Positions 1 through 64,000 of a stretch of 64,000 nucleotides of DNA are shown in pieces (within the stretch, counting starts at the first letter, position 1; every line of letters begins with the position of its first letter). Origin of the DNA: Gammaproteobacteria bacterium (GTDB lineage: Bacteria; Pseudomonadota; Gammaproteobacteria; Pseudomonadales; IMCC2047); assembly GCA_021773395.1 (NCBI GenBank), contig JAJFKB010000020.1, positions 62,001-126,000 on the forward strand, given 5' to 3'. A program made the position numbers and the translations under genes. The notes beneath the pieces are model-generated. The model had not been told where the DNA came from. It made no database searches and worked only from the letters and a program-made list of their open reading frames with translations.

Positions 1-413
1 ATCGACTGGTGTTTAAAAAGCTCGGCGTCTACAAGTCGAAACAGTCGCTGATCTTCGCGGCAAAAAATAATGAATTTGTCTATGAGTTGCTGACACATCT
101 GAAAGTGACGGAAAACATCTTTGAAGAGCAGGGTGAAAAAGCAACCAGGATACTGATGCAGCTCGCCATCTTTTTGGTGCTTTGCAAGATATCACATTAT
201 CGACAAGCCTATATTAATTTGAAACTGCTTGCAGTGAATTCAATCGTCATCACTGGTGGGATTACCAAGGTGCTCACCATCGGTGAGATAGAAGATATTA
301 TTGCGTTTTTCTACAAAAAAATTCTTAGTTCAGAGCATAACCCAGCCGCCATAATGGACAGCAATTATGATATTTGGACGCTCGGGGCCATAGGGGAGAC
401 AGTATGTCAATAA
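1..413 (+). CDS. Partial protein, C-terminal end only; possibly GlmL/MutL-like
   Basis: The reading frame is open from the first base, so this is the 3' part of a gene that begins outside the window; about 136 residues are visible. No confident family match. The last 55 residues carry a Gly-Gly motif (VITGGITKVL) and end in DSNYDIWTLGAIGE, which resembles the C-terminus of the ATPase-like GlmL/MutL proteins that accompany glutamate mutase. That is a weak resemblance by eye, not a proven assignment. Its stop codon lies inside the start of the next gene (10-nt overlap), so the two are almost certainly one operon and translationally coupled. If the GlmL guess is right, upstream DNA should encode glutamate mutase subunits. 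Confidence 0.4.
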   Translation, partial: RLVFKKLGVYKSKQSLIFAAKNNEFVYELLTHLKVTENIFEEQGEKATRILMQLAIFLVLCKISHYRQAYINLKLLAVNSIVITGGITKVLTIGEIEDIIAFFYKKILSSEHNPAAIMDSNYDIWTLGAIGETVCQ

Positions 414-1975
414 ACTGTATCAGAACGCTGATTGAGCGCGCGGCTGAGACGCACGCTGATAAAACTGCACTGGTTTTAAATGAATCAAGCCTGAGCTACG
501 CCGAGCTGTTTACCCAGGTTAATCAGGTTGCCTTTTATTTGAACGAGTTGGGGCTACCCAAAGGTTCCCGCATCGGCATCTATTCCAACAAAGGGATCGA
601 GCAGGTTATTGCGATTCTCGCGATTTTGTCCACCGACTACATCCTCGTGCCCCTAACCAGGCTGCTAAAGCCTGAGCAGGTGGAATATATTATCGGTGAC
701 TGTGGAATCAGTTGCATTATTACTGACCGGCTCAAACTGGAAAGTATCGAGGAGATCAATTTTGACGGCCACATAATCTCCTACGAAACCACCAACAAGG
801 ATATTGCCTCCTTCGAGGAGATTTTTAAATACTACAATAAAACCTATATTTGCGATGTGAACGGCCACGATAATGCAATGATCACATACTCGTTTGGCCT
901 GACTGGAACACCGAAGGGTATTGTTCTTTCGCATCGAAATCTCATCGATTCGGCGCGTGTGGTTTCCCAGTATCTGAAGTTGGATGAAGAGGATGTTATC
1001 TCCGGGTTGCTGATTTTCAACCTGGATTATGGTCTGAATCAAATATTCTGTGCGCTTTATAAAAAGGCGACGCTCGCACTGCATCGATTTATTTTGCCGG
1101 TCGATTTTTTCAACCACCTGATTGACGATGGTGTGACCGTGCTGCCGCTGATGCCGGTCAATATATCCCAGATGTTTGATGAGGATACGAGTCGTATTCC
1201 CAGCGCCGAGCTTTTCGATCATGTCAAAACGATCACCTCCTCGGGCGGCAATGTCACCGTGAAAATGATTGATGACTGTAGAAACACTTTTCGTACCGCA
1301 GATTTCTACTCGATGCATGGCCTGACAGAAGCGTTTCGCTCAACCTACCTCGATCCCAGTCAGGTACTGATCAGGCCAGACTCGATTGGCAAACCCATTC
1401 CTGATGTTGAGCTTTATGTGCTCAATGAAGAGGGCAGGGAGTGTGCGCCCCGAGAGATAGGTGAACTGATTCACCGCGGTGGTTATATCTATAGAGGTTT
1501 TTGGAATGCCCCGCAGGAAACAGCGGAGCGCTTTAAGTCGGTACAAATTTTGAAAGATGTGGTGAATCTGGAAGGACAGCTAACCGATGAAATTGTCGTC
1601 GCTTCAGGTGATTACGTCTATAAAGATGAAGAGGGCTATTACTACTTTGTTTCACGCCATGACGATATGATTAAAACCCGCGGTTTCAGGGTTTCTCCGT
1701 TTGAAGTCGAATCGGTGGTAGCTAAAAACATCCCGCAAATTGAGCAGTGTGCCGTGTTCGGGATGGAAAACGAAGCCATTGAGGAGGAGATTGTCATGGT
1801 TTACTCCGCACCCAGTGAGATTTCGGAAAAAGAGATACTGTTCGAACTTAAAAAACACCTGGCGTCCTATATGATCCCAGGAAGGGTGATCTACAAACGG
1901 TTTTTACCGCTAGTACAGAGTGATGAGAATCGGATTAACAAAGCTGCCCTGAAGAGGGAGCTGGCGGAGCAGTAG
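404..1975 (+). CDS. AMP-dependent acyl-CoA/acyl ligase
   Basis: Member of the ANL adenylating superfamily: it activates a carboxylate with ATP to an acyl-AMP and passes it to CoA or a carrier protein. About 523 residues. Visible motifs are the (degenerate) P-loop-like TYSFGLTGTPKG, a SMHGLTEAF stretch in the position of the YGxTE motif, the SGDYVYKDEEGYY aspartate region and the hinge SRHDDMIKTRGFRVSPFEVE. The order and spacing resemble the ligases associated with exosortase A systems (EQVEYIIGDC near residue 95), but no exosortase genes are visible here. The ATG at 404 is chosen because it follows GGGGAG and overlaps the upstream stop; a longer TTG start at 374 is less likely. No lysine near the extreme C-terminus fits the classic catalytic NRINKAALK, in which the lysine is present. 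Substrate unknown. Confidence 0.8.
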   Translation: MSINCIRTLIERAAETHADKTALVLNESSLSYAELFTQVNQVAFYLNELGLPKGSRIGIYSNKGIEQVIAILAILSTDYILVPLTRLLKPEQVEYIIGDCGISCIITDRLKLESIEEINFDGHIISYETTNKDIASFEEIFKYYNKTYICDVNGHDNAMITYSFGLTGTPKGIVLSHRNLIDSARVVSQYLKLDEEDVISGLLIFNLDYGLNQIFCALYKKATLALHRFILPVDFFNHLIDDGVTVLPLMPVNISQMFDEDTSRIPSAELFDHVKTITSSGGNVTVKMIDDCRNTFRTADFYSMHGLTEAFRSTYLDPSQVLIRPDSIGKPIPDVELYVLNEEGRECAPREIGELIHRGGYIYRGFWNAPQETAERFKSVQILKDVVNLEGQLTDEIVVASGDYVYKDEEGYYYFVSRHDDMIKTRGFRVSPFEVESVVAKNIPQIEQCAVFGMENEAIEEEIVMVYSAPSEISEKEILFELKKHLASYMIPGRVIYKRFLPLVQSDENRINKAALKRELAEQ

Positions 1976-2106
1976 TCTCGACTTTGGTGGAAATTAATCG
2001 AGTCCGACTGTTCGATTAGACCGAGCTGTCAGAGCGGAGCGAAAAGGGGGACGTAATTATTTTGGTTCGAGTGTGAACCCCTAGAACTAAGCAACCTGAT
2101 CAACAA

Positions 2107-2129
2107 TCGCGTGAATTTCAATCACGCGA
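2107..2129. repeat. Short inverted repeat (8-bp arms)
   Basis: TCGCGTGA and TCACGCGA face each other around a 7-nt loop in the 275-bp gap between the ligase and the convergent DUF2207 gene. There is no T-run on either side, so it is not a convincing intrinsic terminator; it could still be a transcript-end hairpin or a protein site. Confidence 0.4.
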
Positions 2130-2250
2130 ACCCACGCTATAGGTTGTGAAAAACTGCCATTTTTATCTTTATTGAAACAAAAATCACTAACTACCCGTTT
2201 TATATCATTTACCAGCCTCATCTTCAGCCAGTTTGCACGAAGCGAAAAAA

Positions 2251-4008
2251 TCAACGTCCGCCACCGCCACCGCCACCACCACCACCGCCCGACGACCCTC
2301 CGCCGCCACTGCCGGAAGAACTTCCCGGTGGTGTCGAGGCAGACGCGATAGATGAGTTCAATCCGCTGCTGACCGCTGTGGCGAGGCTACCTAAATCGTT
2401 GATGCCTCCGCCACGATACCAGGTGATGCCAGAGGTTATTGCCGCTGCGGCCGCTGCACCGACTGCGATCGTAAACTTTTCGGTCCATGCTTCTTCGACA
2501 TCGAGTGCTACAGCAAAAGGTAGCAGCGCTTCGTAGCGCTGCGCGTCCAGTGCGGGTGGCGCATTCGGCCCTTTCAGACTCTTGAGTTCGTCTCGCTCAG
2601 CGATGCTGAGGTAGAGTTCCAATCCTTTAGCCTCGTCTATCAGACGCCTGCCTTCCGGCGTCGAAGCCGTGATCAGCTTACGGAAAACCAGAGTGGTGAC
2701 CAGCATGATTAGGCAAATCGGCACGATTACCAGCATACCAGTCCCACCCGAACTAAACAGCGCAAGAGCCGCTGTTACTACGGCAATCCCAAAGGCTATC
2801 GCGGCACTGCTGACGTTGTGGTTATAGTGACTGCCAAGCAGGCGCTTCTCCAGCACTTTTTTGTGCCTTTTCTGTACAAGGAGGAAGTGGGTAGCGTGGT
2901 CGTTGTCCAGTTCCAGTTTTTTCTTTCCCGAAGTAAACAATGCTGACAGCAGCACCAGCGCACTATCGTAGCCGCGTTTATCTTTTGGGTCGCCGCTGTA
3001 TTCGAGGTGCCAACGGTCTTTGAGAAACCGGCGGTTTTCGCATTCGATTATAACCTGTCCAGCAACGGCCAAAGTCAACAGGTCGCTGGTGAAGCAGCGC
3101 GTATCATAACTGCCGCGTAGCAGATAGCGCAGTTCGGCCGGTGACCAGTCCGTAGGCGGTTCATAGCGCGCAATAATCACCCCAGCGCGAGGATCACGTC
3201 CGATCGCGCGCCAGCGTCGCACACAATATATGAGTAGTATTGCCAGCCCCGCCAGGGCGACCAGTACGCCGATGTTATCCTTCAGTAGCCAGCCAATACG
3301 CCGACCGGCACCTGGCTCAGATACCAGACCTTTGGGAAAGCTAAGTACGATGGTCAAGCCCTCGTAGGGTGCCAGCGGTTCGCTCAGGACCCAACGCGCC
3401 ACGCCCGGCGCAACAATTCTGGCTCTGTAGTTCTGGCCTTGTGCACCCTGAGGCCCAGTGTAAGCTTCAGCGGCAATGCGATCGACCGGTATGGCTTGCG
3501 GCAGGCGTACCTCGACCGTACCGGCGGCGACGGCAAAACTCCAGCCAGTGCCTATCGCATTCCAGTAGAGCTCATCGTGCTGTTCAAAAAACCCGAGCTG
3601 ACGAGTAGTACGATAGCGCAGCGTCAAGCGGTAAACACCGGGCAGCTGCGGCAGGAAGTTGTCGTTGCCCGTGTTAATCCGCACGCCATTGGCAAGCGAT
3701 TCGGTGAACCATGGTTCGGGCTGGCCGTCGCGCTCGACCCCCAGCACATCCAGATCCACGATGACATTATTGCCGTGGCGGTCGCGATAGCGGGTCGGGA
3801 AATCACGATAAATACCACGCCGAATATTTTTACCTTCAGCCCGGATGGTGATCTGTTCGGTAACATCGAGGCTACCGTCAGTACGGATGTCGACCTCGAT
3901 CTCGTAATTCAGAATCTGCTCGGTTGCTGTAACAAACGTAGCCGGTAGCAACAGCAGGGCAACCAGGCAGGAGGTCAGAACAAAGCGGAAAGCGTGCAAG
4001 GGCCTCAT
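2251..4008 (-). CDS. DUF2207 membrane protein with poly-glycine tail
   Basis: 585 residues. An N-terminal signal segment (about residues 8-29, hydrophobic LTSCLVALLLLPATFVTA) is followed by the extracytoplasmic DUF2207 beta-domain (QILNYEIEVDIRTDGSLDV, GIYRDFPTRY). Then come a membrane helix around residues 250-265, a cytoplasmic stretch, a second hydrophobic pair around 400-450 and a last hydrophobic Ala/Val segment near 515-530. The C-terminus ends in a run of more than ten glycines with serines, as is common in this family. The function of DUF2207 proteins is not known; they are regularly paired with LemA. Here the ATG overlaps the stop of the upstream lemA-like gene by 4 nt, so the two are one operon. 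Confidence 0.88.
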   Translation of the reverse strand: MRPLHAFRFVLTSCLVALLLLPATFVTATEQILNYEIEVDIRTDGSLDVTEQITIRAEGKNIRRGIYRDFPTRYRDRHGNNVIVDLDVLGVERDGQPEPWFTESLANGVRINTGNDNFLPQLPGVYRLTLRYRTTRQLGFFEQHDELYWNAIGTGWSFAVAAGTVEVRLPQAIPVDRIAAEAYTGPQGAQGQNYRARIVAPGVARWVLSEPLAPYEGLTIVLSFPKGLVSEPGAGRRIGWLLKDNIGVLVALAGLAILLIYCVRRWRAIGRDPRAGVIIARYEPPTDWSPAELRYLLRGSYDTRCFTSDLLTLAVAGQVIIECENRRFLKDRWHLEYSGDPKDKRGYDSALVLLSALFTSGKKKLELDNDHATHFLLVQKRHKKVLEKRLLGSHYNHNVSSAAIAFGIAVVTAALALFSSGGTGMLVIVPICLIMLVTTLVFRKLITASTPEGRRLIDEAKGLELYLSIAERDELKSLKGPNAPPALDAQRYEALLPFAVALDVEEAWTEKFTIAVGAAAAAAITSGITWYRGGGINDLGSLATAVSSGLNSSIASASTPPGSSSGSGGGGSSGGGGGGGGGGGR

Positions 4009-4556
4009 GTCAGTGTCACCTTGACGGCATCGCGCTCATCCTCGCCAGCTTGATAGAACTCGCCGTTGTGAAAGCCGCAAATGCGCGCGATAACCAGATC
4101 CGGCACGCGCTGTACGACGTCGTTGTTGTCTCGTACCGCGCCATTGTAGTAACGACGCGCGTATTGCAGATGGTCTTCGATCTCGACCAGCCCGCTTTGC
4201 AGCTTGAGGAAACTGTCGCTCGCTTTTAGGTCGGGATACGCCTCCTGCAATGCAAACAAGCCCGTCAACGCCTGCTCCAGCGCCGACTCGATTGAGTACA
4301 GCCGGGCTGGGCTTGTCTGCGCTAATGCCTCAGAACGCAACTGTGTAACAGCGGTCAACACAGCCTGTTCGTGGCTGACGTAACCCTTTACCGCCGCCAC
4401 CAGCTGCGGTACCAAATCATGCCGCCGGGTTAATTGCACATCGATATCTGCCCAGGCATTGCGCATCTGGTTGCGCAGCCGTACGAGGCGATTGAACACA
4501 AGGATAATCCAAAACAGAAGCATGGCCGCAATGGCTGCGGTGATCCAGGTAAGCAA
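4005..4556 (-). CDS. LemA family protein
   Basis: 183 residues, the usual LemA size. One N-terminal membrane helix (about residues 5-22) is followed by the conserved NRLVRLRNQMRNAWADIDVQ segment, the RRHDLVPQLVAAVKGY helix and the paired helices of the LemA fold with LKLQSGLVEIEDHLQYARRYYN. The protein is expected in the inner membrane with a helical bundle facing the periplasm. The biochemical role of LemA proteins is unsettled; the link to envelope or export processes comes from gene neighbourhood. It is the first gene of the pair with the DUF2207 gene. The family assignment is firm, the function is not. Confidence 0.9.
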   Translation of the reverse strand: MLTWITAAIAAMLLFWIILVFNRLVRLRNQMRNAWADIDVQLTRRHDLVPQLVAAVKGYVSHEQAVLTAVTQLRSEALAQTSPARLYSIESALEQALTGLFALQEAYPDLKASDSFLKLQSGLVEIEDHLQYARRYYNGAVRDNNDVVQRVPDLVIARICGFHNGEFYQAGEDERDAVKVTLT

Positions 4557-4923
4557 GGTGTCCCTCCCATTGTTCTGTATACCATTATTAGGTACTTATT
4601 CTTTTTTAATATGCTTTCAATACAGGCTCATTGAATACAACCCTATTGTCAAATACAGGACCTGCAGGTGCGCGATACAATGTCGAATATTGGATACCCA
4701 CAAATCAAACTCCTCAGTAGTTAAAAAAAGGAACGGATCAGAAAACGTATCTACATAACACGTGAATTGGGTTAGGCAGACAGTTCCTATTACATTGAAG
4801 TTTTTCTACAACAGATTACGCCGAAGCAGCCATCTTGGCGGCTTCAGCCGATAAGTATTTAAATGTGCCTCAAAATGAGGCTGGGCAGTGTCCAGATATC
4901 GAGGGAAGTCCAATTTTAACCGA
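4557..4923. other. Intergenic region without a recognisable gene
   Basis: This 367-bp AT-rich spacer precedes the lemA-like gene (reading left) and follows the paaY-like gene. Short open frames exist but have no ribosome site or recognisable product. It presumably holds the lemA promoter, but I cannot point to convincing -35/-10 boxes. Confidence 0.5.
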
Positions 4924-5532
4924 CTAATCCCAATCCGCCCTAGTTTCATACAAAGGCTTAATATCACTCCCTTCAATTTTCTTTCGATCAGGCTCAACCT
5001 CTGTTAGTGGTTCAACTTGCTTTAGGCTGGCCAGTGAGCGGGTCACTAGTTTGTGATATTCGCCTGTTCCGCGTGTTTTCCATTTCAACTCATCATCAGT
5101 AACGGCTCGAATCACTTTGGCGGGTGTTCCGGCAACCAGGCTTTGTGACGGGCATTCAAAGGCGGCTTTGACAAAGGAGCAAGCGGCGACAATGGAGTTT
5201 TCGTTGATGATGGCGCCATCCATGACCACGGCGTTCATTCCGACCAGTGCGTTTTTGCCGATGCGGCAGCAGTGGATGACCGCGCCATGACCGATATGGC
5301 CGTTCTCTTCGACGATGGTATCGCGATCAGGAAAGCCGTGTATCACGCAGGTGTCCTGAATATTGGCGCCTTCCTTGATAATCAATCGCCCAAAATCGCC
5401 TCTTAATGATGCACAGGGGCCGACATACACACCGGGCCCGATGATGACATCGCCAATCAATACGGCTGTGGGGTGCACAAAAGCGCTTGGGTCGACGACC
5501 GGGGTAACTCCATCAATACTGTAAACTTGCAT
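4924..5532 (-). CDS. paaY: PaaY-like hexapeptide-repeat protein (gamma-carbonic anhydrase fold)
   Basis: 202 residues with the left-handed beta-helix repeats of the PaaY/CaiE family ([41 protein letters not shown]). Histidines in VIHGF and HIGHGAVIH sit where gamma-carbonic anhydrase-like proteins bind zinc. The conserved tail ends [14 protein letters not shown] followed by a C-terminal helix. PaaY acts as a thioesterase/accessory protein in phenylacetate degradation, but no other paa genes are present, so the role here is open. A ribosome site AAGGGC precedes the ATG. It lies just downstream, on the same strand, of the large ferredoxin oxidoreductase gene (112-bp gap) and may be co-transcribed; an aromatic amino-acid catabolism link is possible. 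Confidence 0.82.
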
Positions 5533-5644
5533 ATAGCCCTTCAGAATCTCATTTGAACGAATAGAAGCATAAAACCATGTTTAGATAGGCTTGGCAATAA
5601 GACTTGGACCTGCATGTCGAAAAACCCTGTAAGTGTTGATCCAG

Positions 5645-8600
5645 CTAGGCAACCTCAATGAATTTTACCGGTTCAGCCTTGCCGTAAAACTGGTCTAACA
5701 GTATTTCGGTTTGCTGCGAAGCTTCTTTCATGGCCGATTCCTTCACTGGGCCGTAACCGCGAATCTGATCCGGAATGCTTGCGATCTCTACTGCTGTTTC
5801 GTAATTTTCTGCTGTTAGATCATTCATGAGCTGCTGGAGGGTTGCTTTATACTGATGGATCAGTTCACGCTCCGCTTTACGTTCGGCGCTGTAACCAACA
5901 ACATCAAAGGCGGTACCACGCAGGAATTTGAGTTTGGCGGCCAGTTTTAAAGCGGAAAGCATCCATGGTCCAAAAGTTAGTTTTTTCGGGCGACCCTGTT
6001 CATCCTTTTTTCTCGCCAGCAGCGGTGGGGCCATATTAAATGTCAGTTTGTAATCGCCATCGAACGTGTTAGCCACTTTCTCTAAAAACTGCCCGTCTGT
6101 ATAAAGACGCGCCACTTCATACTCATCTTTATAGGCCATTAGCTTGAACAGGTACCGTGCGACTGTTTTTGTCAGAGCCAATTCCGTTTTGCCAAGTTGT
6201 TGCTCTTCTGATTTGATACCTTCGACAAATTCACGGTAACTATCGGCATAGCCTTGATTCTGGTAGCCCACCAGAAATTCGTAACGCTTGGCTACGATAT
6301 CGTCCAGTTCCGTTGCAATTTCTAATGGTTTTTCCGCGGTGATCTGTTTTATGTAATCCAGATCTTGTGCGGCGATACGGCCCCATTGAAAGCCCTGTTT
6401 GTTAGCTTCAATGGCGACACCGTTGATCTCAATGGCCTTCAAAAGGGCGTCCAAACCGACGGGAATCAGGCCCAATTGCCAGGCGTAGCCAAGCAGGAAA
6501 ATGTTGGAAAATACGGTATTGCCCAACAGTTTTTCAGCCAGGTTGTTAGCGTCCAGCGTGTCCACACGTTCTGCACCCACCGCTTGTTGCAGGGTGCTGA
6601 CCCTCAGGTCTGCCTGCATGTCGGCATCACGATTTAACACAAAATCCCCGGAAGGCAGTTCAGATAGATTGACGATAATTTGGGTATGATCATGGCGCAG
6701 TACGTTGATGGCGCGTGGGTCTGTACCGACCACCATATCGCAGGCGATCAGGGCATCAGCCATGCCGTAATCAATCCTGACTTGATGTAATTGCTCGGGC
6801 TTTTGTGCCAGACGAACATAACTGAGTACTGAACCGCCTTTTTGTGCAAAGCCCATAAAGTCTAGCACTGAGGCGCCTTTGCCTTCCAGATGTGCGGCCA
6901 TAGTGATCAGTGCGCCGACGGTGACTACTCCAGTTCCGCCAACACCACCCACAAGCAAGTCAAAAGGTTTGGCTAAAGGTTGTGGATTGGGGTCTGGTAG
7001 TGCGTTGACGCGGCGTGTAAATTCATCGCTTATATCCAGCGTCGCCGGTTTGCGCAACGTGCCGCCTTCGACGGTGACAAAGCTGGGGCAGAAGCCTTTG
7101 ACGCAGGAATAGTCCTTGTTGCATGACGATTGATCGATTTTACGTTTATTGCCAAATTCTGTTTTCACCGGAAAAATAGACAGGCAGTTGGATTGTTTGG
7201 AGCAATCACCACAGCCTTCGCAAACCAGTTCGTTTATGAATATCCGTTTGGCTGGGTCTGGGAAGGTGCCCCGTTTACGGCGTCGTCGTTTTTCAGCGGC
7301 GCAGGTTTGATCGTAGATCAGTACCGTCACACCTTCGATCTCCCGTAGCTCGCGTTGTACGCTGTCCAGATGATCACGGTGATAAAACTGGGTGTCTGCC
7401 GGGAAACTAGTTTTATCTAAATATTTTTCCGGTTCATCGCTGACAACAACGACTTTCCTGGCCCCCTCTGCATGCACCTGGCTGGCGATGGCGGGCACTG
7501 AAATAACACCATCAACAGGCTGACCACCGGTCATCGCCACGGCATCATTAAACAGTATCTTGTAGGTGATATTAACATTGGCCGCGATAGCTTGGCGTAT
7601 GGCCATATAACCCGAATGAAAGTAGGTTCCTTCGCCGAGGTTCTGGAAGATATGCCGGTTTCCGGTGAAGCGGGATTTGCCCACCCAGTTAACCCCTTCG
7701 CCGCCCATTTGGATTAGAGACGAAGTGTCCCGGTTCATCCAGGAGGCCATAAAGTGGCAGCCAATTCCGGCCAGCGCCTGACTGCCCTCGGGAACTTTGG
7801 TTGAGGTGTTGTGCGGGCAGCCTGAACAGAAATAGGGGAGGCGCTTAACGCCGCCCGGTGCTTGCACAGTGACACCGGAGTTTTTTATGTGGGCCAATGC
7901 TTCATCAAACTTCACATCTTCAAACTCATGGCTGATGCGTTTTGCGACAATGGGTGCCAGGTAAGAGGGTGAAAGCTCGGCGGTCCAGCTTACCAGCGGG
8001 TGAAAATACTCGTCATATTTGCCCACCATCCGCTTGGGCTTATCGCCCGGATAATCATAGAGCAGCTCCTTCAACTGGCTTTCAATAATGCCGCGTTTTT
8101 CCTCGATGACCAGCACTTCTTCCTTGCCCTGCAAAAAACGCCGGACGCCAAGTGGCTCAATGGGCCAGACCATGCCCACCTTATAGATATCAATGCCCAG
8201 ATCACGCGCTCGAGCCTCGTCAACTCCCAGCAATTCGAGGGTTTCCATCAGGTCAAGATGTGCTTTTCCCGTAGTAATGATGCCCATGCGTGCATTCGGG
8301 ATATCGTATATTCTTCGGTCAATGGGGTTGGCTCTGACGAAGGCATGCACCGCTTCGATCTTGTCTTTCATGCGAGCTTCAATTTGTGGCCCCGGCAAGT
8401 CGGGCCAACGGAAGTTCAGGCCACCTTCGGGTGGAGTGTAATCCTCAGGCGTTTTAAATAGCGGCGGTTTTGTTAACTCAACGGACGCAGCACTTTCGAC
8501 GGCTTCGGAGATCGCTTTAAAACCAACCCACATGCCTGAAAAACGCGATAGCGCGATACCGTATAGACCAAAATCAACATATTCAGCAATATTGGCCGGG

Positions 8601-9145
8601 TTTAGTGTGGGCATATACCAAGCCATAAAGGCTACGTCGGACTGGTGGGACATGCTGGAGGAGACACAACCGTGATCATCCCCCGCAATGACCAGTACGC
8701 CGCCGTGGGGCGAGCTGCCATATCCGTTGCCATGTTTGAGGGCGTCTCCCGCGCGGTCAACGCCGGGACCTTTGCCGTACCAAATGGAGAAGACACCATC
8801 CACTTCACGATTGGGGTCGATCTCTACCTGCTGAGTCCCTATGATCTGAGTGGCAGCCAGATCTTCGTTGACGGCAGGAACGAATGTAATATCGGCATTG
8901 TCGAGAAAATCCCCGGCCTGCCATAGCGCCTGATCATAGCCGCCCAGCGGTGATCCTCGATACCCAGTGATATAACCTGCTGTGTTGAGGCCCGCTTCCC
9001 GATCCAGTTCGCGTTGAATCAACGGCAATCTCACTAATGCCTGCGTTCCAGTTAAGAAAACACGTCCCTGGTTGCGCAAATATCGATGCTCAAGACGATA
9101 GTCATCTAGCGCGGTAAACCGCGCATTGGATTCAGGTGTTGCCAT
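5645..9145 (-). CDS. Fused indolepyruvate (2-oxoacid):ferredoxin oxidoreductase-type protein
   Basis: 1166 residues combining all parts of a 2-oxoacid:acceptor oxidoreductase in one chain. An N-terminal pyrimidine-binding domain (ITGYRGSPLGGYDQALW) is followed by a CSGCPHNTST motif near residue 440 and a thiamine-diphosphate domain (FQNLGEGTYFHSGY, NDAVAMTGGQPVDG). Next is a cysteine-rich Fe-S region near 641-700 (CEGCGDC, CNKDYSCVKGFCP), then a gamma-type domain starting near 727 (GGVGGTGVVTVGALI). Fused enzymes of this size are known in aerobic proteobacteria, where they oxidatively decarboxylate aryl or branched-chain 2-oxoacids from amino-acid transamination to acyl-CoA. The ATG is preceded by GGGAGAGG. 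It is divergent from an Lrp/AsnC gene, which is the likely regulator. The exact substrate cannot be read from sequence. Confidence 0.92.
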   Translation of the reverse strand: MATPESNARFTALDDYRLEHRYLRNQGRVFLTGTQALVRLPLIQRELDREAGLNTAGYITGYRGSPLGGYDQALWQAGDFLDNADITFVPAVNEDLAATQIIGTQQVEIDPNREVDGVFSIWYGKGPGVDRAGDALKHGNGYGSSPHGGVLVIAGDDHGCVSSSMSHQSDVAFMAWYMPTLNPANIAEYVDFGLYGIALSRFSGMWVGFKAISEAVESAASVELTKPPLFKTPEDYTPPEGGLNFRWPDLPGPQIEARMKDKIEAVHAFVRANPIDRRIYDIPNARMGIITTGKAHLDLMETLELLGVDEARARDLGIDIYKVGMVWPIEPLGVRRFLQGKEEVLVIEEKRGIIESQLKELLYDYPGDKPKRMVGKYDEYFHPLVSWTAELSPSYLAPIVAKRISHEFEDVKFDEALAHIKNSGVTVQAPGGVKRLPYFCSGCPHNTSTKVPEGSQALAGIGCHFMASWMNRDTSSLIQMGGEGVNWVGKSRFTGNRHIFQNLGEGTYFHSGYMAIRQAIAANVNITYKILFNDAVAMTGGQPVDGVISVPAIASQVHAEGARKVVVVSDEPEKYLDKTSFPADTQFYHRDHLDSVQRELREIEGVTVLIYDQTCAAEKRRRRKRGTFPDPAKRIFINELVCEGCGDCSKQSNCLSIFPVKTEFGNKRKIDQSSCNKDYSCVKGFCPSFVTVEGGTLRKPATLDISDEFTRRVNALPDPNPQPLAKPFDLLVGGVGGTGVVTVGALITMAAHLEGKGASVLDFMGFAQKGGSVLSYVRLAQKPEQLHQVRIDYGMADALIACDMVVGTDPRAINVLRHDHTQIIVNLSELPSGDFVLNRDADMQADLRVSTLQQAVGAERVDTLDANNLAEKLLGNTVFSNIFLLGYAWQLGLIPVGLDALLKAIEINGVAIEANKQGFQWGRIAAQDLDYIKQITAEKPLEIATELDDIVAKRYEFLVGYQNQGYADSYREFVEGIKSEEQQLGKTELALTKTVARYLFKLMAYKDEYEVARLYTDGQFLEKVANTFDGDYKLTFNMAPPLLARKKDEQGRPKKLTFGPWMLSALKLAAKLKFLRGTAFDVVGYSAERKAERELIHQYKATLQQLMNDLTAENYETAVEIASIPDQIRGYGPVKESAMKEASQQTEILLDQFYGKAEPVKFIEVA

Positions 9146-9329
9146 GATCGATCCTCTCCCGATTAGACCGCTCGGAATTTTGTTGGTTGCCAGATTACTT
9201 CAGGCGGTCATTATGAGTGACTATTTTACAATGGTGAGTCTGAAATAGGCTTTCTTATTATTTTAAAAAACTTCTTTTATAGGTATAAAAAGTAATAAAA
9301 TAGCGTAAATAAGAAAGATTCTTTTATTT
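9146..9329. promoter_or_regulatory. Divergent promoter region, fused IOR gene / Lrp-type regulator
   Basis: This 184-bp spacer lies between two divergent genes. It is very AT-rich in its right half, with runs such as TTATTATTTTAAAAAA, which suits Lrp-type binding and bending. The arrangement implies shared control by the adjacent regulator. No individual operator can be defined by eye. Confidence 0.45.
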
Positions 9330-9815
9330 ATGGGCTTAGTAATGGATAAATCTTTAATTGATTTGGATAAGGTGGAACGTCAGATTCTGGCAGTCCTGCA
9401 ATCGGAAGGGAGGTTGACCAATCAGCAGTTGGCTGAGCGAGTGCAGATGTCTCCTGCTGCATGCTGGCGACGAGTAAAGCAGTTAGAGCAGCGGGGCATT
9501 ATCAGCAATTATGCGGCGATTCTCGATCGTAAAAAGGCCGGTTTTAACTTTTGTATTTTTATGCATGTCTCTTTATCCCGCCATAATAAAGAGAATGTGG
9601 AGAAGTTTGAGCAGGCGATGAAGATGCGGCCTGAGGTGCTGGAGTGTTACGCGACTACCGGCGATTCAGATTTCATACTCCGGGTTGTGGCGCAGGATAT
9701 CGAATCCTACGACCGGTTTCTGGAAGAGTTTGTGTTTGGCCTGCCAGGAATTTCACAGGTCAAATCCAGCATAACGTTGCGAGAAATTAAATTTGATACA
9801 AAGTTACCGCTATAG
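9330..9815 (+). CDS. Lrp/AsnC family transcriptional regulator
   Basis: 161 residues. An N-terminal winged helix-turn-helix (LDKVERQILAVLQSEGRLTN then QLAERVQMSPAACWRRVKQL) is followed by the RAM/AsnC ligand-binding domain (ECYATTGDSDFILRVVAQDI, FVFGLPGISQVKSSI). Such proteins sense amino acids and control amino-acid metabolism. It is divergent from the fused oxidoreductase gene and probably controls it. Two in-frame ATGs (9330 and 9342) are possible; neither has a strong ribosome site, so the first four residues are uncertain. Confidence 0.92.
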   Translation: MGLVMDKSLIDLDKVERQILAVLQSEGRLTNQQLAERVQMSPAACWRRVKQLEQRGIISNYAAILDRKKAGFNFCIFMHVSLSRHNKENVEKFEQAMKMRPEVLECYATTGDSDFILRVVAQDIESYDRFLEEFVFGLPGISQVKSSITLREIKFDTKLPL

Positions 9816-9875
9816 AGCCGGCGATGGTTCGTTATTGCAGGAACTGTTTAGCTATCCAATGCTAGGGAATCAACC

Positions 9876-10691
9876 CTAGATATGCCGCTTAATTCCCTTT
9901 TCGGCGATCATTTTAGTGGATATCTCTTCAATTGAATGATGAGTAGTATCCAAAAAGGGGATGCCTTCACGACGAAACATGCTCTCCACATCCCTGATCT
10001 CCTCCTGACATTGCCGGTCAGAAGAGTAGCGGCTGTCCGGACGTCGTTCCTGCCGAATAGCCTTTAATCGATCAGCGTTGATGGTCAAGCCGAAAACTTT
10101 TTGCTTAAAGGGTCTTAGAACTTTAGGGAGGCGCATCTCCTCCAGATCTTCTTCGGTAATGGGATAATTCGCTGCCTTAATGCCAAACTGGAGTGCCATG
10201 TAGATGCAGGTGGGTGTTTTTCCACAGCGAGATACGCCGACTAGTATCAGATCGGCTTCTTCGTAGTTGCGTGTGACGGCACCGTCATCATTTTCCAGTG
10301 CAAAATTCATGGCCTCGATTCTAATTGAATAGTGATTGTTGTGATTGATGCTGTGTAACTTGCCGACCGAGTAGGACGAGGATGTGTCCAGCTCCTTTTC
10401 CAGAGGGGCCAGGAACGCGGAGAAGATATCCACCATGAAACCTTCACTTTGGCTGATAATATCGCGAATATTATGATTAACGACGGTATCGAAAATGATC
10501 GGCTTGGCGTCATCCTCCTCAGCAGCAAGGGTGATTTTCTTAACCACCTCAATGGCCTTTTCTTCCGTATCAATATAGGGAAGGGTGATGCGGTTAAACT
10601 CGATGCCGCCGAATTGGGATAATAAACTCAACCCCAATGCTTCGGCGGTTATGCCGGTACCATCTGATATGAAAAATGCGCTACGTCTCAT
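9876..10691 (-). CDS. ppsR: PEP synthase regulatory protein (kinase/pyrophosphorylase, DUF299)
   Basis: 271 residues, the normal size. It is a bifunctional enzyme: an ADP-dependent kinase that inactivates phosphoenolpyruvate synthase by threonine phosphorylation and a phosphate-dependent pyrophosphorylase that restores it. The N-terminus has [15 protein letters not shown], and the P-loop-like [10 protein letters not shown] lies at about residues 152-161. The C-terminal half has the conserved YPITEEDLE and [10 protein letters not shown] stretches. It is divergent from its target ppsA with a 132-bp shared promoter region, the common arrangement in gammaproteobacteria. Confidence 0.96.
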
Positions 10692-10823
10692 GATAAAGCT
10701 GCTTGTGTGAAAAAGGATAGTATCGCAGAAAACTAGTCAATTTAGTGTTTTTTGGTTAAGATTTTAGTACCATTGCCCACCTTTATTTTATACCTAAATA
10801 ATTTAAAAAAGTGAGGTGACAAG

Positions 10824-13196
10824 TTGACTGCATTGGTAGTGCCGTTAGATCAGGTCGGTATGAATGATGTCGAGCATGTGGGTGGTAAAAATGCTTCGCT
10901 GGGAGAGATGATTAGTAATCTGGCTTCGGCTGGAGTATCTGTTCCCGGCGGCTTTGCAACCACAGCCAGCGCCTATCGAGAATTCCTCTCCGATAATAAT
11001 TTGACTGTCCGAATTAAAGATGCCCTTGCCGGACTGGATGTTGATGATGTCAACGCATTGGCCAGCACGGGCGCGGAGATCAGGCAATGGATTATCGATG
11101 CGCCTTTTAGTGCAGAGTTTGAAGCGCAGATCCGATCTAACATTTCAGATCTGCAGGACGGCAATGAACAGCTGACTGTTGCGGTTCGTTCATCGGCTAC
11201 AGCGGAAGATTTGCCGGATGCGTCCTTTGCCGGACAGCAGGAAACTTTCCTCAACATACGCGGCATTGATAATGTTTTGCTGGCAATTAAGGAGGTTTTT
11301 GCTTCCCTGTTTAATGACCGCGCTATCGCCTATCGCGTGCACCAGGGGTTTGAGCATAGCCTGATCGCTCTCTCTGCAGGCATTCAGTATATGGTGCGTA
11401 GTGAAACGGCTGCCAGTGGAGTATTGTTTACTTTGGATACGGAATCGGGTTTTCCGGATGTGGTCTTTATTACGTCGTCCTATGGCCTCGGTGAAACTAT
11501 AGTGCAGGGTTCGGTAAATCCGGATGAGTTCTATGTTTACAAGCCCGCTCTGGATGCGGGAAAACCTGCCGTGCTGCGCCGTAATCTGGGCGGCAAAGCG
11601 ATCAAAATGATTTACGATCCTTCAGGTGAAACCGGGCGATCGGTGGAGACTGTTGAGGTTGATGCAGCAGACCGAAATCGTTTTTCAATTAATGATGAAG
11701 AAGTTCAGGAATTGGCCAGACAGGCGTTGATTATCGAGCGCCACTATCAGCGGCCAATGGATGTGGAATGGGCCAAGGATGGAGATACCGGCAAACTTTA
11801 TATTGTGCAGGCGCGACCGGAAACGGTAAAGAGCAGGAGTTCCGTTAATCAGCTTGAACGATATCTCCTGAACGAAAGTTCGGATGTTCTGGTTGAGGGC
11901 CGCAGTATTGGTCACCGTATCGGTAGTGGTCCTGTCAAGATTATCAATGATATCGCCCAGATGGATGAGGTTAATGCGGGTGATGTGCTGGTAACCGAGA
12001 TGACCGATCCCGATTGGGAGCCGATTATGAAGCGCGCCTCAGCTATTGTGACAAATCGTGGTGGCCGAACCTGCCACGCGGCCATCATTGCTCGAGAGCT
12101 GGGTATTCCGGCTATTGTGGGCAGTGGTGATGCGACAGAGAAGCTGAGTTCAGATCAGCTGGTCACGGTATCTTGCGCGCAAGGTGATACAGGATTTGTC
12201 TATGAGGGGTTGCTCGATTTTGAGGTACAGTCCTCGAAGGTTGATGCCATGCCTGAGCTGCCCTTTAAAATCATGATGAATGTGGGCAATCCGGATCGTG
12301 CGTTTGATTTTAGTGCAATACCTAACGCCGGAATCGGTTTGGCGCGGCTGGAATTTATCATCAACCGCATGATTGGCGTACATCCCAAGGCGTTGCTCAA
12401 CTACGCGACATTGCCTGCTGATGTAAAATCACAGGTGGATCAGCGGATTGCTGGTTATGCCGATCCGGTAGACTACTACGTACAAAGGCTGGTGGAAGGC
12501 ATTGCAACACTGGGTGCGGCCTTTGCTCCGGAACGGGTGATCGTGCGGCTATCGGACTTTAAGTCCAATGAATACGCGAACCTGATTGGCGGTGAACTCT
12601 ATGAGCCAGAGGAAGAGAATCCGATGCTGGGCTTTCGGGGTGCATCACGCTACCTGTCAGAGGATTTCGCAGATTGCTTTGAGCTGGAAACTCGCGCAAT
12701 GAAAATTGTGCGCAATGAAATGGGCCTGACCAATGTCGAGGTGATGGTACCCTTTGTCAGAACGGTCGGTGAAGCGAAAGGTGTGGTCGAGCTGCTTGCG
12801 AAAAATGGGCTGAAGAGAGGGGAGAATGGTTTGCGTGTTATAATGATGTGCGAATTACCGGTTAATGCGTTGCTCGCTGATCAGTTTTTAGAGTATTTTG
12901 ATGGTTTCTCCATTGGCTCCAATGATTTAACCCAGCTGACTCTGGGGCTTGACCGTGATTCCGGAATAGTCGCTGGGTTGTTTGATGAACGTAATCCCGC
13001 AGTAAAAATTCTGCTGAGTATGGCGATTCAAGCTTGTAAGAAGGCCAACAAATACATAGGTATCTGTGGACAGGGGCCGTCGGATCACCCTGATCTGGCA
13101 AGATGGCTGATGGATGAAGGCATTGATAGTGTATCTCTTAATCCCGATTCTGTACTGGATACCTGGTTATTCCTGGCGAATGAAAGTAAAGTCTGA
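10824..13196 (+). CDS. ppsA: Phosphoenolpyruvate synthase
   Basis: 790 residues. It converts pyruvate + ATP to PEP + AMP + Pi for gluconeogenesis in the cytoplasm. An N-terminal ATP-grasp domain ([31 protein letters not shown]) is followed by the swivelling phosphohistidine domain with [20 protein letters not shown] (catalytic His near residue 417) and a C-terminal PEP-utilising TIM barrel ([29 protein letters not shown]). The best start is TTG at 10824, placed behind GTGAGGTGA and directly before [11 protein letters not shown]; no ATG fits. It is the partner of the divergent ppsR and, with the isocitrate lyase nearby, supports growth on acetate or fatty acids. Confidence 0.96.
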
Positions 13197-13302
13197 TTTT
13201 TAAAGCTAAGGGGCGCAACCCGCAGGGAACGGAGTTAGTTTGGCTCTGGCCTCGGGTAATACTGTGACCTCGCGTGATACTAGTTAATATAAAGGAGCGA
13301 TA

Positions 13303-13791
13303 GTGGAGTATATAACCCCGGATTTGTGCGATGCTTATCCAGATTCAGTCCGTGTGCTAGAGCCTATGGTGCATAATTATGGCGGCAGAGATTCTTTTGG
13401 CGGCGAGATAGTGACCATCAAGTGTTTTGAAGACAACTCTTTGGTAAAGGAAGCGGCAGGGACTGACGGTGTTGGCAAAGTCATGGTGGTCGACGGTGGA
13501 GCATCTTTACGCCGAGCGTTGTTGGGCGACATGATCGCAGAGAATGCAGCAAAGAATGGTTGGGAAGGCCTTATTATTTATGGCTGTATACGTGACGTTG
13601 ATGCCATTGCTGCTTTGGATTTAGGTGTGCAGGCACTCGGTGCCATTCCATTGAAAACTGATAAAAGAGGCATTGGGGATTTGAATGTGCCGGTCACTTT
13701 TGGTGGGGTAACCTTCAATCCTGGCGAATATGTTTATGCTGATAACAACGGGGTAGTGGTCTCGGCGACAGCCCTAAAAATGCCAGAGTGA
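13303..13791 (+). CDS. rraA: Ribonuclease E activity regulator RraA
   Basis: 162 residues, matching RraA in length and sequence ([58 protein letters not shown]). RraA forms a trimeric ring and inhibits RNase E by binding its C-terminal region. The related class II aldolases share the fold; the N-terminal segment and FEDN motif favour RraA proper. Start is GTG at 13303 behind AAAGGAGC. It stands alone between ppsA and ppiC. Confidence 0.93.
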
Positions 13792-13891
13792 ACTTGAAAA
13801 CAATCAGTATTATGGTATTCAAATAACTTTATAAACAAATAGATAAACATCTAACTTAATCTAAACTATTAATTTAACGAGGAGTAGAAAA

Positions 13892-14173
13892 ATGGCTAAA
13901 GCAAGTGCAAGACATATACTGGTAAGCAGCGAAGACAAGTGTCAGCAGTTAAAGGATGAAATTGAGGGCGGTGCAGATTTTGCCGATCTGGCTAAGCAGC
14001 ATTCAAGCTGTCCTTCAGGTGCGCAGGGCGGTGATCTGGGTGAGTTTGGCCCAGGTATGATGGTTAAAGAGTTTGATGAAGTGGTGTTCAGTGCAGAAGT
14101 CAATAAAGTACAGGGTCCAGTAAAAACCCAATTCGGATACCATTTGCTTGAAGTGACCAGCAGGACGGAATAA
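13892..14173 (+). CDS. ppiC: Parvulin-type peptidyl-prolyl cis-trans isomerase
   Basis: 93 residues, the same length as E. coli PpiC, consisting of one rotamase domain with no signal peptide, hence cytoplasmic. Typical motifs are ARHILVSSED at the N-terminus, CPSGAQGGDLGEFGPGMMV in the middle and GPVKTQFGYHLLEV at the end. It catalyses cis-trans isomerisation of Xaa-Pro bonds during folding. The ribosome site ACGAGGAG precedes the ATG. It is upstream of ygiQ but with a separate short gap. Confidence 0.95.
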   Translation: MAKASARHILVSSEDKCQQLKDEIEGGADFADLAKQHSSCPSGAQGGDLGEFGPGMMVKEFDEVVFSAEVNKVQGPVKTQFGYHLLEVTSRTE

Positions 14174-14198
14174 GACCTGTGAGCTGTTGCTCGCTTGA

Positions 14199-16409
14199 AT
14201 GTCTGACCAGGAACCCGAAGAGTATCCTGACGCTACATTCAATAGCGATAATGCAGACAGAGATAAACCTAATTCAATGAATACAGCCCCCAACCTCTTT
14301 TCCTACCCCAAATATTGGGCAGAGTGCTATGGTACTGCCCCTTATTTGCCAATGTCCCGTGCTGAAATGGACGAGTTGGGTTGGGATAGTTGCGATATCA
14401 TTATTGTTACCGGTGATGCCTATATCGATCACCCTAGCTTTGGTATGGCGGTTGTGGGGCGCTTTCTCGAATCCCAGGGATTTCGAGTCGGCATTATTGC
14501 TCAGCCGGAATGGCAAAGCACCAAGGATTTTGTAGCGCTGGGTGAACCGAACCTGTTTTTCGGTGTTACTGGCGGCAATATGGATTCGCTGATCAACCGT
14601 TATACGGCGGATCTGAAGGTTCGCAATGATGACGCCTATACCCCGAATGCGGAACCGGCAAAACGGCCTGATCGTTCAGTTATTGCCTATACACAGCGGT
14701 GCAAGGAGGCGTTCCGTGAGGTGCCGGTTGTAATTGGTGGTATAGAGGCCAGTCTTCGGAGAATTGCTCAGTTCGATTATTGGAGCGATGAGGTTCGGCG
14801 GTCTGTGTTAGTTGATGCTGGTGCGGATATTTTGCTCTATGGGAATGCAGAGCGGGCACTCGCTGAAATCGCCCATCAAATTGCTAATGGCAAAAGCACG
14901 CAGCAGCTGACGGATATTCGAGGTACTGCGGTTGTCAGAGCTATCCCTTCGGACTGGACAGAACTGGATTCCACTCGAATTGATTGGCCGTCCAATATCG
15001 ATGCTATTCCAAACCCATACGAATATGGTGAACCCGCCAATTGCACCTCTAAAGAGAGTATCGCAGACGCAGCGCTGCCGCTTCGAATTGTACCGATGCC
15101 ACTGCAATCGAAGGAGAAATTGGACCCCAGCCGGACTTACATCCGCTTGCCTTCCTTTGAGAAAGTTTCCAAGGATTCTGCATTATACGCTCATGCTTCC
15201 CGAATACTGCACCAGGAGTCAAACCCGCATAATGCACGGGTGCTGGTGCAAAAGCATGGCCTGCATGATGTATGGATCAACCCGCCACCGATACCGTTGG
15301 AAACGGAAGAGTTAGACAAAATATTCGATTTACCCTTTCAGCGAAGACCCCATCCAAGCTATGGCGAAGCAAAAATTCCGGCTTATGAAATGATCTGTAC
15401 TTCGGTGAATATCATGCGCGGTTGCTTTGGTGGTTGCACCTTTTGCTCGATTACTGAGCATGAGGGGAGGGTGATTCAAAGCAGGTCTCAGGAGTCGGTG
15501 CTGCGTGAGATCGAAGCGATTCGTGATCAGGTGCCTCACTTTACCGGCTCTATATCAGATTTGGGCGGCCCAACAGCGAATATGTATCACCTGAACTGTA
15601 AGGATCGGGAAATACAGGCGGGTTGCCGGCGTTTGTCCTGTGTGTATCCGACGATTTGTAAGAATCTGAAGACGGATCATAGCCAGACGACCGAGCTGTA
15701 CCGTAAAGCGCGCAAGTTAAAAGGAGTTAAGAATATAGCCATAGCATCGGGGCTGCGCTATGACCTCGCAGTTCGGGATCCGGAGTATGTGAAGGAACTG
15801 GTGACACATCATGTGGGGGGTTATTTAAAAATTGCGCCGGAACACACGGAAGATGAAGTTCTCTCGCGCATGATGAAACCGGGCATTGGCACCTATGATC
15901 AGTTTAAAAGGATGTTTGAAAAATATACAAAAGAGGCCGGTAAAAAGCAGTATTTAATTCCTTATTTTATTGCTGCGCATCCGGGGTGCGATGATGAGTC
16001 CATGCTGAATCTGGCGCTCTGGCTCAAGCGCAATAAATTTCGTATCGACCAAGTGCAGACCTTTTATCCGTCGCCCATGTCCTTAGCAACTGCCATGTAC
16101 CACTCTGCGCGAGATCCGCTTAAAAAAATCAGCTATAAAAGCAACAAAATTTACACCTCCAAAAATATTGATCAGCGGCGTTTGCAAAAAGCTTTTCTGC
16201 GTTATCACGATCAAAAGAACTGGCCACTGTTGCGCAAAGCACTTATCTCCATGGGGCGCAGCGATTTGATTGGCAGTAGACCCGACCAGCTTATTCCTCT
16301 GGAAAGTAAAGTAGGAACGCATAGGAGCAGTTCCAATCGCAAGGGTGTCAGTGCTAAGCCCAAGAAGTGGCTTAAAGCACGAGGTGGGCAGTGGAGCAGT
16401 AAATCCTGA
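14199..16409 (+). CDS. ygiQ: YgiQ family radical SAM protein
   Basis: 736 residues, close to E. coli YgiQ. It has the N-terminal YgiQ domain ([39 protein letters not shown]) and a radical-SAM core with CFGGCTFC, the CxxxCxxC cluster motif, near residue 410. The conserved C-terminus has [18 protein letters not shown] and an Arg/Lys/Ser-rich tail. The reaction is unknown. The ATG at 14199 gives about 26 extra residues before [14 protein letters not shown]; the ATG at 14277 would match the E. coli start better, and neither has a clear ribosome site. Confidence 0.93.
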
Positions 16410-16532
16410 TTGCCCGTACAACCCGCTTCAATTCAGCTTGACCTATCACAAATCAAAAATTTTTACTGGATTTTAAGATCTGGCGGGATTAGCCTTGCGT
16501 ACTCAAAAAAAACAACAAAGGAATGCGTTTCT

Positions 16533-17492
16533 ATGTTTAAAAAATTGTCAATTTCAATACTTGTTTTTGCCGTTTCCTGTAGCGCCTTCGCTGGGGTAAA
16601 GCTTGCGCCAAGTGATTCTTTTGTGAATCCGAATAAACAGTTTGCTGTAAAAGGGATTAAAAAATTTGCAAAGTCGGATACCATTTTACTTCCTATGATT
16701 TATCTGCATACGCTGGTTCAGGGTATTCACAAAGAATCCAAGGGTGGTGCACATGCAAAAGCGGAGTTCTCTATCAGCAATCTTAGCCCCGATTTGGGAA
16801 CTGAACTTGCAACAGAAATTCACCAGGATTTAGTATTAAAACTCAGAGCGAGTGGCTGGAAAGTTTTAACCTATGAAGATGTAAAAGATCACGCAGGGTG
16901 GAGTAAACTAAAACGGGCCAGACCTGAAAAAGTGATTGGTGTTGATGGGTTTAAAAACAACCTTGGATTTGGCGATCAATACTGGATGACTTCCTATCCT
17001 GAGGGAACTCCTAATCTTCAAAATCAGTCTTTCGGTGTAAAAGGCGCTGCAGACTTGCATAACATTCATACCAAAGTTGCGAAAGCAATAGGTGCAAATT
17101 TGCTGTTTCCCGTATTAAGATTTGATAGTCCAGTGGCCTATGGCTCAAGCGGTCGAGGGTATAAAAATACAAAGGCTTCGGCCAGCGTGATTCCAGCTAT
17201 GGATTTGGGTTATGCACACTCAGGCTTTTATTCTGTTAAAGGTGCCTGGGGTGGCGTTGATTTGAAATCATCGGTTAGGGTATCCGAGTCGGTTGGAAGC
17301 ATAACGAAGGTCGACGAGAGTTCCAGTCAGGATGTTTCCCTGTTTACTTTTAAGACATTTCGATCAATTGCAAAGGGTGATTATCTGATGACACTCGACG
17401 AAACGGCTTATAAAAAAACAATTTTGAAAGTAGCGAAAGACTATAATGACTTGTTGGTGAGCGCACTAAAAGATGCTGCACCGCAAAGCTAG
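16533..17492 (+). CDS. Secreted or periplasmic protein of unknown function
   Basis: 319 residues from the ATG at 16533, which follows AAAGGAA and begins a clean signal peptide (MFKKLSISILVFAVSCSAFA, cleavage probably after AFA). The mature part is rich in Lys, Ser and Gly and looks soluble. A segment LATEIHQDLVLKLRASGWKV suggests a periplasmic alpha/beta domain, but I do not recognise a family. No cysteine follows the signal, so it is not a lipoprotein. It ends before a strong bidirectional terminator shared with aceA and seems to be a single-gene unit. Confidence 0.75.
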   Translation: MFKKLSISILVFAVSCSAFAGVKLAPSDSFVNPNKQFAVKGIKKFAKSDTILLPMIYLHTLVQGIHKESKGGAHAKAEFSISNLSPDLGTELATEIHQDLVLKLRASGWKVLTYEDVKDHAGWSKLKRARPEKVIGVDGFKNNLGFGDQYWMTSYPEGTPNLQNQSFGVKGAADLHNIHTKVAKAIGANLLFPVLRFDSPVAYGSSGRGYKNTKASASVIPAMDLGYAHSGFYSVKGAWGGVDLKSSVRVSESVGSITKVDESSSQDVSLFTFKTFRSIAKGDYLMTLDETAYKKTILKVAKDYNDLLVSALKDAAPQS

Positions 17493-17517
17493 ATAATTTG
17501 GTTAAAGCAGGAAAATA

Positions 17518-17550
17518 AAAAAAGCCCCGCCAGCAATGACGGGGCTTTCT
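17518..17550. terminator. Bidirectional intrinsic terminator
   Basis: AAAGCCCCG and CGGGGCTTT form a 9-bp stem (17521-17529 with 17540-17548) between two convergent genes. Read leftward it is followed by an uninterrupted T-run, giving a strong terminator for aceA. Read rightward it ends the secreted-protein gene with a weaker U-tract. Confidence 0.9.
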
Positions 17551-17589
17551 ATTTAACACGCAAGAGTCAGTTTGAGTTTGGCACCTAAA

Positions 17590-19182
17590 TTAGAACTGGT
17601 TCATAGTATTATCTTTTCCACCAGCTTTCAGTGCGGCTTCACCAGCAAAGTAGCCTTTATGGTCATCACCTATATCAGAACCTGCCATGTTTTGGTGTTT
17701 AACGCAGGCAATACCTTGACGGATTTCCTTACGTTGTACACCCGCAACATAACCTAACATGCCTTGCTCACCAAAGTATTCTTTGGCCAGGTTGTCAGTG
17801 GACAATGCAGCAGTGTGATAAGTTGGCAGAGTGATCAGGTGATGGAAAATACCGGCTTCACGGGCAGAGTCGGCCTGGAAGGATCGGATCTTGTCGTCAG
17901 CAACCGTAGCTAGTTCTGTTTCGTCGTATTCGACGTTCATCAGATCAGCACGGTTATAGGCGGAAACGTCTTTGCCGGCTTCACTCCAAGCATCAAATAC
18001 TTGCTGACGGAAGTTCAGCGTCCAGTTAAAGGATGGGCTGTTATTGTAAACCAGTTTGGCATTGGGGATAACTTCGCGGATACGATTAACCATGCCGCCA
18101 ATCTGTCCAACGTGAGGCTTTTCTGTTTCAATCCAAAGCAGATCAGCGCCATTTTGCAGTGAGGTGATGCTGTCAAGTACGCAGCGATCTTCGCCAGTTC
18201 CCTGGCGGAACTGAAACAGGTTGCTGGGGAGACGTTTTGGACGCAGTAGTTTACCACCACGGTTAATTACAACGTCACCATTGTTCATGTCTGCTGCGGA
18301 TACTTCTTCACAATCCAGGAAAGCATTATATTGGTCGCCCAGATCGCCTGGCTCGTGAGTGACAGCGATTTGCTTGGTCAGGCCAGCACCCAGGGAATCG
18401 GTACGGGCAACAATTACACCATCGTCAACGCCCAGTTCCAGAAATGCGTAACGCACAGCGCGAATCTTAGCCAGGAAGTCTTCGTGGGGCACAGTAACCT
18501 TACCGTCCTGGTGACCACATTGTTTCTCATCGGATACCTGGTTTTCCAATTGAATGGCGCAGGCTCCGGCCTCGATCATACGCTTGGCCAGCAGGTAAGT
18601 GGATTCTGCATTACCAAAACCAGCGTCAATATCAGCAATAATGGGCACTACGTGTGTCTGGAAATTATTCAGTTTATCCTGAACTTCAGCCTCTTTAGCA
18701 GAATCTCCGGTTTCACGAGCGGCGTCCAGCTCGCGGAACAGGCCGCCCATTTCACGAGCGTCAGCCTGGCGCAGGAACGTATATAGCTCTTCGATCAGGC
18801 CGGATACGGAAGTCTTCTCGTGCATGGACTGGTCAGGTAGTGGGCCAAAGTCTGAACGCAAAGCCGCAATCATCCAGCCGGAGAGATAAAGATATTTCTT
18901 GTCGGTAGAATTAAAGTGCTTCTTGATTGAGATCAGCTTCTGTTGACCGATAAAACCGTGCCAACAGCCTAAAGATTGCGTATATTTAGAACTGTTCGCG
19001 TCATAATCCGCCATATCTTTGCGCATAATGCCAGCAGTGTACTTGGCGATATCTAGACCGGTTTTAAAGCGGTTTTGGGCGCGCATTCTCGCAGCATACT
19101 CCGGGCTTATTGCTGCCCAGGTACCGCCCTGTGCTTCTTTCAATGAAGCAACCGAGTCGATGTCGTTTTGGTAATCTGACAT
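17590..19182 (-). CDS. aceA: Isocitrate lyase (long type)
   Basis: 530 residues, the length of the Pseudomonas-type isocitrate lyase. It cleaves isocitrate to glyoxylate and succinate, the first step of the glyoxylate shunt needed for growth on acetate and fatty acids. Motifs include VVPIIADIDAGFGNAESTY and the active-site cysteine loop KQCGHQDGKVTVPHED near residue 221. Also visible are IVARTDSLGAGLT and the C-terminal YNNSPSFNWTLNFR. Divergent from a LysR regulator gene 374 bp away; malate synthase is not in the window. Confidence 0.97.
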   Translation of the reverse strand: MSDYQNDIDSVASLKEAQGGTWAAISPEYAARMRAQNRFKTGLDIAKYTAGIMRKDMADYDANSSKYTQSLGCWHGFIGQQKLISIKKHFNSTDKKYLYLSGWMIAALRSDFGPLPDQSMHEKTSVSGLIEELYTFLRQADAREMGGLFRELDAARETGDSAKEAEVQDKLNNFQTHVVPIIADIDAGFGNAESTYLLAKRMIEAGACAIQLENQVSDEKQCGHQDGKVTVPHEDFLAKIRAVRYAFLELGVDDGVIVARTDSLGAGLTKQIAVTHEPGDLGDQYNAFLDCEEVSAADMNNGDVVINRGGKLLRPKRLPSNLFQFRQGTGEDRCVLDSITSLQNGADLLWIETEKPHVGQIGGMVNRIREVIPNAKLVYNNSPSFNWTLNFRQQVFDAWSEAGKDVSAYNRADLMNVEYDETELATVADDKIRSFQADSAREAGIFHHLITLPTYHTAALSTDNLAKEYFGEQGMLGYVAGVQRKEIRQGIACVKHQNMAGSDIGDDHKGYFAGEAALKAGGKDNTMNQF

Positions 19183-19556
19183 AATCTATCCTCAATCTAT
19201 GTAGTGTGGTTAACCAGCTTTGCAAAAAATACAACGCCAGATCTTAAGTAGACGGACTATCATAAAGATCAACTGGCTATAAAAGAAATAAATGCTAATT
19301 ATTTTAGCTATTCGCGCCGTGAATAATTTAAGGTTAAAAATGCTTAAAGTACGGAGGGCGCTGTATAGCGCCAGTATTGATTGGCGCTCCTGTTGCAGGT
19401 TCTTCTATTTAATCTCACCGTATATCGAACCTAAAAACCTTTTTTTGAGCGATAATCGCAAAAATTTCAAAGAGACGGTAACAATTTTGGTGCGAAATCA
19501 AGCCACTTATGAGATGATTTCTCTAGCTTATATATGTTGCGCTTGGTATTTTCATT
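19183..19556. promoter_or_regulatory. Divergent intergenic region, aceA / lysR
   Basis: This 374-bp region lies between divergent genes. It contains a perfect short hairpin (GGCGCT-GTAT-AGCGCC, 19357-19372) with a second GGCGCT a few bases further on, and AT-rich flanks. The hairpin has no T-run. No protein-coding gene is convincing here. It presumably carries the aceA promoter and the binding site of the LysR protein (T-N11-A type), which I cannot locate with confidence. Confidence 0.4.
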
Positions 19557-22590
<3,034 letters not shown>

Positions 22591-22598
<8 letters not shown>

Positions 22599-23673
22599 TG
22601 ATGCCTCCGCCCAGACAGATCTCCCCGAGATAAAAAACAGCAGACTGCCCGGCCGCAATAGCCCGCTGGGGTTCCTCAAAGTTTACTCTGTATCGATCGT
22701 TAGCGTCAGCAATGATGGTCATAGCCTGATCCTTTTGTCGATAGCGAATCTTTGCTGTGCATCGCAAAGGCAATCTTGGTGGTGAGCCCGATATCCAGTC
22801 GAGCTGCTCGACATAAAGGTGATCGGAAAATAGCAGTGGGTGCTCAGATCCTTGAACGACAAGCAGCTCATTGGCCTCCAGATTTTTACCGGCTACGTAC
22901 CAGGGGGCCTCGTCAAATTGCTTCAAGCCACCTATTCCCAAACCCTGACGTTGACCGATGGTATGATACATTAACCCTTGATGCTGACCGACGATCTCGC
23001 CTTCGGGAGTAACAATATTACCCGGTTGTGCCGGCAGATATTGCTGCAAAAAGTCTTTAAACCGACGTTCTCCGATAAAGCAGATACCGGTGCTGTCTTT
23101 TTTGTTATGTGTCACTAACCCATTTTGCTCCGCGAGACTCCTGACCTGGTGTTTTTCTAGCTCACCGACAGGAAACAGCGCTTTATTTAACTGTTGGCCA
23201 GACACGGCATAGAGGAAGTAACTTTGATCCTTGTTTGAATCCATTCCCCTGAGTAACAGCGTGTTATCCCCGTCTCTTCGCAGTCGGGCGTAGTGTCCAG
23301 TGGCAATATAATCCGCACCCAGGGCTTGAGCATACTCCAGGAAGGCCTTGAATTTAATTTCTTTATTGCAAAGAATATCGGGATTTGGGGTTCTGCCCGC
23401 CTTATATTCCTGCAAAAAATGCGCAAATACATGATCCCAGTATTCAGCGGCAAAATTAGCTGTATGCAGATGAATACCCAAGTGATCGCATACAGATTGT
23501 GCGTCCGCCAGGTCTTCTTTGGCAGTGCAATACTCTGTGCCATCATCTTCTTCCCAGTTTTTCATAAACAGGCCTTCTACCAGAAAACCCTGTTGTTGAA
23601 GAAGAAACGCAGAAACGGATGAGTCAACACCTCCGGACATACCTACGATGACTCTTGTTGTGGATGGCTTCAT
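22591..23673 (-). CDS. mnmA: tRNA-specific 2-thiouridylase
   Basis: 360 residues. It uses ATP and a persulfide relay to make 2-thiouridine at the wobble position of tRNA-Lys, -Glu and -Gln. The PP-loop is [13 protein letters not shown] at residues 9-21; the catalytic cysteine pair is in [13 protein letters not shown] (about residue 102) and STGICFIG (about residue 199). C-terminal beta-barrel segments include ARIRYRQ-like KIRYRQKDQ. First gene of the mnmA-hflD-purB operon, with hflD overlapping its end. Confidence 0.97.
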
Positions 23674-23832
23674 GAATATAGGATTGCCTATGGCTAAAGA
23701 GGCGCTATTTTAGCTGTGATTGAGAGGGAAGCACAATCTAGTTGCAGAAGAATTCAGAATCAGAATTACTTCTTATTTCCGCTCTGGTATAAACTCAATC
23801 TATCTCATTCAAATATCAGGCGTTTAACTTCC

Positions 23833-25134
23833 ATGGCAGGTACGCTTATAAAAATCCTGAAATTCTTTTTTCTCGCTTGGGTAATGATGCTAATACTCAG
23901 TCCATTGGCGCTTGCCATTTGGGGTATTGAGGAAAAGCCACTGGTTATCCCGAGTAGCTCAATGAATTACGAGCATGTCACCCGACTGCGGGAATTGATG
24001 GAATCTCATGATCCAAGAAGAATGCGCGAAGGAGAGACCAAAAAACTCATTACTCAGGAAAAAGACTTGAACCTGATTTTGGATTACGGACTTTCGCACC
24101 AAAAGGAGATGGCGGCTGAAATGGATTTGGAACCAGGCTATGCCCGCGTTCGTTTTAGCAGCAGTCTACGACCGCTCAATTTTGACGGCTATTTGAATCT
24201 GTCATTAAAACTGGTGCTCGACCAGCAAAAGCTTCTGTTGGAGGAGGTCGTTATTGGCGAGATCGGGCTTCCAAGCTGGGCTAGTCGATATTTGTTGCAG
24301 ATGTTACACCGCCTCGCCATGATGGATAATGACTATCGTCAAGCAATGGGCAGTATCGCCGAATTTAAAATTAAACAAGATGCGCTGGAATTGACCTATC
24401 AATGGCGACCAGACTTGGTCAAGGAGCTGGCCGGTAAAGGTAGGCAACTGTTTACTCAAGAGCAGGAGTTGGAGCAGCTTAAGTACTATCAAGAGAAAAT
24501 TGAGATATATGCAGCCGAGCAGCCGCGGATATCCTCTATTGGACCCCTCATCGGAAAACTCTTTAACGATGCGTATACAAGATCAGTGGATCAGCGGTTA
24601 GCGGTGGCAGAAAACAAAGCACTGATCAATGCATTGGCACACTATATCTCAGGGGCGAGTTATCGTCAGTTAATGGGAAATCCGGAAATTGAACTTAAGA
24701 AAAAGAGTGCCCGCCGTTATCTGTTGTTAGCCGGACGCCTTGATTTAACCAAGCATTTCCTGTTGTCGGCCTTTATATCAAATTCAGCTGGCGGCGGCGT
24801 GGCTGACGCATTGGGATTATTCAAAGAGTTTAAGGACTCCCAGGGTGGATCCGGGTTTAGTTTTTCAGATTTGGCAGCTGACAAAGCCGGCACAAAATTC
24901 GCCGCGTTAGCCACGCATGTAGACACTGCGCGACAGTTACAAGAAATAATGAAACAAATAACAACCGAAAGCGAGTTTATGCCAGACGTGACACGGTTGC
25001 CGGAAAATATTCAGGAGCTGGAATTCAAGTCACGCTATCGTTCTCTGGAAACTGAGGAATATCAGTTGATTGAACAGGAGATAAACCGGCGGCTGTCGCG
25101 CTGTGCGGTTTACAGGATTAAGTTGAAGGCCTAA
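23833..25134 (+). CDS. Membrane-anchored protein of unknown function
   Basis: 433 residues from the ATG at 23833. One N-terminal transmembrane helix or uncleaved signal anchor (about residues 5-26, IKILKFFFLAWVMMLILSPL) is followed by a large charged, mainly helical domain that should face the periplasm. The middle is rich in Gln, Glu and Lys with coiled-coil-like stretches (about 180-240). A predicted hydrophobic stretch in LLLAGRLDLTKHFLLSAFIS lies near residue 300. I recognise no family with certainty. It is divergent from mnmA and not obviously in an operon with its downstream neighbour. Confidence 0.65.
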   Translation: MAGTLIKILKFFFLAWVMMLILSPLALAIWGIEEKPLVIPSSSMNYEHVTRLRELMESHDPRRMREGETKKLITQEKDLNLILDYGLSHQKEMAAEMDLEPGYARVRFSSSLRPLNFDGYLNLSLKLVLDQQKLLLEEVVIGEIGLPSWASRYLLQMLHRLAMMDNDYRQAMGSIAEFKIKQDALELTYQWRPDLVKELAGKGRQLFTQEQELEQLKYYQEKIEIYAAEQPRISSIGPLIGKLFNDAYTRSVDQRLAVAENKALINALAHYISGASYRQLMGNPEIELKKKSARRYLLLAGRLDLTKHFLLSAFISNSAGGGVADALGLFKEFKDSQGGSGFSFSDLAADKAGTKFAALATHVDTARQLQEIMKQITTESEFMPDVTRLPENIQELEFKSRYRSLETEEYQLIEQEINRRLSRCAVYRIKLKA

Positions 25135-25343
25135 AAAGAAAGCCCCCATAAAGAGGGCTAGTCGTACACGTTTCAATGCAGGGTCGTTTTTTGTTGTTAC
25201 TTGATAGTAAAGCAATTACCGTGCCGCCCAATAAAAACAATGGGTTACAAAAGCAAGTTCAAGTTTATGTAAAATTTACTGACAGCATCAGTGTTCAAAT
25301 CTGTAACTAAGAACTTATTTGGAAATTAACTAAGGGGATCAGT

Positions 25344-25820
25344 ATGGAAGACTCTGAGACAAAATTAGTAGCAAAAGAGGTGCTCGATTATATTAGGGAA
25401 CGCAACGTGATGACACTGGCAACCCACGGCTCTGAAGGGCTCTGGGCGGCGGCTGTTTTTTATGTCAATGATGGTTTTACCTTCTATTTTTTATCTGCCG
25501 AAAGCACTAGACATGTGATCAATATGAAGTGCTCCCCTCAGGTATCTGCGACGATTCAGCTGGATTATGATAATTGGAAAGATATTAAGGGCGTGCAGAT
25601 GGAGGGACAGGTGGTTAGCCTGGGTAAGCAGGAAAAAATCTCCGCAATAACTCGCTACGGTATCAAATTTCCGGTGGTCGGCAATGCAATGAAATCACCG
25701 GCGGAGATAAAAAAGGCGATGACAAAAGTTTCCTGGTACAAACTGGTGCCGGACCGCTTGTTTTTTATCAATAACGCTAAAGGTTTAGGGCATCGAGATG
25801 AAGTTGATTTGCAGCAATAG
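25344..25820 (+). CDS. Pyridoxamine 5'-phosphate oxidase-fold flavin protein, YhbP-like
   Basis: 158 residues forming a single split-barrel FMN-binding domain. The order NVMTLATHGSEGLWAAAVF, FYFLSAESTRHVINM and GVQMEGQVVSLG is that of the YhbP/UPF0306 and related PNPOx-like proteins. It is too short and lacks the substrate motifs of PdxH, so it is not the vitamin B6 enzyme. The ribosome site AAGGGGATC precedes the ATG. It may bind FMN and reduce an unknown small molecule. It is a stand-alone gene upstream of the oxidoreductase operon (226-bp gap with a palindrome). Confidence 0.8.
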   Translation: MEDSETKLVAKEVLDYIRERNVMTLATHGSEGLWAAAVFYVNDGFTFYFLSAESTRHVINMKCSPQVSATIQLDYDNWKDIKGVQMEGQVVSLGKQEKISAITRYGIKFPVVGNAMKSPAEIKKAMTKVSWYKLVPDRLFFINNAKGLGHRDEVDLQQ

Positions 25821-25936
25821 CAGGGTGCTTGCTTGAGTCGATCAAGAATAAAAACAATTTATTAGTCAATTTAAAAGAATTACCCTCTCAAAAAGCTCGT
25901 TTTTGTACCCATAATTGCCTCGCAGAGCTTGTAAAA

Positions 25937-25952
25937 CATGACATAAGTCATG
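25937..25952. promoter_or_regulatory. 16-bp palindrome upstream of the IOR/KOR operon
   Basis: CATGAC-ATAA-GTCATG is a perfect inverted repeat about 95 bp before the first gene of the five-gene oxidoreductase operon, in a non-coding spacer. It has the size and symmetry of an operator for a dimeric regulator. No regulator gene is adjacent, so the binder is unknown. Confidence 0.4.
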
Positions 25953-26046
25953 AATCCCACTTTTCTAATTCTGTACTATAGCCGACCGTTTAGTCATCTG
26001 ATGAGCGGTATCTGACAGCCCCGTTACTAACCAAAAGTATAAAAGT

Positions 26047-27894
26047 ATGCCCCAGCTCGCCGAAAACAAAAGTAAAACAACGACAATAGATCAAGCGTCC
26101 GCTAAAGCTAAGCGTAATCTTGACGCTCGCCCCATGATGGGGAATGAAGCCATAGCTCGTGGTGTCTGGGAAGCAGGCGTCAGAGTGGCCGCGGCTTATC
26201 CCGGAACGCCCAGCACCGAGATCATGGAAAATCTGGGTAAGTATCCAGCGGAAGATCTGCATGCTGAATGGTCGACCAATGAGAAAGTAGCACTGGATGT
26301 CGCCATCGGAGGCTCCTTTGCAGGTGTACGCTCATTCACATCGATGAAGCATGTTGGATTGAACGTCGCTTCAGATTCGCTCATGTCACAAACCTATATC
26401 GGAGTGAACGGTGCGCTGGTGCTGGTCGTTTGTGATGACCCAGGAATTCACAGTTCCCAGAATGAGCAAGACTCACGTATCTTCGGGCAACTGGCGATGG
26501 TTCCAGTACTGGAACCCACCGATGCCCAGGAAGCGCTGGATTATACCAAGCTGGCCTTCGATATTAGTGAGCAGTTTGATACACCGGTCATTGTGAGAAG
26601 TACAACACGCCTGTCTCACACGCGCAGTCTGGTTAAAACCGGGCCGCGTAAAGAGGTACCGTGCAAGGGCTTTTTGGAACAACCCACCAAGAACGTGATG
26701 ATTCCAGGTCACGCAAGAGTACGTCATGGCGCACTGCTGGAGCGCGAACGGCTGCTTAAGGAGTACCTGGAAGACTCTGAGCTGAACCGCTGGGAAGAGG
26801 GCAGTGATGAGGTAGGTATTGTCACTTTGAGTACAGCCTATACCTATGTGAAGGAGATGATGCCGGACGCCAGTGTGTTAAAGCTGGGGACATCCTATCC
26901 TTTACCTGAAGCAAAAATTCGTGAATTTTATGCGTCCGTCAAGCGCGTAATCGTGGTGGAGGAACTGGAGCCTATCATTGAAAACCAGCTCAAAGTTCTC
27001 GGATTGGAAGTAGAGGGCAAGTCTCTGTTTCCGCGAGAGGGTGAGTTTTCAACAGAAGTTGTCCAGGAAGGCTTTGCAAATGCAGGCTTGCTGCCACCAA
27101 TACCCAAACTGGAATTGATCGATATACAACCGATGGCGCGTCCTCCATTGTTATGCGCCGGTTGCCCACACACTACCGCTTATATGGCATTAAGAGCGCT
27201 GAATTCACGCGTTTCTGGTGATATTGGTTGCTACACACTGGCTGCTGTGGAACCACTTAAAGCAATTGATACCTCAGTCGCGATGGGCTCCAGTATTGGC
27301 AACGCAGCGGGTATCGCGATGGCAGGTACTGAAACGCGTCCCATTGTTGCGACGATTGGCGACTCCACCTTCCTGCATGCCGGCATTCCACCTTTGATTA
27401 ATGCCGTCTACAACAATGCTAATATTACGGTGTTGCTGTTGGATAATCACATCACCGCGATGACCGGCGGCCAGCATCATCCGGGTACTGGCAAGAATCT
27501 GCGCGGTGAAGTTGCCCCAAAAGTGGACTATGAAGCGCTGATTAAGTCGATTGGTGTGAAGTGGTTTAGGAAGATTGATTCGTACAACATGGGTAGCGTG
27601 TTTCAATCGTTGCGCGAAGCCACACTTTATAAAGGTGTCGCGGTGGTGATACTTGATCGGCCCTGCGTACTGGATCCGGTCAAACTCAAAGGACCAGCTT
27701 TTCAAGTTAAGTCTGAATCCTGTACTGGCTGCCAGGCTTGTATGAATCTGGGCTGTCCGGCCATTTCATGGAGCGATGAATTGTACGAAGGGCATCACAA
27801 AGTGCAAATTGATGAGGCTGCTTGTATTGGCTGCAGCCTTTGCGCCCAAGTCGGCTCAACCAACTGTATCCAACCGGTCGAAACAGAGCACTAA
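26047..27894 (+). CDS. iorA: Indolepyruvate ferredoxin oxidoreductase, alpha subunit
   Basis: 615 residues, the normal size of IorA. With IorB it oxidatively decarboxylates aryl pyruvates with CoA, reducing ferredoxin. The N-terminal domain has AAAYPGTPSTEIMENLG and a CAGCPHTTAY motif near residue 370. The thiamine-diphosphate domain follows (GDSTFLHAGIPPLINAVYNN, near 437), then a C-terminal pair of [4Fe-4S] motifs (CTGCQACMNLGCP near 558, CIGCSLC near 595). The stop shares bases with the start of the next gene (TAATG), so they are coupled. An oxygen-sensitive enzyme class in an apparent aerobe is notable but not unique. Confidence 0.93.
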   Translation: MPQLAENKSKTTTIDQASAKAKRNLDARPMMGNEAIARGVWEAGVRVAAAYPGTPSTEIMENLGKYPAEDLHAEWSTNEKVALDVAIGGSFAGVRSFTSMKHVGLNVASDSLMSQTYIGVNGALVLVVCDDPGIHSSQNEQDSRIFGQLAMVPVLEPTDAQEALDYTKLAFDISEQFDTPVIVRSTTRLSHTRSLVKTGPRKEVPCKGFLEQPTKNVMIPGHARVRHGALLERERLLKEYLEDSELNRWEEGSDEVGIVTLSTAYTYVKEMMPDASVLKLGTSYPLPEAKIREFYASVKRVIVVEELEPIIENQLKVLGLEVEGKSLFPREGEFSTEVVQEGFANAGLLPPIPKLELIDIQPMARPPLLCAGCPHTTAYMALRALNSRVSGDIGCYTLAAVEPLKAIDTSVAMGSSIGNAAGIAMAGTETRPIVATIGDSTFLHAGIPPLINAVYNNANITVLLLDNHITAMTGGQHHPGTGKNLRGEVAPKVDYEALIKSIGVKWFRKIDSYNMGSVFQSLREATLYKGVAVVILDRPCVLDPVKLKGPAFQVKSESCTGCQACMNLGCPAISWSDELYEGHHKVQIDEAACIGCSLCAQVGSTNCIQPVETEH

Positions 27895-28820
27895 TGATGA
27901 CTGAATTAAACCAGGCAAGTTCAAAAAACGCACAACCGGTCGCCCAGACTCAAGTTGCTAAAGTTCCCGTCAATGTGCTGATTGTTGGTGTAGGTGGTCA
28001 GGGTGTCATCATGGTTTCCAAAGTGTTGGCATCCCTTTGCCAGCAGCAGGGTTATGAGGTTAAACAGAGTGAAGTGCATGGCATGGCCAAGCGCGGCGGC
28101 TCGGTTTTCAGTCATGTACGTTTTGGTGAAAAGGTCTACTCGCCTACTATCCCGGTTGGGCAGGCCGATGTGCTGGTTGCACTGGAATGGGCCGAAGGGC
28201 TTCGCTGGTTGCCTTATCTAAAGCCGGAAACTGGTATCTTTATCGCCGACACACAGAAAATAGTACCTCCATTTGCCTGTCGTGATCGCAAGCATGGCGC
28301 GGCGAATGGTTATGCAAAAGAAACGGTTGCTGATATTTCACAGATGATCTCTAACTGTTATGCCGCCGATGCGGGCACTACGGCCGCCGAATTGGGGAAT
28401 GCAAGAGCTGCAAATACGTTATTGCTCGGTATGCTCTCCACCACACTGGATTTCCCAGAAAGTGAATGGCGCGATATTATTTCAAAATTTGTACCCCCCA
28501 AAACAATTGATATTAATATGCAGGCGTTTGATCAGGGCAGAGAGTGGGTAGAGCGATATGATCCCGCTGCGCTGGCTCAAGGGCAAGCCGAGGCCGGGTC
28601 TGTAGCTCAGCAGCCACATCAGGTGCAGTTTGAACTGCCTGTGATTACCGAGGCTTGGTGCAAAAGTTGTGATATTTGCGTTAAATTCTGCCCGGAGCGT
28701 TGTTTGAGCCTCAATGAGAATCAAGTTGCCGAATTAACCAAGCCTGAATTGTGCACACTCTGTCGGATCTGTGAGCGGTTATGTCCGGATTTTGCGATTT
28801 CTCTCAACTATAAACACTAA
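27894..28820 (+). CDS. iorB: Indolepyruvate ferredoxin oxidoreductase beta subunit with C-terminal dicluster ferredoxin domain
   Basis: 308 residues, longer than a plain IorB (about 190-230). The N-terminal gamma/beta-type domain has IVGVGGQGVIMVSKVLASL and VHGMAKRGGSVFSHVRFG. After a linker, residues about 254-305 form a 2x[4Fe-4S] ferredoxin domain: CKSCDICVKFCPERC and CTLCRICERLCPDF. This domain may act as the delta (ferredoxin) subunit that the following korABC genes lack. Two overlapping ATGs (27894, 27897) are possible. Third-position spacing and overlaps place it firmly in the operon. Confidence 0.88.
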   Translation: MMTELNQASSKNAQPVAQTQVAKVPVNVLIVGVGGQGVIMVSKVLASLCQQQGYEVKQSEVHGMAKRGGSVFSHVRFGEKVYSPTIPVGQADVLVALEWAEGLRWLPYLKPETGIFIADTQKIVPPFACRDRKHGAANGYAKETVADISQMISNCYAADAGTTAAELGNARAANTLLLGMLSTTLDFPESEWRDIISKFVPPKTIDINMQAFDQGREWVERYDPAALAQGQAEAGSVAQQPHQVQFELPVITEAWCKSCDICVKFCPERCLSLNENQVAELTKPELCTLCRICERLCPDFAISLNYKH

Positions 28821-28836
28821 CGGTAGCGGTTTTTCC

Positions 28837-29991
28837 ATGTCTGATTTATCCGAACCACGCCTTCTTAACCTGGAAGGCAATCATGCCTGTGCGCTCGGCG
28901 CCATCGCAGCGGGCTGTCGTTTTTACGCTGGCTACCCCATTACCCCTTCTTCCGAGATTGCCGAAAGAATGTCAAAAGAACTGCCCGGGGTGGATGGGAT
29001 TTTTATCCAAATGGAGGATGAAATAGCCTCTATGGGTGCGATCTTGGGTGCCTCCATGGGCGGCATGAAAGTAATGACAGCAACCAGTGGTCCTGGCTTT
29101 TCTTTAAAGCAAGAAAATCTGGGTTATGCCGCCGGTGCTGAAATTCCCTGCGTTGTCGTGAACGTGATGCGTGGCGGACCCAGTACCGGTTTGCCAACAC
29201 GACCCGCGCAAGGCGATATCATGCAGGCGCGCTGGGGCACTCACGGTGATCACCCGATTATCGTCATTACTCCGGCTTCTGTGCCTGAAATCTACGAGCA
29301 AACCATTCGCGCTTTTAATCTGGCGGAAACGCTTAGAGTCCCAGTGATTATTCTCTACGATGAAGCAATTGGGCATCTAAGAGAAACGGTGGAGATTAAG
29401 GATAGCAATAGTATTGAGATTAATAATCGCATATGGGCCAGCGAAGTTACCGATAGTTTTCAGCCCTACGCAGCCGGAGAGGATAAAATTCCTGAAATGG
29501 TACGCCCCGGTGATGGTTTCAGAACCCACACTACCGGCCTGACCCATGCGCCAGACGGTTTTCCGACGCAGGACCCAGAATTGGTGAGTCAGTATATGGA
29601 TCGATTGCTGGGCAAACTGGGTCACCACGGCGATTTGGTTGAGGGCTACGAGACGATTGAAGTGGAGGACGCGGAACTGCTTGTTGTTTCCTATGGCATT
29701 ACTTCAAGAGCGGCACGTCGAGCGATTAAGCTGGCGCGCGCAGAGGGTATCAAAGTCGGCATGTTCCGCCCGATCACACTGTGGCCGTTTCCTGCTGAGG
29801 CCTTTAAAGAGATCATAGCTCCAATTAAGAATGTACTGGTCCCGGAAATGAATGCCGGTCAGCTGATTGAAGAGATCGAACGTTACCGCCCGGAAGGATG
29901 TGACATAGAAGGCTTGAACCGCATTGATGGTGAAACAATTACTCCGGAACAGATCCTGGATAGAATAAGGGAGTTAGCAGCAAATGAGTGA
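28837..29991 (+). CDS. korA: 2-oxoacid:acceptor oxidoreductase subunit alpha (KorA-type)
   Basis: 384 residues from the ATG at 28837. It is the pyrimidine/CoA-side subunit of a 2-oxoglutarate-type ferredoxin oxidoreductase: FYAGYPITPSSEIAERM, MEDEIASMGAILGASMGG, TATSGPGFSLKQENLGYA and the domain II segment LLVVSYGITSRAARRA with VGMFRPITLWPFP. It should form a complex with KorB and KorC downstream and release reduced ferredoxin, CO2 and an acyl-CoA. The 2-oxoglutarate assignment follows from the family; a branched-chain or aryl substrate cannot be excluded, given the IOR genes next door. Confidence 0.9.
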   Translation: MSDLSEPRLLNLEGNHACALGAIAAGCRFYAGYPITPSSEIAERMSKELPGVDGIFIQMEDEIASMGAILGASMGGMKVMTATSGPGFSLKQENLGYAAGAEIPCVVVNVMRGGPSTGLPTRPAQGDIMQARWGTHGDHPIIVITPASVPEIYEQTIRAFNLAETLRVPVIILYDEAIGHLRETVEIKDSNSIEINNRIWASEVTDSFQPYAAGEDKIPEMVRPGDGFRTHTTGLTHAPDGFPTQDPELVSQYMDRLLGKLGHHGDLVEGYETIEVEDAELLVVSYGITSRAARRAIKLARAEGIKVGMFRPITLWPFPAEAFKEIIAPIKNVLVPEMNAGQLIEEIERYRPEGCDIEGLNRIDGETITPEQILDRIRELAANE

Positions 29992-30814
29992 GGTTGATAG
30001 CAAGTTCAACATCCGGGATTATTTAAGGGAACATATGTTTCCGCATTTTCTGTGTCCGGGCTGTGGGCATGGTATTGCCCTGCGCGCCCTGCTGTGGGCC
30101 ATTGATGAACTGGAGATTCCCAAAGATAAACTGGCATTTGTCTCAGGTATTGGCTGTTCTGGAAGACTGGGCGCTTATATTGATTCGAACACCTTTCACG
30201 TCACGCACGGTCGGCCATTAGCTTTCGCAACTGGATTGAAATTGGCACGACCAGATTTAGAAGTGATCGTGATCACCGGTGATGGTGATTGTCTGGCGAT
30301 TGGTGGCAATCACTTGATTCATGCCTGTCGGCGCAACCTCAATATCACCTGTATGATGCTGAATAATGAAGTTTACGGTATGACTGGAGGTCAGGTCTCA
30401 CCGACTACCAGTAGCAACCGTTTTACAACCACTACCCCGCACGGAAATTACGAACCGGTGTTTGATGCCTGTAAATTGGCGGAAGCAGCCGGTGCCGGTA
30501 TGGTGGGGCGCGAAATTACCCTGCAGACACCTGCACTGAAAAACGTACTCAAGGAAGGCTTGTCGCATAACGGTTTTTCCTTTGTTGAAGTGATGTCCGA
30601 TTGCACAGAAGTCTTTGGTCGAAAGAATGAGCTGGGTGATTCGGCAGAGATGGTGCTCACGCAAAAATCATCAGTCCGACCGGATGGTTATGATAATACT
30701 GTCGAACAACCCTTCCGCCCCAATTTCCTGAAAACCGGGGTGATGGCACGTAATGATCGCCCCGAGTATGCAGCGGCGTATCGACAGCACATCATGTCAA
30801 TGAAGGAAGGGTAG
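29984..30814 (+). CDS. korB: 2-oxoacid:acceptor oxidoreductase subunit beta (KorB-type)
   Basis: 276 residues. It is the thiamine-diphosphate-binding subunit with FLCPGCGHGIALRALLWA near residue 20, GIGCSGRLGAYIDSNTFHV, TGDGDCLAIGGNHLIHACRR (the GDG...N type TPP motif) and MLNNEVYGMTGGQVSPTT. It overlaps korA by 8 nt and is followed by korC after 4 nt, so the three are translated together. It has only the cysteines of one cluster-binding set, like other short KorB proteins. Confidence 0.93.
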   Translation: MSEVDSKFNIRDYLREHMFPHFLCPGCGHGIALRALLWAIDELEIPKDKLAFVSGIGCSGRLGAYIDSNTFHVTHGRPLAFATGLKLARPDLEVIVITGDGDCLAIGGNHLIHACRRNLNITCMMLNNEVYGMTGGQVSPTTSSNRFTTTTPHGNYEPVFDACKLAEAAGAGMVGREITLQTPALKNVLKEGLSHNGFSFVEVMSDCTEVFGRKNELGDSAEMVLTQKSSVRPDGYDNTVEQPFRPNFLKTGVMARNDRPEYAAAYRQHIMSMKEG

Positions 30815-30818
30815 AGCC

Positions 30819-31406
30819 ATGACTGAAATTGAAATTCGTATCAGCGGTAGCGGCGGGCAGGGGATCCTTCTGGCCGGTCGAATTCTCGCCGAAGCCTTGA
30901 CGATGGAAAAACTAAATGTAGCCCAATCGCAGAGCTATGAACCAACATCTCGCGGCGGTTTAAGCCGATCTGATTTGGTTGCCAGCACCCAAACGGTTGA
31001 TTATCCCCTGGCAAGTTCGCTCGACTATCTGGTGGTGTTACATAAAATCGCTACGGGAGCATCTGATCCTTTGTTAAAGGAAAGCAGCTTCAGCCTGATT
31101 GATACCAGTCTCGCCGATTATTATGCGGTAGGGAAGGGGAAGAGCCTGTACCTTCCCATAATTGAAACTGCCAAGAAAATGGGCAATGTCCGCTCTACTA
31201 ATATGATAGCTTTAGGGGCCTTGCTGGAGCTTGGTGATATTTGTGAAAAGCAAACCATTCTGGATGCGATCAAAAAAGTCGCACCTGCCAAACTGGTTGA
31301 ACCGGCATCTGAATCGGTTATGGAAGGTTATCGGCTGGCACAGAATGCTGAAGCGCCTGAGCAGGGAAGTCGAGTGCTGGAGCGGGTGCCGCTGGCTTCG
31401 GTGTAG
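30819..31406 (+). CDS. korC: 2-oxoacid:acceptor oxidoreductase subunit gamma (KorC-type)
   Basis: 195 residues. It is the gamma domain of the oxidoreductase (IRISGSGGQGILLAGRILAE, SQSYEPTSRGGLSRSDLV), which contributes to CoA and cluster-side interactions. It is the last gene of the operon iorA-iorB-korA-korB-korC. No separate delta ferredoxin gene follows; the C-terminal ferredoxin domain of the IorB-like protein may fill this role. No clear terminator is seen in the 260 bp after it. Confidence 0.92.
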   Translation: MTEIEIRISGSGGQGILLAGRILAEALTMEKLNVAQSQSYEPTSRGGLSRSDLVASTQTVDYPLASSLDYLVVLHKIATGASDPLLKESSFSLIDTSLADYYAVGKGKSLYLPIIETAKKMGNVRSTNMIALGALLELGDICEKQTILDAIKKVAPAKLVEPASESVMEGYRLAQNAEAPEQGSRVLERVPLASV

Positions 31407-31667
31407 CTCACTCCAAATTTGATAAGCAAGGGCTAATTGCGGCTCTACTCTCGCCTCTCAAATCCATGAGCTTTTACCAGGTAGGTGGCGGTTATGGGAA
31501 AAAACTAGAATTCTAGTTCAAAGTGTATTGCTTTTGACAAACCATCCATTATACCAATGGAGTCATAAATCAAAGATATGACCCACAAGCCTGCATTTTT
31601 ATTGTTATTATGGAGTATTACTTTGGACGGCAGCCAGCGAAGGGAAAAACAACGTTAAATTTCGATG

Positions 31668-32473
31668 TTAAGTTTTGGGGTCAACGACGTTGATTGACGA
31701 TAAGTGTTTCTGGATTTTAGGCCAATTCGCTTTGCCTTTGTTGCGCATATCTTCCAGTTGTTCATTCGAAAAGTCCGCTATTACCGCTAATTGGTATAAA
31801 TCTCTGGCGCGACATTTTGTGTACCATTCAGTCACGCTGGGAAAGTCCTTCGTGTAAATGTCAGTCCAATCAAACTGATAAAGCGTCTGAAAATAGGGCG
31901 CAACGCATACATCAGCAAGGCTGTATTCATTGCCAACAAGCCACTCCTGTTTGCTAAGCGCTTTTTCCATATCGATGATAGTCTTATGATAGGTGAGCAC
32001 GGCATCTGCGATATCTGGCGCATCGAGGCCGAGTTTCATTAAGCGTTTTTGGCGTTCGCGTCGGGGCTTCTCCACAACTTTATTAAGCAAGGCTTCTTGC
32101 TCATCCTCGGTCATAAGTAGCAGTTTGTCACGCATCGCGAGCGGCCACTGAATAGCCCCGCAGGATGGGTGTAGCTTAACATCAACATGTTTCATCCAAA
32201 ACCGCATCTGGGAACATAAAAGCGGATCAGCAGGGCGCAATGAATGCTCTGGGTGAGCATCCTCGAGATTATCGAAGATTCAATAATTGGCTGACCGTTA
32301 TCTACCAGTGTAGGCACCACTCCTAATGGATTCAGTTTGAGATATTCTGGTCTCAGATTTTCCTTGTCTGGCAGACTGACATGATGTTTGCTCCAATCAA
32401 GACCCTTTTCAGCAAGTACTATGCGCACTTTTTGGACGCAAGGTGATTGAGGGTGTGTATACAGTTCCAGCAT
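31668..32473 (-). pseudogene. Glutathione S-transferase, frameshifted
   Basis: The N-terminal thioredoxin-like domain (MLELYTHPQSPCVQKVRIVL, LNPLGVVPTLVDNGQPIIES) starts at 32473. It runs in one frame to about 32260, and then continues in another frame from EDAHPEHSLRPADPL through a normal GST C-terminal helical domain ending INVVDPKT. Around 32255-32265 the sequence lacks the few residues expected between SSIIS and EDAHPE (usually xYLxE), so a short out-of-frame deletion fits. A repeat-mediated loss of about 10 nt is one explanation. A sequencing or assembly error is the main alternative. Neither half alone would be an active transferase. Confidence 0.8.
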
Positions 32474-33198
32474 GCGTAGTCTCCAAAAAATGTAATTTCC
32501 TAAGGAATAGAAAAACTTGTTATATCTTCTCAATTCTTGTGCCTTCGCTCTCGGTTTAATCACACAATATTGGGCAATAGGGATCCGTTATTGTCGCATA
32601 TCGACTTAAATGGATCATTGAAAGCTGAAAGTCAGAGAAAGCGGGGGCAAATCAGAAGGCGGGGCCAAGGTATCGGGGGGGAAGTCCAAGATAATTCTAC
32701 CCTAATTTGACGCGATCTTTCTAATAGGGACAATGGTCCCAAAGGAGAGTCAGCATGCCGGTCCGAACAAGACAGTTTTCAACCGGTGGCGACGCAACAG
32801 AAACAACCTTCTTGGGTTGAGTTGAAACATCAGTTTTGGAGTGATTAGGAGGATTAAAGGGTTATCATATCAGCATATGCTCGGTAAACTTGACAAGTAT
32901 ATGTCATGTGAATGTATGAGTGCGCAATAGTCTAATCCGCGAAAGGCTTTTGTGCCTGATTTGAAAAATAGATTGTAGAGTTTAAAAACAGTTTTAGTGG
33001 AATCGATACAATATATCGCATGTGCAGTCGATGCTGATGAGCAGGCGGCACAACACCTATTGCTGGTGTTTTTTTCTTGGTCGTATTTTGCTGGGCTGCA
33101 AACTAATTTCAAAACTGGCAAAAGCGAGACAGCAAGATAAAGTAAGCCGAGATTGTATCCATAGCAATATTTACTAATAATTCCAAGAAATATCTATT
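32474..33198. other. 725-bp intergenic region, no recognisable gene
   Basis: Short open frames here look like nothing known. Around 32740 a ribosome-site-like AAAGGAG is followed by an ATG, but the frame closes after about 22 codons, perhaps a decayed gene. The right part holds an orphan intrinsic terminator (listed separately), which raises the possibility of a small RNA. Confidence 0.5.
33052..33076 (+). terminator. Orphan intrinsic terminator, possible end of a small RNA
   Basis: AACACC and GGTGTT form a 6-bp stem around a 7-nt loop, followed by a run of seven T (counting the stem end). No protein gene on the plus strand lies upstream within 600 bp, since the nearest gene points the other way. 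A TACAAT box at about 33007-33012 could be a -10 element but is too close for a long RNA. A transcript could also begin further upstream. Confidence 0.5.
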
Positions 33199-33795
33199 AT
33201 GAAATGCCTCGTCGTATCAGCCCATCCGCTAACCAACAGCCTTTGTCAGCAGTTCACCCATCAGGTCAGCCTCCAGCTTAAGGCGATGGGGCATGAAGTG
33301 ACGGTCGAAGACCTTTATCAGTGTAGCTTTGATCCGGTATTGAGTGAGCGTGAACGGGAAACCTATTATCAGGAAAATTATGATCAGTCGGACGTATCAG
33401 AGCAGGTTTTTCGATTGCAAGAGGCCGAGGCATTGATCCTTGTTTTCCCGACCTGGTGGTTTAATTTTCCAGCAATACTGAAGGGTTGGTTTGACAGGGT
33501 CTGGGTGCCAGGTGTTGCCTATGACCATGCGTTGGGTTTGGCTTCAATAAAACCAAGGCTACATCAACTTAAAAGAGTAATGGTAATTACCACCTTGGGT
33601 TCCCCTGCCTGGGTAGATTGGCTAATCATGTGGCGCCCGGTGAGGCGTATCGTAAAATTTGCGTTAATTGGAGCATGTGCCAGAGGAGCCCGGGTTAAAT
33701 ATCATGCGCTTTATGGTTGCGAAAAGATTAACAGGGGTAAATTGGAAAAATTTCGTAAGCGTGTTGAAAAATCAGTCAGCCAATTTTTTCGCTAA
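33199..33795 (+). CDS. NAD(P)H-dependent oxidoreductase, flavodoxin-like fold
   Basis: 198 residues of the NQO1/KefF/MdaB family (Flavodoxin_2). It has CLVVSAHPLTNSLCQQF at the N-terminus for FMN/FAD phosphate binding, ALILVFPTWWFNFPAILKGW near residue 80 and FDRVWVPGVAYDH. It probably reduces quinones or nitro compounds with NAD(P)H. It is convergent with the reductive-dehalogenase-like gene, so not an operon partner. The ATG follows a weak ribosome site (CCAAGAAA). Confidence 0.85.
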   Translation: MKCLVVSAHPLTNSLCQQFTHQVSLQLKAMGHEVTVEDLYQCSFDPVLSERERETYYQENYDQSDVSEQVFRLQEAEALILVFPTWWFNFPAILKGWFDRVWVPGVAYDHALGLASIKPRLHQLKRVMVITTLGSPAWVDWLIMWRPVRRIVKFALIGACARGARVKYHALYGCEKINRGKLEKFRKRVEKSVSQFFR

Positions 33796-33974
33796 AAAGC
33801 AGGTTGTTAGAGCGGAAATTAGGATAATAAGTCGACCGGGGCGATTGGCCTATCTTGCAATACAGCAAAATAGACCGTTGTATGCCAAAAGTCACTCTAA
33901 ACAAGTGTCGTAATTTATGACGATGCAAAAGCTCTTGTGAAGAATATAAGCATGGGCTCTGTATGAACTAAAGA

Positions 33975-36146
33975 TTACTCCCAGCTGGTGCTATATTCTA
34001 CAGGTGCCTTTTCACCTCTTTTTCTTCTGTCTAACGCTTGCTCTACGGTTTCAGCTTTAGCCGCAATGTCCAAGCCCGCACGACGGTCTGTAGGCACAGG
34101 GCCTTGCGCGTCAGGAGGAGGCACTTTGCTGGCAGGGAAGTAGGCAATACGATGTGTTTTGGGATCAATGTAATGATCCGGTCTGAGCTGCTTGCGATTA
34201 ACACCAGCGGTGGGATGGTCGCAATAATTATTGGGGTCGGGTTGATTGCATTGATCGCCAATAACCTCTAAATCCAGCCACCACTTTTTGGCATCGTTAG
34301 GCGTTCCGTTATTTAGCTTATCGTCCAGCCAGATTGCAAATGGAGCGATGATGGGTTTTAACCACATTGCATGAATACCTAACCAGCTGCCTACACGCGC
34401 GTAAAGCGGGCCATCCCAGGTGACATCTTTTGTGAGAGGGCATGTTTTAATGCAGCGGCCACAGGCGGAGCCCTTGGAATTTTGCATTCGATATTTGGCA
34501 CAACGTTCACTGTCAGGCTTCCAGGTTTCGTAGCCGTTAAACACTACCTTGTCACCAAAGGGTATTGATTGGCTTGGGCATTCACGGGCACATTTGACAC
34601 ATTTTGAACAGAATTGCTGCAACCCAAAATCAATCGGCTTGTCTGGCACCAAGGGCATGTCGGTGGTCAGCACAACTGTTTTTATACGTGGGCCCAAAAA
34701 GGGGTTGATGGCAGTTTCACCTATGCGGCTTTGTTCGCCTAGCCCCGCTAGTATGAGCAACGGTACATGCAGCACATCACTATCAATGCTGGTTTGTGCT
34801 CGAGCCGGATAGCCCAAACGGCGTATGTGATCAGAAATTGTTCCGGAAATTTCTGCGCCACGCATATAGGAACGCATAGATTGAGATCCGGATATCCAGT
34901 CATCGCCACAGGCGCCCTCGAATGTCTCATGCCCTTGATCAACCAGCATGACAACTGCGTATTTATGGTAGGGGTTAATGACAGAACCGTCTTTTCGATG
35001 GCTATACCAACAGTAATCCGGAATTTCACAAATTCCTGTAATTGAGGAGCCTATATAGTGGCTGAGAGCTTTGATTGCCTTGGTGTTCTCCAGTGCATCT
35101 TCTGTGCCCGGTGTAACCTGTGGGGCAGGTTCTCCGTCCTGATAGGGAACCATATTCCAAAGTAGCCCAAGAATACCTTGCGACAATGGGTGTTTGTAGG
35201 CCCAGCGCGGACGCTCTTTAAGTGCTCTCTTACCTAAATCACCACGTTCGGCACGAACATAAAAGTTGGCACGCTGTGGAATTCTGGGGACTTCATCGTC
35301 GAAGATATGAGTGGTTGGTCGGTCAACACGCTTTAATTTTTCAACCGGGTAGGGGCCAAAATGTGAGGGGCGGCGATTTCGGCGCCATCGTTCCAGTCCG
35401 GAAACCGCCCCGCTCAATCCAAAAAGATAGGGTAGATTTTTACCATCTGTAGCTTCTTGCGCTAACGGGGTATCAGTTGCTGCGGCATATTCAGTAGTGA
35501 CTGCAGCCAGGGTAAAGTTTTTTCCGACGTAAGGGTTGGCAAGTTCGCCTTCTTCGCGAATAGCTAATCCCGAGAGCACGGCGAGACGTTCCAGGTCAAT
35601 ATCAGTAACACCAGGCCAGTGCGCCTTTGCATGAAAACCCAGCGCTGCAATATGTCCGGCGAGAATCGCTGAAATTTCAGCTGCACGGGTAGTGGCCAAT
35701 TCATCCTCATAACCCTCTACCCATTGGTGAGCCAGATTGTTTGAATCGATAGGGTTGGAATGCTCGACTAACACCACTAATGCATGGCTATGTGCCTTGT
35801 GTTTTGGTGTCCCCGATATCCAGGCATTTTTTGGTAGCTCGCAAATCCCCATCATTGACGCGTCTAGAAAATAACCGGCACCCTTTAGATCTTGAGCTCT
35901 TCTTGCCAGATCATCTGGTACAGGTGCACGCTTAATAAATACCGTAACCTTTCTCAACTCTTCAAAGATGCTCCGATATTTACGTGTGGATTCCACTAAA
36001 GCCGTTTTAGCGTCTGAAATGACTGGCACAGAGTCGAGCGCTGGCAGTTGGGTTTCGTGATGAATGATCGCGGAGTCTTTAGGAAGTGTTTCTAACGGAA
36101 ATGGACCAAAGTCAACGGGGCGTGTGCGGCGTTTGTTGTTTAGCAT
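33975..36146 (-). CDS. Reductive dehalogenase-like cobalamin/Fe-S protein with internal duplication
   Basis: 723 residues. The C-terminal part has the two cluster motifs of reductive dehalogenases: CSKCVKCARECPSQSIP and a CxxYRMQNSKGSACGRCIKTCP-type arrangement beginning CAKYRMQ and ending CGRCIKTCP. There is no Tat signal and no membrane-anchor gene beside it, so it is probably soluble, as in the oxygen-tolerant catabolic group (NpRdhA-like, about 700 residues). The chain contains two related halves: DFGPFPLETL near residue 12 matches HFGPYPVEKL near 266, and AEISAILAGHIAALGFHAKA matches AEISGTISDHIRRLGYPARA. Only the second half has Fe-S cysteines. Divergent from an IclR regulator. Substrate unknown; dehalogenation is inferred. 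Confidence 0.85.
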   Translation of the reverse strand: MLNNKRRTRPVDFGPFPLETLPKDSAIIHHETQLPALDSVPVISDAKTALVESTRKYRSIFEELRKVTVFIKRAPVPDDLARRAQDLKGAGYFLDASMMGICELPKNAWISGTPKHKAHSHALVVLVEHSNPIDSNNLAHQWVEGYEDELATTRAAEISAILAGHIAALGFHAKAHWPGVTDIDLERLAVLSGLAIREEGELANPYVGKNFTLAAVTTEYAAATDTPLAQEATDGKNLPYLFGLSGAVSGLERWRRNRRPSHFGPYPVEKLKRVDRPTTHIFDDEVPRIPQRANFYVRAERGDLGKRALKERPRWAYKHPLSQGILGLLWNMVPYQDGEPAPQVTPGTEDALENTKAIKALSHYIGSSITGICEIPDYCWYSHRKDGSVINPYHKYAVVMLVDQGHETFEGACGDDWISGSQSMRSYMRGAEISGTISDHIRRLGYPARAQTSIDSDVLHVPLLILAGLGEQSRIGETAINPFLGPRIKTVVLTTDMPLVPDKPIDFGLQQFCSKCVKCARECPSQSIPFGDKVVFNGYETWKPDSERCAKYRMQNSKGSACGRCIKTCPLTKDVTWDGPLYARVGSWLGIHAMWLKPIIAPFAIWLDDKLNNGTPNDAKKWWLDLEVIGDQCNQPDPNNYCDHPTAGVNRKQLRPDHYIDPKTHRIAYFPASKVPPPDAQGPVPTDRRAGLDIAAKAETVEQALDRRKRGEKAPVEYSTSWE

Positions 36147-36241
36147 AGTTAAAATCTCCGGGTTTCAGCGCATGATCGCTAACCTCTTTTTTGAGGTGCT
36201 TTAATCGCCCAAACTATAGCTTTTTATCTTTGTTGTGTCAA

Positions 36242-36271
36242 AATACGATATATAGATCCGTAATACGATAT
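36242..36271. promoter_or_regulatory. 10-bp direct repeat between rdhA-like and iclR genes
   Basis: AATACGATAT occurs at 36242-36251 and again at 36262-36271, exactly 20 bp apart (two helical turns). It lies in the 190-bp spacer between the divergent reductive-dehalogenase-like and IclR genes. A small hairpin ATGGG-TATTTT-CCCAT follows (about 36276-36291). The repeats are a good candidate operator for the IclR protein. Confidence 0.5.
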
Positions 36272-36336
36272 TTAAATGGGTATTTTCCCATCTAAACTAG
36301 AAAAAAGTATCAAAAAGAACTATAAAGGTTCACATT

Positions 36337-37125
36337 ATGGACTATTCAAAAGAGCACATTAAATCCTTATCAAAAGGTTTGTCCGTTATAGTAGCGGTAA
36401 ATGAGCTCGCGCCGGCGCGAGTTTCGACTTTGGTTGAACACACCGGGCTGCCAAAACCCACGCTGATTCGTATGCTTAATACGCTGGTGGCAGAGGGCTA
36501 TCTATTGAATCGTCCCCGAGCTGAAGGTGGGGGCTATGTGCCTACGCCAAAGGTGCGCCTGTTATCCAGTGCCTATGCTGAAGGCACTCTGTTGACCCAG
36601 GTGGCGCAACCGATACTCAATAATCTTTGCGAGGTAATTAAGTGGCCTGCGGAGATGTTGGTCAGAGATGGCTTATCAATGGTTATTGAAGTCGGTAATC
36701 GCGCGGTGGCGCCGATTCGTCTCAAAAGGTTTGAACAGAAGCGTTTTCCATTAATTGATTCCAGCTCTGGTTGCGCCTTCCTTTCGGCATTATCCGTGCC
36801 TGACGCTAGCGAAATTCTAACTTCAGCGCTGGCTCATGGGCTGCCCGGAGGGGTTGCTCAATTTAGTGAGGAGCGAGCGCTTAAGCTGATACAGCAGGCT
36901 CGGTCAGAGGGTTACTGCTTCTGCGACTATGATGCACCAATTCAGGGGACCAGAGTTTATAGTATTCCCATCGTTGGACGATCACATCCGATCGCGGTAT
37001 TGACGGTCATCACTTTGCGAGATGTACTTGACCTGAAAAAGTTCGAATCAGATATTTTACACCATATTCAAGAAGCCGCCGCTCGGATAGCCGAAGGTAT
37101 TGCGCGTCACCCCTTGACTGATTAA
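36337..37125 (+). CDS. IclR family transcriptional regulator
   Basis: 262 residues. The N-terminal winged helix (SLSKGLSVIVAVNELAPARV, EHTGLPKPTLIRMLNTLVAE) and the C-terminal effector domain (LLTQVAQPILNNLCEVIKWP, IDSSSGCAFLSALSVPD, VYSIPIVGRSHPIAVLTVI) are both complete. IclR proteins usually control one adjacent catabolic operon and bind aromatic or keto acids. It is divergent from the reductive-dehalogenase-like gene with a direct repeat between them, so it most likely regulates that gene and itself. Confidence 0.92.
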   Translation: MDYSKEHIKSLSKGLSVIVAVNELAPARVSTLVEHTGLPKPTLIRMLNTLVAEGYLLNRPRAEGGGYVPTPKVRLLSSAYAEGTLLTQVAQPILNNLCEVIKWPAEMLVRDGLSMVIEVGNRAVAPIRLKRFEQKRFPLIDSSSGCAFLSALSVPDASEILTSALAHGLPGGVAQFSEERALKLIQQARSEGYCFCDYDAPIQGTRVYSIPIVGRSHPIAVLTVITLRDVLDLKKFESDILHHIQEAAARIAEGIARHPLTD

Positions 37126-37144
37126 AGACCTATACAACTCACGA

Positions 37145-38029
37145 TTACTTAAAGACTACAGTGCGATTGCCGTTGAGAATCACTCGGTGCTCACAGTGCC
37201 ACTTGATCGCTCTGGCGAAGGCCATGCATTCGGTATCACGACCAATTTGAACCAGTTCATCCGGGCTATATAGATGATCAACTCGCTCGGTACATTGCTC
37301 GATGATTGGCCCTTCGTCCAGATCGCTGGTGACATAATGTGCAGTTGCACCAATGATTTTTACACCTCGTGCATACGCCTGATGATAGGGTTTTGCTCCC
37401 TTGAAACCGGGCAGAAAAGAGTGGTGGATGTTGATAGCCTTGCCGGTTAACTGTTGGCACATGTCATTGGAAAGAATCTGCATGTAGCGTGCCAGCGCCA
37501 AAAGCTCAGTGCCTGTGCTATCCATAATACTCAATACTTGTCTTTCCTGCTCAGCTTTGGTTTCTGGCGTCACAGGCAGGTGATGGTAAGGCAGATTATG
37601 CCACTCAACCATTTCTCTCATTTCATTATGGTTGGATACCACGCCTACGATGTCTATGGGTAGTACACCGGTCTTCCAGCGGTGCAGCAGGTCATTGAGA
37701 CAATGCCCGTATTTTGATGCAGCAATCAGCACCTTGGTACGTCTACTGGCATCATGAAACTGCAAATCCATGGAAAACTCAGCGGCAATAGATTTGAAGT
37801 CTTGTTTCAGTTCACCAAGTCCTGACAGGGGTGTGTCAGATGCACTACAAAACTCGGTTCTCAGGAAGAATCTTTTCGATACGGGATCGCCATGCTGTGC
37901 CGCATCGACAATAGTAGCGTCGCGATCATAGAGAAAGTTGGCGACGGCCCGAACGATCCCTTTACGGTCTGGGCTTGAAAGTGTGAGTATGTAGTGTTGT
38001 TGCTCATCACAGTTGCTTGCTTGGGACAT
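37145..38029 (-). CDS. purU: Formyltetrahydrofolate deformylase
   Basis: 294 residues from the ATG at 38029 (a TTG at 38038 would add three). It hydrolyses 10-formyl-THF to THF and formate, balancing the one-carbon pool. The N-terminal ACT domain (YILTLSSPDRKGIVRAVANF) is followed by the formyl transferase fold with IVGVVSNHNEMREMVEWHNL, the catalytic region INIHHSFLPGFKGAKPYHQA and GATAHYVTSDLDEGPIIEQ. It is convergent with the iclR gene (19-bp gap). Confidence 0.96.
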   Translation of the reverse strand: MSQASNCDEQQHYILTLSSPDRKGIVRAVANFLYDRDATIVDAAQHGDPVSKRFFLRTEFCSASDTPLSGLGELKQDFKSIAAEFSMDLQFHDASRRTKVLIAASKYGHCLNDLLHRWKTGVLPIDIVGVVSNHNEMREMVEWHNLPYHHLPVTPETKAEQERQVLSIMDSTGTELLALARYMQILSNDMCQQLTGKAINIHHSFLPGFKGAKPYHQAYARGVKIIGATAHYVTSDLDEGPIIEQCTERVDHLYSPDELVQIGRDTECMAFARAIKWHCEHRVILNGNRTVVFK

Positions 38030-38285
38030 CAAAATCAAATTTCCGGTCGTTTTGTGGTGATAAAAGTTGCATAAAAGATGTCTATAGGATGAATCAGTAA
38101 TGTTGATTTGGCAAATGTATTACCTGTTTGATAGCGCACGTTTGCTTACCTGAAACAAGAAGCATTAAGGATTAGCAGCTATATAGAAATGGTTGATTAG
38201 ATTAAATTACAACAAGCTGCGACATTCAGAGCTGCTATATTTAAGATAACTGATCACCTTGGTCAGACCTCTAATAAGGTGTGTT

Positions 38286-39356
38286 ATGAAACGCACGGAA
38301 AAGACTCTTCTAGAGCAACTGCAGATATCTGATGCGGATATCACCCGCAGAATGGATTTGTTAAGTCTTGAACAGCAAAACTTGGATCTGTTAAATAAAT
38401 ATAGACCTATTATTGAAGTCAATATCGACCAGATTGTCGATGAGTTTTATGAAAGACAAACTGCGGTCGATGAAATTTCTGTGTTGATTGGTGATGCCGA
38501 TACTTTAGCTCGACTTCGCACTGCTCAGCGCAAGTATGTGCTTGATTTATTCAGTGGCATTTATGATGTCGAGTATGTAAACAATAGATTGCGAATCGGG
38601 CTTGTCCATAAGCGTATTGGTGTGGAACCCAAACTCTATCTTTCGGCTGTACAGACGTTAAAAGAGATCATTGTTCGAACGCTCGGCAAGGCACTTAACG
38701 ATAGTGCAGATTACGCAGAAGTTGTTCAGACGTTGGATCGACTGCTCTGTTTTGATGTAACACTGGTTTTTGATACCTATATCGAAAGTATGATCGGAGA
38801 GATCGAGATTGCAAAAGACAGAACGGAAATGTATGCCCGAAGCCTGGAGTTAAAGGTTGCGGAAAGAACGCGTCAACTTGAAATGCTTTCAAAAAAAGAC
38901 CCATTGACCAACCTCTATAACCGAAGAGCAATGCAGGAGTTGTTTCACAGAGAGCTCACGTTGGCCCGAAGGCATAAAAGCAAAATTACAATGGCCTATT
39001 TTGATGTTGATGATTTCAAAGGTATCAATGATAAATATGGGCACATAAGAGGCGATGAGGTGTTGAGTGATCTGGCGCGGGTGATTTTGGATAACGTCAG
39101 AGAAACGGATATTCCTTGTCGCTATGGTGGTGATGAATTTTGTTTGATTCTTCCGGAGTGTGACGCGGTTAGTGCGAAAATAACCTGTGAAAAAATTCTA
39201 GGTGAATTTGTTGTTAAGCATTCAACTTTTTCGTTGAGTATAGGGATTGGGGAAACAGGCCCAGAACATTACCTTGATGAAAATGAGCTGATAACGCTGG
39301 CGGATGAGAATATGTATAGGGCCAAAAAGAAAAAAGGATTGTCAATATGCCTGTAA
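38286..39356 (+). CDS. Globin-coupled sensor diguanylate cyclase
   Basis: 356 residues. The N-terminal protoglobin-type domain (about residues 10-165) includes RLRIGLVHKRIGVEPKLYL, whose His is the likely proximal haem ligand. A linker helix (SLELKVAERTRQLEMLSKKD) leads to the GGDEF domain (about 200-356) with DPLTNLYNRRA and an intact RYGGDEF active site. An RxxD inhibitory site (RETD) lies five residues before GGDEF. This is the DosC-type architecture: oxygen binding controls c-di-GMP synthesis. The ATG at 38286 follows AAGG; an upstream GTG at 38259 is less likely. The gene ends before the tRNA-Gly region. Confidence 0.9.
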   Translation: MKRTEKTLLEQLQISDADITRRMDLLSLEQQNLDLLNKYRPIIEVNIDQIVDEFYERQTAVDEISVLIGDADTLARLRTAQRKYVLDLFSGIYDVEYVNNRLRIGLVHKRIGVEPKLYLSAVQTLKEIIVRTLGKALNDSADYAEVVQTLDRLLCFDVTLVFDTYIESMIGEIEIAKDRTEMYARSLELKVAERTRQLEMLSKKDPLTNLYNRRAMQELFHRELTLARRHKSKITMAYFDVDDFKGINDKYGHIRGDEVLSDLARVILDNVRETDIPCRYGGDEFCLILPECDAVSAKITCEKILGEFVVKHSTFSLSIGIGETGPEHYLDENELITLADENMYRAKKKKGLSICL

Positions 39357-39531
39357 AAATAGCCTTAGTTTAGAATTTTTTCTCTCAAGGCCTTTTTTTC
39401 CTGATTTGTTTAAATTAGAATTCGCGCCTCTAAATTGTTGTCGAAGCTCGCGTTTTTTGTGAAGTTTAGCTTCGCGCGAGATGAACGACGAAAATTTGTA
39501 ATTTTCGGCTGGGATGAGCACGAGAAAGAAG

Positions 39532-39544
39532 GTGCTCTACCAAC
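39532..39544. repeat. 13-nt inverted copy of the tRNA-Gly D-arm
   Basis: GTGCTCTACCAAC here is the exact reverse complement of GTTGGTAGAGCAC at 39608-39620 inside the tRNA-Gly gene. It lies 50 nt upstream of the tRNA 5' end, so in the precursor the two could pair and oppose D-arm folding. It may be a tRNA fragment left by an insertion. Confidence 0.6.
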
Positions 39545-39593
39545 AAGCCGGGATGCTCGTTGGAGGCATTTGGAATATCCAACAAGATTTAAT

Positions 39594-39669
39594 GCGGGAA
39601 TAGCTCAGTTGGTAGAGCACAACCTTGCCAAGGTTGGGGTCGCGAGTTCGAATCTCGTTTCCCGCTCCA
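39594..39669 (+). tRNA. tRNA-Gly (anticodon GCC)
   Basis: 76 nt including an encoded CCA. Acceptor arms GCGGGAA and TTCCCGC pair fully. The D-arm is GCTCAGTTGGTAGAGC, the anticodon stem CAACC/GGTTG encloses TTGCCAA (anticodon GCC), and the T-arm is GCGAG-TTCGAAT-CTCGT (one G-U pair). Discriminator base is T. It is a single gene with an intrinsic terminator 6 nt after it. Confidence 0.96.
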
Positions 39670-39675
39670 AAAAAT

Positions 39676-39699
39676 AAAGCAGCTTCGGCTGCTTTTTTT
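39676..39699 (+). terminator. Intrinsic terminator after tRNA-Gly
   Basis: AAAGCAGC and GCTGCTTT form an 8-bp stem with a TTCG tetraloop, followed by more T residues. It is the textbook end of the tRNA-Gly transcript. Confidence 0.93.
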
Positions 39700-39745
39700 G
39701 TGCCTGCCAGAAACATAGGTCTTCTAAAAAGTGATTGAGCTAGTC

Positions 39746-39905
39746 CGGATTTTTCGCCGGGAGCCAGGATTTTAACGCGGGGCTGTGTTGAATTGAGTGT
39801 GCTCGCGACCGCAAGCGAAGTTGTTCTGCGGTGTAGGGAGCATGTGCGTTCAATTCAGCACAGAACAAGTTAAAAACTGGCCAGCCACTTGCCGGTGAAA
39901 AACCG
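39746..39905. repeat. Approximately 160-nt imperfect palindrome (long hairpin or MITE-like element)
   Basis: The two ends pair over almost their whole length. The base is CGG-A-TTTTTCGCCGG against CCGGTGAAAAACCG. Next CCAG..TTTTAAC (39764-39776) pairs with GTTAAAAACTGG (39869-39880). Then CTGTGTTGAATTGA (39783-39796) pairs with TCAATTCAGCACAG (39850-39863), with one G-U. The top of the hairpin has TGCTC/GAGCA and ACCGCA/TGCGGT. There is no open frame. It sits in the 379-bp spacer between tRNA-Gly and fadD. It could be a small non-autonomous element or a structured RNA. Confidence 0.75.
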
Positions 39906-40048
39906 TCATCGAGGCGATTTTAGATCAAAGCCAATATGCATAGAGGCTTCAAAGCCATTTTAGGCGTACTGGTGAAATATTCGGGCTAGGCACCTGTTAG
40001 TCAAATAAGGTAACATCATTCGAAAGAAATCCGAACAGGGTCGATAGG

Positions 40049-41647
40049 ATGGATGTAGGACAAACCATAACCCAAATGTATGCTGAGGCCTGTCAAAAGT
40101 ACAGTAACAGCCCCGTGTTTACAGCTTTGGGTTGTACCATGACCTTTGCGGAACTGGACCAGCAGTCGTCGCAATTTGCGGCCTACCTGCAAGAGAATAC
40201 ATCATTGCAGCCAGGAGACAGAGTGGCGCTCCAGTTACCAAATCTACTGCAGTATCCGGTTGCTGCGTTCGGAATTTTTAAAGCAGGTCTTGTATTGGTT
40301 AATACCAATCCGCTTTATACGGGGCGTGAGTTGCTTCATCAGCTCCATGATTCGGGCGCCAAAGCCATTGTAGTGTTGGAGAATTTCGCCCATGTCGTTT
40401 CTCAAATACTGGAACAAACTGATTTAAAGTATGTCTTTGTTGCGCGGATTGGAGACATGCATCCGACGTTAAAGAGGGTTTTGCTAAATTTCGGCATAAA
40501 ATATCTCAAGCGAGCGGTTCCTGGATTTGATATTCCAAGAAAAATCTCTTTTCGCAAGGCCGTGGAGGAGGGCGCGAACTGCACGCTTACCCCGGTGACG
40601 GTTAATCCACAGGAGCTTGCTGTTCTCCAGTATACGGGCGGCACGACCGGAATCGCTAAGGGTGCGATGCTTTCGCACGCCAATCTGGTAGCTAATATGC
40701 AGCAAGCCTGTGAGCATCTTCCAGATGTCTACATAGAGCAGAAAGAAACAATTGCTGCACCGTTACCCCTGTATCATATTTACGCATTCACCATGCACCT
40801 GATGTGCGCGACATATACAGGCAATCATAGCGTTTTAATCCCCAACCCAAGGGATACCGGGTCGATTGTGAAGATATTTAAAGATTTCAAAATCACCTGT
40901 TTTATTGGCTTGAATACCCTATATAACTCATTGTTACAAGATGTCTCATTTTGCGGCCTGGATTTCAGCGGTTTACGCAACTGTTCCGCTGGTGGTATGG
41001 CGCTGACTTCCGATACGGCAAAACGCTGGCGCAAATTAACCGGCTGCACCATTCTAGAAGGCTACGGATTGACGGAAGCATCACCGGTGGTTAGCAGCAA
41101 TCAGAATGGTCATGTCGTCGAGGGTTCAATAGGCAAACCTGTGCCGAATACCGAAGTTAAGTTGGCTGAAGACGACGGTTCAGCAGTGCCCGCGGGAGAA
41201 TCTGGTGAGCTGTGGGTGCGAGGTCCTCAGGTGATGATCGGTTATTGGAAGCGGCCAGATGAGACTGCCAAAGTCTTAACTGAAGATGGCTGGTTGAAAA
41301 CCGGCGACATCGCCCAAATAGATGAAGAAGGCTTTGTCCGTATCGTGGACCGGAAGAAGGATATGATCCTGGTTTCGGGGTTTAAGGTTTTTCCCAATGA
41401 AGTTGAAGAAGTAGTCAGTATGCATCCAGGAATACTGGAATGTGCAGTTATAGGGGCACCTGATGATGAAAGTGGAGAAGTCGTTAAATTGTTTGTGGTT
41501 AGCTCTGACCCCACTTTGAAGGAACAGGAAGTACGTTCATTTTGCCGCGAACGTCTGACGGGTTACAAAATTCCGAAGCATGTTGTTTTTCTAAAGGAGT
41601 TACCCAAATCCAATGTGGGTAAAATTTTGCGTCGTGAACTCAGGTAA
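40049..41647 (+). CDS. fadD: Long-chain fatty acid-CoA ligase
   Basis: 532 residues, closely following E. coli FadD in order but about 25 residues shorter at the N-terminus. It activates fatty acids to acyl-CoA with ATP at the inner membrane. Motifs are YTGGTTGIAKGAMLSHANL (P-loop), GYGLTEASPVVS, the aspartate/hinge region WLKTGDIAQIDEEGFVRIVD then RKKDMILVSGFKVFPNEVEE (FACS signature) and a C-terminal SNVGKILRRELR with the catalytic lysine. VALQLPNLLQYPVAAFGIFK is typical FadD. It stands alone. Confidence 0.93.
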   Translation: MDVGQTITQMYAEACQKYSNSPVFTALGCTMTFAELDQQSSQFAAYLQENTSLQPGDRVALQLPNLLQYPVAAFGIFKAGLVLVNTNPLYTGRELLHQLHDSGAKAIVVLENFAHVVSQILEQTDLKYVFVARIGDMHPTLKRVLLNFGIKYLKRAVPGFDIPRKISFRKAVEEGANCTLTPVTVNPQELAVLQYTGGTTGIAKGAMLSHANLVANMQQACEHLPDVYIEQKETIAAPLPLYHIYAFTMHLMCATYTGNHSVLIPNPRDTGSIVKIFKDFKITCFIGLNTLYNSLLQDVSFCGLDFSGLRNCSAGGMALTSDTAKRWRKLTGCTILEGYGLTEASPVVSSNQNGHVVEGSIGKPVPNTEVKLAEDDGSAVPAGESGELWVRGPQVMIGYWKRPDETAKVLTEDGWLKTGDIAQIDEEGFVRIVDRKKDMILVSGFKVFPNEVEEVVSMHPGILECAVIGAPDDESGEVVKLFVVSSDPTLKEQEVRSFCRERLTGYKIPKHVVFLKELPKSNVGKILRRELR

Positions 41648-41736
41648 TTCTTGTTTGGTCTGAAGGGTCTAATATTATTGTTTTCTCATAAAAGGTCGAC
41701 TGGATTGCGGTCCAATCATTTGTACTGCGGAAAAAT

Positions 41737-42660
41737 ATGACAAAAGCGTTGGTAATCAGAGATTTAAAAAAGGTCTATGCCGGTGGTGTTGAAGCACTTA
41801 AGGGCATTAATCTAGATGTAGAGCAGGGTGATTTTTTTGGTTTGCTAGGGCCGAATGGGGCAGGGAAGTCCACCACACTGAGTATAATCACGTCACTGGT
41901 TAATAAAACTTCCGGAAAAGTAGAAGTCTTTGGCTATGACATTGACAGTCATTTTTCCCTGGCAAAGAAAAATCTGGGTGTAGTGCCTCAGGAGTTTAAT
42001 TTCAGCCAGTTTGAAAAGGTTTACGATATTGTTGTGACGCAGGGTGGTTATTACGGCATTCCCCTGAAACAGGCAAAACGAAAAGCAGAGCATTACCTTA
42101 AGAAGATCGGACTTTGGGATAAACGGCAGGTACAGGCACGGATGTTGTCAGGTGGGATGAAAAGACGCCTGATGATCGCCCGAGCCCTTGTTCATGAACC
42201 AAATGTGTTGATTCTGGATGAACCAACAGCTGGCGTTGATATAGAACTCAGACGCTCCATGTGGGAATTTTTGCGAGAGATTAATGCCGCAGGGGTGACT
42301 ATCATACTGACGACGCATTATCTGGAAGAGGCGGAGAGTCTTTGTCGAAATATCGCTATTATCGACAAGGGAAAAATTATTCAGGATACTGATACAAGAG
42401 CATTGCTTCGTCAGCTTAATATGGAGACCTTTATTTTCGACGTAACCAATCAGCTCGAACAGGCCCCGCAAATAGATGGTTACGTCACTAAGCTGATTGA
42501 CCGTCATAGTTTTGAAGTAATGGTGTTACAGAATCAGGGGTTGAATCGTATTTTTGAAAGTCTGAGTGCACAGCAAATCCAGGTGCTCAGCATGAAAAAC
42601 AAGGCAAACCGCCTTGAGGAACTGTTTGTATCACTGGTTGCTAAGGGTAACGTTGCGTGA
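41737..42660 (+). CDS. ABC transporter ATP-binding protein, YadG-like
   Basis: 307 residues, the length of E. coli YadG (308). Walker A GPNGAGKST (about residue 38), signature LSGGMKRRLMIARALVHEP and Walker B LILDEPTAGVD are followed by the H-loop TTHYLEEAE. The C-terminal 80 residues are the extension of ABC-2 exporter ATPases. It powers the two permeases encoded immediately downstream; the stop overlaps the GTG start of the first. The substrate of YadGH is unknown. Confidence 0.93.
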   Translation: MTKALVIRDLKKVYAGGVEALKGINLDVEQGDFFGLLGPNGAGKSTTLSIITSLVNKTSGKVEVFGYDIDSHFSLAKKNLGVVPQEFNFSQFEKVYDIVVTQGGYYGIPLKQAKRKAEHYLKKIGLWDKRQVQARMLSGGMKRRLMIARALVHEPNVLILDEPTAGVDIELRRSMWEFLREINAAGVTIILTTHYLEEAESLCRNIAIIDKGKIIQDTDTRALLRQLNMETFIFDVTNQLEQAPQIDGYVTKLIDRHSFEVMVLQNQGLNRIFESLSAQQIQVLSMKNKANRLEELFVSLVAKGNVA

Positions 42661-43430
42661 GTTTTTATGAGTTGTGGGTCACCTTCAGCACGATTGTGAT
42701 TAAAGAAATACGACGTTTTTTGCGCATCTGGATACAAACACTGATTCCTCCAATTATCACTATGGCTTTGTATTTTGTGATTTTCGGGAATCTGATTGGA
42801 AGCCGGGTAGGCGAGATGGGTGGCTTTGATTATGTCGCTTATATTGTTCCTGGCCTGATTATGATGTCTGTGATTACCAATTCTTACTCGAATGTGGTTT
42901 CTTCATTCTACAGCGCAAAATTTCAGCATCAGATCGAAGAGATATTGGTTTCTCCGACGCCCAATGTCCTGATACTGTTGGGCTATATTGTCGGCGGCGT
43001 AGCCCGTGGTCTGATCGTTGGCTTTATTGTAACCCTGGTGTCGATGTTTTTTACGGACTTGAATATCGCGCATGCCGGGATAATGGTTACTGTAGTGATA
43101 TTGACTTCAGTACTGTTTGCTTTAGGCGGTTTCTTGAATGCTATCTATGCAAAAAATTTCGATGATATTTCGATCATTCCAAATTTCGTGTTGACACCCC
43201 TGACCTATTTGGGAGGCGTCTTTTATTCGATTGATTTGCTGCCTGAGTTTTGGCGCAACGTTTCACTGGTTAACCCGATTCTGTACATGGTCAATGCCTT
43301 TCGTTATGGCGTACTAGGTGTATCTGATATTGATATCAGTGTGGCGTTCGGCGTGATTCTGTTGTCTATCACCGTGTTTTTTTCGCTGGGTCTTTATCTG
43401 TTAAAAAACAGCACCGGGTTGCGTAGTTGA
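42657..43430 (+). CDS. ABC-2 type permease, YadH-like (first copy)
   Basis: 257 residues, the size of YadH. Six membrane helices are expected, around residues 25-45, 60-80, 105-130, 140-160, 172-195 and 230-250. Typical ABC-2 sequence includes IVPGLIMMSVITNSYSNV, FQHQIEEILVSPTPN and TPLTYLGGVFYSIDLLPEFW. It starts with GTG overlapping the ATPase stop and ends inside the ATG of the next gene. Its neighbour is a close paralogue, so the transporter may be a heterodimer. Confidence 0.92.
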   Translation: MSFYELWVTFSTIVIKEIRRFLRIWIQTLIPPIITMALYFVIFGNLIGSRVGEMGGFDYVAYIVPGLIMMSVITNSYSNVVSSFYSAKFQHQIEEILVSPTPNVLILLGYIVGGVARGLIVGFIVTLVSMFFTDLNIAHAGIMVTVVILTSVLFALGGFLNAIYAKNFDDISIIPNFVLTPLTYLGGVFYSIDLLPEFWRNVSLVNPILYMVNAFRYGVLGVSDIDISVAFGVILLSITVFFSLGLYLLKNSTGLRS

Positions 43431-44206
43431 TGGAGCAGGTAGTGAACCATTGGGTGGCCTTTCCTACGTTGATTCGTTACCAGGTTAAACGATTTCTTAG
43501 TATATGGATTTCAACGCTGGTTCCATCAGCGATCAGTCTGATTCTTTATTTGCTGATATTTGGCACCTTGATTGGCGAGCGTGTAGGCCCAATTAGAGGG
43601 CTGAGTTATATAGAATTCATCATTCCAGGGCTGGTGATGCTAACAGTGGTGATGAGCGCCTATGAAAATGTGACCTTTTCGCTGTATATGGCTAAATTCG
43701 AGCATTGCATTGAGGAGATGCTGGTAGCACCGATACCGCTTTATGTTTTGTTAGCCGGGTATGTCGGCGGAGGTGTTATCAGGGGCTTGGTTGTTGGGCT
43801 GATAGCGATATTAATTTGTTCCCTGTTTAGTCCCGTTGAGATAGCCAGCCCTATCATTCTAATGCTTACGCTGATCATGGCTTCGGCCATATTTTCAATG
43901 GCTGGTTTTATTAATGCACTTTATGCTAATAATTTCGACGACGTCTCGATTATTCCGGTGTTTGTACTCACGCCATTGATTTACCTTGGGGGTGTCTTTT
44001 ACTCTGTTGAAATGCTCCCGGAATTCTGGCGAAATCTGTCCATGTTTAACCCGCTACTGTATATTGTTAATGCTGCTCGCTACGGATTTACGGGTGTTGT
44101 TGAGGTGAACCTGGGGTTAGCCTTTAGCATGATGTTGGGCTTTCTCGTGCTATTTTGTACCGTAAATCTATATCTGTTGAAAAGAGGAACCGGGCTGAGA
44201 AGCTAA
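43430..44206 (+). CDS. ABC-2 type permease, YadH-like (second copy)
   Basis: 258 residues from the ATG at 43430 (TGATG overlap with the upstream gene; a TTG at 43427 is also in frame). It follows the first permease segment by segment: FIIPGLVMLTVVMSAYENV, FEHCIEEMLVAPIP, NALYANNFDDVSIIPVFVLT, LIYLGGVFYSVEMLPEFWRN and a C-terminal LLKRGTGLRS against LLKNSTGLRS. This is a tandem duplication that has been kept functional. queF begins 20 bp after its stop. Confidence 0.92.
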   Translation: MEQVVNHWVAFPTLIRYQVKRFLSIWISTLVPSAISLILYLLIFGTLIGERVGPIRGLSYIEFIIPGLVMLTVVMSAYENVTFSLYMAKFEHCIEEMLVAPIPLYVLLAGYVGGGVIRGLVVGLIAILICSLFSPVEIASPIILMLTLIMASAIFSMAGFINALYANNFDDVSIIPVFVLTPLIYLGGVFYSVEMLPEFWRNLSMFNPLLYIVNAARYGFTGVVEVNLGLAFSMMLGFLVLFCTVNLYLLKRGTGLRS

Positions 44207-44226
44207 CGAATAAATCTGAGGTATCA

Positions 44227-45054
44227 ATGAAATATAACGGCCCGTTGGACTCTCCGTTAGGAAAGGAGAGTGATTACAGCTCAAGCTATGCGCCTGAACT
44301 GCTTTTTCCAATTCCAAGATCTGAAGGACGGGCACTGCTGGGTATTGGAGAGTCCCTGCCATTCAGGGGTGTTGATGTCTGGACGGCCTATGAGCTGTCC
44401 TGGTTGGATAATAGGGGTAAGCCACAGGTTGCACTGGCAGAGTTTGTTGTTCCCTGCGATTCAACTTTTATCATAGAATCAAAATCACTCAAACTGTATT
44501 TAAACTCTTTAAATCAAACGAAATACGATAATTTACAACATGTTAAAGAGATAATAGAATCTGATTTATCAAAAGCAGCGGACGCTCACGTATTGGTTCG
44601 AGTGGAACCTGTATCGGCAAATATACAGTGTGTTTCGGAAACAGAGGGTTATGCTTGTATTGATGACCTGGATATCGAAATTGAGCAATATCAGCCAAAT
44701 ATCCAGCTATTGACTGCCGATAGTGAACGACAGGTATCGGAACAACTGGTTAGCCATCTATTGAAATCAAATTGTCCGGTGACCGGGCAGCCCGATTGGG
44801 CCAGTCTCTTTATTGATTATTCCGGCCCACAGATTGATAAGGAAGGTTTGCTGCGATACCTTGTTTCCTATCGGGAACATATGGGATTTCATGAGCAGTG
44901 TGTTGAGCAGATTTTCGTTGATATGGTGGAGCGTTGCGAACCACAAAAGTTGACGCTGAATGCGCGATACCTGCGTAGAGGCGGTTTGGATATTAATCCC
45001 ACTCGTTCTACCGAGACAGGCTATGAAATGATTGGACGTCAGATCAGGCAATAA
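44227..45054 (+). CDS. queF: NADPH-dependent 7-cyano-7-deazaguanine reductase (type II)
   Basis: 275 residues from the ATG at 44227. It reduces preQ0 to preQ1 in queuosine synthesis. The N-terminal half of the duplicated tunnelling fold has the ESKSLKLYLNSLNQT NADPH motif; the C-terminal half has the catalytic Cys in NCPVTGQPDWASL (about residue 184), with the acid Asp in QPDW. The length marks the long, type II form. It follows the ABC permeases by 20 bp and may be transcribed with them, though no functional link is known. Confidence 0.95.
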   Translation: MKYNGPLDSPLGKESDYSSSYAPELLFPIPRSEGRALLGIGESLPFRGVDVWTAYELSWLDNRGKPQVALAEFVVPCDSTFIIESKSLKLYLNSLNQTKYDNLQHVKEIIESDLSKAADAHVLVRVEPVSANIQCVSETEGYACIDDLDIEIEQYQPNIQLLTADSERQVSEQLVSHLLKSNCPVTGQPDWASLFIDYSGPQIDKEGLLRYLVSYREHMGFHEQCVEQIFVDMVERCEPQKLTLNARYLRRGGLDINPTRSTETGYEMIGRQIRQ

Positions 45055-45122
45055 ACGCCTGGCATTTACGTCAGGTCATTGAGTTTTACAAATGTCGCTT
45101 GGTGCGGCAAAGGAGAACCAGC

Positions 45123-45605
45123 ATGACTAGTTTATACGATTTTAGTTTGACAGACATTGATGGTGAGGCGCTCGACTTGTCCAAATACCGCGGTCACCCG
45201 GTGTTGCTCGTAAATGTTGCCAGCAAATGTGGTTTGACGCCTCAATATGAGGCACTACAAGCTCTCTATAAGGAATACGCAGATGAAGGCCTGGTAGTTT
45301 TAGGTGTTCCCTGTAACCAGTTTGCCGGCCAAGAGCCAGGCACACCAGCGGAAATTAAAGACTTTTGTGTGAACAACTTTCAAGTAACTTTCCCTCTAAC
45401 CGAAAAGCTTGAAGTGAATGGGGATGGACGTCATCCTCTTTACCAGTGGTTGGCGGGAGAAGGTGCCGCATTCCCGGGTGATATTACCTGGAATTTTGAG
45501 AAGTTCCTGATTAATTCGAAGGGTGTTGTAGTCGCTCGATTCGAACCAAAAACAGCACCGGGCGATTCCCTCATAACCAGCGCAATCGATACTGAGTTGC
45601 CTTAG
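45123..45605 (+). CDS. Glutathione peroxidase family protein (Cys type)
   Basis: 160 residues of the thioredoxin-fold GPx family. It reduces peroxides using thioredoxin or glutathione. The peroxidatic Cys is in NVASKCGLTPQYEALQ (about residue 36), with Gln and Trp partners in LGVPCNQFAGQEPG and ITWNFEKFLI. There is a cysteine rather than selenocysteine. The ATG at 45123 follows AAAGGAG. BtuE/Gpo-like in size. Confidence 0.93.
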   Translation: MTSLYDFSLTDIDGEALDLSKYRGHPVLLVNVASKCGLTPQYEALQALYKEYADEGLVVLGVPCNQFAGQEPGTPAEIKDFCVNNFQVTFPLTEKLEVNGDGRHPLYQWLAGEGAAFPGDITWNFEKFLINSKGVVVARFEPKTAPGDSLITSAIDTELP

Positions 45606-45722
45606 AAAACTATCACTGATTGCATGGGTATTGCCGTTAATAAACGGATATCTATGTGTCCCAATAACTGTATTTGTGAATTTGACAGCAATTAACCGAT
45701 ATAGAGGTCGTAAAACAAATTT

Positions 45723-46280
45723 ATGGAGGTGATAACTGCGTTACAGAATCGCGTTTCCTGTGCATTGTTAACCGAACCGGGGCCTAGCGCAGAGCAACTT
45801 GAGATATTGCTGAAAGCGGCAGTTCGAGCACCTGATCACGCTATGCTGAAACCCTGGCGTTTTTTGTTGATTGAAGGTGCAGCACGAGAGAAAATGGGGG
45901 AGCTATTGGCGAAAGCTGTGCTTGCGGATAAGCCGGATAGCGATGCGGCCGCATTAAAAAAAATACGGCGTAAACCCTTGCGGGCACCGACAATTCTTGT
46001 CGTCATAGCTAAGATAAAAGAGCATCCGAAAGTGCCAGCGATAGAGCAGATTATCACCGTTGGAGCCGCTGCCAACAACCTGGTCACAGCAGCATTCTCA
46101 CTCGGTATTGGAGCGTACTGGAGAACCGGAAGTGCGGCGTACAATAACGTTGTAAAGACAGGCTTGGGTTTGGTGCCGAGTGAAGAAATTATCGGTTTCA
46201 TCTACCTCGGCACGCCTCAGGTGAAGTTTAAGCCCGCGCCACAAGTTGAAGTAGGAGAACTGCTTGAACGATGGAGCTAG
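45723..46280 (+). CDS. Nitroreductase family protein, YdjA-like
   Basis: 185 residues forming one FMN-dependent nitroreductase domain. It has LLKAAVRAPDHAMLKPWRFL at the N-terminus, VGAAANNLVTAAFSLGIGAYWRTG in the middle and SEEIIGFIYLGTPQ near the end. It is the minimal nitroreductase type (E. coli YdjA is 183 residues). Its substrate is unknown. The ATG follows AATTT without a strong ribosome site. The next gene overlaps its end by 17 nt. Confidence 0.9.
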   Translation: MEVITALQNRVSCALLTEPGPSAEQLEILLKAAVRAPDHAMLKPWRFLLIEGAAREKMGELLAKAVLADKPDSDAAALKKIRRKPLRAPTILVVIAKIKEHPKVPAIEQIITVGAAANNLVTAAFSLGIGAYWRTGSAAYNNVVKTGLGLVPSEEIIGFIYLGTPQVKFKPAPQVEVGELLERWS

Positions 46281-46728
46281 CGCAGCACTCATAAATGAAT
46301 TTTTTGAAAAAGCACAACAACAAATCCCCCTCCTTAAAGCGATGGGAATGGAGGTCGCTGAATATGACGGCGCGGCACTTTCGCTCGTTTTTCCGTTGGA
46401 TAAAAATATCAATGATAAAGGTACCGGTTTCGCGGGATCGTTAAATGCCGCCACCACTTTCTGCGCCTGGGCACTAATTAAGTTGTTATTACAAGATAGG
46501 GGAATGGCTTTTGATTTAGCAGTTGTAAGCAGCAACAGCGAATACAAAAAGCCCGTTACGGGTGACTTTAGTGTTAAATCCAGGCTTCCATCAAAAGAGG
46601 ATGCAGAGGTCTTTCTCGAGAAGCTGAGCACAAAAGGCAAGGCCAGCCTGGCTATCAAAGCGACCATTAAGCAGGATGGTGAAGAAGCCGTAATTTATCA
46701 GGGAGTTTATGTCGCATTTCCCAAGTAA
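46264..46728 (+). CDS. Thioesterase-like (YiiD C-terminal domain) hot-dog protein
   Basis: 154 residues if started at TTG 46264, the only plausible start before INEFFEKAQQQIPLLKAMGM. The sequence IPLLKAMGMEVAEYDGAALS and DKGTGFAGSLNAATTFCAWA is that of the YiiD_C hot-dog thioesterase family. It probably hydrolyses an acyl thioester; the substrate is unknown. It overlaps the nitroreductase gene by 17 nt, so co-translation is likely. Confidence 0.8.
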   Translation: MNDGASAALINEFFEKAQQQIPLLKAMGMEVAEYDGAALSLVFPLDKNINDKGTGFAGSLNAATTFCAWALIKLLLQDRGMAFDLAVVSSNSEYKKPVTGDFSVKSRLPSKEDAEVFLEKLSTKGKASLAIKATIKQDGEEAVIYQGVYVAFPK

Positions 46729-46820
46729 GAACGGCACCCCATCATTGCAATTAACCCTACCCTGGTATAAAGTACGCGCTCTTTTTTAACAGCCCATTTT
46801 CTTGAAGTGAAGGGCCGTTA

Positions 46821-46932
46821 CGAAGGGCGAGGAGTGAAAGCTCCGAGTAACGTGCACGCAGGCGTGCGGACGCGTTTACTGGATCAGATCCACAGATTTA
46901 AAACGCAATTGGTGAGGTGTCCGAGTGGTCGA
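46821..46932. repeat. Direct repeat, copy 1 (112 bp, tRNA-Ser leader)
   Basis: This 112-bp block is repeated at 46983-47094 with only two differences (near 46837-46840). It contains small inverted repeats (GGATC-A-GATCC, GCACGC/GCGTGC) and ends with the first 22 nt of the tRNA-Ser gene. The unit period is 162 bp. Confidence 0.95.
46911..46932 (+). pseudogene. Truncated 5' fragment of tRNA-Ser
   Basis: GGTGAGGTGTCCGAGTGGTC plus two further bases (22 nt) is identical to the 5' end of the complete tRNA-Ser at 47073. After it the sequence changes to an unrelated hairpin (GGCTC-GAA-GAGCC). It cannot form a tRNA. Confidence 0.9.
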
Positions 46933-46982
46933 CACCGAGGCTCGAAGAGCCGAATGAATGCTGGAGCGTAGCGACGGCAACC

Positions 46983-47094
46983 CGAAGGGCGAGGAGTGTA
47001 AACTCCGAGTAACGTGCACGCAGGCGTGCGGACGCGTTTACTGGATCAGATCCACAGATTTAAAACGCAATTGGTGAGGTGTCCGAGTGGTCGA
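46983..47094. repeat. Direct repeat, copy 2 (112 bp, leads into intact tRNA-Ser)
   Basis: Second copy of the 112-bp block, 110 of 112 positions identical to copy 1. Here it continues into the complete tRNA-Ser. The 50 bp between the copies (46933-46982) are unique. Confidence 0.95.
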
Positions 47095-47160
47095 AGGAGC
47101 ACGCCTGGAAAGTGTGTAAGTCGCAAGGCTTCGTGGGTTCAAATCCCACCCTCACCGCCA
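47073..47160 (+). tRNA. tRNA-Ser (anticodon GGA)
   Basis: 88 nt with encoded CCA. The acceptor stem GGTGAGG pairs with CCTCACC; the D-arm is serine-like (GTCCGAGTGGTCGAAGGAGC), the anticodon loop CTGGAAA carries GGA, and a long variable arm (about TGTAAGTCGCAAGGCTTC) marks a class II tRNA. The T-arm is GTGGG-TTCAAAT-CCCAC. No terminator follows closely. Confidence 0.95.
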
Positions 47161-47261
47161 TTCAGTCTTAGGTGCTAGAGATCGTCTCTGCACAGAAACA
47201 ATAAACCATCGTAAAATCAAATAGATACGCAATATTTATTCCTGTTATCTGCCCCTGTAGT

Positions 47262-47328
47262 GGACCCCGTTTTCCCTGATAACCTCTTATTTATCGTCAC
47301 TATCTCAAATCGCTATTTGGCGGGGTCC
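47262..47328. repeat. 8-bp inverted repeat flanking 51 bp
   Basis: GGACCCCG (47262-47269) and CGGGGTCC (47321-47328) face each other downstream of tRNA-Ser. GTAGTGGACCCCGTTTTCC is reminiscent of the ends of IS3-family elements, but no transposase remains, so this is only a hint of a decayed element. Confidence 0.3.
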
Positions 47329-47421
47329 TCCCTGGGCCAAATCTATGGAAATAAATCAGGGAACGAACGAGGACTGTTCAATGGGAAACGGAGAAACGTT
47401 TGTTTGTGTGATTAAGTGATT

Positions 47422-47650
47422 ATCGCTCTAAAAATTGCTGACGCTGTTCCGCCCAATCCAGGGGAATACCGCGTCGCAGTGTGGTAAGACTCAAGCCAGC
47501 GGGGATATCCCGGTTCTGGATACGCTTCATGATATCCGGCGCCAGGTGGGCAAGATTCAATAAGCTGCGGACGTAGCGCACATGGCGGTTCTCCTGTTTT
47601 GCCAGGGTTGCGACACTGGTTACTTCACCTGTGCCTGGCGAATTATAAAA
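47422..47650 (-). pseudogene. C-terminal remnant of a serine-recombinase-like protein
   Basis: Read leftward from about 47650, one frame gives NRHVRYVRSLLNLAHLAPDI, then a short helix, PAGLSLTTLRRGIPLDWAEQ and a stop at 47422. This LAPDI...AGL...PLDWAEQR pattern is common at the C-terminus of large phage-type serine recombinases. The N-terminal catalytic domain is missing and no start codon is available, so this is a fragment of a lost integrase or resolvase gene next to tRNA-Ser. Confidence 0.6.
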
Positions 47651-47666
47651 TCAAATCTGCGTTCTC

Positions 47667-48287
47667 TTATTCCTGCGTGGATTTAAAATTGATAAAGACC
47701 TTAATGGCACAATCACAGACACCTTCGATTTGTGTAGGGTCTATATAAATACCGTCTATCATCAATTTTGCAATTCCATGCAAAGTACCCCAAATCACTT
47801 GGGTCAATCGCAAGGTATTTTCGTTATCATTTAGCAACCCTGTTTCTTGCCATATCTTGATCATCGCCATCTGATGTTGGAAGCAAGGATACGCGGCATT
47901 ACGCAGTTCTTTTGTGCTACTCTGTTGTTTCCAAATGGAGCGGCCAAACATCAGTTCATACAGTTCAGGGTTCTCAAAAGCAAAATTCACATAGTCTTTC
48001 ATAAATGAATTAAAACGTTCTTGCATAGAACGGGTGTTGTCATCGAAGTTTTTTCTTGCCTGTCGTTGTTTTTGTCGGAAACCTTCTTCTGCGATTGCAC
48101 ATAGTAATTCATTTTTATTTTTAAAGTGATGATATGGGGCCGCACGAGAAACGCCAGCCCTGTCGGCGAGCTTACGTAGCGATAGTCCCTCAATGCCAGA
48201 CTCTCGGATAATGTCGGTTGCGTCCTGTAGCAGAGTTTTACGTAGGTCGCCGTGATGATAACTATCTTTTGTTATTTGTTTTTTCAT
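47667..48287 (-). CDS. TetR family transcriptional regulator
   Basis: 206 residues from the ATG at 48287. N-terminal helix-turn-helix (SYHHGDLRKTLLQDATDII, SLRKLADRAGVSRAAPYHHF, KNKNELLCAIAEEGF) and a C-terminal TetR_C33/WHG-like domain (FAFENPELYELMFG). It is divergent from a 2,4-dienoyl-CoA reductase homologue. Two palindromes in the spacer are very likely its operators, so it probably represses that gene and itself in response to an acyl-CoA or aromatic ligand. Confidence 0.92.
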   Translation of the reverse strand: MKKQITKDSYHHGDLRKTLLQDATDIIRESGIEGLSLRKLADRAGVSRAAPYHHFKNKNELLCAIAEEGFRQKQRQARKNFDDNTRSMQERFNSFMKDYVNFAFENPELYELMFGRSIWKQQSSTKELRNAAYPCFQHQMAMIKIWQETGLLNDNENTLRLTQVIWGTLHGIAKLMIDGIYIDPTQIEGVCDCAIKVFINFKSTQE

Positions 48288-48323
48288 ATTACGTACTTTA
48301 CCAATTGGCTTTTGACTAATCAA

Positions 48324-48340
48324 TCTTGACATAGTCAAGA
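48324..48340. promoter_or_regulatory. Palindromic TetR operator candidate O1
   Basis: TCTTGAC-ATA-GTCAAGA is a perfect 7+3+7 palindrome, 37 bp upstream of the tetR start. It shares the core TTGAC-N3-GTCAA with the second site. A weaker related TTGACTAATCAA (48312-48323) lies next to it. Confidence 0.75.
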
Positions 48341-48356
48341 ATACGGTTTATCGTCC

Positions 48357-48381
48357 ACCAACTTGACTAAGTCAAGTTGGT
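48357..48381. promoter_or_regulatory. Palindromic TetR operator candidate O2
   Basis: A perfect 11+3+11 palindrome (arm ACCAACTTGAC, spacer TAA), centred 37 bp from O1 and about 82 bp before the start of the divergent reductase gene. It has the same TTGAC-N3-GTCAA core as O1. Paired sites in a divergent spacer are typical of TetR autoregulation. Confidence 0.8.
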
Positions 48382-48438
48382 ACGGCGATGTTGCCTTTAA
48401 ATGAAAGTACTACTCGTTATCTATCAAAGCTTGCTTAA

Positions 48439-50487
<2,049 letters not shown>

Positions 50488-50577
50488 TGGTGTTTTATTA
50501 GCTGTTGGTGCAAAGCGAATCCTTAGTCCCTATAATAACCGTCGATTAGTATTGATTGTTGTGTTAAAGGTCTAGCT

Positions 50578-51204
50578 ATGGAGAAAGTGGAGAAGTTACA
50601 CAGAGGTGCCAGGCGTAAAGCCAGAACCCGGGAGAAACTGTTGGCAGCAAGCCAAAAATTAATCGCTTCTAAAGGGCTGAATAGTGTTAGTATTCAATCA
50701 ATAACAGAGGCGGCTGATGTTGGTTTGGGAACCTTCTATAACCACTTCGAATCCAAGACAGATGTCCTGAAAACTATCGCTGAAGACTATCTATATCGGT
50801 ACGGTAAGGAGCTGGATCAGTTAATTGCTGATCTTGATGATCCGGCAGAAGTTGTGAGTGTTTCCTATCGGTACACGTTAGCGCAGGCCTTAGACAATAA
50901 AAGCTTTCCAATTCTACAGCAAATGCCAGTTGCTTTTGTCCTTGATAAGATTGCTCAAAGGGCGTTAGCCGATATCAAGGTGGGTTTAAAAACCAAGCGA
51001 TTTAATGTTGATAATTTAAATGCATTTATGAGCTTTATCAGCAGTATGGGATTGGGAGTGATGGATCATTATGCCCGAGGAATATTGAGTCAGGAGGATG
51101 CTGAACATACCACTGTATATTATTTGCGCCTGCTTGGTGTGGATGAGCGAGAGGCTAATGCTCTAGTCGCAAAACCGATGCCGACGGCTAAACAGCAAAC
51201 TTAA
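50578..51204 (+). CDS. TetR family transcriptional regulator (second)
   Basis: 208 residues. Basic N-terminus (RGARRKARTREKLLAASQKL) then the helix-turn-helix VSIQSITEAADVGLGTFYNH and FESKTDVLKTIAE. The C-terminal ligand domain is of unknown specificity and ends with ATVY-like TTVYYLRLLGVDE. It follows the reductase gene on the same strand by 90 bp and is closed by a strong terminator. Likely regulator of the adjacent MDR or TonB receptor genes, by position only. Confidence 0.9.
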   Translation: MEKVEKLHRGARRKARTREKLLAASQKLIASKGLNSVSIQSITEAADVGLGTFYNHFESKTDVLKTIAEDYLYRYGKELDQLIADLDDPAEVVSVSYRYTLAQALDNKSFPILQQMPVAFVLDKIAQRALADIKVGLKTKRFNVDNLNAFMSFISSMGLGVMDHYARGILSQEDAEHTTVYYLRLLGVDEREANALVAKPMPTAKQQT

Positions 51205-51246
51205 TCATATTTAGACAGACAGCCCATCAAATAAGCAAGTACTTAG

Positions 51247-51275
51247 AAAGGATCCTTTATCGGGATCCTTTTTTT
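51247..51275 (+). terminator. Intrinsic terminator after tetR
   Basis: AAGGATCC and GGATCCTT form an 8-bp stem with a 7-nt loop, extended by A-T pairs into a T-run. It ends the fadH-tetR transcript and separates it from the MDR/TonB block. Confidence 0.9.
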
Positions 51276-51449
51276 ATTCCTATCTTTCCTTCTAATTAAT
51301 ATTCGCAAATTCAGATTTGGCTTGCGTCGTTAAGCAATGAGCGGAAATTTTAATATAAAAAAAGGATATAACGAACTTAGTTGACATCATAATCATAACT
51401 GAATAACATTCAGTTTAAGTTTCTTTTACGTTTGATGTTGGAAAACTCG

Positions 51450-52493
51450 ATGAAAGCAGCAGTTATTCAGAGTTACGGGGACGCTGATAAGGTCTTTGAA
51501 TACGTAGACTGGATTGAGCAACCCAATATTGGTGCCGACGATATATTGATTCGAATTAAGGCGAGTAGCGTGAATCCAATCGATTGTCTTGCTCGGACTG
51601 GTTACGGCCGTCGGTTTTTTATAAAAAAACGTGGCTTTGAATTTCCACTGATCTTGGGAAATGATCTGAGTGGTGTCGTCGAGAGGGTAGGTTCGCGTGT
51701 CCGAAAATTTAATGTCGGTGATGAAGTGTTTGCTGCACCTGATGCAACAGGGCATGGAAGTTACGCCGAATATCGTGTCACTAAAGCCGAGTACTGTGTA
51801 AAAAAACCAAGTCAGTGTTCGCATATAGAAGCAGCGAGTATTCCCTACGTCGCAACAACTGCATGGATTGCGCTTGTGGATAAAGCAGGGCTTAACAGCA
51901 ATATTGCACAAGGTAAAAAGGTTCTTATCCACGGCGGTTCCGGGGGGATTGGTTCTTTCGCAATACAATTGCTTAAAGCGTGGGGAGCCTATGTGGCTAC
52001 CACGTGCAGTACGGCCAAGGTGGAGAGGGTTAAACAGCTTGGCGCTGATCAGGTCATCGATTACCAGAAACAAGATTTTTCCGAGGAGCTCCATGATTTT
52101 GATCTTGTTTTGGATACTGTTGGTGGTGATTGCGAAATTAAGTCGCTGAAAGTGCTGAAGAAACAAGGCGATGCGAGCTTTAAGCCTTGCTATGTATCAC
52201 TTATTACGCCAGTGCTTGGCAATATTGATGAATATGGTCTTTTTGTAGGGCTTGTTCGTTCAATTGTTACGCTTTTAGGTAAGAAGCGGCAATGTAAAAA
52301 AGAGGGTATTCGTTATGAGTGGGCTCTTTTTAAACCAAGTCGCCTTGCCCTTGAGGAAGTAAAATCATTGATTGAACAGGGCAAGATAAAAACGTTAATA
52401 GACAGTGTATTTTCCCTATCAGATATCGTTGATGCTCACCGTCATGTTGAGTCCGGCAATGTCTTAGGCAAAGTGGTTATAGAAGTTAAGTAA
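51450..52493 (+). CDS. Zinc-independent MDR oxidoreductase (quinone reductase / RTN4IP1-like)
   Basis: 347 residues from the ATG at 51450 (MKAAVIQSYG, preceded by TTGGAAAA); an ATG at 51435 would add five. GroES-like N-terminal domain (KASSVNPIDCLARTGYGRRF, ILGNDLSGVVERVG) and a Rossmann domain with HGGSGGIGSFAIQLLKAWGA. There are no zinc ligands, so it is a quinone- or enone-reductase-type medium-chain dehydrogenase using NAD(P)H. C-terminal SLSDIVDAHRHVESGNVLGK is family-typical. Upstream of the TonB receptor by 95 bp, same strand. Confidence 0.88.
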   Translation: MKAAVIQSYGDADKVFEYVDWIEQPNIGADDILIRIKASSVNPIDCLARTGYGRRFFIKKRGFEFPLILGNDLSGVVERVGSRVRKFNVGDEVFAAPDATGHGSYAEYRVTKAEYCVKKPSQCSHIEAASIPYVATTAWIALVDKAGLNSNIAQGKKVLIHGGSGGIGSFAIQLLKAWGAYVATTCSTAKVERVKQLGADQVIDYQKQDFSEELHDFDLVLDTVGGDCEIKSLKVLKKQGDASFKPCYVSLITPVLGNIDEYGLFVGLVRSIVTLLGKKRQCKKEGIRYEWALFKPSRLALEEVKSLIEQGKIKTLIDSVFSLSDIVDAHRHVESGNVLGKVVIEVK

Positions 52494-52587
52494 TTTTACA
52501 CGTCAATAATAAGAAGCAGGCCTTTACTTGTGCTGGCATTTTAATGGCGCAAGAAGACAATGCCGCAATAAAAACTGGAGGAATATC

Positions 52588-55218
52588 ATGCAGCATTTCA
52601 TTAAAAAAACTTTAGTCGTTGCAATAAATCTAATTTTACCAACAACGTTGGCGTATGCCCAAGACGCTTTTGTGCTTGAGGAAATAGTAGTGACAGCGCA
52701 AAAGCGCTCACAAAATCTGCAAGATGTGCCCATTTCGATTTCGACTATGACTGGCGACAAAATGGCTGAAGCAGGACTGCAGCGCTTTGAAGATTTTACT
52801 GCGTATGTCCCCAACTTTTCCGTATCAAAGGACGCTATAGGCGACAAAATTAACATTCGTGGCATCCAGTCCGGTACCCAAGCGGGACTAGAGCAGTCAG
52901 TTGGCACCTTTGTGGATGGTATTTATAGAGGTCGAGCTATTCAATCACGTTATGCTTTCCTGGATGTAGAGAGAGTCGAAATACTGCGAGGGCCGCAAGG
53001 AACCCTGTTTGGTAAAAACACCATTGCGGGAGCGCTGAATATCACCACAGCCAAGCCAACAACAGAGTTGGATGGTGAAGTGTCTGTTTCCCACAACGTC
53101 GACTTCGATGAGACCGAAGTTCAGGGGTTTATTGCGGGTCCTCTTACTGATCAGCTAAGTGGGCGCTTCTCGTTACTTCATCGCAAAATGGATGAGGGGT
53201 GGGTGGAAAACCTGGCTCCTGACAAGCAGGATGTTCCGGAAAATGATGAGGTTGCTGGCCGTATAGCTCTCGAATGGGATGCTAGTGATACTACTGCTGT
53301 CGCGTTTAAGTATGAATATGCAGAGTTTGAAGTGACCGGTATGCCCTGGGATCTGCTTGATGGCGGACCACAACAGCCTTTTGCCGCGATTTTAGGAGAT
53401 AGTAAAGACGATAACTACAAAAATGCGATGGGAAATCAACCCACGAATTTCGGCCCCGGTTTAGATTTCTCTGCCACTGATCCCAATGGAGTACTCGACT
53501 TTGGCACTAACAACTTGCTGGATGGGGATTCCGAAGAGACATCTATCACCATAGAATCCGAGTTAAAGAACGGCGCGACCTTAACTGCTATTGCAGGTTA
53601 TTCAGCTTATCAGTTTAAACGCTATCTGGATTCTGACTTTGGCCCGTTGAATGCGATACGTTTTGACGATGAGGAAGATTTTGAGCAGAGCAGTTTCGAG
53701 CTACGGTTGGCGTCTGCAACCGGGGGTAGGTTTGAGTATATTACCGGCCTGTTTGCGCAGAAACAAAATCTAACCGCAGATGCACTGACCTACTTTCACA
53801 CCGACACACTTAACCCCGTTTTGGCTGGGGGGTGCGGCTTGGCCAGCGGTAATGTGATGGCAGTGGCTAGCGCATTAGGCGGCGCAGGTACAGGAATCCC
53901 ACCGCTAGATGCTCAAACAGCAGCAGGAGCAGCTATAGGTAATGGTGAATCCAATGCAGCGGTCGTTAACAACTGTGCTCTTTTTGGAGCCTCTTTAAAT
54001 GCTGTGGCGAACGGGATACCGGGCCTAAACCGTTATGCCTCAATGGATCAGGATACGGAAACTTGGGCCTTGTTTGCACAAGGCACCTGGAATCTTCGCG
54101 ATGATCTGCGGGCAACGCTTGGTATTCGTTATACCGAGGAGGACAAAGAAGCAAAACAAACTGTATTTGCGACCGATTTTACTGAAGGAGCGAGCATCGC
54201 CACCAGTAACCCAATCAGTATTGCATTGGCGCATATGGTTGGCGAGTTTACGACCCATAGCTTTGATGAAAATGATCCCGGCATGTCACGTGACGAGGAG
54301 AGCCTCACCTGGTCAGCGAATATTCAGTGGGACATTTCTCCGGAAGTGATGATGTATGCAAGTGCTTCGACCGGATTTAAGGGGGGCGGGTATAACACAT
54401 TTTATATGGGTGCCTCATTCGGTGCCGGTGCAGATTCAAGGGAAGTAAGTTTTGACGAAGAGGATGTTGTTTCTTTTGAGTTGGGCACCAAAATGACGCT
54501 CCTTGATGGTGCGGCGGTATTGAATATGGCGTATTTCTATACCGAGTTTGATGACTTGCAGGCTTCAATTTTTAGTGGCAATACTTCATTTACCGTGCAG
54601 AACGTTGCTAAAGCAGTCAGTCAGGGTATCGAAATCGACGGACGCTGGCGCGCTACTAAGAAATTAACGTTGTCAGGTTCGCTCGGTTGGATTGATTTCG
54701 AGTATGACGAGTTTCCCAATCAAGTCTGTACTAACGATCAGTTTGTGGCTGCCCGTCAAGGAGCTTTCGATGCAGCCGCAGCCGTAGGGAGCTTCCCGGG
54801 AATGATTGGCTCAGCGCTGGCCTTTAACAATGCAACCTGCTCCGCCGCCGGTATCAATAACCTTGAAGGTAAGACATCGGAAAATACACCTGAATTACAG
54901 GTAAGTATGGTCGCCAATTATCTGCAGCCTATAGGAGACTACCAACTAAATCTCAGTCTGGATCTAAATTGGAGTGATGAGACCTATCGGGCCGGGGACC
55001 TCGATTTTCGGACACTTTCCGATGATGTATTAAAGGTAAATTTGGCTGCGACCTTGGGCCCACGTGAGGGACATTGGGATGTTTCTTTAGTCATTAAAAA
55101 TCTGACAGACGAAACCAGCTTTAACTGGATGGATGATACACCACTGTTCTCTGGATCCTATATGTACGCTATGGAAGCACCACGCTCCTTTACATTAAAA
55201 GGACGTTACCATTTTTAG
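52588..55218 (+). CDS. TonB-dependent outer-membrane receptor
   Basis: 876 residues from the ATG at 52588 behind GGAGG. Signal peptide MQHFIKKTLVVAINLILP to LAYAQ, then the TonB-box region LEEIVVTAQKR, the plug domain (LQDVPISISTMTGDKMAEAG, VERVEILRGPQGTLFGKNTI) and the beta-barrel ending in the aromatic RYHF. The type (IVVTAQKR, PQGTLFGKNT) is the large marine/sphingomonad-like receptor group that often imports hydrophobic or aromatic organic compounds rather than siderophores, but the ligand is unknown. It heads the catabolic block with the molybdoenzyme. Confidence 0.93.
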   Translation: MQHFIKKTLVVAINLILPTTLAYAQDAFVLEEIVVTAQKRSQNLQDVPISISTMTGDKMAEAGLQRFEDFTAYVPNFSVSKDAIGDKINIRGIQSGTQAGLEQSVGTFVDGIYRGRAIQSRYAFLDVERVEILRGPQGTLFGKNTIAGALNITTAKPTTELDGEVSVSHNVDFDETEVQGFIAGPLTDQLSGRFSLLHRKMDEGWVENLAPDKQDVPENDEVAGRIALEWDASDTTAVAFKYEYAEFEVTGMPWDLLDGGPQQPFAAILGDSKDDNYKNAMGNQPTNFGPGLDFSATDPNGVLDFGTNNLLDGDSEETSITIESELKNGATLTAIAGYSAYQFKRYLDSDFGPLNAIRFDDEEDFEQSSFELRLASATGGRFEYITGLFAQKQNLTADALTYFHTDTLNPVLAGGCGLASGNVMAVASALGGAGTGIPPLDAQTAAGAAIGNGESNAAVVNNCALFGASLNAVANGIPGLNRYASMDQDTETWALFAQGTWNLRDDLRATLGIRYTEEDKEAKQTVFATDFTEGASIATSNPISIALAHMVGEFTTHSFDENDPGMSRDEESLTWSANIQWDISPEVMMYASASTGFKGGGYNTFYMGASFGAGADSREVSFDEEDVVSFELGTKMTLLDGAAVLNMAYFYTEFDDLQASIFSGNTSFTVQNVAKAVSQGIEIDGRWRATKKLTLSGSLGWIDFEYDEFPNQVCTNDQFVAARQGAFDAAAAVGSFPGMIGSALAFNNATCSAAGINNLEGKTSENTPELQVSMVANYLQPIGDYQLNLSLDLNWSDETYRAGDLDFRTLSDDVLKVNLAATLGPREGHWDVSLVIKNLTDETSFNWMDDTPLFSGSYMYAMEAPRSFTLKGRYHF

Positions 55219-55370
55219 TCAGCTTATTGGGGATAGAGTGCTTCCTGTCTCCTTTTTTCGCTAGTTTGGCCGCCGCTGTTTTATTAATAAGTCAGGCGCA
55301 GCGGTCTGGAACTGATAGACCTGAATAGAACTAACAACCGGGTGATAACTTAATATTAAAGGTGAATGTT

Positions 55371-55469
55371 ATGAAGGTTTCTTTTCTCGGGTTAGGAAAT
55401 ATGGGGTCGGGTATTGCCAGCAATATTTTGAAGGCTGGTTTTAAGTTGACTTTTTGGGGCCGAACATAA
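55371..55469 (+). pseudogene. Truncated copy of a beta-hydroxyacid dehydrogenase gene
   Basis: The 32 codons from ATG to an in-frame TAA encode [20 protein letters not shown] and then [12 protein letters not shown], nearly the same as the N-terminus of the intact dehydrogenase starting at 59685. The nucleotide match is also high. The leader AAGGTGAA before the ATG is shared. Only the dinucleotide-binding beta-alpha-beta unit remains, so it is a duplicate that lost its 3' part. Confidence 0.85.
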
Positions 55470-55558
55470 GAGATGTACGGCGGTTTATAGGGCGAGTTAC
55501 TTCAGCATCAAGGGTAGTTTCTGATGAGAATGTATTTGATTAGAGAGCCGGAGTGCGC

Positions 55559-58528
55559 ATGATGAAAAGCACAATTCTACGTACAATCCTTTTCGGCTTG
55601 GGGCCAGCTATCAGTTTTATTGCTCGCAAGAGCCAGTCGTTTCGTGAAGAGCTAAGTAAGCACGACTGTATCTTTCAGATGAAAACGAAAAACAATAAAG
55701 TCGGTCGATACTTCACCATTTCAGGTGGTAAGGTTACGTCCGCCTCAGGAATTCATCCTAATCCAGACCTGATATTGTCATTTAATGATGTGGATGTTGC
55801 GCTGAAGGTTTTACGTCCCGATGCCAAGATTGACTTTAAGGTTCATGCGGCCAAAAACTTCCTTATGACCGTCGAGGGGGCCGATTCTCTGGCAAACTGG
55901 GTATTGCAGTTGCTCCAGCGGGTGGCCTATGAGGGCTTTTCGTACGGGAAAGAAATGCCGGATGGTTGCAAGCGTTACACGACGCTCACCAATGGAGGCC
56001 CTCTGCATGTTTATGTTAGAGATGGCAAGATAGTACGGCTAACTCCTCTTGAGATCACAGATGAAGATGCGCCAAGCTGGGAGGTAGAGGCTAGGGGGCG
56101 TAAGTTCAAACCGCAGCGTAGGGCTGCCGTTGCGCCTCATGCATTATCCACCAAAGGTGCCGTGTATTCGGAGAATCGAGCACTGTATCCCATGAAGCGG
56201 GTTGATTTTGATCCGAATGGCGAGCGCAATCAGCAGAATCGGGGGATTTCCGGTTATGAACGGATCAGCTGGGATGAGGCGCTGGATATTGTCTCAACGG
56301 AGATCAAGCGCCAGAAGCGAGAATATGGCCCCGGTTCTATTTTCATACCGACATCTTCACACCATCAGTGGGGCAACGTGGGTTATTACCTGAGCTCATT
56401 GATACGATTTGGCAACTTGATTGGTTTTACCCGGATGGAGATGAACCCTGACAGTTGGGAAGGCTTCTTCTGGGGAGCCCAACATCATTTTGGTAATAGT
56501 ATGCGAGTCGGTTTGTCGCCCACTTACGGTACGCTAGAAGATTGTCTGCAGGAGGCCGATCAAATTGTTTTCTGGTCTCATGACCCCGAAACGACTTGTC
56601 ACGGATATGCAGGTTTTGAAAGTACCGAACGGCGTATGTGGGGCAGGGAGTTAGGTATCGACTTCATCCACATTGATCCCTATTACAATGTGACGGCGCA
56701 ATTGTTTGGTGGTAAATGGATACCGATTAGGCCGACGACGGACCCGGCTCTGGCCATCGCCATTATGCATGTGTGGCTAACCGAGGAGCTCTACGACAAA
56801 GAGTATGTTACGGAGCGTACTACCGGCTTTGATGAGTGGCGCGATTACTTGCTGGGTACTGATGATGGTGTACCCAAAACGCCGGAATGGCAGGAGCCTG
56901 AGACGGGTGTACCGGCTCGAGATGTCCGTGCGCTGGCCCGCTCATGGGCTGGGAAAAAGACTTATTTGGGCGTACAGCTTGGTGGAGCCTGCAGAGGGGC
57001 GACTGGGGCACAGTGGGCACGCTGTACCTATATGCTGATGGCCATGCAGGGTTGGGGTAAACCGGGTATCAATATGGGGGGGCTCAGTAATGGTGCGCCT
57101 GTTGATCTCAATTTTTACTTTCCCGGTTACGCGGATGGTGGCATATCCGGTGATTTGGAATTTACCGGAAATGCGGTCAACAACTACCAGCGTATGCCGC
57201 ATATCCTTACCATGAACCCGGTTAAGCAGAAGATTCCCAAGCAGAAAATTCCCGAGGCCATTATTGAGGGTAAGGCGACAGGTTATCGGTGGGATTGCAC
57301 CTCCCAGGAGGCCCAATTTACTCCCTTCGATTATCCCATGGATGGATTTTCGCCGGTACGCATGCTCTACCGCTACGGTGCATCTACATTCGGTACCGCA
57401 ACTGATACCGGGCGCTGGGTAGACGCCTACCGCCATGAAAGTATCGAGTTCATCGTAAATCAAACCGTTTTTGTGGAAGGTGACGCGCAGTACGCCGATA
57501 TTATTTTGCCAGCATGTACTAACTTGGAGCGTTGGGATATCGGGGAATGGACGAACTGCGGTGGTTACGGGCTTGATTGGATGGATGCCGTTAACCATAG
57601 AATAATTGCTCTGCAGCAAAAGTGTATTGAGCCGCTGGGTGAATCCAAGTCGGACTACCAAATTTTTTCTGACATTCTTGAGCGTTTGGGATTGAGCTCA
57701 GTGTTTACTGAGGGTTGTAGTGAGTTTGACTGGTGTAAACGCATCTTTGATGGGTCTGATTTGCCACAGCATATTTCCTGGAAAAACTTTGTGAAAAAAG
57801 GCTATTTCGTGGTTCCTGCAGTACACGAGAAGGAATTGCGTCCAGCTGTCAGCATGAGGTGGTTTGCGGAAGGGCGGAAAAAAGATATACCGGAACCATT
57901 CCCGCTGCCTTCTCAGTATGCCGAAGAGTTCGGCTATGGTGCACAAACCCCCAGCGGTAAATTTGAATTTGTCCCCACAATTTTGAAGCGTAATGAAGCG
58001 AAGAACCCGGATCGGCCTGCGCTGAACCGTTATGTTCCCTCTTGGGAGGGACCTCATTCAGAGGATCTTGTGGGCAAATATCCACTACAGATGATAGCTA
58101 CCCACAGTCGTTATAGCTTTCACACATTTTCAGACAATACGATGTTTACCGACCAGATCAAGGATCACCGTGTGCTCATTGATGGGCATTACTATTGGGT
58201 AGCACGTATTAGCTTACTGGATGCCGAAGAAAGAGGTATTAAGCAGAACGATTTGGTGAAGGTTTACAACGCGAGAGGAGCTGTATTGTGTGCAGTGGAT
58301 ATCTCTCCTCTTGTTACGCCAGGGGTGGTGAAAAGTTTTCAATCCAGTGCCAAGTATCAGCCGTTAGACGTGGATGGTGAAGTGCTTGATATTGGCGGTA
58401 GTCTTAATGTATTGACGCCCAGCCGTTCTCAAACAAACGGAACGCATTCAATGGCCCCTAATTCAACCATGGTGCAAATTGAGAAATTTACAAATGTTGA
58501 TGCACTTAATAAAGCGCGTGCGGCATAA
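55559..58528 (+). CDS. Molybdopterin oxidoreductase, pyrogallol transhydroxylase-like large subunit with N-terminal SCP2-like domain
   Basis: 989 residues. Residues about 1-120 look like an SCP2 sterol-carrier-type domain (ISGGKVTSASGIHPNPDLIL, SFNDVDVALKVLRPD). The remaining 870 residues have the size and order of the large subunit of Pelobacter pyrogallol-phloroglucinol transhydroxylase, a DMSO-reductase-family enzyme without its own Fe-S cluster. His268, Asp298 and Ser299 (in SSHHQWGN and NPDSWEG) keep the 30/31-residue spacing of that enzyme's active-site His, Asp and molybdenum-ligand Ser, as I recall them. FWSHDPETTCHGYAGFESTE and ADIILPACTNLERWD are family segments. No Tat signal, so cytoplasmic. 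Start ATG 55559 follows GGAG. The substrate is unknown; a hydrophobic hydroxylated ring is inferred. Confidence 0.87.
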   Translation: MMKSTILRTILFGLGPAISFIARKSQSFREELSKHDCIFQMKTKNNKVGRYFTISGGKVTSASGIHPNPDLILSFNDVDVALKVLRPDAKIDFKVHAAKNFLMTVEGADSLANWVLQLLQRVAYEGFSYGKEMPDGCKRYTTLTNGGPLHVYVRDGKIVRLTPLEITDEDAPSWEVEARGRKFKPQRRAAVAPHALSTKGAVYSENRALYPMKRVDFDPNGERNQQNRGISGYERISWDEALDIVSTEIKRQKREYGPGSIFIPTSSHHQWGNVGYYLSSLIRFGNLIGFTRMEMNPDSWEGFFWGAQHHFGNSMRVGLSPTYGTLEDCLQEADQIVFWSHDPETTCHGYAGFESTERRMWGRELGIDFIHIDPYYNVTAQLFGGKWIPIRPTTDPALAIAIMHVWLTEELYDKEYVTERTTGFDEWRDYLLGTDDGVPKTPEWQEPETGVPARDVRALARSWAGKKTYLGVQLGGACRGATGAQWARCTYMLMAMQGWGKPGINMGGLSNGAPVDLNFYFPGYADGGISGDLEFTGNAVNNYQRMPHILTMNPVKQKIPKQKIPEAIIEGKATGYRWDCTSQEAQFTPFDYPMDGFSPVRMLYRYGASTFGTATDTGRWVDAYRHESIEFIVNQTVFVEGDAQYADIILPACTNLERWDIGEWTNCGGYGLDWMDAVNHRIIALQQKCIEPLGESKSDYQIFSDILERLGLSSVFTEGCSEFDWCKRIFDGSDLPQHISWKNFVKKGYFVVPAVHEKELRPAVSMRWFAEGRKKDIPEPFPLPSQYAEEFGYGAQTPSGKFEFVPTILKRNEAKNPDRPALNRYVPSWEGPHSEDLVGKYPLQMIATHSRYSFHTFSDNTMFTDQIKDHRVLIDGHYYWVARISLLDAEERGIKQNDLVKVYNARGAVLCAVDISPLVTPGVVKSFQSSAKYQPLDVDGEVLDIGGSLNVLTPSRSQTNGTHSMAPNSTMVQIEKFTNVDALNKARAA

Positions 58529-58546
58529 CAGATATAGAGAATAGTT

Positions 58547-59425
58547 ATGGATAAGTGGAACCTGATAATTAACGTTGACCGTTGCGATAACTGCAACAAT
58601 TGTGTTCTGGCGGCAAAAGATGAGTACATAGGTAACGAATTTCCTGGTTACAGTGCGCCAGCAGCAAAAGAGGGTGCAGAGTTGATCACTATCACTCGTA
58701 AAATGCGCGGTGATACCCCTTTAGTAGATGCAGCCTACTTAATTAAAATGTGTAATCACTGCGATAACGCCCCCTGTATGAAGGTGGCTGGTGATGCTAT
58801 TCGCAAGCGTGAAGACGGCATCGTGATTATTGACCCAGAGAAGGCCAAGGGGCGTAAGGACATTGTGAAGTCTTGCCCCTATGGCGCTATTGTCTGGAAT
58901 GAAGAGAGCGAATTACCACAAACCTGGTACTTTGACGCCCATCTTTTAGATCAAGGTTGGACTCAACCGCGCTGCGCTCAATCTTGTCCTACGGGTGTGT
59001 TTGAGGCTGTCAAAATCTCCGATGATGAAATGGCAAGTCGTGCTGAGGCCGAAGATCTGGAAGTGCTTCAGCCACAATTTGGTGCCAAGCCACGAGTCTA
59101 CTACCGCAACCTTTATCGATTTAGCAAATGTTTTATTGGCGCTACTGTTATTGCGGATATCGCTGGGGTAGAGGAGTGTGTGCAGGGGGCAGAAGTAACG
59201 TTGTTTCAAAGTGATAGTTGTGTCGGTATGGCAAAGACGGATGCCTTTGGTGAATTTAAACTTGATAAGCTGGATCCGAAGAGTGGTAGCTACACCGTAA
59301 AAGTACAGCACCCTGATCACGGGGCGCTAGAGGTTAAGGCGACGTTGAATGATAGTCTTTATTTGGGCGAAATGAAATTGATAAAGGCCTCAGCAACTAG
59401 CCGAAGTGAAACTGAAAAAGCCTAA
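58547..59425 (+). CDS. Transhydroxylase-type Fe-S small subunit with C-terminal beta-barrel domain
   Basis: 292 residues. Ferredoxin-like domains carry cysteines for three [4Fe-4S] clusters: CDNCNNC near residue 13, CNHCDNAPC near 69, SCPYGAI near 105 and CAQSCPTG near 145. From about residue 195 to 285 a CarboxypepD_reg/transthyretin-like beta-domain follows (GVEECVQGAEVTLFQSD, KTDAFGEFKLDKLDP). The same layout, three clusters plus a beta-barrel, is known from the small subunit of pyrogallol transhydroxylase (about 275 residues). The gene begins 18 bp after the large subunit and is its operon partner; it would pass electrons to or from the molybdenum site. Confidence 0.9.
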   Translation: MDKWNLIINVDRCDNCNNCVLAAKDEYIGNEFPGYSAPAAKEGAELITITRKMRGDTPLVDAAYLIKMCNHCDNAPCMKVAGDAIRKREDGIVIIDPEKAKGRKDIVKSCPYGAIVWNEESELPQTWYFDAHLLDQGWTQPRCAQSCPTGVFEAVKISDDEMASRAEAEDLEVLQPQFGAKPRVYYRNLYRFSKCFIGATVIADIAGVEECVQGAEVTLFQSDSCVGMAKTDAFGEFKLDKLDPKSGSYTVKVQHPDHGALEVKATLNDSLYLGEMKLIKASATSRSETEKA

Positions 59426-59684
59426 GCATGAGGCCATGCAGTGCTTGGCAATTATCGCCTGTATTAATTGAAAATTACTGCTTGGTTCGGTGTTCAGGAT
59501 ACTTGTTAAGTAAACACAAATACTTGAAAGGATAGGTGAAGCATTGTCTAGGGTGCCTTTTTTCTATCGGTGAACCAATATACTGTTGGGTTGGCGATGA
59601 ATATTCTTCACTTTAGAATAAAAGTCAATTTGGTGGCTTGTGCTGCTGTTTAAACAATCAATAATTTGAACGAAGGTGAAAATT

Positions 59685-60566
59685 ATGAAAGTTGCTTTTT
59701 TAGGTTTAGGTAATATGGGGTCGGGCATGGCTGGCAATATTTTAAAGGCTGGCTTTGATTTGACTGTTTGGAATCGGACTCAAGAAAAAATGGCCCCCTT
59801 TTTAGAAAAAGGCGCCAAGGGTACAGCGCTTCCAAGTGAGGCTGTGAAGGATGTGGACGTAGTTGTAACCAGCTTGATGGACGACCAGTCGATACTCGAC
59901 TTGTTGCAGGGGGATGGTGGAGTACTTGCCGCAATGAAGCCTGGCAGTGTTCATTTATGTGTTACTACAATCTCCCCTAAATGTGCCGATCAGTTAGCAG
60001 CTATCCATAGTGAGCATGGTAGCAGATTTGTCGCAGGTCCAGTATTGGGAAGGCCTGATGCTGCTGCTGACGGTGACTTGATGACACTTCTTGCTGGAGA
60101 TAAAGAAGCCATAGACCTCGCTACTCCTGTTTGTGAATCCTATGCCAGAGCTGTGATTCCTGTTGGCGAAAGGCCCAGTGTTGCTTCAACGATGAAGCTT
60201 TGTTTGAACTACAGCGTTATCTCAATCATTGAGATGATGGGTGAGGTCTATGCTTGTGCTGAAAAGGCAGGTTTAAACCTGGATATGCTAAAGAAATTCT
60301 ATCAGGATCAGATCTTTGCACATCCTGTACTCAAAATGTATGCAGGTAAGTTGCGTGACCGGACGTTTGATGACGGTGGTTTTAAGATGACTGGTGGTTT
60401 GAAAGATGTGACTCTGATGTTGGAGGCCGCTGAGAGTTTTGGTGCCAAGTTCGAGATCGGGAGCATTATTGAGAAAAAAATGCAGACTGCCCTAGATCAA
60501 GGTATGGCGTCCAAAGACTGGAGCGCAATTGCTGAAATCAGTCGTCAACAAGCTGGTTTGGACTAA
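59685..60566 (+). CDS. NAD(P)-dependent beta-hydroxyacid dehydrogenase
   Basis: 293 residues of the 3-hydroxyisobutyrate dehydrogenase / 6-phosphogluconate dehydrogenase-like family. N-terminal [20 protein letters not shown], substrate-region ISPKCADQLAAIHSEHGSRF and VAGPVLGRPDAAADGDL, and the catalytic Lys in TMKLCLNYSVIS (about residue 172). It oxidises a beta-hydroxy acid or reduces a semialdehyde. The ATG at 59685 follows GAAGGTG. It lies 260 bp after the Fe-S subunit gene and has a truncated twin upstream of the molybdoenzyme. Confidence 0.9.
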   Translation: MKVAFLGLGNMGSGMAGNILKAGFDLTVWNRTQEKMAPFLEKGAKGTALPSEAVKDVDVVVTSLMDDQSILDLLQGDGGVLAAMKPGSVHLCVTTISPKCADQLAAIHSEHGSRFVAGPVLGRPDAAADGDLMTLLAGDKEAIDLATPVCESYARAVIPVGERPSVASTMKLCLNYSVISIIEMMGEVYACAEKAGLNLDMLKKFYQDQIFAHPVLKMYAGKLRDRTFDDGGFKMTGGLKDVTLMLEAAESFGAKFEIGSIIEKKMQTALDQGMASKDWSAIAEISRQQAGLD

Positions 60567-60606
60567 GAGAATGGCACCCTACTTGCGATGAGTAAAAGGA
60601 ACAGAC

Positions 60607-60819
60607 ATGAAGGCAGTCTTGCTTGGAGAATTCGACGCCGCTGAAAACCTACGCGGTTTGAATATAGATATCCTGGAGCCCAGGCTGAATGAAGTTCTCA
60701 TTAAAGCAAAGGCATGCGATGTCATTGAAGCGTCAAGATTGCTTGGCTCGTGCGCAGTCACGCAGTCTTCTAAATCAATGGCAGGCTACGTTGGCGGCAG
60801 TAGCGACTTAATCTATTAA
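60607..60819 (+). pseudogene. Short reading frame with the N-terminus of an MDR oxidoreductase
   Basis: 70 codons. The first 40 residues (MKAVLLGEFDAAENLRGLNI, then LEPRLNEVLIKAKACDV) match the start of zinc-free MDR quinone oxidoreductases, where GPENL and PGEVLVKVKACG are usual. The last 30 residues (SSKSMAGYVGGSSDLIY) match nothing I recognise. It is probably the stump of a gene whose GroES and Rossmann parts were deleted. A ribosome site is present (AAAAGGAAC), so a short peptide could still be made. Confidence 0.6.
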
Positions 60820-60842
60820 GCAATACATTTAGGAGTTAGAAA

Positions 60843-61262
60843 ATGAACATTGAAATGAGCCAAATATTACTGCTATTTGGTTTTTCCTGGCTGCTGGTGG
60901 GTTGTTTTCTTGGTTTAATACAAGGCATTAAGCATACTCAGCACCATGAAAATCTTGACCAATATGCCAGGTCGGGAGAACTTCTTGATTATCATCGCGA
61001 ATTTAATTCTTTTAAGCAGAAAACGACAGCACATACTCATAGCATGCTATTCCCTGTTGTTGTAATACTGATAGCGCTTTCGATGCCTCTGAATGGTTAT
61101 GCAGGAGACAATCCAATTGTTCTTGGGGTGGGACTGATAGCGGCCACGGTGATTTGGACCGTTGGCGGGGTTATCAACGTAAAGGTATTTAAGGTTATTG
61201 GTGATCTCCTGCTTATGCTATCAATTATGCTGGCCATTGAAGGCTTGGTTAATGGATTGTGA
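60843..61262 (+). CDS. Small four-helix membrane protein of unknown function
   Basis: 139 residues. Four hydrophobic helices are visible, about residues 7-26, 66-82, 92-110 and 114-137. The loop after helix 1 is rich in histidine (HTQHHENLDQYARSGELLDY, then KTTAHTHSMLFP). Small four-helix proteins with conserved histidines at helix 2 include haem-containing styrene oxide isomerase, but the likeness is only by eye. Ribosome site TAGGAG precedes the ATG. It sits between the dehydrogenase and the E1 genes and may take part in the same pathway. Confidence 0.65.
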   Translation: MNIEMSQILLLFGFSWLLVGCFLGLIQGIKHTQHHENLDQYARSGELLDYHREFNSFKQKTTAHTHSMLFPVVVILIALSMPLNGYAGDNPIVLGVGLIAATVIWTVGGVINVKVFKVIGDLLLMLSIMLAIEGLVNGL

Positions 61263-61413
61263 ATTCTTAATAATGTGTAAATAAAGAAAAATAGAAATAG
61301 AGGCTGAAGTGTCATCATCGATTTCACCCATAGCTGCTTGTGTATATGACACTTGAAACTGAAAATTATAAATATTCAGTCAGATAAATGAATAAAGTGT
61401 ATAGGTAAATATT

Positions 61414-62421
61414 ATGGCGCTGACAAAGAAGCAGAAAAAGTTATTATACATCAATCTGACTCGTGCAATGACGCTCGACAGAATGATGATGCGAATTATC
61501 CGGGCGGGCAGGATGACGGGCTTTTACCACGAAGGTGGTGTTTCATTAGCTCCCGGTGTAGCAATCGGATCATTTCTGCGTAAAGACGACTGTCTCGGCC
61601 CACATTATCGTGCGCATGGTATTGCCGAGATGGTTTCTAAGGGCGTTGATATTCCTTCCTACCTTGCTGAGCATATGGGGCGGGAAGATGGGTGTTGTAA
61701 AGGGCGAAGCAGCTATCACTGGTCATACCCTGATGACAAGATGTATGGGGCGGGTGCTAACCTTGGCATGCCCTATGGCCTGGCCTGCGGATATTCCTTT
61801 GCGGCTAAATATAAGGGTACTGATCAAGTGGCTCTGACTGCTTTCGGAGACGGTAGCTTCCAAGAAGGACGCTCTTATGAAGGGCTGAGTATGGCCTCCG
61901 CCTGGAAGTTGCCGGCTATCTTTTGGTGTAATAACAATGGCATTGCCCAGCATACAGAACTGAGCAATGTCTATCCCATCGAAGATCTTTCTAGAGTGGC
62001 GGCAGCTCTCGGCATGCCCACCATGATAGTTGATGGCCAGGATCTCTTTGCCTGTGGCGAGGCGGCACTAAAAGCGATTGATCATGCCCGTAAAGGTAAG
62101 GGGCCATTTTTTGTTGAGGCCAAATATCTGCGTGCGCAGGAGCACAATGTAGGCGGCTTGAACACCAGTGGTGACGTACCGCGCAGTCAAGAACTTATGG
62201 AGAAGTGGAAAGAAGAGCGAGATCCACTGAAACTGGCGACGCTGCAGTTGCTTGACGAGGGAATTCTGACCCAGAAGGAGATCGAGAAGATCCAAAAAGA
62301 CGCAGAGGATGAGGCTGATAAGATTGAGGAAGCTGCCGACCAATCACCCAAGGCGCTTCCGTCAATTGAAGAGCTGCTGGCTGCTGTGTATGCACCTGAC
62401 ACTGTCGTGGAGAATGCCTAA
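61414..62421 (+). CDS. Thiamine-dependent dehydrogenase E1 component, alpha subunit (acetoin/pyruvate type)
   Basis: 335 residues, close in length to acetoin dehydrogenase E1 alpha. The TPP motif GDGSFQEGR through CNNNGIAQHT (about residues 148-178) is complete, as are DDCLGPHYRAHGIAEMVSKG and GAGANLGMPYGLACGYSF. It decarboxylates a 2-oxo acid or cleaves an acyloin such as acetoin and hands the acyl group to lipoate on E2. The stop overlaps the E1 beta start (TAATG). The C-terminal part is unusually rich in Glu/Asp/Lys (QKDAEDEADKIEEAADQ). Confidence 0.9.
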   Translation: MALTKKQKKLLYINLTRAMTLDRMMMRIIRAGRMTGFYHEGGVSLAPGVAIGSFLRKDDCLGPHYRAHGIAEMVSKGVDIPSYLAEHMGREDGCCKGRSSYHWSYPDDKMYGAGANLGMPYGLACGYSFAAKYKGTDQVALTAFGDGSFQEGRSYEGLSMASAWKLPAIFWCNNNGIAQHTELSNVYPIEDLSRVAAALGMPTMIVDGQDLFACGEAALKAIDHARKGKGPFFVEAKYLRAQEHNVGGLNTSGDVPRSQELMEKWKEERDPLKLATLQLLDEGILTQKEIEKIQKDAEDEADKIEEAADQSPKALPSIEELLAAVYAPDTVVENA

Positions 62422-63392
62422 TGAGTGAAGTTCGAGAGCTGACTTTTAGCGAGGCCATTAACGAGGCCTACATTGAAGAAATGCAGTGTGATGAAAATGT
62501 CTTTTTGTTTGGTGAGTGTATACGTGCGGGCACCTTTCCCCATACGGCGGGATTGTTAAAAAAATTCGGTGAAAAACGGGTTTTAGATTCCCCTATTGCA
62601 GAAGCCAATATGGCAGGTTTTGCCTTGGGCGCTGCTCAGGAGGGCCTCAGACCGGTGGTGGACTTTATGTATGCCGGTTTTTCTTACTATGCAGCAACGG
62701 AAATTTTCCTGAATACAGCGTCGTACTATCATGTGCATGGGAGCCAGCACCCCGTACCCATCGTTTATGTGGGTACCTGCGGTGTTGGCAGGCGCGTGGG
62801 TTACGAGCACGCTACTCCTGTCTATGGCACCGCGATACACCATCCGGGATTGAAGGTTTGTATGCCATCGACTCCTTATGATGCGAAGGGGCTAATGAAG
62901 GCGGCAATTAGAGATAATAATCCAGTGTTTTTCCTCTGGCATACAACTATGGTCGCTCAAAAGGGACCAGTACCCGAAGAGGAATATATCGTGCCGTTGG
63001 GCTTGGCTGACGTTAAGCGGGAAGGCACGGATGTCACCATACTAACGCTTGGGTTACAGGTGCATAACGCACTTGCTGTAGCTGAAACCCTCCAAGATGA
63101 AATCAGTGTTGAGGTGGTTGATGCTCGCAGCGTTGAACCTTTTGATCTGGAAACGTTGCTGAAGTCAGTGGAGAAGACAACACGATTAGTTATTGTTGAC
63201 GAAGATATAGAACGTGCCGGGTTTGCAGCGGAAATTTCTGCTTTGATGATGGAGCAGGGATATGATTTGTTGGACGCACCGGTTAAACGTGTTTGTCATC
63301 CAAACTTCCCTTCCCCGGGTGGGTATATGGATGCTTACACCATGCCCACTCCAGAGCGGATTGAAGATGCCGTTCGTGAAGTCTGTCGCTAA
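62421..63392 (+). CDS. Thiamine-dependent dehydrogenase E1 component, beta subunit
   Basis: 323 residues, the transketolase-like beta subunit of an acetoin/pyruvate-type complex. FSEAINEAYIEEMQCDENVF, the PIAEANMAGFALGAAQEGLR region, GTCGVGRRVGYEHATPVYGT and VEVVDARSVEPFDLETLLKS are family segments. It pairs with the overlapping E1 alpha subunit to form alpha2-beta2 E1. The E2 gene starts 12 bp after its stop. Confidence 0.92.
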   Translation: MSEVRELTFSEAINEAYIEEMQCDENVFLFGECIRAGTFPHTAGLLKKFGEKRVLDSPIAEANMAGFALGAAQEGLRPVVDFMYAGFSYYAATEIFLNTASYYHVHGSQHPVPIVYVGTCGVGRRVGYEHATPVYGTAIHHPGLKVCMPSTPYDAKGLMKAAIRDNNPVFFLWHTTMVAQKGPVPEEEYIVPLGLADVKREGTDVTILTLGLQVHNALAVAETLQDEISVEVVDARSVEPFDLETLLKSVEKTTRLVIVDEDIERAGFAAEISALMMEQGYDLLDAPVKRVCHPNFPSPGGYMDAYTMPTPERIEDAVREVCR

Positions 63393-63404
63393 GGAGTCGG
63401 TAAA

Positions 63405-64000
63405 ATGATACGTGAACTAATAATGCCACAACTGGCAATGGGAATGTCTGAAGGCACCATTCTAGAATGGATTGTTGCTGAGGGTGATTATGTGGAGCGG
63501 GATACTTCACTGCTTTCAATTGAAACGGAGAAAGTTGTTACCGAATTGCCCGCGCCTGGTAAAGGCTATTTGCACATTATGGTAGATGCTGGCACAGCCG
63601 TGCCGGTGGAAAATATAATCGGAAAATTGGCCAGTACAGAAGAAGAGTATCAACAGCTTCTGGCGTCTTGGGGGTCAAATGAAGTAGAGGTTTCTGCTAA
63701 AACTAAGGTGGTTGAGGGAACGGTAGCTGTTTCTGAAGCTTTACCAAGCTCTGAAGTGAGACAGGTAGGAGGCAGAGTAAAGGCCAGCGGGCTTGCCAAG
63801 AAAATTGCCAGCCTTGAAGGTGCAGAACTTTCTACAATTGTAGGAACCGGTCCTGGAGGGCGCATTGTAAAACGCGATGTACTTCAGGCTGTTAAGACTC
63901 AAAGCACGGCAGCACCAGTGGTAGTGACAACTGCGGCTGATATGGTCGAAAAAGCCCGTATCCCTTTAACTGGAATGCGGGGCGCTATCGCCAAAAGTGT
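63405..64000 (+). CDS. Dihydrolipoamide acyltransferase E2 component, partial (3' end outside window)
   Basis: 198 codons are visible; the gene runs off the window. ATG at 63405 follows AAGGAGTCGG. The N-terminal lipoyl domain (MIRELIMPQLAMGMSEGTIL) has the lipoylated Lys in SIETEKVV, near residue 45. After a linker a peripheral-subunit-binding domain follows at about residues 125-160 (ASGLAKKIASLEG, GTGPGGRIVKRDV). The catalytic domain begins at PLTGMRGAIAKS. It accepts the acyl group from the E1 subunits upstream. Whether E3 follows cannot be seen. Confidence 0.9.
   Translation, partial: MIRELIMPQLAMGMSEGTILEWIVAEGDYVERDTSLLSIETEKVVTELPAPGKGYLHIMVDAGTAVPVENIIGKLASTEEEYQQLLASWGSNEVEVSAKTKVVEGTVAVSEALPSSEVRQVGGRVKASGLAKKIASLEGAELSTIVGTGPGGRIVKRDVLQAVKTQSTAAPVVVTTAADMVEKARIPLTGMRGAIAKS

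Follow-up and report, generated by a model that had tools for sequence, protein, structure and literature searches.

Core homology and active-site residues together identify the predicted product of a gene pair at positions 55559 to 59425 of the window (the whole 64,000-nucleotide stretch of DNA analyzed here) as a Mo-bis-MGD enzyme of the Pelobacter transhydroxylase/resorcinol hydroxylase branch, and the large subunit of this enzyme bears an N-terminal extension that, by profile comparison, is related to SCP2 and is a probable lipid-carrier domain. The explanation that we favor, with a probability just short of one half (about 0.48), is that the enzyme works without O2 and either moves a hydroxyl group on, or hydroxylates, a lipophilic phenol that its SCP2 domain holds. 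If this is right, a domain that usually goes with lipid binding was joined a single time to an aromatic hydroxylase needing no O2, and the fusion now occurs in at least four phyla.

The two genes lie where the preliminary description placed them, and all window coordinates given here are on the forward strand. The large (Mo) subunit, composed of the SCP2-like domain and a transhydroxylase-type core, is encoded at positions 55559 to 58525 (989 amino acids from the ATG at 55559; the stop codon ends at 58528, and the ORF list gives GTG 55553 as an alternative start), and the small (Fe-S) subunit of 292 amino acids is encoded at 58547 to 59425. The core, residues 139 to 978 (55973 to 58492), matched the large subunit of the Pelobacter pyrogallol hydroxytransferase (4v4c_A) end to end in phmmer (E value, 5.9e-264); it also matched Pfam PF21423 (AhtL-like_1st) at 80.7 bits (cutoff, 27), and PF00384 and PF01568 were recovered in the large subunit as well. 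The alignment sets His268 (56360 to 56362) on Pelobacter His144, Asp298-Ser299 (56450 to 56455) on Asp174-Ser175, Tyr524 (57128 to 57130) on Tyr404, and Tyr670 (57566 to 57568) on Tyr560, which bears out the earlier claim of a common size and active-site spacing. Among the 95 proteins with the extension, the histidine, the serine, and the first tyrosine are invariant, while the aspartate is found in 92 and the second tyrosine in 89. We take these five Pelobacter positions to be active-site residues and the position equivalent to Ser299 to be the Mo ligand. Serine is given as the Mo ligand of the RhL/PgtL family in the section of PMC10100899 that describes it. Inspection of the core start by eye revealed no cysteine cluster motif (FS0). 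Core homology, the AhtL-like first domain, the active-site residues, and the tree position all correspond to this Ser-ligand branch of the DMSO reductases; in the tree the core adjoins Pelobacter AthL rather than falling in another DMSO reductase branch, in agreement with the transhydroxylase-type core proposed at the outset.

The N-terminal extension comprises about 138 residues (1 to 138) rather than the 115 first estimated, and its SCP2-like domain was delimited by profile-profile comparison in hhalign to residues 19 to 115 (55613 to 55903). A profile of 40 N-terminal sequences matched 31 SCP2 sequences with a probability of 88.8% (P = 2.5e-6) over 93 collinear columns, whereas reversed controls reached 0.7% and 0.4% and 150 decoy segments scored 2.0% or less (the decoy set held 152 segments, 2 of which were the family's own N-terminus and were set aside). 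Searched as a single sequence, the window's N-terminus recovered SCP2 (PF02036) as its sole Pfam family at an E value of 0.13 to 0.16, but the score of 12.8 to 13.1 bits missed the cutoff of 21.3 bits. SCP2 was also the commonest Pfam family among the N-termini of relatives (E value of ≤1 in 14 of 40; best E value, 0.0013), with Alkyl_sulf_C found in 3 of 40. When the N-terminal profile was run against PDB sequences, no SCP2 chain came up, only one unrelated chain (E value, 0.39). The SCP2 domain of the preliminary description therefore stands as profile homology with clean controls, but not as a single-sequence Pfam assignment. A81, K99, G107, and W114 are invariant in all 40 aligned N-termini, and a hydrophobic N-terminal stretch is conserved in the family alignment.

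Although the fusion had been presented as singular, the extension is carried by 95 of the 106 AthL-type proteins kept for analysis, the window protein included, and for 77 of the 80 loci retained the match starts no later than residue 10 of the query. All 46 extended rows of a first tree fell on one side of one branch (SH-aLRT, 99), as did all 38 in a second tree (bootstrap/SH-aLRT, 100/99), where the branch was present in 100% of 200 bootstrap trees. Extension-free proteins form the other side of this branch, the extended clade adjoins the extension-free Pelobacter AthL, and its members come from four phyla. We found no description of an SCP2-transhydroxylase fusion in the literature.

Residues 1 to 258 of the small subunit match 4v4c_B (E value, 1.4e-68), and its C-terminal part resembles CarboxypepD_reg at a score below the cutoff. 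The three-cluster layout previously ascribed to it is incomplete, since only 9 of the 12 Pelobacter cluster cysteines are kept, with C23, C126, and C129 (Pelobacter numbering) replaced by alanine, tryptophan, and aspartate. Clusters were assigned from the NarH ligand table in PMC5338063; by this assignment FS1 (C13, C16, C19, and C147) and FS3 (C69, C72, C77, and C110) retain their cysteines, while in the middle cluster, FS2, A23, W127, and D130 replace cysteines and C143 remains. The W127-x-x-D130 motif (58925 to 58936) aligns with Pelobacter C126-x-x-C129, assigned to FS2. The middle cluster thus appears to be lost, and FS2 cysteines are also missing from 88 of the 104 small-subunit rows, nearly all of the 88 lacking the same three; on the second tree, in which 39 of 46 rows could be scored, the loss is one change. 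Because FS0 is absent and FS2 apparently lost, the Fe-S chain is probably no continuous electron wire, which favors a hydroxyl transfer like that of Pelobacter, with no net redox, over a hydroxylase that exports electrons. The cysteine loss tells nothing direct about the chemistry, a point that counts against our explanation; whether transhydroxylase Fe-S clusters carry electrons at all is testable by comparing twelve-cysteine with nine-cysteine relatives.

The neighborhoods of relatives are consistent with a hydrophobic substrate. Of 79 loci of at least 15 kb, 44 have uptake genes for hydrophobic compounds (OmpW, FadL, DUF1302, or DUF1329) nearby, as against 0 of 28 control stretches; the Fisher P value of 1.5e-8 is overstated because the loci are related to each other, the query proteins came from the relative loci themselves, and the controls are imperfect, with no Paraburkholderia or Pseudomonas stretch among them. 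With these biases in mind, the hydrophobic ring substrate suggested earlier is plausible. Near the window's own gene pair a TonB receptor is found instead of these uptake genes, which counts against the favored explanation. Many Burkholderiales, Rhizobiales, and Pseudomonas relatives have VOC (extradiol-dioxygenase-type) and fumarylacetoacetate-hydrolase-type (FAH) genes nearby. Across all 96 loci, 56 have at least one of the two, 42 have both, and 36 have an AMP-forming ligase, compared with 0 of 28 control stretches for FAH, 0 of 28 for VOC, and 1 of 28 for the ligase. Genomic context tracks the enzyme tree only untidily, since the window's branch consists mostly of FAH/VOC loci and the window's downstream gene set is common to another branch.

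That downstream set begins with a 3-hydroxyisobutyrate-dehydrogenase-family oxidoreductase (HIBADH; 59676 to 60566; PF03446 and PF14833; nearest solved chain, 4gbj), which is conserved in the gene cluster, with copies 58 to 60% identical near AthL in loci L050, L157, and L158. It is followed by a 139-amino-acid protein (60843 to 61262), hydrophobic by eye, that matched no Pfam family above the cutoff and shares 37% identity with a corresponding protein of the L050 cluster, and by ThDP-dependent dehydrogenase E1 alpha (61414 to 62421; PF00676) and E1 beta (62421 to 63392; PF02779 and PF02780). After the E1 genes, and beyond the window, L007:10406-15617 encodes E2, E3, a beta-diketone-hydrolase-like protein (OCH) with hits to 2j5g (a beta-diketone hydrolase) and 1o8u (6-oxocamphor hydrolase) at an E value of about 2e-36, and an aldehyde dehydrogenase. 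L050 has the entire set (HIBADH, OCH, the aldehyde dehydrogenase, E1 alpha, E1 beta, E2, and E3) next to AthLS, and L158, L162, and L157 have part of it; 9 of 96 loci, counting the window, have ThDP E1 genes close to AthLS. The host contig also encodes, some 17 kb farther downstream (L008:2643-4871), a second molybdopterin enzyme, 36 to 38% identical to those that accompany AthL in L163, L165, and L166. The host was first described as an apparent aerobe, a label made doubtful by its benzoyl-CoA reductase subunit C (655 bits; cutoff, 421).

In the favored explanation, the SCP2 domain would bind a lipophilic phenol or polyphenol, take it from the membrane or its vicinity, and bring the ring of this compound to the Mo site; there a hydroxyl would be added to or shifted on the ring without O2. 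In this genome the product would pass to the dehydrogenase, the beta-diketone hydrolase, the aldehyde dehydrogenase, and the ThDP E1-E2-E3 complex; together these enzymes could achieve ring opening and breakage without a dioxygenase. Such a route for hydrophobic phenols would be missed by surveys of O2-dependent monooxygenases. A more sweeping version, which we consider unlikely, holds that these are widespread lipid-carrier-tethered Mo hydroxyl transferases in which SCP2 hands lipophilic phenols, such as alkylresorcinol- or terpenoid-type rings, to the Ser-ligated Mo site; loss of FS2 would have made the electron-transfer subunit structural, so that the hydroxyl is moved without electron export, aerobic bacteria would thus turn non-catecholic rings into extradiol-cleavage substrates, and facultative anaerobes like the host would combine the enzyme with a ring-breaking route that relies on a beta-diketone hydrolase and ThDP enzymes and needs no dioxygenase.

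It is possible, though less likely than the favored explanation, that the gene pair is instead an ordinary RhLS ortholog, in which case RhL of Azoarcus anaerobius would carry the extension and hydroxylate a resorcinol-type ring with water, electrons would leave somehow, and the neighboring ThDP complex would break the ring as the PDH-like enzyme does in the Azoarcus pathway. The characterized RhL may belong to the extended clade, and as its substrate resorcinol is not lipophilic, this counts against a lipophilic substrate. Matches were found in 13 of 249 genomes of one family (that of genome G461) that may include Azoarcus and Thauera, and every row of that family with at least 50% identity and a frame reaching the start has the extension. 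RhL and PgtL are, moreover, one Ser-ligand family in the relevant section of Wells et al. (PMC10100899). The ThDP E1 genes in 9 of 96 loci point the same way. So does the second molybdopterin enzyme on the host contig, since the Azoarcus pathway also includes another Mo enzyme. The lost FS2 cysteines, however, speak against easy electron export, and that pathway is not known to include genes of the beta-diketone hydrolase or HIBADH type.

A further reading, somewhat unlikely in our judgment, accepts the SCP2-like domain but has it tether the enzyme to a membrane or protein, or help in assembly, instead of carrying substrate. Resorcinol hydroxylation in A. anaerobius has been described as membrane-associated, and the conserved hydrophobic stretch and four invariant residues could mark an interface; on the other side, uptake genes for hydrophobic compounds occur more often around these loci than in the controls, and the SCP2 domain of UbiJ binds lipophilic ring intermediates, with the same proposed for UbiT, in the portion of PMC6747719 on these proteins. 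That the extension is unrelated to SCP2 and the match spurious is very improbable: the single-sequence score under the curated cutoff and the want of an SCP2 chain among the PDB matches would fit, but the P value over 93 collinear columns, the decoys and reversed controls at 2.0% or less, and the predominance of SCP2 among relatives (14 of 40) all argue against it.

Among known systems, Pelobacter AthLS/PgtLS (PDB 4v4c) shares with the window's enzyme the core end to end, the position of the Ser Mo ligand, the His/Asp/Tyr/Tyr positions, and the small subunit over residues 1 to 258. The Pelobacter enzyme differs in having no SCP2-like extension and all 12 cluster cysteines, and its Arg153 and Trp354 correspond to Tyr277 and Leu474 in the window protein. 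Pelobacter-type transhydroxylases exchange hydroxyl between pyrogallol and a tetrahydroxybenzene, and the substrate of the pyrogallol-phloroglucinol enzyme is small and polar. The window's pair departs from a Pelobacter-type transhydroxylase proper in its roughly 138 extra residues and in having only 9 of 12 cluster cysteines. RhLS of A. anaerobius likewise has ThDP-complex genes nearby in its pathway. It is of the same Ser-ligand RhL/PgtL family as described in part of PMC10100899. Ethylbenzene dehydrogenase and its relatives (DMSO reductase subfamily II) also hydroxylate without O2, their Mo-bis-MGD enzyme likewise having an Fe-S subunit (PMC8840923), but they have an Asp Mo ligand, FS0, and the full FS0-FS4 relay leading to a heme subunit. 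The catechol dehydroxylases (Dadh, Hcdh, and others) are bis-MGD enzymes acting on phenolic rings that form a separate clade near acetylene hydratase, apart from pyrogallol hydroxytransferase, in the part of PMC7028382 that treats them. The closest known biological analogy is with UbiJ and UbiT of ubiquinone synthesis (PMC6747719), in which an SCP2 domain serves ring hydroxylation of a lipophilic phenol; the UbiT pathway is O2-independent, and while UbiU-UbiV are U32-motif Fe-S proteins rather than Mo enzymes and UbiT is normally a separate protein, a ubiT-ubiU gene fusion is on record.

The large (molybdenum) subunit of the pair, 989 residues, reads as an open reading frame on the forward strand from an ATG at 55559 (alternative GTG at 55553) to 58528, and the small (iron-sulfur) subunit, 292 residues, follows on the same strand at 58547 to 59425. 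Among solved chains, residues 139 to 978 of the large subunit align over the full length of the core with the large subunit of Pelobacter pyrogallol hydroxytransferase (AthLS or PgtLS; PDB 4v4c, chain A; E 5.9e-264), with DMSO and TMAO reductases as the next-best solved enzymes (E no better than 1e-61), and residues 1 to 258 of the small subunit match chain B (E 1.4e-68). Pfam assigned the large subunit an AhtL-like domain 1 (80.7 bits), a molybdopterin domain, and a dinucleotide-binding domain. At the positions of the Pelobacter active-site residues His144, Asp174, Ser175, Tyr404, and Tyr560 the large subunit has His268, Asp298, Ser299, Tyr524, and Tyr670, and together with the chain A match these bear out the transhydroxylase-type core recognized in the preliminary description; Pelobacter Arg153 and Trp354 are replaced by Tyr277 and Leu474. 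Three relatives (L072, L075, and L124) carry isoleucine at the position of Pelobacter D174 and retain the serine ligand.

The residues preceding this core had been described as resembling an SCP2 domain. Taken alone, residues 1 to 126 matched SCP2 and no other Pfam family (E 0.13), at 13.1 bits against a cut-off of 21.3, and residues 1 to 124 had no NCBIfam match at E 0.01. We aligned the N-termini of 40 relatives into a profile; searched singly, 14 of the 40 matched SCP2 (best E 0.0013) and 3 matched the alkyl-sulfatase C-terminal family. Aligned by hhalign to a profile of 31 SCP2 domains, which were taken from the host and its class, it gave a probability of 88.8% (P 2.5e-6) over 93 collinear columns, falling to 0.7% and 0.4% when either side was reversed, and among 152 decoy segments from neighbouring protein families 150 scored 2.0% or less, the remaining two being the AthL family's own N-terminus. 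Against PDB sequences the profile recovered no SCP2 chain, and its sole match (E 0.39) was unrelated. We regard a relationship of this N-terminus to SCP2 as well supported at the sequence level. The host genome has a single copy of the domain.

A pattern scan of named genomes recovered at least 593 stretches, of which at least 529 encode some relative (tblastn E 1e-3, a set that may take in more distant molybdoenzymes); the best 80 of these were retained, and in 77 of the 80 the match begins at query residue 10 or earlier, so the fusion can no longer be regarded as one odd gene. Relatives of the pair are rare among the host's kin, with matches in 3 of 96 genomes and, under a stricter limit, in 2 of 369 genomes of its class, the host included in both counts. 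Matches were present in 13 of 249 genomes in the family of genome G461 and in none of the three in the families of two genomes bearing benzoyl-CoA reductase (two genomes and one genome). The phylum of Moorella had matches in 10 of 398 genomes, and among the 13 matches listed four were extended, that is, with the SCP2-like N-terminus of about 138 residues, and nine extension-free. Moorella sulfitireducens (L089) encodes one copy of each type about 10 kb apart, the extension-free one truncated where the stretch ends. In L161 (genome G591), which also contains DUF1302, DUF1329, and MMPL genes, two extended large-subunit genes lie about 12.6 kb from each other.

For phylogenetic analysis we began with 127 rows, 109 of them with the N-terminal domain, and left out 21: copies (L023, L058, L142, L178, L144, and L063), two rows each of L148 and L153 representing a broken gene of G507, fragments (L005, L155, L071, L070, L080, L082, L152, L147, and L174), the window itself (L003, re-added from the window sequence), and a second enzyme encoded in L163, which is unrelated. 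The set also lacks one extended gene, both copies of which (L058 and L142) were left out. The final set, deduplicated and without fragments, comprised 95 extended members (window included), 11 extension-free members (Pelobacter included), and two outgroups, from which 59 and 46 rows were chosen for trees 1 and 2. Each of the four domain-less rows at 50% identity or more is accounted for by a contig end or by being the second part of a broken gene. In trees of the core alone, a single branch sets off the extended rows from the extension-free ones, both in tree 1 (46 of 46; SH-aLRT 99) and in tree 2 (38 of 38; bootstrap/SH-aLRT 100/99, recovered in 100% of 200 bootstrap trees). In both trees the nearest extension-free row is Pelobacter AthL, which agrees with placing the core from the window in that family. 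The labels of the extended members span four phyla (Pseudomonadota, Myxococcota, Bacillota, and Chloroflexota), and the simplest reading is that the domain was gained once and then spread.

The small subunit departs from the preliminary description, which gave it the same three-cluster layout as Pelobacter AthS, where there are 12 cluster cysteines. The ligands listed for NarH are C16, C19, C22, and C263 for FS1, C26, C244, C247, and C259 for FS2, and C184, C187, C192, and C227 for FS3 (PMC5338063). By spacing, Pelobacter C23, C126, C129, and C145 would be the FS2 set; in the window protein the first three are replaced by alanine, tryptophan, and aspartate and the fourth is retained, and, by interpolation between the end points of the NarH match, W127 and D130 fall no more than two residues from NarH C244 and C247. 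We accordingly reject the three-cluster assignment.

All 12 cysteines are kept in 16 of 104 small-subunit rows (a total in which L154 and L164 are the same gene), namely Pelobacter, the extension-free members with a small subunit found, and eight extended members (L077, L081, L085, L088, L089, L091, L168, and L170), none labelled Pseudomonadota. The other 88 have, at the positions of Pelobacter C126 and C129, tryptophan and aspartate (86 rows), tryptophan and glutamate (one), or a gap (one). Three loci from the G461 family (L163, L165, and L166) retain C23; tree 1 makes their group basal among the Pseudomonadota members, and tree 2 leaves this fork unsettled. A single change on tree 2 suffices to explain loss of the FS2 cysteines, with 39 of 46 rows scored and 7 unscored; the states of L004, L006, L145, and L146 were taken from same-genome loci (L009, L010, L165, and L166). 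In ethylbenzene dehydrogenase FS2 sits between FS1 and FS3, 6.6 and 5.4 Å away (PMC8840923). Given the loss of FS2 and the lack of an FS0, the clusters are unlikely to form an unbroken electron wire, and because the chain would be broken, we lean toward hydroxyl transfer rather than net hydroxylation as the reaction.

Downstream of the pair lie genes for a 3-hydroxyisobutyrate-dehydrogenase family (HIBADH) protein (59676 to 60566), a small hydrophobic protein, and E1 alpha and E1 beta of a ThDP complex (61414 to 63392), followed past the window end on the host contig (L007) by E2, E3, a crotonase-fold protein, and an aldehyde dehydrogenase. Among the four ThDP-complex genes only E3 reached an NCBIfam cut-off. 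For the crotonase-fold protein, the matches to 2j5g, a beta-diketone hydrolase, and to 1o8u, a 6-oxocamphor hydrolase, have E values near 2e-36, compared with 4e-17 for the best enoyl-CoA hydratase. Directly upstream of the large subunit, a 32-codon frame (55371 to 55469) similar to the start of the HIBADH-family gene looks like the remnant of a duplicate copy. The downstream genes are not unique to the host: a Janthinobacterium MAG (L050) has all of the nine-gene set (the pair, HIBADH, the crotonase-fold protein, the aldehyde dehydrogenase, and E1 alpha to E3), which is partial where stretches end, with eight genes in L158, seven in L162, and five in L157.

The usual gene company of the relatives differs from that of the window. 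By Pfam names, 53 of 96 loci contain a fumarylacetoacetate-hydrolase-type gene, 45 a VOC protein, 36 an AMP-forming ligase, 20 OmpW, 17 DUF1302, 17 DUF1329, 8 FadL, and 9, the window among them, an E1 gene; this count omits L058, which spans 3.4 kb, and L063, which coincides with L162, and includes L164, which is of the extension-free type, and L071, whose gene start lies beyond its contig. L164, the sole extension-free copy in the family of G461, lies instead near a UbiD-type decarboxylase. At least one of OmpW, FadL, DUF1302, and DUF1329 was present in 44 of the 79 loci that span at least 15 kb, versus 0 of 28 control stretches (Fisher P 1.5e-8), a test that favours the loci because the query proteins were taken from them, because they are mutually related, and because the controls (40 stretches sought, 29 existing, 28 of 14 kb or more used) lacked Pseudomonas (G466), Paraburkholderia (G470), and Ramlibacter (G473), whose contigs were too short.

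An alternative reading is that the pair is orthologous to RhLS, the resorcinol hydroxylase of Azoarcus anaerobius, and if RhL bears the extension, the fusion is already present in a characterized enzyme. RhL and PgtL are placed in one Ser-ligand family (Wells et al., PMC10100899), and catechol dehydroxylases form a separate clade (PMC7028382). Absence of a second molybdenum enzyme of the Azoarcus-pathway type near the pair was ruled out: a 742-residue molybdopterin enzyme that reached no NCBIfam cut-off is encoded about 17 kb downstream on the host contig (L008:2643-4871), is 36 to 38% identical to enzymes whose genes lie close to AthL in L163, L165, and L166, and slightly raises the odds of orthology to RhLS. 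A second molybdopterin enzyme also occurs near the extended gene in L163, L165, L166, L088, and L089, that of L163 having an Fe4S4 domain at its N-terminus. None of the papers listed by our full-text literature searches, which covered a minority of subscription journals, gives an account of an SCP2-molybdoenzyme fusion.

The host had been taken for a simple aerobe, a view we abandon given a benzoyl-CoA reductase subunit C elsewhere in its genome (G000:C26:17983-19122; 655 bits against an NCBIfam cut-off of 421). Several genes of the 2-oxoacid or indolepyruvate:ferredoxin oxidoreductase type are present at 26047 to 31406 and 5645 to 9145, and we read the host as a putative facultative anaerobe. 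Among 16 further genomes carrying the extended enzyme, benzoyl-CoA reductase C passes its cut-off in one, Sedimenticola, so the extended enzyme is not bound to that lifestyle. A 723-residue protein on the reverse strand (33975 to 36146) appears reductive-dehalogenase-like by eye and has only a ferredoxin domain (Fer4_7) in Pfam, and a flavoenzyme of the old-yellow-enzyme/2-enoate-reductase type (48463 to 50487) has a mycofactocin-system OYE as its best, below-cut-off NCBIfam match.

We propose that the core would carry out oxygen-independent chemistry on a phenolic ring and that the SCP2-like domain probably holds a lipophilic substrate. The SCP2 domain of UbiJ binds lipophilic ubiquinone intermediates, UbiT is proposed to have the same binding role in the pathway that operates without O2, and a fusion of ubiT with ubiU has been reported (PMC6747719). 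The pairing of an SCP2 domain with lipophilic ring intermediates in UbiJ and UbiT parallels what we suggest here. The Pelobacter-type enzyme has three clusters and no extension; the window enzyme departs from it in both respects, yet belongs to its family.
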